From Methylotenera oryzisoli (GTDB lineage Bacteria; Pseudomonadota; Gammaproteobacteria; Burkholderiales; Methylophilaceae): a stretch of DNA of 41,226 nucleotides. A model generated the notes under the pieces. The model saw only the letters and a list, made by a program, of their open reading frames with translations. It made no database searches and had not been told where the DNA came from. The position numbers and the translations under genes were made by a program. The stretch is taken from assembly GCA_945872425.1 (NCBI GenBank), contig CAMBZE010000008.1, forward strand, positions 1 through 41,226, in the 5' to 3' direction. Numbering within the stretch: the stretch's first letter is position 1; each line of letters opens with the position of its first letter. Positions 1 through 41,226 of this stretch are shown here, piece by piece.

Positions 1-933
1 TTTTTTGATCTGCATGGTGGGTTGGGGCGCAAATTTGGTAGCATCGGTTTGAGCCTGGAAGAGCCTAAGCTGATAATCAGTGCCAGTGTAGCTAAAGCCT
101 TAAATGTTGTGGGCGATGAGTCGGTGCCGCCAACGATCATTTCAAAAGCGTTAATGATCACGCAACAACTGCTTACCAAGTTGAACCTTCATGAATCTCT
201 TGAATTTAATCTTGTGCAACACATACCTGAACACGCAGGGTTGGGTTCAGGTACACAATTGGCTTTAGCGATAGGTGCAGCGCTTAATTGCCTCTATCGA
301 CTCAATTTAACGACGACAGAAATTGCCAAATTGACGGGTAGGGGTGGTCGTTCCGGTATCGGGATCGCCGCATTTGATTCTGGTGGACTGCTAATTGATG
401 GGGGTCGTGTTTCATCTGTTACCAAGGACACATCAGGCATTCCCCCACTATTAGCCCGTTATGATTTTCCGGAAGATTGGCGTATTTTGCTGATATTTGA
501 TGCAAATCAATCAGGGGTTCATGGTGAACAAGAAAGAATGGCATTTAATCAGTTGCCGGTTTTTTCTGAAAATCTGGCGGCACATTTATGTAGGCATGTG
601 TTGATGCAGGCAATGCCTGCGTTGGTGGAGCGCGATCTAACCGCTTTCGGGCACAGTATTCAAGCGTTACAAGCCCACGTTGGTGATTATTTTGCACCTG
701 CTCAAGGCGGGCGTTATGCAAGTAAACCGGTGGGGGAAGTGTTGCAACATTTAGAGAAAATGGGCGTGGCGTGTTTTGGACAAAGTTCCTGGGGCCCTAC
801 CGGTTTTGCCGTGTTTGAAAATGCAATTGAAGCTGAAAAACATTTGCAGGCATTGAAAATCAATTTCTCCGACCAATCACTAACCTGGATGATATGCAGC
901 GCGCGCAATCGCGGTGTGAAGTTTACGGTGTGA
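1..933 (+). CDS. beta-ribofuranosylaminobenzene 5'-phosphate (beta-RFAP) synthase, 5' end cut off
   Basis: This enzyme condenses p-aminobenzoate with PRPP and releases CO2, the committed step joining the arylamine to the pterin arm of methanopterin. The reading frame is open from base 1 and reads FFDLHGGLGRKFGSIGL, which is internal family sequence, so the true start lies left of the window; the TTG at 22 is not the start. A GHMP-kinase-like glycine-rich loop (GLGSGTQLALAIGAAL) sits at 232-279, followed by GRGGRSGIGIAAFDSGG and, near the C-terminus, FGQSSWGPTGFA, all typical of beta-RFAP synthases. It lies 100 nt upstream of mtdB on the same strand and so belongs to the H4MPT gene island. In methylotrophs the family has been called Orf4; in archaea it is MptG. 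I am sure of the family. Confidence 0.93.
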   Translation, partial: FFDLHGGLGRKFGSIGLSLEEPKLIISASVAKALNVVGDESVPPTIISKALMITQQLLTKLNLHESLEFNLVQHIPEHAGLGSGTQLALAIGAALNCLYRLNLTTTEIAKLTGRGGRSGIGIAAFDSGGLLIDGGRVSSVTKDTSGIPPLLARYDFPEDWRILLIFDANQSGVHGEQERMAFNQLPVFSENLAAHLCRHVLMQAMPALVERDLTAFGHSIQALQAHVGDYFAPAQGGRYASKPVGEVLQHLEKMGVACFGQSSWGPTGFAVFENAIEAEKHLQALKINFSDQSLTWMICSARNRGVKFTV

Positions 934-1033
934 AAATTACAGTGCGGCATTGGCAAGGCTAATTTACAATCAAACAAAAATAGAGTCTCAAAAACCACAT
1001 CTTAGAGATTTATGATTTAGAGAAAATTCAGTC

Positions 1034-1951
1034 ATGGAAAAACCCAGTATCCTCCATTTATTTACTGCTGCTAAAAATGTCAGTCCGTTTGATGTCAACA
1101 TGGCATATGATGCGGGTTTTGATAAGATCATGTCTTATACGAATGTGGCGTTATCAGAAATAACTGGTCTGACGCAAGATGCTATTTTTTCGCGAAGTTT
1201 ATCTGGTGTAAAACGTGAAAGTATTTTTATTGGCGGGCGCGATACTGACCTTGCCATGCAGATGTTAGACGCTTGCAAAAAAGCGATGTTTGCCCCGTTT
1301 GTGTGCTCTGTATTTGCAGACCCTTCTGGGGCATTTACTACTGCAGCAGCAATGATTGCTAAAGTTGAGGCTCATCTCAAAGAAAAGTTTGCTGAAGATT
1401 TAACCGGTAAAACACTCAGTGTATTTGGTGCTACCGGGCCGGTGGGTGGGTGTGTTGCCATTATTGCGGCACAGCAAGGCGCAAAAGTTCAGATGGTTGC
1501 GCATCGCTCAGTTGCCACGGTAGAGCCTAAAGCCACAGCATGGAATGCACAATATCAAGTCAATATGCAGGTGGTAGATGGCACGACTGAAGCGAAAAAG
1601 CTGGACATTCTGGCGCAAACTGAAATTGTGATTTGTGCGGCAGCAGCGGGGGTACAGGTCATTAGTCAAGCGCATTTGACGCATGCAAAGCAGTTAAAAA
1701 TTGTAGCAGATGTTAATGCGGTGGCACCTTTAGGTGTGCAGGGGGTGGGAGTCAGTGATGACGGTGTGTTAATTGCAGATACGCAAGCTTACGGTATCGG
1801 TGCGCTTGCGATTGGTCAGCTTAAGTATATAACGCAACACCAGTTGTTGAAACAAATGTTGCATTCAGATCAGCCACTTGAAAAGCCAAAATATTTAGAA
1901 TTTATGGCGGCATTCAAATTGGCGCATGAGCTATTAAACAATCCATCCTGA
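1034..1951 (+). CDS. mtdB: NAD(P)-dependent methylene-tetrahydromethanopterin dehydrogenase MtdB
   Basis: MtdB oxidises methylene-H4MPT to methenyl-H4MPT with NAD(P)+ in the cytoplasmic formaldehyde oxidation pathway. The 305-residue protein has the usual family length. It opens with MEKPSILHLFTAAKNVSPFDVN and has the FIGGRD signature near residue 67. A Rossmann dinucleotide-binding loop, SVFGATGPVGG, follows at about residues 134-144. The start is the ATG at 1034, with a weak purine-rich stretch (AGAGAAA) upstream. The stop codon (TGA, 1949-1951) overlaps the proposed CTG start of the next gene, suggesting translational coupling. Mch, the next enzyme of the pathway, lies further downstream. 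Confidence 0.95.
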   Translation: MEKPSILHLFTAAKNVSPFDVNMAYDAGFDKIMSYTNVALSEITGLTQDAIFSRSLSGVKRESIFIGGRDTDLAMQMLDACKKAMFAPFVCSVFADPSGAFTTAAAMIAKVEAHLKEKFAEDLTGKTLSVFGATGPVGGCVAIIAAQQGAKVQMVAHRSVATVEPKATAWNAQYQVNMQVVDGTTEAKKLDILAQTEIVICAAAAGVQVISQAHLTHAKQLKIVADVNAVAPLGVQGVGVSDDGVLIADTQAYGIGALAIGQLKYITQHQLLKQMLHSDQPLEKPKYLEFMAAFKLAHELLNNPS

Positions 1952-3105
1952 TTATTGCGTTATCTGCACGCCCCTTTGTTGAGATTGCAGCAAAGGCGGG
2001 CTTTGTCACAACGGTGATCGATGCCTTTGCCGATGTGCAAACCGCCGCGTTAGCAGAAAAAACTACAGTGGTTGGTTATAGCGCCCGCGGATTTGATGCT
2101 GATGCCTTGTTAGGCGAAATTCATCAACTGGATGCCAATCAGTTTGTAGGTTGCGTTTATGGGAGTGGATTTGAAGCACAACCGGAGTTGTTGCAAAGAA
2201 TAGCTGAGATTATTCCTTTAATTGGAAATTCTGCAGAAACAGTGGCTGCGGTAAAGAATGCCTCCAAGTTTTTTGCCGTATTAAAGCAATTAAAAATCCC
2301 CCACCCTTCAGTGCTTGATGTTTTGCCTGTTAGCAGCGTAAATGATGGCTCCGTTGTTTATTTAAAGAAAAATTCCGGTGGTAGTGGCGGAACGCATATC
2401 ACGCAAGTGGGTGCGAATGAAATTAGTCTGCTTGATAATGAATATTATCAGCAACAGTTATCCGGGCGCTCAGTATCATTATTGTTTATGGCAGATGGGC
2501 GTGAAGTAGAGCCGGTCGGTTTTAACGAGCAGTGGTTAAGTCCGTGGGCGAAAATGCCGTTTCGCTATGGCGGCGCCGTCAGTCGGATTGTGCTAGATTC
2601 AAGTGTTCAGCAGCAGCTTATAGCTGCGGCAAAGAAATTAACGATGGCGTTCGATCTGTTAGGTTTAAATAGTCTCGACGCGATTGTGCAAGAGGGTACG
2701 GTTTACGTGCTGGAAGTGAATCCCAGATTAAGTGCCACCGTTGATTTATACGGAGATATTGAAGAAAACTTGATTGATAGGCATGTGCAAGTTTGTTTGG
2801 CTCGGGGCGGTCTAAATCAGGCCAAAGTAACAGATGAGTCTCGTGTTGCACCATCGAAAGCACACGCTATTGTGTACGCAACCATGGATACAGAAATTGC
2901 AGCGTCGTTTGCATGGCCTGGTGCATGGTTGAGTTGGTTAGTGGATGTTCCCAATCACTCAGGTAATTCTGCGCAGCCCATCAAAATACCTGCCGGCGAC
3001 CCAATATGTACGGTCATTGCCTGTGCAGAGGGTGCAGAAGTGGCGAAACAGTTAGCATGTGCTAGAGTTGAGCTCGTGCTAAATTTATTTAAAGGGCACC
3101 TCTAA
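1948..3105 (+). CDS. ATP-grasp protein of the H4MPT island (OrfY-like)
   Basis: This ATP-grasp family protein sits between mtdB and mch. In other methylotrophs an ATP-grasp gene at this place has been called OrfY, a name I recall rather than can prove; its reaction is unknown to me. ATP-grasp features are a lysine region (VVYLKKNSGGSGGTHI), the segment PVGFNEQW, and the metal-binding YVLEVNPRLSATVDLYG. The first conventional start, GTG 2014, would remove an N-terminal strand. The open frame upstream encodes LIIALSARPFVEIAAKAGF from 1948, which looks like the true N-terminus. I therefore place the start at CTG 1948, which forms a CTGA overlap with the mtdB stop; ATT 1933 (giving IKQSILIIAL) is an alternative, and the frame closes at TGA 1927-1929. 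The last codons (GGG CAC CTC TAA) lie inside the left arm of a MITE-like repeat. Confidence 0.85.
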   Translation: MIIALSARPFVEIAAKAGFVTTVIDAFADVQTAALAEKTTVVGYSARGFDADALLGEIHQLDANQFVGCVYGSGFEAQPELLQRIAEIIPLIGNSAETVAAVKNASKFFAVLKQLKIPHPSVLDVLPVSSVNDGSVVYLKKNSGGSGGTHITQVGANEISLLDNEYYQQQLSGRSVSLLFMADGREVEPVGFNEQWLSPWAKMPFRYGGAVSRIVLDSSVQQQLIAAAKKLTMAFDLLGLNSLDAIVQEGTVYVLEVNPRLSATVDLYGDIEENLIDRHVQVCLARGGLNQAKVTDESRVAPSKAHAIVYATMDTEIAASFAWPGAWLSWLVDVPNHSGNSAQPIKIPAGDPICTVIACAEGAEVAKQLACARVELVLNLFKGHL

Positions 3106-3236
3106 AAATTGATTTTACGGGCGCATTGCTTCGTTGCGCGGTACTCGCAACCTCGCTGTACAACACGTACTATCTCGGTTTCTGCGTTCCGTGCGCCTTG
3201 CACTACATCCCGTATAATCAATTTTTAGAGGTGTCC
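3094..3236. repeat. MITE-like element with 28-bp terminal inverted repeats
   Basis: The arms at 3094-3121 and 3209-3236 are inverted copies with 26 of 28 positions matching; each carries CACCTCTAAAAATTGATT in one orientation. A 4-bp TAAA flanks both sides (3090-3093 and 3237-3240), consistent with a target-site duplication. The 87-bp interior has no gene but contains smaller GC-rich inverted segments. The element supplies the stop codon of the upstream ATP-grasp gene and separates it from mch, so transcripts reading through could fold into a long hairpin. No transposase is nearby, so any mobility would be in trans. Confidence 0.8.
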
Positions 3237-3294
3237 TAAAGTGGTTTCATAGCAACATAGTTAAAAAGTCAAATAACGGCAAAAGGGAATAAAC

Positions 3295-4269
3295 GTGCAA
3301 AACGCAACACCATCATTACAATCGCAACCAAGTGTTAATCAACTGAGCGCACCTTTAGTGCAGAAGTTACTGCAACAGGCAGATGTTTTGCAGTTAGGTG
3401 TTTCTCGGCATGAAGCAGGTTGTGTGATTGTCGATGCAGGTATTCAGCATGCGGGTAGCGCTGAAGCGGGACGAATTATTGCTGAAATTTGCATGGGAGG
3501 TCTTGGTCAGGTTGCATTGCAGGTAGATAACCGCTTTGCTGATTGGCATGACGCAATTGCAGTGAGTTCTACACAGCCGATCATTGCTTGCCTGGCCAGT
3601 CAGTATGCTGGTTGGGCGTTGAGCCATGAGAAGTTTTTCTCATTGGGGTCAGGTCCGGCGCGTGCCTTGGCGCAACGTGAAAATTTGTTTAAAGAGCTTG
3701 CCTATGTGGATGTGGCAAATAGTACCTGCATCGTGTTGGAAACTGATCAAGTACCGCCAGTACAAGTCATAGAAAAAATTGTACGGGATACTAAAATTGC
3801 TCCCGAGCAACTCACCATTATTTTAACTCCAACAACCAGTATTGCCGGCGTTGTACAGATTGTGGGGCGCGTACTCGAGGTGGCGTTGCATAAGGCACAT
3901 ACCTTGCATTTTCCACTGGAAAATATTGTGAGTGGTAGCGGCTTGGCTGTTTTGCCACCGGTCGCCAAAGATTTTATGACAGCGATGGGGCGCACCAATG
4001 ATGCGATTTTGTTTGGTGGATATGTTAGTCTGCAAGTCAAAGGTAATGATCTAGCGGCTGCCGAATTGGCTGCAAGCCTGCCAAGCAGCGCTTCTAAGGA
4101 CTACGGTAAAACGTTTGCCGAAGTGTTCAAGTTTTATAATATGGATTTCTATAACATTGACCCTTTGTTGTTCTCCCCAGCCAAAGTGACGGTAACCAAT
4201 GTGGATACAGGCAATGTGTTTGAGGGCGGGCAATTAAACGCGGCATTGATTGATTTGTCATTTCGCTAA
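3295..4269 (+). CDS. mch: methenyl-tetrahydromethanopterin cyclohydrolase Mch
   Basis: Mch hydrolyses methenyl-H4MPT to N5-formyl-H4MPT, the step after MtdB in formaldehyde oxidation. At 324 residues it has the normal family length. Recognisable segments are GVSRHEAGCVIVDAGIQHAG near the N-terminus, EICMGGLGQV, a central PIIACLASQYAGW, FSLGSGPARALA, and the C-terminal FGGYVSLQVKG. The start is the GTG at 3295, preceded by AAGGGA at a good distance, which fits a genuine GTG start. A MITE-like repeat separates it from the ATP-grasp gene upstream. The next ATP-grasp gene begins 48 nt downstream on the same strand. Confidence 0.95.
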   Translation: MQNATPSLQSQPSVNQLSAPLVQKLLQQADVLQLGVSRHEAGCVIVDAGIQHAGSAEAGRIIAEICMGGLGQVALQVDNRFADWHDAIAVSSTQPIIACLASQYAGWALSHEKFFSLGSGPARALAQRENLFKELAYVDVANSTCIVLETDQVPPVQVIEKIVRDTKIAPEQLTIILTPTTSIAGVVQIVGRVLEVALHKAHTLHFPLENIVSGSGLAVLPPVAKDFMTAMGRTNDAILFGGYVSLQVKGNDLAAAELAASLPSSASKDYGKTFAEVFKFYNMDFYNIDPLLFSPAKVTVTNVDTGNVFEGGQLNAALIDLSFR

Positions 4270-4317
4270 TTTGCCTCGCTGATAATTCATTTTTCAGCTT
4301 CAGAGATTTTATCCAAT

Positions 4318-5205
4318 TTGAAAATTCCTATTTTTACTGATGAAGCCGGCTGGCAAGGTGCTCAGCTTAAGCAGGCTTTTGCGCGGCGTGGTGTTGAAAC
4401 CGTGTTTGTATCGTTGCAAGCGTGTGTCATCAATCTGGCACAGCAACAGCCAACCATTGATATTCCAGATTTTGATGCTTTGCCACCAGCCGCTTTTGTA
4501 CGAGGTGTGACTGGCGGAACACTGCCGCAAGTAATTACGCGTTTAAACGTATTGCACATGCTGGCAAAGCAAGGGGTGAGAATTTATAACGATGTCAAAG
4601 CGATTGAACGCACCGTTGATAAAGCAATGACCAGTTTTCTGTTGCGCACGCATGGCGTGGCAACGCCAGCCACCTGGGTATGTGAGTCCAGGTTGGAAGC
4701 TGAGCGTATTCGCCAAATGGCATTAGAAAATAATCAGTCACTAGTCATTAAGCCATTATTCGGCTCGCAGGGACAGGGGGTGCGTATGTTGCCAAGCAAT
4801 GAGGCGTTGCCTGTGCCGATGCAGCAGTATGTAGATGGCGTATATTATTTGCAGCAGTTGATTGAAAGCGCTGAGGTACCACATGATTATCGTGTGTTTG
4901 TGGTTGGCGATAAAGTGGTTGCTGCGATGAAACGGTTTGGCAGCGGGTTTGTGAGTAATGTGGCTGCAGGCGGGCGTTGTGAAACTGTACAGGCGAATGA
5001 AATAATGACGCAACTTGCTTTGCAGGCCGCAAAAGCCGTGGAGATTGATTACTGTGGCGTGGACATTATCCAAGCGGCTAATGGCGAATATTATGTGCTG
5101 GAAGTGAACAGCATTCCCGCATGGCGTGGTTTGCAGAGCGTGACGAATTTTAATATTGCAGATGTCTTGGTCGATGACTTTTTAAATAAAATGTACCGTG
5201 GCTAA
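4318..5205 (+). CDS. RimK-like ATP-grasp ligase of the H4MPT island (Orf5-like)
   Basis: This is a 295-residue ATP-grasp protein of the RimK/MptN type, which join acidic amino acids to small molecules or proteins. Family features are a nucleotide-binding lysine in VIKPLFGSQGQGV (about residue 144), DYRVFVVGDKVVAAMKR, and the C-terminal metal-binding CGVDIIQAANGEYYVLEVN followed by SIPAWRGLQ. Archaeal relatives add glutamate to methanopterin, so a role in building the cofactor side chain is a reasonable inference, not proven. The start is a TTG at 4318, giving the natural strand KIPIFTDEAG; no ATG lies near. It overlaps the following CitG-like gene by 8 nt if that gene starts at GTG 5198. Confidence 0.88.
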   Translation: MKIPIFTDEAGWQGAQLKQAFARRGVETVFVSLQACVINLAQQQPTIDIPDFDALPPAAFVRGVTGGTLPQVITRLNVLHMLAKQGVRIYNDVKAIERTVDKAMTSFLLRTHGVATPATWVCESRLEAERIRQMALENNQSLVIKPLFGSQGQGVRMLPSNEALPVPMQQYVDGVYYLQQLIESAEVPHDYRVFVVGDKVVAAMKRFGSGFVSNVAAGGRCETVQANEIMTQLALQAAKAVEIDYCGVDIIQAANGEYYVLEVNSIPAWRGLQSVTNFNIADVLVDDFLNKMYRG

Positions 5206-6058
5206 CATGATCGTCAGAAAACATAGCGCTGAACAACTGGCTAAAGCCTATAAAACCGCTTGTATGGCTGAATTGCAAGCGCTGAAACCAGGTAATGTAC
5301 ACGTGTTTGCCGATGGTCACGGCATGACCATTCATGATTTTATTAAAAGTGCAGATGTCACCGCGAATATTATTACCCAGCCCAACCTGACCATCGGTGA
5401 GCGTATTTTTCACTCAGTTGCGGCGACACAGCAGGCGGTTGGTCAAAATACAAATTTAGGCGTGGTGTTGTTATGTGCACCCTTGATTGAAGCGGCTTTG
5501 CATGCGGATGGTAGGCAAACGCTGCAACAAAGTCTGAACGACATGCTCAACCAGTTCACCATTGACGATGCTAGGTGGGTTGCAAAAGCGATTCTATTGG
5601 CAAATCCTGCAGGTCTGGGGAGTGCAGAATTGCATGATGTACACCAGGAACCAAGCGTTACATTGCTGGCAATGATGCAAACAGCGCAAGATAATGATCG
5701 TATTGCATGGCAATACGCGAATAGTTATCAGGATGTTATTGAGTTCGGTGTTGCGCGCTATGTAGCTGCAATGGAAAAGTGGCAAAATTCAGCATGGGCA
5801 ACCACCGCTTTGTATCTCGGCTTGCTCGCCCACAATTTGGATACACATATCATCCGAAAATACGGCAAGGGATTGGCTGATGAGTTGTTGCAGGATGCGC
5901 TGGCGTTTGAAGCTATTTACTGGGAAACCGACAACCCAAAACTTGTGCAGAAAAAGCTGCTGGCTTGGGATGCCTCACTCAAGGAGCGCGGGATCAATCC
6001 AGGCACAAGTGCAGATTTAACGGTGGCAACATTGCTGGCAACTTATCTTGGCTGTTAG
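5198..6058 (+). CDS. CitG-like (triphosphoribosyl-dephospho-CoA synthase family) protein of the H4MPT island (Orf7-like)
   Basis: This 286-residue protein belongs to the CitG/MdcB family, whose classical members make the prosthetic-group precursor of citrate lyase from dephospho-CoA and ATP. No citrate lyase or malonate decarboxylase genes are present here; instead it lies in the H4MPT island, where a CitG-like protein (called Orf7 in methylotrophs) recurs. Family signatures are ALKPGNVHVFADGHGM near residue 28, NTNLGVVLLCAPLIEA near residue 83, the motif DTHIIRKYGKG, and NPGTSADLTVATL at the C-terminus. A cofactor-related ribosyl-transfer role is inference. The start is GTG 5198, overlapping the preceding gene, or ATG 5207 just after it; neither has a strong ribosome binding site. 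Confidence 0.87.
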   Translation: MANMIVRKHSAEQLAKAYKTACMAELQALKPGNVHVFADGHGMTIHDFIKSADVTANIITQPNLTIGERIFHSVAATQQAVGQNTNLGVVLLCAPLIEAALHADGRQTLQQSLNDMLNQFTIDDARWVAKAILLANPAGLGSAELHDVHQEPSVTLLAMMQTAQDNDRIAWQYANSYQDVIEFGVARYVAAMEKWQNSAWATTALYLGLLAHNLDTHIIRKYGKGLADELLQDALAFEAIYWETDNPKLVQKKLLAWDASLKERGINPGTSADLTVATLLATYLGC

Positions 6059-6062
6059 CTTC

Positions 6063-6082
6063 ATTTAATCAGCGCTTCCTTA
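6063..6082 (+). repeat. solo end of the MITE-like repeat found at 13707-13884
   Basis: Nineteen of twenty bases match the right terminal arm of the element at 13707-13884 (ATTTAATCAG[C/T]GCTTCCTTA). No matching partner arm lies within about 200 nt, so this is a remnant or a solo terminus. It lies 4 nt after the stop of the CitG-like gene and just before the tal promoter region. Confidence 0.55.
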
Positions 6083-6105
6083 ACGACACCATATAAATTT
6101 TAAGA

Positions 6106-6111
6106 TATAAT
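6106..6111 (+). promoter_or_regulatory. candidate -10 box for tal
   Basis: A perfect TATAAT lies 66 nt upstream of the tal start codon. No convincing TTGACA-type -35 box is found 16-18 nt further upstream, so the element may depend on an activator. A strong ribosome binding site, AGGAGG at 6166-6171, precedes the ATG at a spacing of 6. Confidence 0.45.
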
Positions 6112-6177
6112 CCTGCACTTGATTTTGTACAAGATTTTTGAGACTTTTGTATTTAGATAATTTCTAGGAGGCAAGTA

Positions 6178-7131
6178 ATGGCTACTTTATTAGAGCAATT
6201 AAAAACTATGACCACTATCGTGGCAGACACAGGCGATGTAGAGGCGATTAAAGCGGTTAAGCCTGTTGATGCAACAACCAACCCATCATTAGTGTTAAAA
6301 GCAAGTCAGTTGCCACAGTATGCACCATTGATTGAGGCTGCTATTGCATACGCCAAAGCACAAGGCGGTTCTAAAGCGCAACAAATTGATAATGCGGCTG
6401 ACAAGTTGGCTGTGTTAATTGGTACGGAAATTACGAAAGAAGTGCCAGGCCGCATTTCAACTGAAGTAGATGCCCGATTATCTTTTAATTTGGATGCAAT
6501 GGTGGCTAAAGGCCGTAAACTGATTCAGTTGTATCAAGATGCAGGCATAAGTAAAGACCGCGTGTTGATTAAATTGGCTTCAACTTGGGAAGGCATTAAA
6601 GCGGGTGAAATTCTTGAAAAAGAAGGCATCCAATGTAATCTGACATTGTTATTCGGTTTTGGTCAAGCACGTGCTTGTGCTGAAGCAGGCGTGTTCCTGA
6701 TTTCTCCATTCGTTGGCCGTATCTTAGACTGGTACAAAGCGAAAAACCCAGGTACAGAATACACACAAGAAACTGACCCAGGTGTGGTTTCAGTGCGCGC
6801 TATTTATCAATACTACAAAGAGCACGGTTATAAAACAGTGGTGATGGGGGCTTCATTCCGTAACACTGGCGAGTTGATTGCTTTGGCGGGTTGTGACCGC
6901 TTAACAGTATCTCCAAACTTGTTGCAGGATTTAGCCGCAACAGAAGGTACTCTAGTGCAAGTGTTAAAAGATAATGGCGCTACTAAAACACCTTCAGCTA
7001 AATTGACTGAAGAAGAGTTCCGCTTTGAATTAAACCAAGACGCAATGGCAACAGAAAAGTTGGCAGAAGGTATCCGCGGTTTTGTCGCTGACCAAAATAA
7101 ACTGGAAGCTGCTTTAAGCGCAAAACTATAA
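6178..7131 (+). CDS. tal: transaldolase
   Basis: Transaldolase exchanges a dihydroxyacetone unit between sugar phosphates and here serves the regeneration branch of the RuMP cycle. The 317-residue length and the motif [15 protein letters not shown] place it in the TalB type. The Schiff-base lysine lies in [16 protein letters not shown] (about residue 132). [12 protein letters not shown] and [12 protein letters not shown] are further family motifs. It has its own strong ribosome binding site (AGGAGG), an upstream TATAAT and a downstream rho-independent terminator, so it is probably a separate transcription unit. It stands directly before hps and hpi, which supply hexulose phosphate to the same cycle. 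Confidence 0.96.
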
Positions 7132-7196
7132 GCGATCGGTGCAAAAATTTTGTAATTAAAGTGTAATCTTATCGCTTTAGAATTGACATAAGTAGG

Positions 7197-7228
7197 CTGG
7201 GCATTTACTATGAGTGTCCAGTTTTTTT
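7197..7228 (+). terminator. rho-independent terminator after tal
   Basis: A stem formed by 7197-7205 and 7213-7221 (CTGGGCATT with AGTGTCCAG, two G-U pairs) is followed by seven T residues at 7222-7228. Confidence 0.8.
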
Positions 7229-7291
7229 ATAGCGCTAAATTTTAGTGCTTGAATTTGAAATAGTAGAATCTAATTCACGACATTTTTTGTA

Positions 7292-7322
7292 GTTAACTTA
7301 CTGTTTAATATCAGTAATTAAC
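7292..7322 (+). promoter_or_regulatory. imperfect inverted repeat upstream of hps
   Basis: GTTAACTTACTG (7292-7303) and CAGTAATTAAC (7312-7322) are complementary apart from one bulged base, separated by 8 nt. The site ends 76 nt before the hps start. It could be an operator or a hairpin in the 5' leader. The strong ribosome binding site CCGGAG at 7388-7393 lies downstream. No clear -35/-10 pair could be fixed nearby. Confidence 0.45.
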
Positions 7323-7398
7323 TGTGTGAAGAGTGAGTTTTATTTTGCAAAATTGCAATAAATCTGTAACACCTTAAAACTATTAACCGGAGAACACC

Positions 7399-8031
7399 AT
7401 GGCTTTAACCCAAATGGCATTAGATTCATTAGACTTTGACGCAACAGTTGCTTTAGCAACTACAGTTGCTCCACACGTGGACATCCTTGAAATCGGTACA
7501 CCATGCATCAAGCACAACGGTATCAAATTGCTTGAAGTATTGCGCGCTAAATTCCCAAACAACCAAATCTTGGTTGACTTGAAAACAGCTGATGCTGGTT
7601 TCTACGAAGCTGAGCCATTCTTCAAAGCTGGTGCAGACATCGTTACTGTATTAGGTATTTCTGATATCGGTACAATCAAAGGTGTAATCGATGTTGCTAA
7701 CAAATACGGCAAAAAAGCACAAGTTGATTTGATCAACGTTGCTGACAAAGTTGCTGTTACTAAAGCAGTTGCTGCTGCTGGCGCTCACATCATCGGCGTT
7801 CACACTGGTTTGGACCAACAAGCTGCTGGCCAAACACCATTTGCTGACTTGGCATTGGTTGCTGGTTTGAACTTAGGTGTTGAAATCTCAGTGGCTGGTG
7901 GCGTTAAAGCTGCTACAGCTAAACAAGTTAAAGATGCAGGTGCAACAATCATCGTTGCTGGTGCTGCTATCTACGGTGCAGCTGACCCTGCTGCATCTGC
8001 TGCTGAAATCACAGCTATCGTTCACGGTTAA
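7399..8031 (+). CDS. hps: 3-hexulose-6-phosphate synthase
   Basis: This key RuMP-cycle enzyme condenses formaldehyde with ribulose 5-phosphate to D-arabino-3-hexulose 6-phosphate in the cytoplasm. The 210-residue TIM barrel belongs to the orotidine-phosphate decarboxylase suprafamily. The conserved Asp-x-Lys-x-x-Asp set is D60, K62 and D65 in LVDLKTADAGF. EIGTPCIKHNG (about residue 31) and the phosphate-binding VAGGVKAAT and VAGAAIYGA are also present. Codon use is strikingly biased toward AAC, ATC, GAC and TAC, unlike its neighbours, as expected of one of the most abundant proteins in the cell. A hairpin and a strong terminator follow, then hpi. Confidence 0.97.
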   Translation: MALTQMALDSLDFDATVALATTVAPHVDILEIGTPCIKHNGIKLLEVLRAKFPNNQILVDLKTADAGFYEAEPFFKAGADIVTVLGISDIGTIKGVIDVANKYGKKAQVDLINVADKVAVTKAVAAAGAHIIGVHTGLDQQAAGQTPFADLALVAGLNLGVEISVAGGVKAATAKQVKDAGATIIVAGAAIYGAADPAASAAEITAIVHG

Positions 8032-8041
8032 TTCAACCTCT

Positions 8042-8063
8042 TTTCAATAAGTCATTATTGAAA
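8042..8063 (+). other. perfect hairpin at the 3' end of the hps transcript
   Basis: TTTCAATAA (8042-8050) and TTATTGAAA (8055-8063) form a perfect 9-bp stem with a GTCA loop. It has no T tract, lies between the hps stop and the terminator at 8077-8110, and may protect the message from 3' decay. Confidence 0.5.
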
Positions 8064-8076
8064 TGAACGAATAAAA

Positions 8077-8110
8077 AATCCTGACTCAGCAATGGGTCGG
8101 GATTTTTTTT
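8077..8110 (+). terminator. rho-independent terminator between hps and hpi
   Basis: An 11-bp stem pairs 8077-8087 with 8094-8104 around the loop AGCAAT, with two G-U pairs, and is followed by a run of T residues to 8110. It should limit hpi expression relative to hps unless hpi has its own promoter. Confidence 0.85.
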
Positions 8111-8149
8111 GTAAAATTAAAACTATCTTTGATTCAAAAAGGAAATATC

Positions 8150-8689
8150 ATGAGTAGCAGTCAAAAATTAATTTTAGATAAATTAACCAATGTATTAGCA
8201 GATACTGATAATTCTAAGTCAGCTGAACTGTTAAAACTGGTTGATCAGGCAGGCCGCACATTTATCGGTGGTGCAGGTCGCTCTTTATTGGTGTCACGCT
8301 TCTTTGCCATGCGTTTAGTGCATGCTGGCTACAACGTAAGCATGATTGGTGAAGTGGTAACGCCTGCTATTAAAGCCGGTGATTTGTTAATTCTGGTTTC
8401 CGGCTCTGGCGGTACAGAAACCTTGTTGCCATTTGTAAAAAAAGCAAAATCAGTGGGTGCGAAATTGGTTGTGATTTCAATGAAGAAATCTTCACCAATG
8501 GCTGATGTGGCTGATTTAGTGATTCAAGTCGGTAATGACAACAGTTTCCCGCTGACAAAAGGCATGCCAATGGGTTCACAATTTGAGCTTTCAACATTGA
8601 TTTTCCTCGAAGCGATCATTGCTGATTTGATTTTTGCTAAAGATTTGACTGAAGAGGGTATGCGCGCTATTCACGCTAACCTAGAATAG
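8150..8689 (+). CDS. hpi: 6-phospho-3-hexuloisomerase
   Basis: This SIS-domain isomerase converts 3-hexulose 6-phosphate to fructose 6-phosphate, the second RuMP step. The start is ATG 8150: AAAAAGGAAA lies 6-7 nt upstream, whereas an in-frame TTG at 8129 has no ribosome binding site. The resulting 179-residue length matches the family. SIS signatures are GGAGRSLLVSRFFAMRL near residue 40 and LVSGSGGTETLLPFVKKAK near residue 85, with MPMGSQFELSTLIFLEA near the C-terminus. It lies 118 nt after hps with a terminator in between. A bidirectional terminator follows. Confidence 0.95.
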   Translation: MSSSQKLILDKLTNVLADTDNSKSAELLKLVDQAGRTFIGGAGRSLLVSRFFAMRLVHAGYNVSMIGEVVTPAIKAGDLLILVSGSGGTETLLPFVKKAKSVGAKLVVISMKKSSPMADVADLVIQVGNDNSFPLTKGMPMGSQFELSTLIFLEAIIADLIFAKDLTEEGMRAIHANLE

Positions 8690-8734
8690 TTACAAGAGTA
8701 GTTGCAATTTTCAGGTGTGATTTAGCCTGACAAG

Positions 8735-8776
8735 AAACTCGACTGGTGAACCGGATTCCTAGTCGAGTTTTTTATT
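8735..8776. terminator. bidirectional terminator between hpi and the HisA-like gene
   Basis: AAACTCGACT (8735-8744) pairs perfectly with AGTCGAGTTT (8761-8770) and is followed by T residues on the plus strand. The minus-strand gene ends at 8772, so its stop codon borders the stem and the structure can serve both converging genes. Confidence 0.8.
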
Positions 8777-9485
8777 GACTTAAGCTTTCTATTTGTTGGT
8801 AAGTGAGCTGTTTTTGATGTAATGCGGTAGCGATTAAAGCGCCATGAACGCCTAAGTGTTTTAATCGGTTCAAATCATCCACTCCTCTTACTCCGCCTGC
8901 TGCATATAGATTAAAGTTAGCCGTATATTGCTTAAATTTTTCCAGTAATGCGAAATTCACACCTTGATTTGTGCCTACGTTGGCAAGCGACATGATAATG
9001 ACATCTTTAGGCCAGAAATGGGGGTTATCAAGTAATGCTATTGGGCCTTGATAGCCATGTGGCATGAAGTCCAAAGATAATACATGCTGCGCATTCAACT
9101 GTTTTTTAACCGCTAAAAAACTTTCTAAATTGGAAAAGTTTTCACTGCCCAGAATCACGTTGGAGTTTAGTCCGCTCCAGTGGCTAAGTTCAGATTGGTT
9201 GCTGCTGCCGGTATCAATCCAGACTTTGAGCTGGGGAAATTTCTGGAGGATGGTTTGAATCGCGTTAAAATTGCTGTTATTGCTATCGCCGAGTTTTTGT
9301 ATGGCATTTAAATCAGCAATGTACAGATGTTGGAACGGGTAGTATTCAAGCAAAGCTGCGACAATATCTAAAGGCTTGCTAGAATGCGTTAATAATGACT
9401 GAATGGCTTGGTAATGCTGGCGCTCTCCTTTTTTAGCGTGAACCACCACGCCATTTAACAAATCAATTACCGGGATTATTTGCAT
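8772..9485 (-). CDS. HisA/HisF-like TIM-barrel protein of the methylotrophy cofactor locus
   Basis: This 237-residue (beta/alpha)8 protein is related to HisA (ProFAR isomerase). The N-terminus MQIIPVIDLLNGVVVHAKKG keeps the strand-1 aspartate (D8), LSLDF keeps a second aspartate, and LYAAGGVRGVDDL is a phosphate-binding loop. The HisA strand-3 GGG loop is replaced by WIDTGSS. Archaeal and methylotroph genomes carry HisA-like paralogues beside methanofuran-type genes, so a role in cofactor synthesis rather than histidine synthesis is inferred; no other histidine gene is in the window. The start is ATG 9485 (ATG 9488 is adjacent); the frame extends upstream but reads the neighbour's antisense. 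Its start codon lies only 25 nt from that of the divergent ATP-grasp gene, leaving almost no room for promoters. Confidence 0.85.
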   Translation of the reverse strand: MQIIPVIDLLNGVVVHAKKGERQHYQAIQSLLTHSSKPLDIVAALLEYYPFQHLYIADLNAIQKLGDSNNSNFNAIQTILQKFPQLKVWIDTGSSNQSELSHWSGLNSNVILGSENFSNLESFLAVKKQLNAQHVLSLDFMPHGYQGPIALLDNPHFWPKDVIIMSLANVGTNQGVNFALLEKFKQYTANFNLYAAGGVRGVDDLNRLKHLGVHGALIATALHQKQLTYQQIESLSQ

Positions 9486-9510
9486 CATCGAACAACTAAA
9501 AAAATTACTG

Positions 9511-10524
9511 GTGTGTGAGTTTATCACTGGCGGCGGCTTAAGTGCAGAAGTGTTGCCTGATTCATTGGCTAACGAGGGCGCCATGATGCGTGATGCCTTG
9601 TTGCGCGATTTGGTAGCGTTGAATCAATTTGAAATCATTACCATGCACGACGCAAGGCTCGTACCTTCGGCATTGGCTACGCGCAGTATTGTGGTTGAGT
9701 CTGGGCAGTTTAAAAATGCTTTTAGTGCAGCGTTAGGGCAAGCAGAATTGGTTTGGCTGATTGCACCTGAATCTGATGGCACTTTGCTGGAACTCAGCGA
9801 GTTGTGTTATGAAAACCATAAAAATGGCGCACTGTTTTTAGGCTGTGGTTTTGATGCAATGCTGATTGGCACCAGTAAAACACTGTGCTTTGAGGCCCTG
9901 CAGGCGGCCAATATCCACACCTTGCCAGTACATGCCGGTGAGGATCTTATGCAGTCAGCCTACTATGAAAGCTTGCTCCGGCAGAATGTGCGTAAGTGGG
10001 TAGCAAAGCCGGAAGATGGCGCGGGGTGCGAGGGTATTCAAGTGTTTGATTCTCTTCATGACTTAAAGCATTGGATAGTGCAGGACGACCGATATTTACA
10101 CTATTTGGCACAACCCTATCAGCAAGGGATTGTCGCTAGTTTTTCCATGTTGTGTCGTGATGGCAAGGGATGGTTGTTAAGTTGCAACCAGCAACATATT
10201 GCAAGTGATGACGGCAAATTCAAGCTAACAGGCGTGACGGTGAACGGTATGCTACCTTACTGGCAACGTTTTGAAACCATCGCCAGAAAAATCGCCAGAA
10301 TGTTACCGGATGCTTTAGGTTATGTGGGTGTCGATGTGATTGTCGATACGGAAAATAACAATAAAATTTACGTGCTGGAAATAAATCCGCGTTTGACAAC
10401 CAGTTATGTCGGTTTGTCTGCGGCGCTTAACACCAACCCAGCAAAGCTAATATTGGATTGTGTGTTGAGTGATCAATTTAATATGCCATTATTGGTCAGA
10501 AAGCAGGTTGAAATTCAGTTATGA
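9511..10524 (+). CDS. ATP-grasp ligase similar to tyramine-glutamate ligase MfnD (Orf17-like)
   Basis: The protein belongs to the ATP-grasp family (COG1821-type) that includes archaeal MfnD, which attaches glutamate to tyramine in methanofuran synthesis. Visible features are CEFITGGGLS at the N-terminus, KWVAKPEDGAGCEGIQVF (ATP-binding lysine, about residue 162) and the metal-binding YVLEINPRLTTSYVGLS. A glutamate-ligase role in methylofuran synthesis is inferred. The start is uncertain: GTG 9511 is the first conventional codon, but KKLLV is encoded just upstream and looks like the missing first strand. CTG 9508 or ATC/ATT codons at 9475-9487 are alternatives; the frame is open back to 9442. 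It overlaps the next gene by ATGA (10521-10524). Confidence 0.87.
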   Translation: MCEFITGGGLSAEVLPDSLANEGAMMRDALLRDLVALNQFEIITMHDARLVPSALATRSIVVESGQFKNAFSAALGQAELVWLIAPESDGTLLELSELCYENHKNGALFLGCGFDAMLIGTSKTLCFEALQAANIHTLPVHAGEDLMQSAYYESLLRQNVRKWVAKPEDGAGCEGIQVFDSLHDLKHWIVQDDRYLHYLAQPYQQGIVASFSMLCRDGKGWLLSCNQQHIASDDGKFKLTGVTVNGMLPYWQRFETIARKIARMLPDALGYVGVDVIVDTENNNKIYVLEINPRLTTSYVGLSAALNTNPAKLILDCVLSDQFNMPLLVRKQVEIQL

Positions 10525-11585
10525 AGCAAAACCTGGTGACGCAACCGGCGATTGGTTGGGATATTGGCGGCGCACATTTGAAAGCGGTGTTGGTGAGTGT
10601 TGATGGATGTGCACTTGCAGTTAAACAAGTGTATTGTCCCTTGTGGCGAGGCTTGCATGAGCTGGAGCATGCGATAGATGCCGTTCTGTCAGATTTTAAT
10701 GCGCATCATCACTTTGTGACGATGACAGGAGAGCTGGCAGATATTTTCCAGAATCGGCATGCAGGTGTGGTGCAAATAGCGCAAACACTGCACCGGAGGT
10801 TATCTCAGTCGCCAAAAATAAATGCACAAGTAAAATATTATGCCGGCAATCAAGGGTTTGTAACGATTGAGGCGGTTGGGCAATACACTGCAGATATAGC
10901 CTCCATGAATTGGTTGGCGAGTGTGCAATATGTTGCACAGAACGTGCAGCAGGCTTTGTTTATTGACATTGGCAGCACAACCACAGATATTGCGTTAATC
11001 AGCAATGGTAAAGCGCTGGTGCGCGGTTTTAACGATGCTGCACGCATGCAGTTGGATGAATTGGTGTACACGGGAGTGGTGCGCACACCGCTCATGGCAC
11101 TGGCGCAAAAGATTCCCTTTGCCGGTCAGTTGACGAATGTTGCTGCCGAGTGTTTTGCGACCAGTGCGGATGTTTATACTTTAACGGGTGACTTGGCGCA
11201 GGCAGACAACATGGCAGAAACTGCAGATGGAGCAGAAAAGAGCATAGAAGCCAGTGCGCGTCGCATTGCACGAATGATAGGGCATGATGCGCTAGATGCA
11301 CCTTTGTCAGCCTGGCATCATTTGGCTCATGCGTTCAAGCATGCGCAACTCAACCTCATCAAGCAAGCGGTATTTACTCAGATGTCCCAGCTAAAAGATT
11401 GTCGAAACCTATCTATCATAGGCGCGGGAGCGGGTGAGTTTATGGTCGGCGAGTTGGCAAGGCAATTAGGTGTTAAGTATGCATCGGCGAGTGATTTCAT
11501 TCATGCAGAAAGCGATACGATAAAAAACAGGGCTAAAGTGAGCTTTCCAGCTTATGCAGTCGCTTGTTTGGGGCTTAAATCATGA
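10521..11585 (+). CDS. H4MPT-linked C1-transfer pathway protein, MfnF-like (hydantoinase/ASKHA fold)
   Basis: This 354-residue protein belongs to the COG1548 family, annotated as 'H4MPT-linked C1 transfer pathway protein'. Its archaeal relative MfnF couples the aminomethylfuran unit to gamma-glutamyltyramine in methanofuran synthesis; whether the methylotroph enzyme does exactly this is inference. An ASKHA-type phosphate-1 motif is seen at the start (GWDIGGAHLKAVLV), a phosphate-2-like motif at ALFIDIGSTTTDIALIS (about residue 150), and LSIIGAGAGEFMVGELA near residue 295. It overlaps both neighbours by ATGA (10521-10524 and 11582-11585), so translation of the operon is tightly coupled. Confidence 0.9.
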   Translation: MKQNLVTQPAIGWDIGGAHLKAVLVSVDGCALAVKQVYCPLWRGLHELEHAIDAVLSDFNAHHHFVTMTGELADIFQNRHAGVVQIAQTLHRRLSQSPKINAQVKYYAGNQGFVTIEAVGQYTADIASMNWLASVQYVAQNVQQALFIDIGSTTTDIALISNGKALVRGFNDAARMQLDELVYTGVVRTPLMALAQKIPFAGQLTNVAAECFATSADVYTLTGDLAQADNMAETADGAEKSIEASARRIARMIGHDALDAPLSAWHHLAHAFKHAQLNLIKQAVFTQMSQLKDCRNLSIIGAGAGEFMVGELARQLGVKYASASDFIHAESDTIKNRAKVSFPAYAVACLGLKS

Positions 11586-13036
11586 GCTTGCTGCGGCACG
11601 AGTTAACTTACCACGCTGATAGTGCACGTTTGTTTGCTCGCATTGCACATCAGCCATGGGCAATGTTTTTAGATAGTGGCCAGATGATAAACCCTGCAAC
11701 TGGCAAGCCGGGTAGCCAATACGGGCGATATGATATTTTGGTGGCAGATCCGATAATTACTTTTTCCACCCATGATGCACTGACCACAATCCATGCGCAT
11801 GGGCAAACGCATACCTCATCAGAGGATCCATTTCAGTTGATTAAAAATGCGTTAGCCCCCTATCAGGTGGCATCATTGGATACCCCGCGTGATTTTCCAT
11901 TTTCAGGGGGGGCGGTCGGTTATTTTGGCTATGATTTAGCGCGACGATTAGAAAAACTGGATTCTATTACGCAGGATGATAAAGCCATTGCTCAGATGCA
12001 AGTGGGTATTTACGACTGGGCCATAGTAATTGACCATCGCAATAAAACAGCACATTTGGTATCGCACGGCTTTGACGCTAAAACTCGTGAGCATTGGTCC
12101 GGGTTGTGCGCTTTGTTTGATACGCCCAATGAAACGCATGCAGTCATGGCTATAGAGTTTGAAATAACTTCTGCCGTAACTTCCAACATGAACAAAAAGG
12201 CCTATCAAACGGCTTTTAATGTCATACAACGTTATATTCATGCAGGTGACTGCTATCAAGTCAATCTTGCTCAGAGATTTTCAGCCAAAGCACGGGGTAA
12301 TGGTTGGGTGGCATACCGTAAGTTGAGGGAAATAAGCCCTGCACCATTTATGGCCTATATGAATTTAGGCCATTTGCAGGTAATTTCAGGCTCGCCTGAG
12401 CGGTTTTTGCAAGTAGTGGATGGGCATGTTGAGACTCGCCCAATTAAGGGCACCAGACCGCGCGCTGATGATGTGGCGCTTGATCAGCAGTATGCAAAGG
12501 ATTTGCAATCCAGCCTCAAAGATAAAGCTGAAAATCTAATGATTGTGGATTTATTGCGCAACGATATCAGCAAAAATTGTGAAATTGGCTCGGTGAAGGC
12601 GGATAAATTATTTCAGCTACAGAGTTTTGCCAACGTACATCATTTGGTGAGCATTGTGACTGGCGTGTTGCAACAAGGTAGAACTGCAATTGATTTGCTA
12701 CGTGGTTGCTTTCCCGGGGGGTCTATTACCGGCGCGCCTAAATTAAGAGCGATGCAAATTATTGAAGAGCTGGAACCGAGTCGGCGTGGTGTTTATTGTG
12801 GTGTCATTGGTTATATTGGTTTTGATGGCAATATGGATACGAATATTGCCATTCGCACGGCGGTTTATGTTACTGCTGAAGGGGTTGCTGAAAGTGCTAT
12901 TGAAGGTGAAATCAGCTTTTATGCCGGTGGTGGCATCGTTGCTGACTCTGACCTTGAAAAAGAGTATAGCGAGACATTGGACAAAGCTTCTGGCATGTTA
13001 AAGATGATGCAATTTTTCAATAAGGCAACCAGTTGA
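11582..13036 (+). CDS. pabB: aminodeoxychorismate synthase component I
   Basis: PabB converts chorismate and ammonia to 4-amino-4-deoxychorismate, the precursor of p-aminobenzoate. The 484-residue protein shows the chorismate-binding fold: ISGSPERFL, the PIKGTRPR motif carrying the active-site lysine of PabB, NLMIVDLLRNDI, FPGGSITGAPKLRAMQIIEEL and GEISFYAGGGIVADSD. No PabA amidotransferase or PabC lyase domain is fused. p-Aminobenzoate is a substrate of beta-RFAP synthase (encoded at 1-933) as well as a folate precursor, which explains a pabB copy inside a methanopterin/methanofuran operon. It overlaps the MfnF-like gene by ATGA, and the next gene begins 19 nt downstream. Confidence 0.94.
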   Translation: MSLLRHELTYHADSARLFARIAHQPWAMFLDSGQMINPATGKPGSQYGRYDILVADPIITFSTHDALTTIHAHGQTHTSSEDPFQLIKNALAPYQVASLDTPRDFPFSGGAVGYFGYDLARRLEKLDSITQDDKAIAQMQVGIYDWAIVIDHRNKTAHLVSHGFDAKTREHWSGLCALFDTPNETHAVMAIEFEITSAVTSNMNKKAYQTAFNVIQRYIHAGDCYQVNLAQRFSAKARGNGWVAYRKLREISPAPFMAYMNLGHLQVISGSPERFLQVVDGHVETRPIKGTRPRADDVALDQQYAKDLQSSLKDKAENLMIVDLLRNDISKNCEIGSVKADKLFQLQSFANVHHLVSIVTGVLQQGRTAIDLLRGCFPGGSITGAPKLRAMQIIEELEPSRRGVYCGVIGYIGFDGNMDTNIAIRTAVYVTAEGVAESAIEGEISFYAGGGIVADSDLEKEYSETLDKASGMLKMMQFFNKATS

Positions 13037-13055
13037 TACTTATGATGGGCATTTT

Positions 13056-13700
13056 ATGTGGGTGGTGAAATTAGGCGGCAGCTTGTTGGGGTCACCTGAA
13101 CTTCCGCGCTGGCTGGAAACTTTAGTCAAAATTAGTGACGGCAAAGTGGTGATTGTCCCCGGCGGCGGGTTGTTTGCGGATGCGGTACGTGAGGCACAGC
13201 AACGTACGCATATTAGTGATGCAGTCGCACATGAGCTTGCGTTGTTGGCAATGGATCAATTTGGTTTATTGTTAGCAGGCATGAATGCCAACCTGGTCAC
13301 GGCAAGTAGTGAGCTTGAAATTGCAGAGAGGGGCTGGCAACATCGCGGTATTGTTTGGCTACCGAGCAAAATGATTTTGGCTGATGATAATGTAGCTAAA
13401 AATTGGCAAGTAACCTCAGATAGTTTGAGTGCATGGTTAGCTAATAAAATTGGGGCAGAACAGTTGATTTTAGTTAAGTCTAAACTATTGGCGCCTTATC
13501 TGAAATCATCAGCTGTTTCACTTGAGACCTTAGTCGCAGAGGAGTTGATTGATGATGCTTTTGCTGACTTTTTCAGTGGTACGCGTTATCAATCCTGGAT
13601 AGTGAGTAAATCCGATTACTGGCTATTCGAACAAGGTTTAAACCTGCGCCAACTGAGAGAAAACAGTGTTGCGGTGAGTAAAAGTATTGATGGTAGGTGA
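13056..13700 (+). CDS. amino-acid-kinase-family protein, MfnE-like
   Basis: This 214-residue protein has the amino acid kinase fold. The first strand and glycine loop read VVKLGGSLLGSPEL, followed by VIVPGGGLFADAVREAQ at about residue 33 and LILVKSK at about residue 146. The archaeal COG2054 member MfnE phosphorylates aminomethylfuranmethyl phosphate to its diphosphate for coupling by MfnF; the MfnF-like gene in the same operon supports that role here, as inference. The start ATG 13056 has only a weak upstream GATGGG. This is the last gene of the operon, converging on the RND pump gene across a MITE-like repeat. Confidence 0.87.
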   Translation: MWVVKLGGSLLGSPELPRWLETLVKISDGKVVIVPGGGLFADAVREAQQRTHISDAVAHELALLAMDQFGLLLAGMNANLVTASSELEIAERGWQHRGIVWLPSKMILADDNVAKNWQVTSDSLSAWLANKIGAEQLILVKSKLLAPYLKSSAVSLETLVAEELIDDAFADFFSGTRYQSWIVSKSDYWLFEQGLNLRQLRENSVAVSKSIDGR

Positions 13701-13706
13701 ATGCCT

Positions 13707-13884
13707 TAAGGAAATACTGATTAAATCCTCATGACCACGCACATGAGGTTTGCGATAAATTTGTGTGCTTACGTATGTATGCTCCTTGGCTTCGTAGAAT
13801 AACTACGACCTGCGTCGCACGCCTCGCAATCACCACAAATTTATTCGCAACGTGGCTCATGGTGATTTAATCAGTGCTTCCTTA
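13707..13884. repeat. MITE-like element with long imperfect terminal inverted repeats
   Basis: The outer 21 bp at each end (13707-13727 and 13864-13884, TAAGGAAxxACTGATTAAATC) match at 19 of 21 positions in inverted orientation. The symmetry continues inward through CTCATG/CATGAG and TGCGATAAATTTGTG, giving arms of roughly 55 bp. The element fills almost the whole gap between two convergent genes and could fold into a bidirectional terminator-like hairpin. It has no coding capacity and differs in sequence from the element at 3094-3236, but has the same size class and design. Confidence 0.75.
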
Positions 13885-13888
13885 CATC

Positions 13889-16800
13889 TTAATCTGATTC
13901 AGATTTCTCAAATTTTCCGAAATGCAGCATAATCGTGGGAAGAATGAGCAGGTTGAGTATAGTGGATGTGACCAATCCGCCTACAATAATGGTTGCCATT
14001 GGACCTTCAATTTCACGCCCGGGTTGACCGCTCCCGATTGCCAGCGGCAATAGCCCCAGAGCGGTGACTAAGGCGGTCATTAAAATTGATGGGAGTCGTT
14101 CGGATGCGCCGCGGATGCAGGTTTCCAAACCCCAAACGCAGTTTTCTGCATCAATCAGGTGTTGGTAGTGCGATATCATCATGATGGAGTTGCGCAGGGT
14201 AATGCCGAATAGTGTGACAAAACCAACCAGTGAACCCAGTGAAATCCAGCCGCCGGTAAACATGACGGCGAGTACGCCACCAATCAGGGCGAAAGGTAAA
14301 TTGGCAAAGGTGAGTAGCAGATTGCGCAGTCGCCCAAATGCAATATAAAGCATTAAAAATACGGTAACGCCCGCCAGCAGTGATTGCAGGATAAGCGCTT
14401 CTCTTGATTTGGCATTCGCTTCGGCCGCTCCGGTGAACTCTAAATAAGCCCCTTGGGAAAGCGCAAGGTCCGTGCTTAGCCGACTTTTAAGTTCGTCGGT
14501 AAAGGCGCCAATGTCTCGATCCACGACATTGGCAGTTACGGTCTGAATGCGTTTTGCACCGGCATGTAGTATTTTTGAGCGCCCGTTTTCCTGCACAATA
14601 TCAGCAACATCACGCAAGCGTAATAATTTTCCTTCTGCGTTAAATAAAGGTAGGTTGCCTGCCTCCTGTACGTCGTCACGTGCTTCCAAATTCAGCAATA
14701 CGCTCACGCCAATCACGCGGTTGCCTTGATACACCTGCGCGACCGGTACACCTTCGTAGGCGGCGCGAATGTTATCTAAAACGTCGGTGGGGTATAAGCC
14801 TAACCTTGCCATTTTTTCAGGGAGTAGTCGTATAACCAGTTGCGGCGTACCCGGGGGCGACTGTATCAATACATCGCTGGCCCCTTTTATACTGTTTACA
14901 ATGCTGGCAATGGCGTTGGCATCGCGGTCCAGCGCATCCAAATCCTGGCCATAGATGTTGATAACGGTTGAGGCGGCATAACCCGAGATAGTCTCTTCAA
15001 TACGTTCAGTCAGGAAGGTATTGATGGCGAAATTTACACCCACGAAACCGGCTTCTGCTTTCCCGTCACCGTCCCTATCGATTTTTTCACCTGCCAGATT
15101 CTCTCTGATTTCATCGAGAATACGCCGTTGTTCCTGACCGGCAATAGCGCCGATTTCAATTTCAAATTCGCTGTAATGTGTGCCAAAAGTATCGGCGCCA
15201 TTAGGTGCGCGCCCAACCCACTGCGTAACAGATTTAACGCCATCGATGTTGCGTATTACTGCGGAGACTTTTTTGCCGATTCGCAAAGATTCCTGCTCCG
15301 ACGTGCCCGGTACAGCGGTCATGTGCATGACGTAATGCCCTTCATGCAATGCCGGAATAAATTGATTTTTGAATAAAGGCAGTGTGCCTAACCCAATTGC
15401 AATGAACATAAAGCTGGCGGCAAGGGTTGCTTTGTAATGGGCTTCAATTTTGAGCAGTGAATTTACGTACCATTTCTTAATAATACGTATTAGTGGTGGG
15501 TCTGCTGATTCCAGCTTGGCATTCCCTAACAGTAAATAACAAAGTGTCGGTGTCAGCGTTAACGCCACTAATAAAGAGGCAAGAATGGCAGCAATATAAG
15601 CGAGGCCTAATGGCGCAAACAGTTTGCCGGCTACGCCACCCAAGGTCAGTAGCGGCATAAATACCAGTGCCACAATAATGGTTGCATAGACTACCGAGCT
15701 ACGCACTTCCATAGAGGCATTAAAGACAACGCGATGTGTCGGTAGCGGCAGGGCCAGCGTACGATTTTCACGCAGACGCCTGAATATATTTTCAGTATCA
15801 ATAATGGCATCGTCTACCACTTCACCTAGCGCAATAGCCAAGCCGCCAAGTACCATGATGTTTAATCCAATGTTGAAGTGGCTCAGTACCACAATAGCAG
15901 TGAGCAATGAAAGTGGAATGGCGGTTGCCGAAATAAACGCAGTGCGTGCGTTGAATAAAAATAGAAAGAGTACGGTGATGACTAAAATTGAACCAATTAA
16001 AATATCGGTCCGTACACCTTTAATGGCGACTTCGATAAAATTAGCTGGTCTGAACAAACCTTCATGTAAGGTCATGTTTTCAGTAGCCAAGCCGGGTTTT
16101 AGCTCTTGCAGTGCTTTTTCAATGGCCTGCGTTACTCCGTGCGTATTGGCGCCAAGCTGACTTTGTATGGAAAGGTACACGCCGGTTTCTTCGTTGATGG
16201 CGGCAGCACTGATGGATGGGGCTGTGCCCTCAACTACTTGTCCAATGTCGCCTAATCTAATGGTTTGTCCATTTTTATGCAGCAGTGTGACCTGTGCCAG
16301 TTTCTCCGGTGATGTAGACTGCCCTTCAGTATTGATGATAATGCGCTGATTTTTATTCTCAATAAAACCATTGCCACGCACCCCGGTAGCTTTTTTAACG
16401 GCTTCTTCTATTTGAATCAATGAGATGCCATAACGAATCATCTTTTCCGGGTCAGCTTGCACTTGAAATTGCCGTATTTTTCCGCCAAATACATTCACAT
16501 CAGCTACGCCCGGAATCGCAAGTAAATGCGGCACGATCACCCAATCGACAAAAGTGCGAATTTCAGTGAGGTTACGTGTCTTTGAGGTTAAACCAACCCC
16601 CAGCACCGTGCTGGCGGAAGAGGTAAGTGGTGTAATGTTGGGTGTGATGCCCAGGGGCAATTTGTTGGTGAGTGTAGATAGACGCTCGGCAATCACTTGC
16701 CGATTGCGATAAATGTCAGTGCCTTCATCAAAAATAATAGTAACGATTGATAAGCCTGGTATGGATTGCGAGCGCATGCTTTCAATCCCCACGGCGCCTG

Positions 16801-17020
16801 CGATGCTGGTTTCAATTGGCTGCGTCACCAAACTTTCTACCAGTTCAGCTGACAAACCGGGTGATTCAGTCTGGATAATGATTTGTGTGGGTGAGAATTC
16901 AGGGAATACATCCAAATTGCTACGGGTGAGACTGTATAAGCCATACAGCACTACCAGCGTGGTCAGACCGATAATAACGCCACTGAAACGGATAGAAAAA
17001 CGGACTAAAGCCGACATCAT
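13889..17020 (-). CDS. heavy-metal-type RND efflux pump, inner-membrane subunit (CusA/CzcA family)
   Basis: This 1043-residue protein is the proton-driven inner-membrane pump of a tripartite RND exporter. It has the expected layout: an N-terminal membrane helix, a large periplasmic loop, a membrane bundle, a second loop and a C-terminal bundle. SNLDVFPEFSPTQIIIQTE and PGLSAELVESLVTQPIE are typical of the heavy-metal (HME) branch. The TM4 segment reads LGGLAIALGEVVDDAIIDTEN (about residues 390-410), with ALG rather than the DFG of CzcA-type divalent-metal pumps and with extra acidic residues. The substrate is therefore uncertain; heavy metal cation is the best guess. It starts 6 nt after the adaptor gene and is the last gene of the OMF-MFP-RND operon. 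Confidence 0.93.
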   Translation of the reverse strand: MMSALVRFSIRFSGVIIGLTTLVVLYGLYSLTRSNLDVFPEFSPTQIIIQTESPGLSAELVESLVTQPIETSIAGAVGIESMRSQSIPGLSIVTIIFDEGTDIYRNRQVIAERLSTLTNKLPLGITPNITPLTSSASTVLGVGLTSKTRNLTEIRTFVDWVIVPHLLAIPGVADVNVFGGKIRQFQVQADPEKMIRYGISLIQIEEAVKKATGVRGNGFIENKNQRIIINTEGQSTSPEKLAQVTLLHKNGQTIRLGDIGQVVEGTAPSISAAAINEETGVYLSIQSQLGANTHGVTQAIEKALQELKPGLATENMTLHEGLFRPANFIEVAIKGVRTDILIGSILVITVLFLFLFNARTAFISATAIPLSLLTAIVVLSHFNIGLNIMVLGGLAIALGEVVDDAIIDTENIFRRLRENRTLALPLPTHRVVFNASMEVRSSVVYATIIVALVFMPLLTLGGVAGKLFAPLGLAYIAAILASLLVALTLTPTLCYLLLGNAKLESADPPLIRIIKKWYVNSLLKIEAHYKATLAASFMFIAIGLGTLPLFKNQFIPALHEGHYVMHMTAVPGTSEQESLRIGKKVSAVIRNIDGVKSVTQWVGRAPNGADTFGTHYSEFEIEIGAIAGQEQRRILDEIRENLAGEKIDRDGDGKAEAGFVGVNFAINTFLTERIEETISGYAASTVINIYGQDLDALDRDANAIASIVNSIKGASDVLIQSPPGTPQLVIRLLPEKMARLGLYPTDVLDNIRAAYEGVPVAQVYQGNRVIGVSVLLNLEARDDVQEAGNLPLFNAEGKLLRLRDVADIVQENGRSKILHAGAKRIQTVTANVVDRDIGAFTDELKSRLSTDLALSQGAYLEFTGAAEANAKSREALILQSLLAGVTVFLMLYIAFGRLRNLLLTFANLPFALIGGVLAVMFTGGWISLGSLVGFVTLFGITLRNSIMMISHYQHLIDAENCVWGLETCIRGASERLPSILMTALVTALGLLPLAIGSGQPGREIEGPMATIIVGGLVTSTILNLLILPTIMLHFGKFEKSESD

Positions 17021-17026
17021 GGCGAT

Positions 17027-18091
17027 TTAATCCTCGTTCTCGTTAGTAATTTGCGACTTAAATTCTTCGGACAGCAACAATTGTGCGCCACTTGTGACGA
17101 TGTGGTCATTCGCTTTTAGTGACCCTTGATAAAACCATCCGTTTTCGACTTCAATATCGGTATTGATTGGCAATCGGCTAAATTTATCATTGCCCGACTT
17201 TTGATATACCCAAGGTTTTCCTGCATACCAAATAATGGCGGAATTTGGGATAAGTACGCCATGACTGATTTCCCCAGAGGTGGCGCTCAGGGCATTGACT
17301 TGCATGCCAGTGCGTAGCTCAGTGGTTTTGGCGTGGTAGAAATAGGTTTTGCCTTGAATGGTGGAATTGCTGATGGGCGCACGCGAAATATAGTGTGCGC
17401 GAATGGTGTGAGAGGGCGCGGCAGTGGGCGCAATCATGATGCTGCTATTCTCACGTGGTTCAGTCGCATCAAACGGCAAGGTGGTTTGAATCAGCACCTC
17501 TTTATTACTAATCAGATTTTGTAGCAAGTCGCTGGTATTTTGAGGGAGAGCGTGCTTGGTGAGCGCCTCGCCCCAAGTTTGTCGCATGCTGTCAGCGATG
17601 TTTTTGGCGCTGGAGACAGCCGCCGCAATTTTCGCTTCATCTGCTTTTACATTGGCAGCAGCAGTGGCGACGACTTTGTCTGATACATTTTTGTCATCTT
17701 GATTCAGTGCCTGTAAACGAGAGTGCTCCTGTTGGTTTTGTGCTAATGAGGTATGCAAGATTTGGATGTCAGACTGGACGGCTAAATAACGGGTGCGTAG
17801 GTCAATTAGACTGTCTATGCTCATTACGCTGCCATAAGTGCTGATGCTGGCTTGGTGAGTGCTGGCTTGAATGGCGCTTGTTTTAATTTCACTTTGCACT
17901 TGCGTAGCTGTGCTCGCTGTGATGATGGTGAGCCCTTCTTGATTGCTCACGCGGTTGGGAGTTTCAATCTCTTCTTCCGATTGCTGGGTCAGCGCTTCAA
18001 ATTCATCTTTGCCGGAAAATACTAACACCCAAAACAAGATAACGATTAAAAATGCTTGCAAGCCGATGATAATGACTGATTTACGATTCAT
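17027..18091 (-). CDS. RND periplasmic adaptor (membrane fusion protein)
   Basis: The 354-residue protein has one N-terminal membrane anchor (VIIIGLQAFLIVILFWVLVF), then a long helical hairpin rich in Ala, Gln and Ser (about residues 100-170), and a beta-rich C-terminal half with GMQVNALSATSGEISHGVLIPNSAI and NDHIVTSGAQLLLSEEF, the usual CzcB/CusB-type adaptor ending. It would bridge the inner-membrane pump to the outer-membrane channel. No metal-binding His-rich or CusF-like segment is visible. It lies between the outer-membrane factor and pump genes with gaps of 27 and 6 nt, so the three form one operon. Confidence 0.88.
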   Translation of the reverse strand: MNRKSVIIIGLQAFLIVILFWVLVFSGKDEFEALTQQSEEEIETPNRVSNQEGLTIITASTATQVQSEIKTSAIQASTHQASISTYGSVMSIDSLIDLRTRYLAVQSDIQILHTSLAQNQQEHSRLQALNQDDKNVSDKVVATAAANVKADEAKIAAAVSSAKNIADSMRQTWGEALTKHALPQNTSDLLQNLISNKEVLIQTTLPFDATEPRENSSIMIAPTAAPSHTIRAHYISRAPISNSTIQGKTYFYHAKTTELRTGMQVNALSATSGEISHGVLIPNSAIIWYAGKPWVYQKSGNDKFSRLPINTDIEVENGWFYQGSLKANDHIVTSGAQLLLSEEFKSQITNENED

Positions 18092-18118
18092 TTTTTGTTG
18101 ACCCCATCACGCTTTCAC

Positions 18119-19579
18119 TTAATTTATTGCCGCTTGTTTTTGCGGCTGTTGTAATGCGTTTTCTAACTGGTTAAGGGCAGTTTTAAGTTGAAAATGCGCT
18201 AACGCGACATTTCTTTCTGCAACGACCTCTTCCAGTTTAACGTACGTTAACTCCAGCCGATCAATTTCTCCCGCTGACAATTTACGTGCCATGCGTTGGG
18301 TGTGGTTTTGCTGTTGTTGGTATAGTGTTGCCTGTTGTTCTAGCACTTGTCTCGCTTGTGCAAGCTTGGCATTGGCGGTGTCGGCCTCTGCGATAACCGT
18401 GTTCTGCAAAGCTTCAAATTGAGCAGCCTCTATCTCGCGTAATTGAGTGGCTTCAGCAATGGCTAATTTATTTTTATTTAACAACGTGAGTAAGCCTGAC
18501 AAGCCAAGTGACCATATTTTGTCACCAAATTCATAGGCATAGCCTGGGCTAATGATCAGGTCTGGATACTGCTTGGCTATTTCCAGTTTTAATTTGGCTT
18601 CAGCAGCGGCATAGCGTTCAAGTGATATACGAATGTCCAAGCGGTTTAACAGCGCCGCCGCATTAAGATTTTCAGGAGCTGTTCGGATGTGGTTTGGCAT
18701 CTTGTATGAATCGTGCGCCAAGGGCATGGTCTCTAGTTTGCGTAATGGCAATCCTGAATGGTTTGCTAATTTAGATAGTAAAACCAACTTGTTTTGTTGA
18801 TGGGCATTTAATTTGGCAGTAATGGTTTGAAGTTGAAGGGTTGCTGTACTTAATTCAAGGTTTGACGCCGCGCCTAAGCTAATGCGTTTTTGATAGATAG
18901 CGACAATTTCTTGCCAATAGGCTTGTTCTTTAGACAGCAGATAGATTTGTTGCTGATTAAATTGATATTCATACAGCGATTGCGCTACTTGATTCCGTAA
19001 TTGCCATGCGACTTGTGCAACTTCAAGTTTAGCCGCTTGTGATAGGTGGCTGGCATTTTCAATGCGAATAGCACGTTTATTGGCAGTCTCGATGGGTATA
19101 TCTATGCTTAGCCCGAAAGCATACGGACTTACGTCGTTGTTTGTATTGCTGCTATGCGCAAGGTGGCCATTGAGGGTGGGTGCGGCTTTTTCTGCGGCAG
19201 TCAGTTGGGCAGATTCCGCGGCGCGCCATTGCGCACGCGCTACGTCTAGGCTCGGGTGAAAAAATAGGGCGCAGAATGTTAGCTCATCCACGCCCCATTG
19301 TTGAATCGGCAAACGCTCGGGCAAGTAGCCATGGTTGATTAAAAATTGATGAAATTGTGCGCTATCAGGATTTTTATTTTCAATTTTTGCGGCAATGATG
19401 TCTGTGCTAACAGGTTTTGCCGTGTATTGTTGAAAGCCACAGGTGACTAGAAAAATGGGTAAGCAGGCGAACAGAGTATTTCTGTAGTTTAATTTCGAGC
19501 CAGAATTTGATTTTGAATTAGTTTCGGTTTGCTTGGTCAAGGCTGATTTAATCGAAATCAAAAGTTTAATTGTAATCAT
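18119..19579 (-). CDS. outer-membrane efflux lipoprotein (TolC/CzcC family)
   Basis: This 486-residue protein carries two TolC-type repeats of long alanine- and glutamine-rich helices, for example HPSLDVARAQWRAAESAQL, LRNQVAQSLYEYQFNQQQI and the second-half LDIRISLERYAAAEAKLKL with YPDLIISPGYAYEFG, as in CzcC. LFACLPIFLVTC ends in a lipobox with Cys47, so the mature protein is probably lipid-anchored in the outer membrane. The 35 residues before this signal are unusually long and polar. No better ATG, GTG or TTG was found close to the signal, so the start at 19579 is only probable. It is the first gene of the RND operon. Confidence 0.87.
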   Translation of the reverse strand: MITIKLLISIKSALTKQTETNSKSNSGSKLNYRNTLFACLPIFLVTCGFQQYTAKPVSTDIIAAKIENKNPDSAQFHQFLINHGYLPERLPIQQWGVDELTFCALFFHPSLDVARAQWRAAESAQLTAAEKAAPTLNGHLAHSSNTNNDVSPYAFGLSIDIPIETANKRAIRIENASHLSQAAKLEVAQVAWQLRNQVAQSLYEYQFNQQQIYLLSKEQAYWQEIVAIYQKRISLGAASNLELSTATLQLQTITAKLNAHQQNKLVLLSKLANHSGLPLRKLETMPLAHDSYKMPNHIRTAPENLNAAALLNRLDIRISLERYAAAEAKLKLEIAKQYPDLIISPGYAYEFGDKIWSLGLSGLLTLLNKNKLAIAEATQLREIEAAQFEALQNTVIAEADTANAKLAQARQVLEQQATLYQQQQNHTQRMARKLSAGEIDRLELTYVKLEEVVAERNVALAHFQLKTALNQLENALQQPQKQAAIN

Positions 19580-19634
19580 ACGGCTGGCTAATTTTTAGAT
19601 TGAATGGCTGGTTGCGGAAAGTAGCGTATCTGGT

Positions 19635-19883
19635 TTATTCAGCAATCTCGGCATGCACAGCATTTAAGGCATCCTGTAAAGTTTCTTCGCTCAAGTTGTT
19701 GATGGAAGTTGCCAGCAGATCCGCCGCTTCTACGGTAGAGATTGGTAAATCATGGCTATCCATTTCAGCAATCAGGCCGGCAGCTATGCCGGTCACTTTT
19801 AGCAATGCCTGGCGCTCGCGCATTAGAAGCTCCAGCTCGGAGCGTAGCATATTGACTTCATTTTGATTGATTGTGTGCGGCAT
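19635..19883 (-). CDS. small acidic helical protein of unknown function
   Basis: This 82-residue soluble protein is predicted to be almost all helix: ELELLMRERQALLKVTGIAAGLIAEM followed by AADLLATSINNLSEETLQDALNAVHAEIAE. I recognise no family. Its acidic composition and regular heptad-like spacing argue for a real gene, whereas the overlapping plus-strand frame (19600-19866) is Ser/Ala-rich shadow sequence. The start is ATG 19883, or the internal Met at residue 12. It lies upstream of the RND operon on the same strand with a 55-nt gap, so it could be co-transcribed, but nothing in it suggests a metal sensor: it has no Cys and no helix-turn-helix. Confidence 0.6.
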   Translation of the reverse strand: MPHTINQNEVNMLRSELELLMRERQALLKVTGIAAGLIAEMDSHDLPISTVEAADLLATSINNLSEETLQDALNAVHAEIAE

Positions 19884-20078
19884 AATGGCTCAACTTTGGA
19901 ATGATTAGGAAATGTTTTGTAAAGATTAGCACTATTTTACAACCGCTGTCTGCTCTCTGTTGGGTATTACGAGAATAAAAGTAGTGCTTTTTTATTTATG
20001 TCTTTTCTGATTATTAAAAGTTGAGATACAATAACGGATTACCTGAACGACTAAGTTTTTTCAAGTCGTACACTACCT

Positions 20079-20163
20079 GCGAGAGTGGCGGAATTGGTAG
20101 ACGCACTGGATTTAGGTTCCAGCGCCGTAAGGCGTGAGAGTTCGAGTCTCTCCTTTCGCACCA
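20079..20163 (+). tRNA. tRNA-Leu (anticodon UAG)
   Basis: The 85-nt class II tRNA has a 7-bp acceptor stem (GCGAGAG with CTTTCGC), an anticodon stem CTGGA/TCCAG around loop TTTAGGT (anticodon TAG), a long variable arm, GTTCGAGTC in the T arm and an encoded CCA at 20161-20163. It stands 85 nt upstream of tig. Confidence 0.97.
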
Positions 20164-20248
20164 ACCTTACTTTAAATAGCATATCTACGGGGATGTTCAT
20201 GATGAGCACCTGCTTGTGGTTTGCAGTTAAGAATTTAGGAATTACCGC

Positions 20249-21553
20249 ATGGCTCTGAATGTTGAAACTCTCAGTAAACTCGAACGTCGAATCACAATCA
20301 GCGTTCCACTCCAGCCACTAGAGGCGCAAATCAATCAACGATTAAACCAGATTTCACGCACGGCGAAATTTTCTGGCTTTAGACCTGGCAAAGCTCCCAT
20401 GGGCTTGGTGGGTCAGCATTACGGCAATCAAGTGCGTGATGAGGTTTACTCGGCCGCAGTTGAAAAAAGCTTTGGTGATGCAGTTGATGAAAATAAATTA
20501 CGCGTTGCGGGCTTTCCTAACATTGAGCACAAACCATTTGATGCAGCGTCTGAAATCCTAGAGTACACCGCAACATTTGAAGTGTTTCCTGAAGTCACTT
20601 TAGGTGATTTGTCGAAAGTTAAAATTGAGCGTCCGGTCATTGAAGTGGCTGATGCCGATGTTAAGAAAACCTTAGACGTTTTAGTAAAGCAGCGTGTAAG
20701 TTTTGAGCCTGTTAAACGCGCTGCTAAAAAAGGTGATCGCATTAACGTTACCCTTAAAGCCTCCATTGATGGCAAGGAAGTTGAGTCTACTGGCGATACT
20801 GGCATTGATTTGGTGTTGGGCGAAATTGGCCGCGTTGCATCTTTTGATGAGCAATTGGCAGGCGGTAAAGCGGGCAGTACAAAGCAGTTTGAAATTACTT
20901 ATCCGGCAGATCATAACCCGGAGCAACTCGCTGGAAAAACAGTAGGTTACGAAGTAACCTACGTGAGCGTTTCACAACCTAAGCTCCCCGAAATTGACGC
21001 TGACTTTGCAAAAAGTTTAGGTGTCGAAGATGGCGACGTTGAGAAAATGAAAGCGGAAATCACTGAAAGCTTGAAGCAGGAAGTGGCGAAGCGCGTCAGT
21101 GCAAAATTAAAAGAACAAGCGTTCCAAGCCTTGGTAGACGGTGCTGATTTTGAAATTCCACGCGTGTTGTTGGGTACTGAAATCAATCGCATGATGCAAA
21201 CCACAGAGCAAAATCTAAAACAACGTGGTGCGGATCTGGGCAATATCAAACTTGAACCGGCGATGTTTGAAGATCAGGCAAAACGTAGCACCAAATTACG
21301 TTTAATTCTAGGCGAGATAATTAACACAAATGGCTTGCACGCAAGTGCAGACCAGGTTCGCGCGATGGTTGACGTGTTCGCGCAAAGTTTCGAGCGTCCT
21401 GCAGATGTGGTGACTTGGTACTATGCGGACCCTAAACGTTTGGACGAACCTGCAGCGTTGGCGACAGAAGAAAACGCGGTCAGCTGGATATTGTCAAAAG
21501 TTAAAGTAAGCGATAAAAAAGTTAAGTTTGACGATTTAATGGGAAATGCTTAA
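20249..21553 (+). CDS. tig: trigger factor
   Basis: Trigger factor is the ribosome-bound chaperone and peptidyl-prolyl isomerase that meets nascent chains at the exit tunnel. The 434-residue protein has an N-terminal ribosome-binding domain with the signature FRPGKAPMGLV (trigger-factor FRxGxxP motif, about residue 44). An FKBP-type domain follows from about residue 155 (KKGDRINVTLKASIDGKEV), then the helical C-terminal domain. The start ATG is preceded by AGGA (20237-20240). Its stop codon directly abuts the clpP ATG, and the order tig-clpP-clpX-lon is the classical one. Confidence 0.97.
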   Translation: MALNVETLSKLERRITISVPLQPLEAQINQRLNQISRTAKFSGFRPGKAPMGLVGQHYGNQVRDEVYSAAVEKSFGDAVDENKLRVAGFPNIEHKPFDAASEILEYTATFEVFPEVTLGDLSKVKIERPVIEVADADVKKTLDVLVKQRVSFEPVKRAAKKGDRINVTLKASIDGKEVESTGDTGIDLVLGEIGRVASFDEQLAGGKAGSTKQFEITYPADHNPEQLAGKTVGYEVTYVSVSQPKLPEIDADFAKSLGVEDGDVEKMKAEITESLKQEVAKRVSAKLKEQAFQALVDGADFEIPRVLLGTEINRMMQTTEQNLKQRGADLGNIKLEPAMFEDQAKRSTKLRLILGEIINTNGLHASADQVRAMVDVFAQSFERPADVVTWYYADPKRLDEPAALATEENAVSWILSKVKVSDKKVKFDDLMGNA

Positions 21554-22198
21554 ATGAACAACTCGTTGCAGTCACACACACCGTATGATCTAACCCCCAG
21601 AAGCTTGGGTTACATCCCAATGGTGATTGAACAAAGTGGCCGTGGCGAACGTTCTTATGATATTTATTCACGGCTACTTAAAGAGCGCGTTATATTTTTG
21701 GTTGGCCCAGTCAATGACATGAGCGCTAATTTGGTGGTCGCACAGTTGCTGTTTTTAGAAGCCGAGAATCCAGACAAGGATATTTCCCTGTATATCAATT
21801 CTCCAGGTGGGTCGGTGACTGCCGGCATGTCAATTTATGACACCATGCAGTTTATTAAGCCAGATGTGAGTACGTTGTGCATTGGTCAAGCCGCAAGTAT
21901 GGGCGCATTCCTGTTGGCGGCGGGCGCTAAAGGTAAGCGCTTTAGTCTGCCAAATTCACGCGTGATGATTCATCAGCCTTCAGGTGGCTTCCAAGGTCAG
22001 TCCAGCGATATTGAAATTCATGCGAAAGAAATCTTGTATTTGCGGTCAAAGCTAAATGATATATTGGCTCACCACACGGGTAGAACTTCTGCAGAAATAG
22101 ACCGCGATACCGAGCGCGATAATTTCATGAGTGCTGAGCAATCTGTTGCGTATGGCATGATTGATAAAGTGATTGGCAACCGTAACGAAGCTGCATAA
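21554..22198 (+). CDS. clpP: ATP-dependent Clp protease proteolytic subunit
   Basis: ClpP forms the double heptameric serine peptidase chamber that works with ClpX. The 214-residue protein has the full catalytic triad: S115 in [10 protein letters not shown]140 in MIHQPSGG and D189 in RDTERDN, with the same spacing as in E. coli ClpP. A short N-terminal propeptide is likely, as in relatives. The start codon follows the tig stop without a gap, and GGGAAA inside the end of tig serves as ribosome binding site. clpX follows 26 nt downstream. Confidence 0.98.
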
Positions 22199-22224
22199 GT
22201 GGCACTTTAAATAGGACATAATTG

Positions 22225-23505
22225 ATGGCAACTAAAGCCGACGACAATAAATTACTTTATTGTTCATTTTGTGGCAAAAGCCAACATGAAGTAAAAAAAC
22301 TGATTGCAGGCCCCTCGGTGTTTGTTTGCAACGAGTGTGTTGATTTGTGCAACGACATCATCAAAGAAGAAGTTCAGCGCACAGACGGTTTGAAATCTAC
22401 AGAAACCAGTCTGCCCACACCTCAAGAAATATGCAAAATTTTAGACCAGTACGTGATTGGTCAAACCCAAGCTAAGAAAAATCTAGCGGTAGCGGTATAT
22501 AACCATTACAAACGCTTAGGGCATAACAATCTTTCTAGTGGCGGACAAAAAGACGAAGTTGAAATTGCCAAAAGCAATATATTGCTGATTGGTCCAACCG
22601 GCTCAGGTAAAACGCTATTGGCACAAACTTTAGCGCGATTGCTGGACGTGCCCTTTGTGATGGCGGATGCAACGACGCTGACAGAAGCCGGTTACGTGGG
22701 TGAAGATGTAGAAAATATCATGCAAAAACTGCTGCAAAAGTGTGATTATGACACCGAAAAAGCGCAGCGTGGCATCGTTTATATTGATGAAATTGACAAA
22801 ATCTCTCGCAAATCAGACAACCCCTCTATTACGCGCGATGTGTCTGGTGAAGGCGTGCAGCAAGCCTTGCTAAAACTCATTGAAGGCACTGTTGCTTCAA
22901 TTCCGCCTCAGGGTGGTCGTAAGCATCCTGGTCAAGAGTTTGTACAAATTGATACCACAAATATTTTATTTATATGTGGCGGGGCATTTGATGGCCTAGA
23001 AAAAGTGATTCGCCTGCGTTCTGAAAAAGGCGGCATCGGTTTTGGCGCAGAGGTGAAAAGCAAAGCCGATATTCGCGAAGTGGGCGCAGTATTGCGTGAT
23101 GTAGAGCCGGAAGACCTGATTAAATTTGGGCTTATTCCTGAGTTTATCGGCCGCTTGCCAGTGGTGGCTACGCTGGAATCATTGGATGAAGCCGCGCTGA
23201 TGACCATTCTCACTGAACCCAAAAACGCATTGACTAAACAATACATCAAATTGTTTAAGATGGAAGGTGTGGATTTAGAGTTTAGAGAATCTGCTTTGTT
23301 GCTCATTGCCAAAAAAGCGCTGGAGCGTAAAACTGGCGCGCGTGGGTTGCGTTCCATCATGGAACATGCGCTGCTGGAAATCATGTATGAGCTGCCTTCG
23401 CTTGCTAATTTAAGTAAAGTTGTCGTGGATGAAGGTGTTGTTCGCGGCGACACACCACCCATCCTGATCTATGAAGACAAGCCTGCTGACGTAGCAGTCG
23501 GCTAA
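22225..23505 (+). CDS. clpX: ClpX, ATP-binding unfoldase subunit of Clp protease
   Basis: ClpX recognises tagged substrates, unfolds them and feeds them to ClpP. The start is ATG 22225, with AGGACA 7 nt upstream; the TTG at 22222 is not needed. The 426-residue protein has the N-terminal zinc finger (C13, C16, C35, C38), Walker A GPTGSGKT (about residues 123-130), Walker B VYIDEIDK, and the ClpP-docking IGF loop in [10 protein letters not shown] strong terminator lies 15 nt after the stop, so tig-clpP-clpX form one unit separate from lon. Confidence 0.98.
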
Positions 23506-23520
23506 TCATTTCTTTTTACT

Positions 23521-23569
23521 AAAAATCCCAGTTTGATCGTTTGATTCGAGTTATTAAACTGGGATTTTT
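23521..23569 (+). terminator. rho-independent terminator after clpX
   Basis: AAAAATCCCAGTTT (23521-23534) and AAACTGGGATTTTT (23556-23569) form a perfect 14-bp stem with a 21-nt loop. The ends supply A and T tracts in both directions. Confidence 0.88.
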
Positions 23570-23587
23570 GAGGCTATCGGCCTCACA

Positions 23588-23620
23588 AAATTTGATCTAT
23601 CATCCGCTCCTCAAATTTGA
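23588..23620. repeat. paired AAATTTGA boxes upstream of lon
   Basis: AAATTTGA occurs at 23588-23595 and again at 23613-23620; the second lies in a perfect 10-bp palindrome, TCAAATTTGA (23611-23620). The copies are 25 nt apart and about 70 nt upstream of the heat-shock promoter. They may be an operator, but AT-rich chance repeats cannot be excluded. Confidence 0.3.
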
Positions 23621-23690
23621 GATACTCGTTAAATTTCTTTCAAACATATCAATTCAAGTCGCTAAATTAGTGCTTAAATGTTAACTTATA

Positions 23691-23716
23691 CTTGAACTGC
23701 TAAGAATTAACCCCAT
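23691..23716 (+). promoter_or_regulatory. sigma-32 (RpoH) heat-shock promoter of lon
   Basis: CTTGAA (23691-23696), a 14-nt spacer and CCCCAT (23711-23716) match the sigma-32 consensus CTTGAA-N(13-15)-CCCCATnT in both boxes and in spacing. Transcription would begin about 50 nt upstream of the lon ATG. Confidence 0.85.
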
Positions 23717-23774
23717 CACAGGTATGTAGGCGTTTCCGACTTAACTCTTCAGCTTAATTTTGAGGTCGCTATTC

Positions 23775-26234
23775 ATGACACAATCATTATCTTCATACCA
23801 TCCAGATAGCGGTTTATTGCCGCTTTTGCCCTTGCGCGATGTCGTGGTGTACCCGCATCTGGTGATTCCTCTTTTTGTTGGACGTTCAAAATCCGTAAAA
23901 GCGCTTGAGCTTGCCTCTGAAGGCAATAAGCAGATTTTATTAGTGGCACAAAAATCAGCCAATAAAGATGACCCCATCGCCAGTGATTTACATGAAGTCG
24001 GTACCGTGGCTACTGTGTTGCAGATGCTGAAACTGCCAGATGGTACGGTTAAGGTATTGGTGGAGGGTGTGCAGCGCGCCCGCGTGAGTGATTTTACTGA
24101 AACAGAAGAGTGTTTTGCTGCGCGTGCAGAGCTTATTGCTGAATCAGTGAGCGATGTAGAGATACAAGCTCTAATGCGTACTGTATTTGCGCAGTTTGAC
24201 CAATATGTCAAATTGAACAAAAAGATTCCGCCGGAGATTTTAACTTCATTAGCGAGTATCGATGAAGCTGGGCGTCTGGCAGACACGATAGCCGCGCACT
24301 TGACATTGAAACTCGAAGAAAAGCAAAAAATACTCGAAATGTTTGATGTTGCAGCGCGTTTAGAGCATTTGCTGCGCTTAATGGAAGGTGAAATTGATAT
24401 TCTGCAGGTTGAGAAGCGCATCCGTGGTCGTGTAAAGCGCCAAATGGAAAAAACACAGCGTGAATATTACTTGAATGAACAAGTCAAAGCGATTCAAAAA
24501 GAACTTGGCGAGCAAGATGAAAATGCTGAAATGGATGAGCTTGAAAAGCGCATTGATGCAGCGCATATGCCTAAAGAGGCACTTGCCAAAGTTTCAAGTG
24601 AGCTGAAAAAATTAAAGCTGATGTCGCCGATGTCTGCTGAAGCGTCCGTGGTACGTAATTACATTGATACGCTCATCAATTTGCCATGGAAGAAAAAGAC
24701 CAAAATCAGCAAAGATTTAGTTAAGGCCGAGGCGGTGCTGGATGATGACCATTACGGCTTGGATAAAGTTAAAGAGCGCATTGTTGAGTATCTTGCTGTG
24801 CAGCAACGGGTTGATAAAATCAAGGCGCCAATTTTGTGCCTGGTTGGTCCTCCTGGTGTAGGTAAAACCTCGCTTGGACAAAGTATCGCCAAAGCGGTTA
24901 ATCGCAAGTTTGTGCGTATGGCCTTAGGTGGCGTGCGTGATGAATCCGAGATTCGTGGGCACAGACGCACCTATATTGGCTCCATGCCGGGTAAGATTCT
25001 GCATGGCATGACCAAAGTGGGGGTTAGGAACCCATTGTTCTTGCTTGATGAAGTGGATAAATTAGGTCAGGATTTTAGAGGTGACCCATCTTCAGCGCTG
25101 CTAGAAGTGTTGGATCCTGAGCAAAACCATACATTTTCCGATCATTATGTTGAAGTTGAGTACGATTTATCTGATGTTATGTTTGTTGCAACGGCAAATT
25201 CAATGAATATTCCTGCGCCTTTGTTAGATCGCATGGAAATCATCAATCTGTCGGGCTACACAGAGGATGAAAAAGTAAATATCGCAATGCGTTATTTGCT
25301 GCCTAAGCAAATTAAATTGCATGGACTGAAAGATCATGAAGTTCATGTCGGCGAAGCCGCTATCCGCGATATTGTGCGTTTTTATACGCGTGAAGCCGGG
25401 GTGCGCAGATTGGAGCAGGAAGTTGCCAAAGTTTGTCGAAAAGTAGTAAAGGATCTGCTGACTTCAAAAGCAAAGCAAGGCGCTACAGCTGCTAAAAAGA
25501 TCAATGTCACCCCCAGAAATCTGGACAAATATTTAGGTGTGCAGCGTTATGATTACGGAGTGGCTGCCAAAGAAAACCAGGTGGGGCAGGTGACCGGCTT
25601 GGCATGGACATCGGTTGGGGGCGAGCTGTTGACGATTGAAGCTGTATTGTTACCAGGTAAAGGTAAAACGACAACGACAGGTAAGCTTGGTGATGTCATG
25701 AAAGAATCAACACAAGCTGCCATGAGTGTGGTTCGTAGCCGCGCAAACCGTCTTGGTATTGCCGATAACTTTTATGAAGCGCACGACATTCATATTCACT
25801 TTCCTGAAGGAGCGACTCCCAAGGATGGTCCAAGTGCCGGCATCGCGATTACAACAGCGCTGGTTTCCATTCTTACCGGAATCCCGGTGCGTGCAGACGT
25901 GGCAATGACGGGTGAAATTACATTAAGAGGTGAAGTGCTGCCGATTGGCGGGCTTAAAGAGAAGTTATTGGCAGCGCACAGAGGCGGAATAAAAACAGTA
26001 CTCATCCCACAACAAAACGTTAAGGATTTGGCAGACATTCCAGAGAACATCAAAAATCATTTGGATATTCATCCGGTGCGATGGATAGACGATGTGCTGT
26101 CTCTCGCATTAGCTTCAAAACCAGAGCCGTTGCCAGAAATGACCGATATTAAAGATAATGTTGAAAAAGAAGTGCAAGTTACTGATAAATCGAAGGAAAG
26201 TGCATCAGCAACAGTGGATGCAACAAAACATTAA
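23775..26234 (+). CDS. lon: Lon ATP-dependent protease
   Basis: Lon degrades misfolded and regulatory proteins in the cytosol. The start is ATG 23775, with GAGG at 23762-23765 as ribosome binding site; the upstream TTG 23760 is not supported. The 819-residue protein has the N-terminal substrate-binding domain beginning [16 protein letters not shown], a coiled middle segment, Walker [10 protein letters not shown] (about residue 357), and the protease domain with the Ser-Lys dyad S687 (KDGPSAGIA) and K730 (GGLKEKLL). The spacing of 43 equals that in E. coli Lon. A charged tail of about 35 residues rich in Lys, Glu, Ser and Thr extends past the usual end. A sigma-32-type promoter precedes the gene. 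Confidence 0.98.
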
Positions 26235-26265
26235 AAAATAAGTGCGCTGTCAAGCGCATAAAAGC

Positions 26266-26294
26266 TTGACACAGCCTTTGTTGGCTTATAAAGT
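26266..26294 (+). promoter_or_regulatory. sigma-70-type promoter of hupB
   Basis: A perfect TTGACA (26266-26271) is followed by TATAAA (26287-26292) or TAAAGT (26289-26294); the latter gives the ideal 17-nt spacer. The leader then contains a small hairpin, GGGAA-TTTA-TTCCC (26301-26314). Confidence 0.7.
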
Positions 26295-26374
26295 TACTAG
26301 GGGAATTTATTCCCAGCTATTTACCGAAAGTCTTTATTTAATAAAAGTTAATAAACCTTGAGAGGGAGTCACAC

Positions 26375-26647
26375 GTGAATAAATCAGAACTGATTGACGG
26401 AATTGCAAGTGCTGCAGGTATTTCTAAAGCTGCTGCTGGTCGTGCATTAGATGCAACAACAGCTGCTATTACAAAAGCAATGAAAAAGGGCGATTTAGTA
26501 ACATTAATTGGCTTTGGTACATTTTATGTAGGTAAACGTGAGGCTCGTAATGGCCGTAATCCACGTACGGGTGAGACAATTAAAATTAAAGCTGCAAATT
26601 CTCCTAAATTTAGGGCTGGTAAAGCACTCAAAGATGCTGTAAACTAG
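26375..26647 (+). CDS. hupB: DNA-binding protein HU-beta
   Basis: HU is an abundant histone-like protein that bends and compacts DNA as a dimer. The 90-residue length and the signature [20 protein letters not shown], including the RNPRTG beta-arm with its intercalating proline, are diagnostic. The start is GTG 26375 with GAGAGGGAG just upstream. Position after lon is the usual hupB location. tRNA-Val begins 19 nt after the stop with no terminator between, so the messenger and tRNA are probably co-transcribed and separated by processing. Confidence 0.97.
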
Positions 26648-26666
26648 CGTTTTCGTTGGTTAAGCA

Positions 26667-26742
26667 GGGTGCTTAGCTCAGTTGGTAGAGCGTCGCCCTT
26701 ACAAGGCGAATGTCAGCGGTTCGACCCCGTTAGCACCCACCA
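26667..26742 (+). tRNA. tRNA-Val (anticodon UAC)
   Basis: The 76-nt tRNA has acceptor stem GGGTGCT/AGCACCC, anticodon stem TCGCC/GGCGA around loop CTTACAA (anticodon TAC), GGTTCGACC in the T arm and an encoded CCA at 26740-26742. It is just downstream of hupB. Confidence 0.97.
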
Positions 26743-26794
26743 GAAACCAACGATAATGTTTTAGTGACTAAGCCGTTTCTAATTTTATAAATTT

Positions 26795-26827
26795 AGAGTG
26801 CTGGTAGTTTGAGCACTCTTTATTTTT
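26795..26827 (+). terminator. terminator after hupB-tRNA-Val
   Basis: AGAGTGCT (26795-26802) and AGCACTCT (26812-26819) form a perfect 8-bp stem with a 9-nt loop, followed by TTATTTTT. Confidence 0.8.
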
Positions 26828-26914
26828 GTAAAAAATTATTGCAAAGTAATGATTTATATTTAGAGGCGCAAATTTTAAATACGTATTATGTAATCAACAA
26901 TACGTTAGTGTTAA

Positions 26915-26991
26915 GGAGTGGTAGTTCAGTTGGTTAGAATACCGGCCTGTCACGCCGGGGGTCGCGGGTTCGAGTCCCGTCCACTCCGCCA
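26915..26991 (+). tRNA. tRNA-Asp (anticodon GUC)
   Basis: The 77-nt tRNA has acceptor stem GGAGTGG/CCACTCC, anticodon stem CCGGC/GCCGG around loop CTGTCAC (anticodon GTC), GGTTCGAGTCC in the T arm and encoded CCA at 26989-26991. An inverted repeat (ACGTATT at 26881-26887, AATACGT at 26899-26905) lies in its promoter region. A terminator follows within 4 nt. Confidence 0.97.
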
Positions 26992-26994
26992 AAT

Positions 26995-27025
26995 AAAAAA
27001 GCGAGTCTTCGGACTCGCTTTTTTT
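26995..27025 (+). terminator. terminator after tRNA-Asp
   Basis: GCGAGTC (27001-27007) and GACTCGC (27012-27018) close a TTCG tetraloop, with A residues before and seven T residues after the stem. Confidence 0.9.
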
Positions 27026-27178
27026 ATTTGTATTTTAATTATCTTAATGTTGTAAGTTGCAGTCCTAATATAACGCGTAAAACTTGTGATATATTAGTCG
27101 CGATTTTAGTTTGCAATAGTTATCTATCACTGCTTGCAAAGCTTTTACTGATGAGTGAATATTTAAGAAGAGAATTTT

Positions 27179-29080
27179 ATGTTAGATAGTATCCGTTCTG
27201 TAGCGCAAGGTTGGGTTGGTAAAGCATTATTGGCTTTAATTACGATTCCTTTTGCCTTATTTGGTATTGACTCTTATTTGAGTCAAGCCGGGAATAATGC
27301 CGCGATTGCTAAGGTTAATGGCAGTGAAATATCCGTTCAGGCCTATTCAAATGCTTTGCAAAATATACGTAATCGTATGCAAGCAGAAGGTAAAGTTGAT
27401 CAGGCGCAGCTAGATAGCCCGGAAGTTAAATCAATGGTGTTGGATCAGCTCATCAATCAACAATTACTCAACGAAGAAATTAAACAGGCAAATTATGCGA
27501 TTAGTGAAACGCAATTAGTGACCTACATCACCAGTATGCCAAATTTCCAGAAAGAGGGTAAGTTCTCACAGGACTTATACGATCAGTTATTACAACAAAA
27601 CAACATGACACCCGCAAAATTCGAAGCGGAAATGCGTGCAGATTTGTTGGCACAACAGGCTCAGGACGGCATAGCTAAACTAGGTTTTATTTCGAACGCG
27701 CGTGCTGATAATACCTTGATGCTGCTTAATCAAAAGCGTCAGGTAACGGTATCTGAAATTAAAACCAAAGATTTTGTCAATCAGGTAAAGATTGACCCGG
27801 CACAAGTTAAAGCCTATTACGAGCAGCATAAAGATAAGCTTCGCGTGCCAGAGCAAGTGAAAATTGAATTCTTACTATTTTCAGCCAGCAGTTTGATCCC
27901 AACGATCAAAGTTGATGATGATGAAGTGAAAAAGTTTTATGATGAAAATGCATCTAAATTCCAAGGTAATGAACAAAGGCGTGCCAGCCATATCTTGATT
28001 GGCTCTGGAGCTAATGCGACGCCTGAGCAGAAACAGGAAGCAAAAGCTAAGGCGGAAGCGCTGTTAGCTACCATCAAAAAGAATCCAAAATCATTTGAAG
28101 AATTGGCGATTAAGAACTCACAAGATCCTGGATCAGCTGTCAAAGGTGGCGATTTAGGTAGCTTTGGCCGTGGGGCTATGGTGAAGCCATTTGAAGCAGC
28201 GGCTTTTAGTATGAAGGTTAATCAAGTGAGTGATTTGGTAGAATCTGAATTCGGTTACCACATCATTAAAGTTACCGAAATTACCGGTCAAGGTTCTGAT
28301 TTTAACAGCCTGAAACCTCAAATTAAGGGTGATGTCATGTACCAAAAAGCACAGGCAGCATTTGCTGAAAAAGCAGAGGGTTTCAGTAATATCGTTTATG
28401 AGCAATCGGGTAGTTTGCAACCGGCTGCCAAGGCGTTCGGTGGGCAAGTGCAATCGTCTGACTGGCTGACTCGTGAAGATGGGATAAAGTTCTTTAAGAA
28501 TAACGATAAAATCATGAGCCTGATTTTTTCTGCAGAATCTCTGAAAGACCGTCGTAACACCGAGGCGATAGAGGTTTCACCTAACAATCTTGTTTCTGCG
28601 CGCGTTGTTGATTATAAGCCATCTGCACCAAAGAGCTTTGATGATGTGAAAGCGGGGATTGAAGAGTTGCTGAAACTGGAAGCCGCAGCAAAGTTGGCAG
28701 TGAAAACAGGTGACGCAGCACTAAAAAGTTTACGCGAAGGTAAGGTGGTAGAAGGGGTCAATTGGATTCCTGAAGTCATCGTTGACCGTAAAAATGCACA
28801 GGGTTTAACGCAATTGGCAATGACGCAGATTTTCAAAACGGATATTAGCAAACTACCCGCTTATTCGGGTTTGGCTGACAGCAAACAAGGTTATTTGCTG
28901 GTTAAAGTGATTGGTATTGATACATCAGCGGCCACTGATGAGGCGGTTGTAAAAACGATGAAGTCTGAACTCGGCGCCGCCTTGGAGAGTGAATATCTTG
29001 CGGCCTATAAGCAATCATTGCGTGAAAAAGCCAAAATTAAAGTCAATCAAAGATTGTTGTTAGATAACTCGACAAACTAA
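27179..29080 (+). CDS. ppiD: PpiD-type membrane-anchored periplasmic chaperone / peptidyl-prolyl isomerase
   Basis: PpiD is anchored in the inner membrane and helps proteins leaving the Sec translocon. The 633-residue protein has a single N-terminal helix (GKALLALITIPFALFGI, about residues 14-30) followed by a periplasmic SurA-like domain with VNGSEISVQAYSNAL. One parvulin domain lies at about residues 263-365 (RASHILIGSG through DPGSAVKGGDLGSFGRGAM and EFGYHIIKVTEI), then a helical C-terminal part. Following clpX, lon and hupB, this is the conserved placement of ppiD. A perfect 19-bp inverted repeat terminates it against fabI. Confidence 0.94.
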   Translation: MLDSIRSVAQGWVGKALLALITIPFALFGIDSYLSQAGNNAAIAKVNGSEISVQAYSNALQNIRNRMQAEGKVDQAQLDSPEVKSMVLDQLINQQLLNEEIKQANYAISETQLVTYITSMPNFQKEGKFSQDLYDQLLQQNNMTPAKFEAEMRADLLAQQAQDGIAKLGFISNARADNTLMLLNQKRQVTVSEIKTKDFVNQVKIDPAQVKAYYEQHKDKLRVPEQVKIEFLLFSASSLIPTIKVDDDEVKKFYDENASKFQGNEQRRASHILIGSGANATPEQKQEAKAKAEALLATIKKNPKSFEELAIKNSQDPGSAVKGGDLGSFGRGAMVKPFEAAAFSMKVNQVSDLVESEFGYHIIKVTEITGQGSDFNSLKPQIKGDVMYQKAQAAFAEKAEGFSNIVYEQSGSLQPAAKAFGGQVQSSDWLTREDGIKFFKNNDKIMSLIFSAESLKDRRNTEAIEVSPNNLVSARVVDYKPSAPKSFDDVKAGIEELLKLEAAAKLAVKTGDAALKSLREGKVVEGVNWIPEVIVDRKNAQGLTQLAMTQIFKTDISKLPAYSGLADSKQGYLLVKVIGIDTSAATDEAVVKTMKSELGAALESEYLAAYKQSLREKAKIKVNQRLLLDNSTN

Positions 29081-29107
29081 ATGATCGCGAACTAGCGATT
29101 ATTCGCG

Positions 29108-29147
29108 GCACAATAAAAAAGGCACCAAGGTGCCTTTTTTATTGTGC
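29108..29147. terminator. bidirectional terminator between ppiD and fabI
   Basis: Bases 29108-29126 and 29129-29147 form a perfect 19-bp stem with a 2-nt centre; its core is GGCACC-AA-GGTGCC with A6 and T6 tracts. The symmetry means it can end transcription from both convergent genes. Confidence 0.9.
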
Positions 29148-29168
29148 TAGTGACTGGGCTAAGCCCGG

Positions 29169-29954
29169 CTAGTCAATGACTCCAGCGGCAGTAATATTCA
29201 TACCACCATCTACATATGTAATTTCACCGGTAATGCCTGAAGCTAAATCACTGCAGAGGAAGGCTGAAGCATTACCGACTTCTTCGATGGTGACGTTACG
29301 ACGTAACGCAGCATGTTTCTCATTAAAGCCTATCATTTTGTCAAAGTCGGCAATACCTGACGCCGCCAGCGTTTTTATCGGGCCGGCAGACACCGCATTT
29401 ACGCGGATGCCACGTGGGCCCAGGCTTTGTGCTAAATAGCGTACATTGGCCTCTAAACTCGCTTTAGCAACTCCCATGACATTGTAGTTGGGCATAGTAC
29501 GTTCTGCACCCAAATAGCTCAGTGTGAGCAGGCTACCTTTACGCCCCGCCATCATTGGATAGGCAGCTTTTGCCAACGCAGAAAAGCTATAGGAGCTGAT
29601 GTCATGCGCGATACGGAAGTATTCACGATTAACTGCGTCCAGATAATCGCCATCCAAGGCTACTTTTGGCACGAATGCAAGTGAGTGTACCAGTGAATCC
29701 AGACCATCCCAGTGTTTAGCCAGGGCAGGGAAGAGGGCGTCAATTTGCGCATCTTCAGCCACATCGCACGGTAGTACAATTTTTGAATCAAAGTCAGCAG
29801 CCAAGTCGGCAACTCGTTTTTCATGTTTGTCGAGTTGATAGGTGAAAGCGAGTTCGGCGCCTTCACGTTTCATGGCAGCAGCAATGCCGTAAGCGATTGA
29901 GCGGCTACTTAACAAGCCCGCGATGAGTACTTTTTTACCAGCTAAAAATCCCAT
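29169..29954 (-). CDS. fabI: enoyl-[acyl-carrier-protein] reductase (NADH)
   Basis: FabI reduces trans-2-enoyl-ACP in the last step of each fatty-acid elongation cycle. The 261-residue short-chain-dehydrogenase fold has the FabI-type cofactor loop [13 protein letters not shown] (about residues 13-25) and the catalytic set Y147, Y157 and K164, offset by one from E. coli. Position 93, where E. coli has the glycine altered in some triclosan-resistant mutants, is alanine (SLAFVP). The ribosome binding site AGGAAA precedes the ATG. It follows the ABC permease genes on the same strand after 47 nt, so it may be the last gene of that unit. Confidence 0.96.
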
Positions 29955-30001
29955 AGTTGTTTCCTATTGTTTTGAATTGGAGCGAGTTGATACCAACGTT
30001 T

Positions 30002-30841
30002 TTAATTACCGTGCCCACTGCGTGGGTCTAGTGCGTCACGTAAGCCTTCGCCGAGTAGATTATACCCCAACACCGTGATTAAAATAGCTAATCCAGGAAA
30101 CAGCGATAGCCACCAGGCAAACTGAATATAGTCTTTACCGTCAGTGAGAATGTTTCCCCATGAGGCTTGCGGCGCCTGTACACCAAGACCTAAAAAGCTC
30201 AACCCTGATTCCATTAGCACTGCGCCCGCAACACCAAGCACTGCGCTGACGATGATAGGTGTCAGGCTGTTGGGGAGTAAATGGGTGAAAATCAAACGCA
30301 CATCTTTTGCACCCAAGGTGCGTGAGGCGGTGACAAACTCACGTTCACTCAAACTTAAAAATTCTGCGCGCACGAGTCGCGTAACGCCCATCCACGAGGT
30401 GAGTCCGATCACAATCATGATGTTGATGATGGAGGGTGTTAGAAACGCGATGACTGCCAATATCAAAAAAAAGCTTGGAATGGAGAGCATGACATCTACC
30501 AGGCGCATGATGAAAGTATCTACCCAGCCTCGATAAAAACCAGCGATTGCGCCCAGCAGAATGCCAATGGCAGTGGATATACCTACGGCAACTAAACCGA
30601 CTAATAGTGAAATACGCCCACCGTGCAGCATCCGGCTTAGCACGTCGCGTCCCAATCCGTCGGTGCCCATCCAGTGTTGGGCAGTAGGCTCAAGCAATAT
30701 GGCTTTTACGTTGATATCGTTGGGGTCGTATGGCGCAATTAACGGCGAGAGCATGGATAATAAAAATACCAGCACGATAATGATGAAGCCCGCCAATGCG
30801 AGCGGGTTGGAGAGGGCTTTTTTGAACAGGTTATTATTCAA
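30002..30841 (-). CDS. peptide-type ABC transporter permease (DppC/YejE-like)
   Basis: This inner-membrane permease belongs to the oligopeptide/dipeptide importer class. After an N-terminal helix (LAGFIIIVLVFLLSMLSPLIA) it has the DppC-type sequence APYDPNDIN, HWMGTDGLGRDVLSRML, several further membrane helices and an EAA-type loop around SREFVTASRTLGA (here SEREFVTASRTLGAK). I place the start at TTG 30841: AAGGGG lies 8-10 nt upstream and the neighbour's stop ends just before it, giving 279 residues. An upstream start would overlap the neighbour by over 40 nt and add a basic non-conserved tail. No ATPase gene accompanies it. Confidence 0.9.
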   Translation of the reverse strand: MNNNLFKKALSNPLALAGFIIIVLVFLLSMLSPLIAPYDPNDINVKAILLEPTAQHWMGTDGLGRDVLSRMLHGGRISLLVGLVAVGISTAIGILLGAIAGFYRGWVDTFIMRLVDVMLSIPSFFLILAVIAFLTPSIINIMIVIGLTSWMGVTRLVRAEFLSLSEREFVTASRTLGAKDVRLIFTHLLPNSLTPIIVSAVLGVAGAVLMESGLSFLGLGVQAPQASWGNILTDGKDYIQFAWWLSLFPGLAILITVLGYNLLGEGLRDALDPRSGHGN

Positions 30842-30843
30842 CT

Positions 30844-31866
30844 TTAACCCCTTGCCACGCCGCGTCGTACGCGCGGATCTGCCCATGCGTAGGCGACATC
30901 TGCAAGCAAGTTGCCTACCAGTGTGAGTGCGGAACCGATGGTGAGTATGCCCATGATCACCGGGAAGTCGCGCATGAGGACAGCATCATAAAATAATTTG
31001 CCCATGCCCGGAATGGCGAAGATGGTTTCTGCAATCACCGAGCCGCCAATTAAGCCCGGGATAGATAAGCCAACAATGGTAATGAGCGGCAGCAGTGCAT
31101 TACGCAGGGCATGCGTGTAAATTACGCTATGTTCATTCAGACCTTTGGCGCGCGCGGTGGTAATGTAATCTTGTTGCAGTACATCCAGCATGCCATTTTT
31201 AACAAATAGCGTGATGCCTGCCAAGCCGGTTACAGAAGGAATCACAACCGGTAAAAATAAATGGCTTAATGAGTCTTTGAGCCTGCCCCAAGTGTCTAAT
31301 GATTCGTAATTCAGGCTATGCAGCCCAGAGATGGGAAGCCAGTTGTTTGCTACGCCCAACCAATACATTAACAGCAGTGATAGCCAAAATCCTGGGATGG
31401 AGAAGCCGATAAAATTAAATAGGGTAATAGACCTATCCTGCCAGCCAAGGTACTTGCGTGCTGCCAGAATGCCCAATGGGATAGCCAATAGCAGCGTGAT
31501 GGCTAACCCAAGCAAGTTAATCATTAAAGTAATGGGCAAGGCCTCTTGAATAAGGCCTTTAGTGACATTGCCATCTTTATCTGTTGTTTGCCAAAATACT
31601 GGTTTTTGGTGGCTTGCGAATGATTTGCCAAAGTCGAGAGTGGCCATACGTTTGAGCCATAAGCCATATTGAATAATCACAGGTTTATCCAGGTGATACA
31701 TTTCACGTAGTTTTTGCCGTGATTCTTCACTGGCTTTTGGATTAAAAGCCGCTTCATTGTTAGTGATGTCACCGGGAGCCAGGTGCATGATGAAAAATGA
31801 GATAAGGCTAATACCTATCAGCATCGGAATCATCCACAACACACGTTTAATCAGGTATTTCAGCAT
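30844..31866 (-). CDS. peptide-type ABC transporter permease (DppB/YejB-like)
   Basis: The 340-residue protein begins with a membrane helix (KRVLWMIPMLIGISLISFFIMHLAPGD) typical of DppB/YejB permeases, then a periplasmic segment with LDKPVIIQYGLWLKRMATLDFG, and five further helices. The EAA loop reads DYITTARAKGLNEHSVIYTHALRNAL, where the coupling ATPase would dock. It starts 2 nt after the binding-protein gene stop and ends 2 nt before the next permease start, which shows an operon. It would form a heterodimer with the DppC-like permease. Confidence 0.92.
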   Translation of the reverse strand: MLKYLIKRVLWMIPMLIGISLISFFIMHLAPGDITNNEAAFNPKASEESRQKLREMYHLDKPVIIQYGLWLKRMATLDFGKSFASHQKPVFWQTTDKDGNVTKGLIQEALPITLMINLLGLAITLLLAIPLGILAARKYLGWQDRSITLFNFIGFSIPGFWLSLLLMYWLGVANNWLPISGLHSLNYESLDTWGRLKDSLSHLFLPVVIPSVTGLAGITLFVKNGMLDVLQQDYITTARAKGLNEHSVIYTHALRNALLPLITIVGLSIPGLIGGSVIAETIFAIPGMGKLFYDAVLMRDFPVIMGILTIGSALTLVGNLLADVAYAWADPRVRRGVARG

Positions 31867-31868
31867 GG

Positions 31869-33551
31869 TTAATGGGTACTTATTTCATTTCTGCGTAACG
31901 GTGCCGGAATATACCATTCCTGTGAATTGTGGCCGATGCCGGCTGGTGGCGCAGGATCATCGATGCCTTTTACACGCTTATTGATGGCGGTTAAGCCATA
32001 ACCAGCGGACAGGTAAACAATGGGGCTGTCTTCTAACAATACCCGTGCGAATTCATGGTAAATTTTCATGCGTTTATCAGGATTAAGCTCCAATCGCCCC
32101 TGCTCTAAAAGCTGATCAACCGTGGGGTTGTTGTAGCCTATAAAGTTAAACTGTCCAGGGGCTTGTTGGCTGGAATGCCAAATATTATATTGGTCAGGAT
32201 CCAGCCCTAAGCCCCAGCCCAGCACCACTACGTCAAAATCGCCTGTTTTAATAAAGCGGCTAATAAAGCTTGCCCATTCAATTGCACGGATTTTGACATC
32301 AATGCCGACCTCTTTGAGTCTGCGTTGAATTAACACCGCTGATTTTTCACGCTCCTTATTTTGATTGGTGACGATTTCAAAAGCAAAGGGTTTGCCATCG
32401 CGCTCAAGGATGCCATCGTTGTTGCTATCTGTAAAGCCGGCTTCTTTAAGTAGGGCTTTGGCTTTTGTCGGATCATAAGGATAGGGCGTGAGAGCAGGGT
32501 TGCTCCAGCGCGTACCTGGTTTGTAAGGTGACGCGATATTGATCCCCAAGCCTAAGTAAACGCCGTCAATAAGTTCTTGTTTATCAATGGCATAATTGAT
32601 TGCGCGTCGCACACGCACATCATCAAACGGCTTGTGTTTGAGATTAAAACCCATATAAGTGTAACTGTTGCCCAACTCTTTATAGAGAGCGAGTTTCTGT
32701 TGCAGCTCCGGGCGAGCAGGAATAATGCGCGAGTATTTAATGGGGTCTAGTCCCATTGCGTCGATATTGTCTGCCATCAATTCTAAAAACTGTGCGGAGT
32801 TGTCAGGAATAATGCGCGTGATAAGCCGGTCTATCTTGGCTTGTCCTAATACAGAATGAGCGTTTCTTGATAATTTCAGGTTTTCACCATGTGCCCAGCT
32901 ATCAAGCTTGTAGTAATGGCTACCGACAGGATTGCGTACAAATGCTGCGGTGTGCAAGTCTTGCCCTTGCAGCAAATGTTCAGGCAGTATTTGCAAGCCT
33001 GCCCAGCTATCAAGTGCGGGTGCGTATGCTTGATCGTAAGTGACACTGAAAGTAAGTGGATCCGGCGTTTCGGTTTTTTTAACCAGCTGAAAATCCGAGG
33101 CGTAGGGGCTGGCGGTTTTTTCGTCAATGACTGCTTGCCAGGTAAACAGCACGTCTGCGCTGGTAATAGGCTTGCCGTCGGCCCAAAGTAAATTAGGTTT
33201 GAGTTTGAAAGTGATGGTTTTTTGGTCTGCTGAGATTTGCCAGTTGGTAACTAAATCACCTTCAAGCTCGAGATTCTTATCGTATTTGAGCAAACTATTA
33301 AAGATATTGGAGGTGATAGCAGAGGAAGCAGACTCGCCGGCAATCATTGAGATCAAGCCGCTTGGCTCCCCAGTCATAGCATTAATCAATGTGCCGCCTG
33401 ACTCAGGCAGGTAATGTTTGTTGTCGTTGAGCATGGAAGTCTGTTTGTTGCCGGAGGATTCTCCGCATGCCAACAGCAACATGGAAACAATAGCAACAGA
33501 AACTCTTTTACTCAGTGCTTTCTTAACGAGCTTCAATTGACGGCTTATCAT
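31869..33551 (-). CDS. peptide/solute ABC transporter substrate-binding lipoprotein (family 5)
   Basis: This family 5 extracellular solute-binding protein would deliver peptides or similar solutes to the adjacent permeases. Family motifs are GDLVTNWQISADQKTITFKL, ADGKPITSADVLFTWQAV, KPFDDVRVRRAINYAIDK and ILERDGKPFAFEIVTNQ. The lipobox LLLAC with Cys29 indicates membrane anchoring. The frame is open to 33671, but that part overlaps mltD and reads low-complexity His/Gln sequence, so I use ATG 33551 (560 residues). TTG 33536 (MKLVKKALSKRV...) would give a more standard signal peptide and is a real alternative. A duplicated 18-bp unit lies just upstream of the start. Confidence 0.9.
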   Translation of the reverse strand: MISRQLKLVKKALSKRVSVAIVSMLLLACGESSGNKQTSMLNDNKHYLPESGGTLINAMTGEPSGLISMIAGESASSAITSNIFNSLLKYDKNLELEGDLVTNWQISADQKTITFKLKPNLLWADGKPITSADVLFTWQAVIDEKTASPYASDFQLVKKTETPDPLTFSVTYDQAYAPALDSWAGLQILPEHLLQGQDLHTAAFVRNPVGSHYYKLDSWAHGENLKLSRNAHSVLGQAKIDRLITRIIPDNSAQFLELMADNIDAMGLDPIKYSRIIPARPELQQKLALYKELGNSYTYMGFNLKHKPFDDVRVRRAINYAIDKQELIDGVYLGLGINIASPYKPGTRWSNPALTPYPYDPTKAKALLKEAGFTDSNNDGILERDGKPFAFEIVTNQNKEREKSAVLIQRRLKEVGIDVKIRAIEWASFISRFIKTGDFDVVVLGWGLGLDPDQYNIWHSSQQAPGQFNFIGYNNPTVDQLLEQGRLELNPDKRMKIYHEFARVLLEDSPIVYLSAGYGLTAINKRVKGIDDPAPPAGIGHNSQEWYIPAPLRRNEISTH

Positions 33552-33552
33552 C

Positions 33553-33588
33553 TGATGGTTTGTTATCTGGTGATGGCTTGTTATCTGG
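33553..33588 (-). repeat. two tandem 18-bp repeats upstream of the binding-protein gene
   Basis: On the plus strand TGATGGTTTGTTATCTGG (33553-33570) is followed directly by TGATGGCTTGTTATCTGG (33571-33588), one mismatch apart. The pair sits in the 5' leader between mltD and the binding-protein start and is probably replication slippage or a regulatory duplication. Confidence 0.6.
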
Positions 33589-33598
33589 TAGCACTCGT

Positions 33599-35452
33599 TT
33601 ATACCGCGTCGGCTTGCATGATGGTGAGTTTGTTGCCAGGTTGAATACGATTGCCGGATTTTTTGTTCCAACGTTTGATGTCCACAATGGCTACATCAAA
33701 CTTTTCGGCAATGCTGTGTAAAGTGTCGCCACGTTTCACGATATAAGTTTGTTTTTTAGAGGTGTTTTCACTGTTGTTGGATGTAGCCTCAGTGGTCTTT
33801 TCAGCGACCTCGGTACTGATGGCAAGCAGTTGGCCGGCTTTCACACGATGAGTTTTTAGCGAGTTTGCTGCCATGATTTGCTTTACGCTTATCCCATGGC
33901 GCTTTGCAATGGCCTGCAACCCTTCGCCTTTTTTAACCTTGTGTGTGACCTTGCGTTGCGTAGCAGGCTTATCGTCTTGATGGTTGTTGGTGGGTTCAGA
34001 AACGGTATCTTGCGTGCTTGCCATCTCAATATTATTGGCATCTTGCTTAATGCTTGAGTCATTATTGAGTTCAGATGGAGCGAGGTTAGTCGCGAACGTT
34101 TTATTAAAATCGATGCGATTACCATTGGGCACTAAAATAGTAGAAGCGGTTTTGATTTTTTTCTGCGCAGGTAAGTTATTGACATTGCGTAGTTGAGAAA
34201 CTTGAATGCCAAACTTGCTGGCAATTTTATCTATAGGTTCACCACGTTTAGCAAAATAGGTCCGCCAGCTCACTAGCGGTTTGTCGTAATTGGCCAAGTT
34301 GGTTCTGAACGTCTGCGCAGATAAAATTGGAAGCAATAACTCATATTTTTCACCCTCATTGCTAATAACGGGGCGGTTGTAGCTTGGATTAAGCGCAAGA
34401 AATTCATGATCACTTATCTCGGCCAACCTGGCCGCCAAGCGTGAGTCTATTTGTGCAGGCGCGGTTACTTTGGCAAAATAGGGCGTATTGGCAATGGTTT
34501 GAATGTTAAGGCCATAATTGCCGGGGTTGGTCATTAAATTTTTGACAGCTTGCAACTTGGGAACGTAGTTTCTGGTTTCTGGCGGTAAATTTAAACTCTC
34601 ATAGTTGGTAGGTAAGCCAAGTTTACGATTTTTCTCAATGGCGCGGCCAACAGTGCCTTCGCCCGCGTTGTATGCCGCCAATGCCAAATCCCAGGCACCA
34701 AACATGGCGTGCAGTTTCTGCAGGTAAGTGAGCGCGGCATCGGTTGCAAATGTAATGTTACGCCTGTTATCTACCCACCAGTTTTGCTTAAGGCCAAAAT
34801 ATTTGCCGGTGGACGGAACGAATTGCCAAATACCGGAAGCGCGGCTAGTGGAATAAGCTTGCGGGTTGTATGCGCTTTCTATCATTGGCAAAAGTGCGAT
34901 TTCAGTCGGCATGCCGCGTTTTTCAACTTCTTCCACAATGTGAAATAAGTATTTTTGGCTACGCTCAACCATACGTTTCATATAATCCGGGCGCGAACTG
35001 TACCAGTTTTCATGTTTAGCCGTGAGACCTGATGTTGAGTTCGGCATGGCATAGCCATTTTTGATGCGCTGCCACAAGTCATCGCTGCTGATATTTTCGA
35101 TGTCAGATGCGTGGTTGGTGATATTGCTTACATTCTCGCTGTTGTCATTTTCGCTCTCTGCATTCTTGGAAATGGCTTCTTCTGCCTGTATTTCACTTCC
35201 CCCCAAATCTCTGGGAGCTGGTTTGAAAGTGTCATCTGCAAAAATAATAATTTCATCGCTGGCACTATTGGGCTCAGTATAAGACTCAGCGTGCAATAAC
35301 GGGCTGGTGAGCATGCCGGCAAGGCATAAGGCAATTAAGCGACTTGGAAATTTAACATCAGAAAATTTAGTGCAAATAATATGCAGGATATTTTTGGTGA
35401 AATAACAAATGCGCAAAAATAATTGAAAACCCATGAAAATGCTCTTGATCAT
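33599..35452 (-). CDS. mltD: membrane-bound lytic murein transglycosylase D with C-terminal LysM domains
   Basis: MltD cleaves peptidoglycan glycan strands with formation of 1,6-anhydromuramic acid. The 617-residue protein has a signal peptide ending in LLHA (cleavage near residue 55), an acidic Asn/Ser-rich linker, then the transglycosylase domain with catalytic E192 in LLPMIESAYNPQAYS, SGIWQFVPSTGKYFGL and ALAAYNAGEGTV. A degenerate LysM at about residue 385 is followed by two good LysM repeats (HKVKKGEGLQAIAKRHGI and YIVKRGDTLHSIAEKFDV). The signal lacks a lipobox Cys, unlike E. coli MltD. Met1 or Met7 may start it. gloB lies upstream on the same strand, a pairing seen in many proteobacteria. 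Confidence 0.93.
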   Translation of the reverse strand: MIKSIFMGFQLFLRICYFTKNILHIICTKFSDVKFPSRLIALCLAGMLTSPLLHAESYTEPNSASDEIIIFADDTFKPAPRDLGGSEIQAEEAISKNAESENDNSENVSNITNHASDIENISSDDLWQRIKNGYAMPNSTSGLTAKHENWYSSRPDYMKRMVERSQKYLFHIVEEVEKRGMPTEIALLPMIESAYNPQAYSTSRASGIWQFVPSTGKYFGLKQNWWVDNRRNITFATDAALTYLQKLHAMFGAWDLALAAYNAGEGTVGRAIEKNRKLGLPTNYESLNLPPETRNYVPKLQAVKNLMTNPGNYGLNIQTIANTPYFAKVTAPAQIDSRLAARLAEISDHEFLALNPSYNRPVISNEGEKYELLLPILSAQTFRTNLANYDKPLVSWRTYFAKRGEPIDKIASKFGIQVSQLRNVNNLPAQKKIKTASTILVPNGNRIDFNKTFATNLAPSELNNDSSIKQDANNIEMASTQDTVSEPTNNHQDDKPATQRKVTHKVKKGEGLQAIAKRHGISVKQIMAANSLKTHRVKAGQLLAISTEVAEKTTEATSNNSENTSKKQTYIVKRGDTLHSIAEKFDVAIVDIKRWNKKSGNRIQPGNKLTIMQADAV

Positions 35453-35491
35453 AATATTGCGACATAGTAACGAACAGCGTGTCGCCTAGTC

Positions 35492-35515
35492 AAGTAAATA
35501 AAAGGTAATTTACTT
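35492..35515. repeat. 8-bp inverted repeat between gloB and mltD
   Basis: AAGTAAAT (35492-35499) and ATTTACTT (35508-35515) are perfectly complementary, separated by 8 nt. The site has no T tract and so is not a typical terminator; it may be an operator for mltD or a chance AT-rich palindrome. Confidence 0.3.
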
Positions 35516-35539
35516 TATAAAAAGTTTATATCTTTATGA

Positions 35540-36316
35540 TTAGTAAAGGTTTCTCATCTCTCTTATTATGCTGAAGGTTTGTAATGATGTTGCATTATTC
35601 AACTGAATTGCTGATTGAATTTCAGCGGAATCGCAGCGTAAAAAAGGGTTGGTGGCTAACTCTAAGCTAATGGTTGAGGGCAGGCTTGGTTGCTGCAGGC
35701 TTTTTAATTTGAGCGTGTCATGTTGCCGTTGAATAAGCGCTGTATTGTTGGGCTCAAGGGTTAATGCAAAACCAATATTGTGCAATGTGTATTCGTGTGT
35801 GCAGAACACTTGGGTTTCAGTTGGCAGTGTGGCCAGTTTTTGTAAAGAATTCAGCATTTGTTCCGGGCTACCTTCAAATAAACGTCCGCAACCAGCGCCA
35901 AATAAGGTATCGCCACAGAATAGCCAAGGTGGATTGTGATGCGCAACATAATAGGCAACGTGTCCGAGCGTGTGTCCAGGCAAGTCGATAAGCGTTATTT
36001 CAATATTAAAATTGGCTAAGTTGATGACATCAGGTTCGCTCACTGGCGTATGCTCAAAGTCATATGACTCATATTTTGGTGCAAATATTTTTACATCGGG
36101 ATATTTCCCCATCAGTGTTTTTATTCCGCCGATATGGTCTTGATGATGGTGAGTAATCAGAATGGTTTGCAAGGTTAATTTTAACCGGCTTAATGTGTCA
36201 AACACGGGGTGTGCATCGCCTGGATCGATCACAATCGCTCGGTGGCCATTGTGGATTAGCCAGATATAATTGTCCTTGAATGCAGGAATTGGAATAATTT
36301 GTAAATGATGTCGCAT
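35540..36316 (-). CDS. gloB: hydroxyacylglutathione hydrolase (glyoxalase II)
   Basis: GloB hydrolyses S-D-lactoylglutathione to lactate and glutathione, completing methylglyoxal detoxification. The metallo-beta-lactamase fold carries the binuclear site THHHQDHIGG (about residue 54), the histidine of PGHTLGHV, the bridging aspartate in FCGDTLFGAGCGRLFEG and the histidine in FCTHEYTLHN. C-terminal RCDSAEIQ fits the GloB domain. I choose ATG 36316 (258 residues, close to the 251 of E. coli), since MRHHLQIIPIPAFKDNYIW aligns with the family start; ATG 36328 and GTG 36340 are possible. A divergent methyltransferase gene starts 77 nt away. Confidence 0.95.
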   Translation of the reverse strand: MRHHLQIIPIPAFKDNYIWLIHNGHRAIVIDPGDAHPVFDTLSRLKLTLQTILITHHHQDHIGGIKTLMGKYPDVKIFAPKYESYDFEHTPVSEPDVINLANFNIEITLIDLPGHTLGHVAYYVAHHNPPWLFCGDTLFGAGCGRLFEGSPEQMLNSLQKLATLPTETQVFCTHEYTLHNIGFALTLEPNNTALIQRQHDTLKLKSLQQPSLPSTISLELATNPFLRCDSAEIQSAIQLNNATSLQTFSIIREMRNLY

Positions 36317-36392
36317 ATCGTCTATCATTTGTCTAGGCACTTAAAATGTCAATGAAAACTAATGGCAAGTTCGTTTAAATGATAATTTCACA

Positions 36393-37175
36393 ATGAGTTC
36401 GCAAATGCATTTACAAGAAACGCACGATGCACAGCATCAGTGGCTAGGCTCTACGCTTGGACAATATTTACAGCGAGAAGAGCAGGCTTTATATGACCAG
36501 GCCATTGTGGATTTGTTTGGCTTCAATGCCTTGCAAATGGGCTGCCTGCAAATGGATTTGTTACGCAACTCACGCATTGCACATCGATATAAATCTGCAG
36601 AACATGAGGGCTCAACACAAGACCATGATTTGTGTTGTTACGATGATTTCTTGCCATTTGCCGACATGAGTTTAGATCTTTTACTGCTACCTCACCGACT
36701 TGAGTTTAGCGAGCGCCCGCATCAAACGCTGCGCGAGGCAGCGCGGGTGATGATGCCGGAAGGACATTTGTTAATTTCAGGGTTTAATCCATTCAGCGCA
36801 TGGGGTGTCGCATTGGGCTTGAAAAATTTATTTTCAAATAAAAACACAGTCGATAGAAATTTCCCCTGGAATGGAAAATTTATTGGACTCACACGATTAA
36901 AAGACTGGTTGGCATTACTCGGGTTTGAAGTGGTGGCAGTAGAAATGTGTTGTCATGTGCCGCCTTTTGAACAAGAGACTTGGCATAAACGCTTTAGTTT
37001 TATGGATAAACTAGGCGCACGCTGGTTACCCGTGATGGGCGGCGTATATTTTATTGTTGCAAAAAAACGCGTGGCGGGGATGATGCCATTAAAACCAAGT
37101 TGGAAAAGAACACCTCTAACATCCGTGCTAATAGCTCAACCGACGCAATCCAAGCCTACCCAAAGTGAGGGTTGA
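36393..37175 (+). CDS. class I SAM-dependent methyltransferase, YafS-like
   Basis: The 260-residue protein resembles the Methyltransf_11-type proteins encoded beside gloB/mltD in proteobacteria (E. coli yafS). The second half of the Rossmann fold is clear: LPFADMSLDLLLLPHRLEFS, HQTLREAARVMMPEGHLLISGFNPFSAWG and RLKDWLALLGFEVV. The usual glycine-rich SAM loop is not apparent; the matching segment reads NALQMGCLQMDLLRNS. The substrate is unknown. It is divergent from gloB and convergent with the CobW-type gene. The tail (PTQSKPTQSEG) is unstructured. Confidence 0.82.
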   Translation: MSSQMHLQETHDAQHQWLGSTLGQYLQREEQALYDQAIVDLFGFNALQMGCLQMDLLRNSRIAHRYKSAEHEGSTQDHDLCCYDDFLPFADMSLDLLLLPHRLEFSERPHQTLREAARVMMPEGHLLISGFNPFSAWGVALGLKNLFSNKNTVDRNFPWNGKFIGLTRLKDWLALLGFEVVAVEMCCHVPPFEQETWHKRFSFMDKLGARWLPVMGGVYFIVAKKRVAGMMPLKPSWKRTPLTSVLIAQPTQSKPTQSEG

Positions 37176-37233
37176 GTAGGCATAATAAAAAGTAATGCGA
37201 ATTGAGACTTTTGCGCGCACGCCAAGCTTGTCG

Positions 37234-38277
37234 TTAAACCTGCATTAAAGTCTTTCTGATTGCCAGTTCGTCCAAACCTTTACCAATAATCACAATGCGC
37301 GAAATTTGCTCTGCTTCATCCCAGCCTGCAAGCAGGGTAGGTGGGTAGGGGGTGAAATGCACGGCATGGATTGCCAGTGGTGCAGGCTGATCTGCGGCGT
37401 GGATAATGCCTTTTAATCGCAATAGTTTTTCGCCATGCGTTTGGCATAGCTTGAGAATGATGGGTTTAAGGTCACGCCAATTCAGTGGTTGGGGCATGGT
37501 AACGGTAAAACTTGCAATTTCATCACCGTGTACCGTTTGCGCAACACTTGCAGGTAAAGTGCCTTTTTGCGGCCTGACTTTGAGTGGCGCGCGTAGCCAG
37601 CGTTGGGGTTGAGCTTGTTTTGTTGCAATATCAAATAGGCCGACATCAATGACAAAGGCAGGGTCTAGCTCACCATGTGTAATTTTGTGCAGTGTCGCGC
37701 CGGGATTGATGTTGTTGAGGGTTTGTTCCAGCGTGCTGATTTGTTCAGTGCTGGCTAAATCAGTTTTGGTGAGTAGTAATACATCAGCTACCGCTGCTTG
37801 TTTCAGGGCTTCTTTATTCTTTGCTATTTGGTCTAAACCATAAACACTATCAATAGTGACGACTACAGCGTCTAGTCTGTATGTGGACTCAATGACAGGC
37901 TCATTCATCAGGTTGGCAAGTATGGGGCCGGGGTCTGCCATGCCTGTGGTTTCAATCACCAAGCGCTTAAATTCGGGAATAGCCTGCAGCGCACGCTTGA
38001 AAAATAAATCACGCATGGTATCTGCCAATTCATTTTTCAAGGTGCAGCATAAACATCCAGAGCTAAGCAGCACAGTATTATCGGCAATGTGCTCATTTTC
38101 AATATTTTGTGCCAAGTTGCTTTTGGCAAAAATCTGATCCAAACCTGCGTCACCGAGTTCGTTGATGATAATGGCGGTATCACGCATTGCCGGGTGGTGC
38201 AGCAAATGATTGAGTAGCGTGGTTTTACCGCTGCCTAAAAAGCCGGTAAGCAGGGTGACGGGTATTCTATTATCCAT
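37234..38277 (-). CDS. CobW/COG0523-family GTPase (putative metal chaperone)
   Basis: G3E-family P-loop GTPases of this group insert or deliver metals such as zinc or cobalt. The 347-residue protein has Walker A GFLGSGKTT (residues 12-20), the family GCLCC metal-binding motif (C75, C77, C78), ETTGMADPGPIL as switch/Walker B region and the guanine-specificity motif TKTD. A CobW_C domain fills the C-terminal third (RLKGIIHA, HAVHFTPYPPTL). The client is unknown; there is no cobalamin or nitrile-hydratase gene here. Two copies of GG(T/C)TATATTTTG lie in the shared upstream region (38288-38312). Confidence 0.9.
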   Translation of the reverse strand: MDNRIPVTLLTGFLGSGKTTLLNHLLHHPAMRDTAIIINELGDAGLDQIFAKSNLAQNIENEHIADNTVLLSSGCLCCTLKNELADTMRDLFFKRALQAIPEFKRLVIETTGMADPGPILANLMNEPVIESTYRLDAVVVTIDSVYGLDQIAKNKEALKQAAVADVLLLTKTDLASTEQISTLEQTLNNINPGATLHKITHGELDPAFVIDVGLFDIATKQAQPQRWLRAPLKVRPQKGTLPASVAQTVHGDEIASFTVTMPQPLNWRDLKPIILKLCQTHGEKLLRLKGIIHAADQPAPLAIHAVHFTPYPPTLLAGWDEAEQISRIVIIGKGLDELAIRKTLMQV

Positions 38278-38287
38278 AATTTAATCA

Positions 38288-38312
38288 GGTTATATTTTGC
38301 GGCTATATTTTG
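38288..38312. promoter_or_regulatory. duplicated 12-bp box between the CobW-type gene and the RNB gene
   Basis: GGTTATATTTTG (38288-38299) and GGCTATATTTTG (38301-38312) are direct copies with one mismatch, 13 nt apart, directly upstream of the CobW-type gene and about 70 nt upstream of the RNB gene. They could be regulator sites or overlapping -10-like elements. Confidence 0.35.
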
Positions 38313-38378
38313 GTTGTTTGGAAGCGAATCTGCTATTACAAGGTAAAATGTGCCTAATTTAGTTAGTCAAGCACCATA

Positions 38379-40286
38379 ATGAATGTATTTTTTGAAGAAG
38401 ATGGCAATTTCAAAATTGCCTCTATCATGACCGAAACGCAGGGTTCTATGCAAATAGAATCTGCAGGCGGTAAGCGCAGTAAAATCAAAACCAGCAATGT
38501 GCTGATGCGTTTTGAAGCGCCATTGGCAAGCTTTATGGAAGCCGCTAATCTTGAAGCGGATGCGCTGGACCTAGATTTCTTGTGGGAATGTTGTAGCGAG
38601 CCGGAATTTGGGTTTGAAGCGTTTGCCGAAGATTATTACGGTCGCAAACCAACCTCAATAGAAGCCGCCGCTATTGCGATTAAACTACACAGTGCCCCCG
38701 TGTATTTTAATCGTAAGGGCAAAGGTCGTTATAAAGCTGCACCGGTTGAAATTTTAAAAGCCGCGCTTGCCGGGCTTGAAAAAAAGCGGCTGTTGGCAGA
38801 GAAAATGGCCGGCTTTGTTGAGCAACTCAAAGCGCATGCTATGCCGGATGAGTTGATGCAAAAGCTCGATATGTTGCTGTATGAGCCGGATAAAAATGCA
38901 TTTGAATATAAAACGTTAGATGCCGCAGCCAATGATTTGCACCTCAGTCACATCAAGCTTTTGCATGACTGTGGTGCGATTCCATCTGTCCACGATTATC
39001 ACTTAGGGGCTTTTTTACGTGAGTATTTTGCTAAAGGGTCAGATTTTACTGCGGAACAAATTTCAGAAATTGCCGCTGATTTAACCTTCGACTTGCCGAT
39101 GGCAGATGCTGAAGCCTTTAGCATTGATGACAGCACGACCACGGAAATTGATGATGCTTTTTCAATTAAACAGTTAGCGGATGGCGTTACGCGCGTTGGC
39201 ATTCACATTGCCGCACCCGCGCTGGGTATAGTGCTGGATAGCCCGCTGGATATTGAAGCGATGCATCGACTATCAACGGTTTACATGCCAGGTCATAAAA
39301 TTACCATGCTGCCTGAAACTGCAATCAGGCCATTTAGCCTGGATGCAGGCACAATCAAACCAGTCTTATCCCTGTATCTGCATGTGAATGCTGACTTGAC
39401 GATCACACAGCGTGATAGCAAGGTAGAGTTAATTAAAATCGCTGATAATTTGCGCCATGACGCATTAGAGCCATTTTTTAATGAAGCAACACTCGCTGCA
39501 GATAGTGGGCATCCCTATTGGGCGAAACTCCTGTTCTTATTTAATTTGGCGGAATCGCTGGAAAAAACGCGAGGTAAATACGACCCGACAAAACCGCCCC
39601 AGCTTGACTACAACTTTTATGTCACTGATGGCAAAGTGAATATTGTCAGTCGTCATCGCGGCTCGCCTATGGATAAACTCGTGGCGGAGTTGATGATAGA
39701 AGCGAATAATCAATGGGGCGCGTTGCTGGCGGAACATAAAGTGCCTGGTTTGTATCGCGCGCAAACAGGCGGCAAGGTTTATATGACGACCAAAGCAGAG
39801 CCGCATCAGGGGCTTGGCGTGGCGCAATATGCATGGAGCACATCGCCCTTGCGCCGTGCTGTGGATTTGATTAACCAACGACAAATTATAAGTATTGTAC
39901 AAAACACAGCACCGGCTTACCCGCTCAACAGTGATGCGCTTACTACGCACATGCGTAATTTTGAGCTCACCTATAAAGCGTATAGCGAATTTCAAATTCG
40001 CATGGAACGCTACTGGTGTTTACAATATTTAATTCAAGAAAATGTGCAGGAAATTCACGCTACAGTATGGCGAGAAAACCTAGTGCGCCTGAATAATTTG
40101 CCATACATGACGAAAGTGTATGGATTGCCTGAGCTTAAAGCCGGTACGCGCGTAAGTTTGCAAGTGCAAGAAGTGGATACTTTGATGATGGATTTGCGCA
40201 CAAAATTTTTGCATGTGCTGGAGAATGAAGCTGCGCCCGCAGATTTAATCATCGCCGATGATGAAAATGAGGCTGAGACTGCGTAA
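38379..40286 (+). CDS. RNB-domain exoribonuclease (RNase II family)
   Basis: This 635-residue protein is a 3'-5' exoribonuclease of the RNase II/R superfamily. The RNB catalytic motif reads SIDDSTTTEIDDAFS (about residues 248-262). Aligned to E. coli RNase II, D201, D209 and D210 are kept as D250, D258 and D259, but the metal-ligand position D207 is glutamate (E256), as in organellar/cyanobacterial-type members. RRAVDLINQRQI near the C-terminus is the usual RNB end, followed by an S1-like segment. The N-terminal cold-shock domains are reduced or divergent. It overlaps the next gene by one base (TAATG). Confidence 0.9.
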   Translation: MNVFFEEDGNFKIASIMTETQGSMQIESAGGKRSKIKTSNVLMRFEAPLASFMEAANLEADALDLDFLWECCSEPEFGFEAFAEDYYGRKPTSIEAAAIAIKLHSAPVYFNRKGKGRYKAAPVEILKAALAGLEKKRLLAEKMAGFVEQLKAHAMPDELMQKLDMLLYEPDKNAFEYKTLDAAANDLHLSHIKLLHDCGAIPSVHDYHLGAFLREYFAKGSDFTAEQISEIAADLTFDLPMADAEAFSIDDSTTTEIDDAFSIKQLADGVTRVGIHIAAPALGIVLDSPLDIEAMHRLSTVYMPGHKITMLPETAIRPFSLDAGTIKPVLSLYLHVNADLTITQRDSKVELIKIADNLRHDALEPFFNEATLAADSGHPYWAKLLFLFNLAESLEKTRGKYDPTKPPQLDYNFYVTDGKVNIVSRHRGSPMDKLVAELMIEANNQWGALLAEHKVPGLYRAQTGGKVYMTTKAEPHQGLGVAQYAWSTSPLRRAVDLINQRQIISIVQNTAPAYPLNSDALTTHMRNFELTYKAYSEFQIRMERYWCLQYLIQENVQEIHATVWRENLVRLNNLPYMTKVYGLPELKAGTRVSLQVQEVDTLMMDLRTKFLHVLENEAAPADLIIADDENEAETA

Positions 40287-41086
40287 TGTTTCGTATGGCT
40301 AAACATTTGTTACGTGGCTTGACGAAGACCGATGCAGCAAACGACATGGTCGATGTGAGTGAAATCAACGGCGTGCGTGCGCTGCATTTGGGATCATCCA
40401 CGGTACAAAGTGCAATGCGGATTAGAGAACCATTCGCGTTAGAGCTGACTTACACGCGTGCCATCATGTGTTTTTTATTGTTTCATGCAAACATTAGGCA
40501 AATGCTAACGATAGGCTTGGGTGGGGGTTCAGTGGCTAAATACGTGCATGCACATTGCACGGAGATTGCAAGCAAAGTCGTCGAGATCAATCCCAGAATT
40601 ATTCAGGTCGCGCATAATCAATTTCATGTGCCTGAAAACGATGCGCGACTCGAGGTCATTGAAGCGGATGGTTTACTCTATTTGGCAGAGCACACCGATG
40701 CAACCGATGTTTTGTTAATTGATGCCTTTGACAGCAATGGCATCCCCCCCAATTTTTGTAGCCAGGATTTTTTTGATCAATGTGCCGACACGCTGAAACA
40801 TGACGGTGTTTTTGTGATCAATTTGTGGGGCAGCGATAAAAACTTTGATGTCTATCAGGGGCGAATCGAACAGAGTTTTGATCATCGCGTGCTGACATTG
40901 CCAACGGGGAAGCCGGGCAATATTGCTGTGTTTGGCTTCAAGCGTGGTTTGCCGGATTTACGATTGCACAGTTTACGTGAACGTGCAAAAGCGCTCGAAA
41001 AAACACATAAGATAGAGTTTCTGCAGTTTATAGATAAGCTGGCGGAACATAATCACAGTACTAATAACCGAATATTTACTAAATGA
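40286..41086 (+). CDS. spermidine-synthase-like methyltransferase-fold protein
   Basis: The 266-residue protein has the polyamine aminopropyltransferase fold: MLTIGLGGGSVAKYVHAHC as nucleotide loop, KVVEINPRIIQVA for ribose binding, VIEADGLLYL, and DVLLIDAFDSNGIPPNF at the active-site gate. No N-terminal beta domain of classical SpeE is complete, and no speD is nearby, so polyamine synthesis is uncertain. It may be one of the stand-alone spermidine-synthase-like proteins of unknown substrate. It starts at ATG 40286, sharing one base with the stop of the RNB gene; ATG 40295 is an alternative. The two are probably co-transcribed. Confidence 0.86.
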   Translation: MFRMAKHLLRGLTKTDAANDMVDVSEINGVRALHLGSSTVQSAMRIREPFALELTYTRAIMCFLLFHANIRQMLTIGLGGGSVAKYVHAHCTEIASKVVEINPRIIQVAHNQFHVPENDARLEVIEADGLLYLAEHTDATDVLLIDAFDSNGIPPNFCSQDFFDQCADTLKHDGVFVINLWGSDKNFDVYQGRIEQSFDHRVLTLPTGKPGNIAVFGFKRGLPDLRLHSLRERAKALEKTHKIEFLQFIDKLAEHNHSTNNRIFTK

Positions 41087-41108
41087 ATATGTTGTAACCG
41101 AATATTTA
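41065..41108 (+). repeat. 14-bp direct repeat with 30-bp period upstream of the RlmL-like gene
   Basis: TAACCGAATATTTA occurs at 41065-41078 and 41095-41108. A shorter related copy, TAACCGATATTT, lies at 41164-41175 inside the next gene. The first copy overlaps the end of the spermidine-synthase-like gene. A period of 30 nt puts the copies on one face of the helix. Confidence 0.5.
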
Positions 41109-41128
41109 TGAAAAGCGACAGTTAATTT

Positions 41129-41226
41129 ATGACACTGCATACAATAAACAAACATCAAACCCCTAACCGATATTTTGCAACCTGCCCGCGTGGTTTGGAA
41201 CAGCTACTGGCAGATGAACTGCAACA
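41129..41226 (+). CDS. rlmL: RlmL-like THUMP-domain 23S rRNA methyltransferase, 3' end cut off
   Basis: From ATG 41129 the frame stays open to the window edge and encodes NRYFATCPRGLEQLLADELQ. This matches the N-terminus of the RlmL/YcbY group (FATCPRGLExLLxxEL), which methylates G2445 of 23S rRNA. Only 32 complete codons are visible, so domain content cannot be checked. It lies 42 nt after the spermidine-synthase-like gene. The upstream ribosome binding site is weak. Confidence 0.75.
   Translation, partial: MTLHTINKHQTPNRYFATCPRGLEQLLADELQ

Follow-up and report, generated by a model that had tools for sequence, protein, structure and literature searches.

Most methylotrophs use methylofuran (MYFR) as the formyl carrier when they oxidise formaldehyde, as described in PMC8141765 (Hemmann and colleagues, 2021), where the Orf17 family and its requirement for methylofuran were already published. 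According to that study, Orf17 of Methylorubrum extorquens (Mext_1835) is a PF00977 protein occurring beside true HisA and HisF; its deletion abolished methylofuran and left the MYFR-Glu(n) intermediates absent, with MYFR restored on complementation and methenyl-dH4MPT still being made in the mutant. Its discoverers proposed that it acts early, for instance in core formation, and omitted it from the methylofuran pathway that they drew, its role being unclear. In the same account no bacterial enzyme is assigned to the amination of 4-HFC-P to F1-P, MfnC being unidentified in bacteria, and the published pathway leaves out one essential protein, Orf17. A homologue with 26% identity to Orf17, MJ_0703, is reported there from M. 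jannaschii. No later literature on Orf17 or its chemistry was found among the matches listed, and what is added here is a quantified phyletic and positional link, an archaeal contrast, residue contrasts with HisA and HisF, and a set of exceptions.

The gene under study was found on the minus strand at 8772..9485 of the window, which is the whole stretch of 41,226 nucleotides analysed, as an open frame whose translation is 237 aa long. The mechanical open reading frame extends upstream to an ATG at 9584, and the alignment of orthologues begins at the ATG at 9485, which supports the latter as the probable true start. The first-pass annotation had described a HisA-like TIM barrel, and this description was borne out. 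In particular, the protein matched Pfam His_biosynth (PF00977) with 91.4 bits against a cut-off of 23.6, and its top NCBIfam model was TIGR00734 (hisAF_rel) with 123.5 bits, short of the curated cut-off of 179.85; the HisA equivalog TIGR00007 scored 69.5 bits, under its cut-off of 228.95. An AlphaFold model built from 21 orthologues reached a mean pLDDT of 94.2 and a pTM of 0.92; the closest solved fold was HisA/PriA (4u28; Z 25.2, rmsd 2.5, 223 aligned residues, 23% identity), and the next was HisF (1gpw; Z 23.4, 14% identity). The top PDB sequence matches were also HisA, so that no closer relative than HisA seems to have been solved structurally. Furthermore, the DTGSS motif that had been singled out at strand 3 is real, but it is not peculiar to the window protein, and its presumed rarity was rejected, as D-[A/T/S]-G is the ordinary form at this place in the family (21 aligned sequences).

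Divergent from this gene, with 25 bp between the listed starts, lies an mfnD-like gene for an ATP-grasp ligase of the orf1 type (9511..10524), followed on the same plus strand by an mfnF-like gene, orf9 (10521..11585), a pabB-like gene for aminodeoxychorismate synthase component I (11582..13036) and an mfnE-like gene of the amino-acid-kinase family (13056..13700). The mfnF-like gene matched TIGR03123 with 330 bits, above the cut-off of 244.1, and the mfnD-like and mfnE-like matches fell under the curated cut-offs of the archaeal models. The earlier statement that the barrel gene is opposite to, and directly beside, MfnD/MfnF/MfnE-like genes was thus confirmed, with the pabB-like gene, which presumably serves methanopterin, sitting between mfnF and mfnE. 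At lower positions in the window, the plus strand carries an mptG-like gene for beta-RFAP synthase that has lost its first residues at the contig end (22..933), a methylene-tetrahydromethanopterin dehydrogenase gene of the mtdB type (1034..1951), an ATP-grasp gene (2014..3105), mch for methenyl-tetrahydromethanopterin cyclohydrolase (3295..4269), a gene for a RimK/MptN-like ligase of the myfB/orf5 type (4318..5205), a CitG-family gene that we take to be of the orf7 type (5198..6058), and ribulose-monophosphate genes for transaldolase, hexulose-phosphate synthase and hexulose-phosphate isomerase (6178..8689). The ATP-grasp gene at 2014..3105 presumably occupies the myfA/orfY place, a name given from position and family and from PMC8141765. 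Thus, the barrel gene lies inside a cluster for H4MPT and methylofuran (mptG, mtdB, mch, myfB-like, orf7, mfnD, mfnF and mfnE in the window), and no HisH gene was found among its neighbours there. Beyond the mfn genes, an AcrB-type efflux pump and an outer-membrane efflux protein are encoded on the minus strand (13889-19579), together with a 354-aa gene that occupies the place of the adaptor. Elsewhere in the genome, mfnB was found on contig C21 with flavoprotein, DUF6513 and DUF447 genes, and the formyltransferase gene (ftr) on contig C76.

The window protein was 53-63% identical to the 21 closest named-record loci, 16 of them titled Methylotenera (all among the best 80 of 555 relatives), a degree of conservation that argues against a chance product. 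These 80 loci bear titles of Pseudomonadota or its subgroups, save one titled 'bacterium' (L116), and a scan of viral sequences found no relatives. A tree of 37 Orf17-like proteins, 14 HisA and one HisF, the HisF row being a very long branch, placed the Orf17 proteins on one side of a branch with support of 100/98, apart from HisA/HisF, and the copy of Methylobacillus flagellatus L1B (L109) fell within the clade of the window protein. In annotated plasmid records such proteins are named 'HisA/HisF-related TIM barrel protein', and on a Phyllobacterium plasmid a myfB-like gene is followed by an orf7-like gene, fae, a HisA-like gene and then an mfnF-like gene divergent from the HisA-like one, an order which fits the spacing from Mext_1832 (orf5) to Mext_1835 (orf17) given in PMC8141765. 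From its clade, its gene context and its PF00977 match, the window gene is almost certainly the orf17 orthologue of a Methylotenera-like methylotroph, and, judging from the Methylorubrum deletion, it very probably serves methylofuran synthesis and not that of histidine or methanopterin. The first reading, a HisA paralogue in methanofuran-type cofactor synthesis at a step still unassigned, agrees with that deletion of the orthologue as published (PMC8141765).

Co-occurrence with mfn genes, which had been put forward as a check, was analysed in 200 order-level and 398 phylum-level genomes and was nearly perfect: counting distinct genomes over both samples, Orf17 appeared in 41 of 43 mfnF-positive genomes and in none without mfnF, 21 of the 41 having supplied the Orf17 profile (A1) and so matching it by construction, and the other 20 not. 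In the order sample, 26 of 28 mfnF-positive genomes and none of the 172 others had Orf17, with A1 scores of 188-333 bits against 66.5 for the best HisA; in the phylum sample the figures were 18/18 and 0/380, with at least 235 bits for Orf17 and 78.5 for the next match. The Fisher p-values for this co-occurrence were 1e-30 and 1e-31, ignoring shared ancestry. Within the order sample, mfnF (TIGR03123) was above the cut-off in 28 genomes, mptG was present in 28, mfnB clearly in 27 and Orf17 in 26. The link of Orf17 to mfnB was looser than that to mfnF, both appearing in 24 genomes, since three genomes had mfnB without Orf17 (G026, G073 and G084) and two had Orf17 without mfnB (G006, 68% complete, and G136, 79%). 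One genome of 1.3 Mb from the same family as the source (G155) was missing mptG, mfnB, mfnF, ftr and Orf17 altogether, in line with the pathway loss in planktonic Methylophilaceae described in PMC5020050.

These counts depend on the following choices. The A1 profile was used because TIGR00734 alone parts Orf17 from HisA poorly in the order sample. No match among the 200 order-level genomes exceeded its curated cut-off of 179.85. Rows below the cut-off were dropped for TIGR03123 (G097 in the order and G549 in the phylum sample) and TIGR00144 (G039, G160), as were two weak rows for PF04476 (G042, below the cut-off, and G045, at 24.2 bits just above 22.4). Two phylum-level matches of 76-78 bits with A1 (G240, G348) were counted as HisA, their loop-6 sequence being RDG. 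Moreover, the Orf17 copies of G006 and G030 are partial, at contig ends, and in six Orf17 matches the aligned part contains a stop, which is the normal end at residue 230-231 in G174, G136 and G001 and falls after residue 180 in the other three.

In 40 of the 41 genomes, the exception being G380, orf17 was divergent from and adjacent to mfnF or the mfnD-mfnF pair, within 1.3 kb, and its distance to mfnF was 61-175 bp in the genomes without an intervening mfnD. Among the best 80 of the 555 relatives, the divergent 5′ neighbour was mfnD at 73 loci, mfnF at four and an unrecognised gene at three. Co-occurrence was also seen in archaea: at E<=1e-33, TIGR00734 matched two of 14 control genomes, M. 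jannaschii and M. acetivorans, which are the only controls with MfnB and MfnF and the same two that have Ftr, and it was silent in Haloferax and Sulfolobus, where mptG is present and MfnB and MfnF are absent. In this small archaeal sample, the Orf17 family therefore tracks methanofuran, not methanopterin. At E<=1e-25 the model also matched Thermus composti and Deinobacterium chartae, probably through their own HisA, and both matches are gone at 1e-33.

For HisA/PriA, the identity and function of the catalytic residues were taken from PMC9088769, and for HisF from PMC11350729, in which D11 is the acid and D130 the base, with imine intermediates. By profile alignment, HisA D7, R83, S103, T104, D129 and D176 correspond to D8, S95, S114, E115, D139 and V170 of the window protein, respectively, and the stacking Trp (W145) falls in a loop that it is missing. 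Of what the first-pass annotation called both HisA-like aspartates, D8 and D139 hold good, as equivalents of HisA D7 and D129 and also of the HisF pair, but HisA D176 has been replaced; the one phosphate-binding loop that it reported is present, with the C-terminal glycines G171, G175, G197 and G198. Position 170 (HisA D176; PriA D175) was Val in 110, Ile in four, Thr in one and Asp in none of 115 Orf17 proteins, a set in which some species are repeated and from which a 151-aa sequence (L132) was left out. Invariant throughout this set were D8, R22, Y25, D91, E115, S137, D139, W158, G171, G175, G197 and G198; in G001, an orthologue beyond the 115, position 198 is Ser. The conservation of Y55, A57, D58 and I62 in the 115 is biased, as the 80 named-record loci had been retrieved with a pattern over residues 54-62; these four are also invariant in the 21 A1 sequences, chosen without that pattern. 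A six-residue insert in loop 1 relative to HisA adjoins or contains R22 and Y25, and S114, which is Ser or Thr in the 21 aligned sequences, is the one residue retained from the second-phosphate grip of HisA. In the secondary structure of the AlphaFold model, D8, D91, E115 and D139 lie at or just past the C-terminal ends of strands 1, 3, 4 and 5, and such strand ends form the active face of these barrels.

By the alignment, the HisA general acid and second-phosphate Arg are lost, the HisF-type acid/base pair is retained as D8/D139, and D91 and E115 stand in loops 3 and 4, the loops by which HisA grips the second phosphate. The aminoaldose-type isomerisation by HisA chemistry that had been suggested was consequently not upheld, the loop-6 acid never being Asp in the 115 proteins and the second-phosphate Arg being gone; we know of no aminoaldose in the methylofuran pathway. 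Orf17 may instead be a HisA-derived barrel that no longer performs the HisA Amadori isomerisation, that would keep one phosphate site in its C-terminal half and that would use D8 and D139 as a HisF-type acid/base pair. The carboxylates D91 and E115 and the invariant aromatics Y25 and W158 would then suit a small substrate that bears a single phosphate and, at its far end, a carbonyl or an amine/basic nitrogen, a substrate type matched by the pathway molecules 4-HFC-P and F1-P. On balance, Orf17 probably acts once the furan ring has been made, in the F1 branch; if so, the core pathway would close and a HisA-family barrel would gain a new reaction. The likeliest single step would be the amination that turns 4-HFC-P into F1-P, proceeding through an imine and a proton transfer, which was ranked first because the HisF pair does imine chemistry and because no bacterial enzyme is assigned to this amination. 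The whole chain, with this amination included, is given a probability of roughly 0.3. A more specific version is improbable, namely that Orf17 is the missing PLP-free amination enzyme, forming a Schiff base of 4-HFC-P with an amino donor via Asp8/Asp139, shifting a proton and releasing F1-P, with the furan as electron sink in place of PLP; to our knowledge, PLP-free transamination by such a barrel has no precedent.

Amination by Orf17 is favoured by the Methylorubrum deletion phenotype, the co-occurrence with mfnF, the adjacency, the archaeal controls, the invariant residues and the occurrence of MfnB without Orf17 or mfnF, and several results were weighed against it. Recombinant archaeal MfnB, MfnC and MfnE are reported in PMC11365854 to build F1-P in vitro, the amination being ascribed there to the MfnC of a methanogen that has Orf17, and M. 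jannaschii also has an Orf17 homologue. By the alignment, one of the two HisA second-phosphate residues, S103, is still Ser (S114) in the window protein. Furthermore, two mfnF-positive genomes of the same genus, G026 (98% complete) and G073 (87%), had no Orf17 detectable with the A1 profile while holding the rest of the pathway: both carry mptG, mtdB, myfA-, mch-, myfB- and orf7-like genes, mfnB, mfnF, an mfnD-type ATP-grasp gene and ftr, and mfnE and pabB were additionally seen in G026. The syntenic place of orf17 is taken by fae, in two copies in G026 (L185:15488-16918) and at L186:2862-3374 in G073; the open frames at this place are fae, with no HisA-like frame and no signal from the Orf17 profile that would indicate a diverged copy. 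A Pfam scan of ten neighbouring ORFs found no aminotransferase as a replacement in these genomes. A class-II glutamine amidotransferase gene (PF13230) lies in G026 at L176:1839-2714, a few genes from mptG and on the same contig as ftr. Since assembly gaps are unlikely to be the cause in both drafts, Orf17 can probably be lost or replaced.

Amination is followed in rank by a role in the joining step, in which Orf17 would assist MfnF, MfnD or both and would bind or hand over F1-PP for ether formation with the phenol of Glu-Tyr or Glu-tyramine; this we regard as possible but tentative. No feature of orf17 is better conserved than its place beside mfnD-mfnF (40 of 41 genomes and 77 of the 80 named-record loci, the best 80 of 555), down to 61-175 bp from mfnF where mfnD does not intervene, and the tighter link to mfnF than to mfnB points the same way, as does the total loss of MYFR-Glu(n) in the orf17 deletion reported in PMC8141765. 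On the other hand, NCBIfam calls MfnF itself the synthase of the joined product, the discoverers presume in PMC8141765 that MfnF makes it in bacteria, and the kept acid/base pair suggests catalysis by Orf17 itself. The plasmids of Azospirillum ramasamyi bear on both sides of the question: an mfnD-orf17 pair with overlapping starts stands apart from the rest on one plasmid (L213:7971-9744), and mptG, mtdB, mch, orf7 and mfnF (L217:2169-7074), as well as mfnB, are on the other. There orf17 stays with mfnD but is on a different plasmid from mfnF, and, with mfnF and mfnB both elsewhere, the arrangement speaks for the glutamate-tyramine side no less than for F1. Moreover, three Paraburkholderia plasmids (P. 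phymatum STM815, P. caribensis MBA4 and strain PGU19; L218, L219 and L220) carry a second set of mfnD, mfnF, mfnE, mfnB, orf7, myfB, mch and myfA, in which Orf17 is absent from the 9 kb on either side of mfnF, so that mfnD-mfnF stands there without an adjoining orf17. PMC5020050 mentions that some Burkholderia genomes have a further gene set, distinct from the first. The same three strains each have one Orf17 with another mfn set, and this single protein may serve both sets. The Paraburkholderia result also counts against amination; it came last and left the odds of all these readings unchanged, because each strain has an Orf17.

Lower in the ranking, at equal and slight odds, come a part in furan assembly and a role without catalysis. 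In the first case, Orf17 would help MfnB make the furan by triose-phosphate isomerisation, or by dehydration or aromatisation of an intermediate, as might be expected of a phosphate-binding barrel with an acid/base pair and in keeping with the initial step proposed in PMC8141765. However, MfnB alone makes 4-HFC-P in vitro, the enzyme from a mesophile included, according to PMC11365854, and mfnB lies on a different contig from orf17 in the source genome. MfnB also occurs without Orf17: G084 has mfnB and is missing mptG, mfnF, ftr and Orf17, and 13 Streptomyces/Streptantibioticus plasmid records contain mfnB with no match to Orf17 or mfnF in the same plasmid record, from which furan-ring formation seems not to need Orf17. 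In the one such record inspected, a plasmid of Streptomyces zaomyceticus (L216:5995-10257), genes for an aldehyde dehydrogenase, an alcohol dehydrogenase and a methyltransferase follow the mfnB-like gene, and the annotation shows no further mfn gene within 6 kb; the run may serve an uncharacterised furan metabolite.

In the second case, Orf17 would be a binding, scaffold or regulatory protein. The general acid of HisA is gone in all 115 sequences, the scheme of PMC8141765 shows no obvious open reaction, and the genus of G026 and G073 holds the rest of the pathway with no Orf17 detected. Nevertheless, the invariance of D8, D91, E115 and D139, where strands 1, 3, 4 and 5 end, is difficult to account for unless the protein catalyses a reaction or binds a ligand tightly. 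Together, the residue contrasts and the exceptions offer specific mutants and substrates, as well as natural controls, with which the role of Orf17 can be decided.

A role in methanopterin synthesis, as once suggested for MJ_0703, with opening of the ribofuranosyl ring as the obvious step, is very improbable. Such chemistry would suit a relative of HisA and TrpF, and orf17 does sit in the methanopterin cluster; it was rejected on the Methylorubrum mutant, in which methenyl-dH4MPT is still made, so that this role is largely refuted there (PMC8141765), and on the control archaea, TIGR00734 at 1e-33 being silent in the mptG-positive, MfnB-negative Haloferax and Sulfolobus. Finally, that Orf17 is a second HisA for histidine or tryptophan synthesis, as its fold and Pfam family would allow, is the least credible reading and was rejected: two further genes with strong PF00977 matches, whose sequences resemble ordinary hisA and hisF, lie side by side on contig C13 of this genome, separate from the window protein, whereas a lack of any other hisA, together with complementation of histidine auxotrophy, had been named beforehand as the result that would speak for this reading; the HisA general acid is lost, as are the Arg for the second phosphate and the stacking Trp, the clade is separate (100/98), and Orf17 occurs only with mfnF in both the order (200) and phylum (398) samples.

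Compared with the known systems, the window protein is closest to Methylorubrum Orf17 (Mext_1835), which is likewise a PF00977 barrel besides true HisA/HisF in the same type of cluster; the comparison was made by description, Mext_1835 being known here from its published account, and revealed no difference in kind. Relative to most of the 21 aligned Orf17 copies, the loop after strand 2 is four residues longer in the window copy, which has DTG at strand 3 where DAG is the commoner form. The archaeal HisA/HisF family protein represented by TIGR00734 and MJ_0703 is the best NCBIfam match and accompanies MfnB and MfnF in the archaeal controls, with the window protein falling short of the curated score. 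HisA (ProFAR isomerase)/PriA shares with it the fold (Z about 25), the Asp of strand 1, the Asp of strand 5 and the C-terminal phosphate loop; unlike HisA/PriA, the window protein is without the loop-6 Asp, the second-phosphate Arg and the stacking-Trp loop, and has the six-residue insert in loop 1. HisF (the cyclase of imidazole glycerol phosphate synthase) also shares the fold (Z about 23), and its D11/D130 pair corresponds to D8/D139; unlike HisF, with which identity is 14%, the window protein has no neighbouring HisH gene and would hold one phosphate site instead of two.
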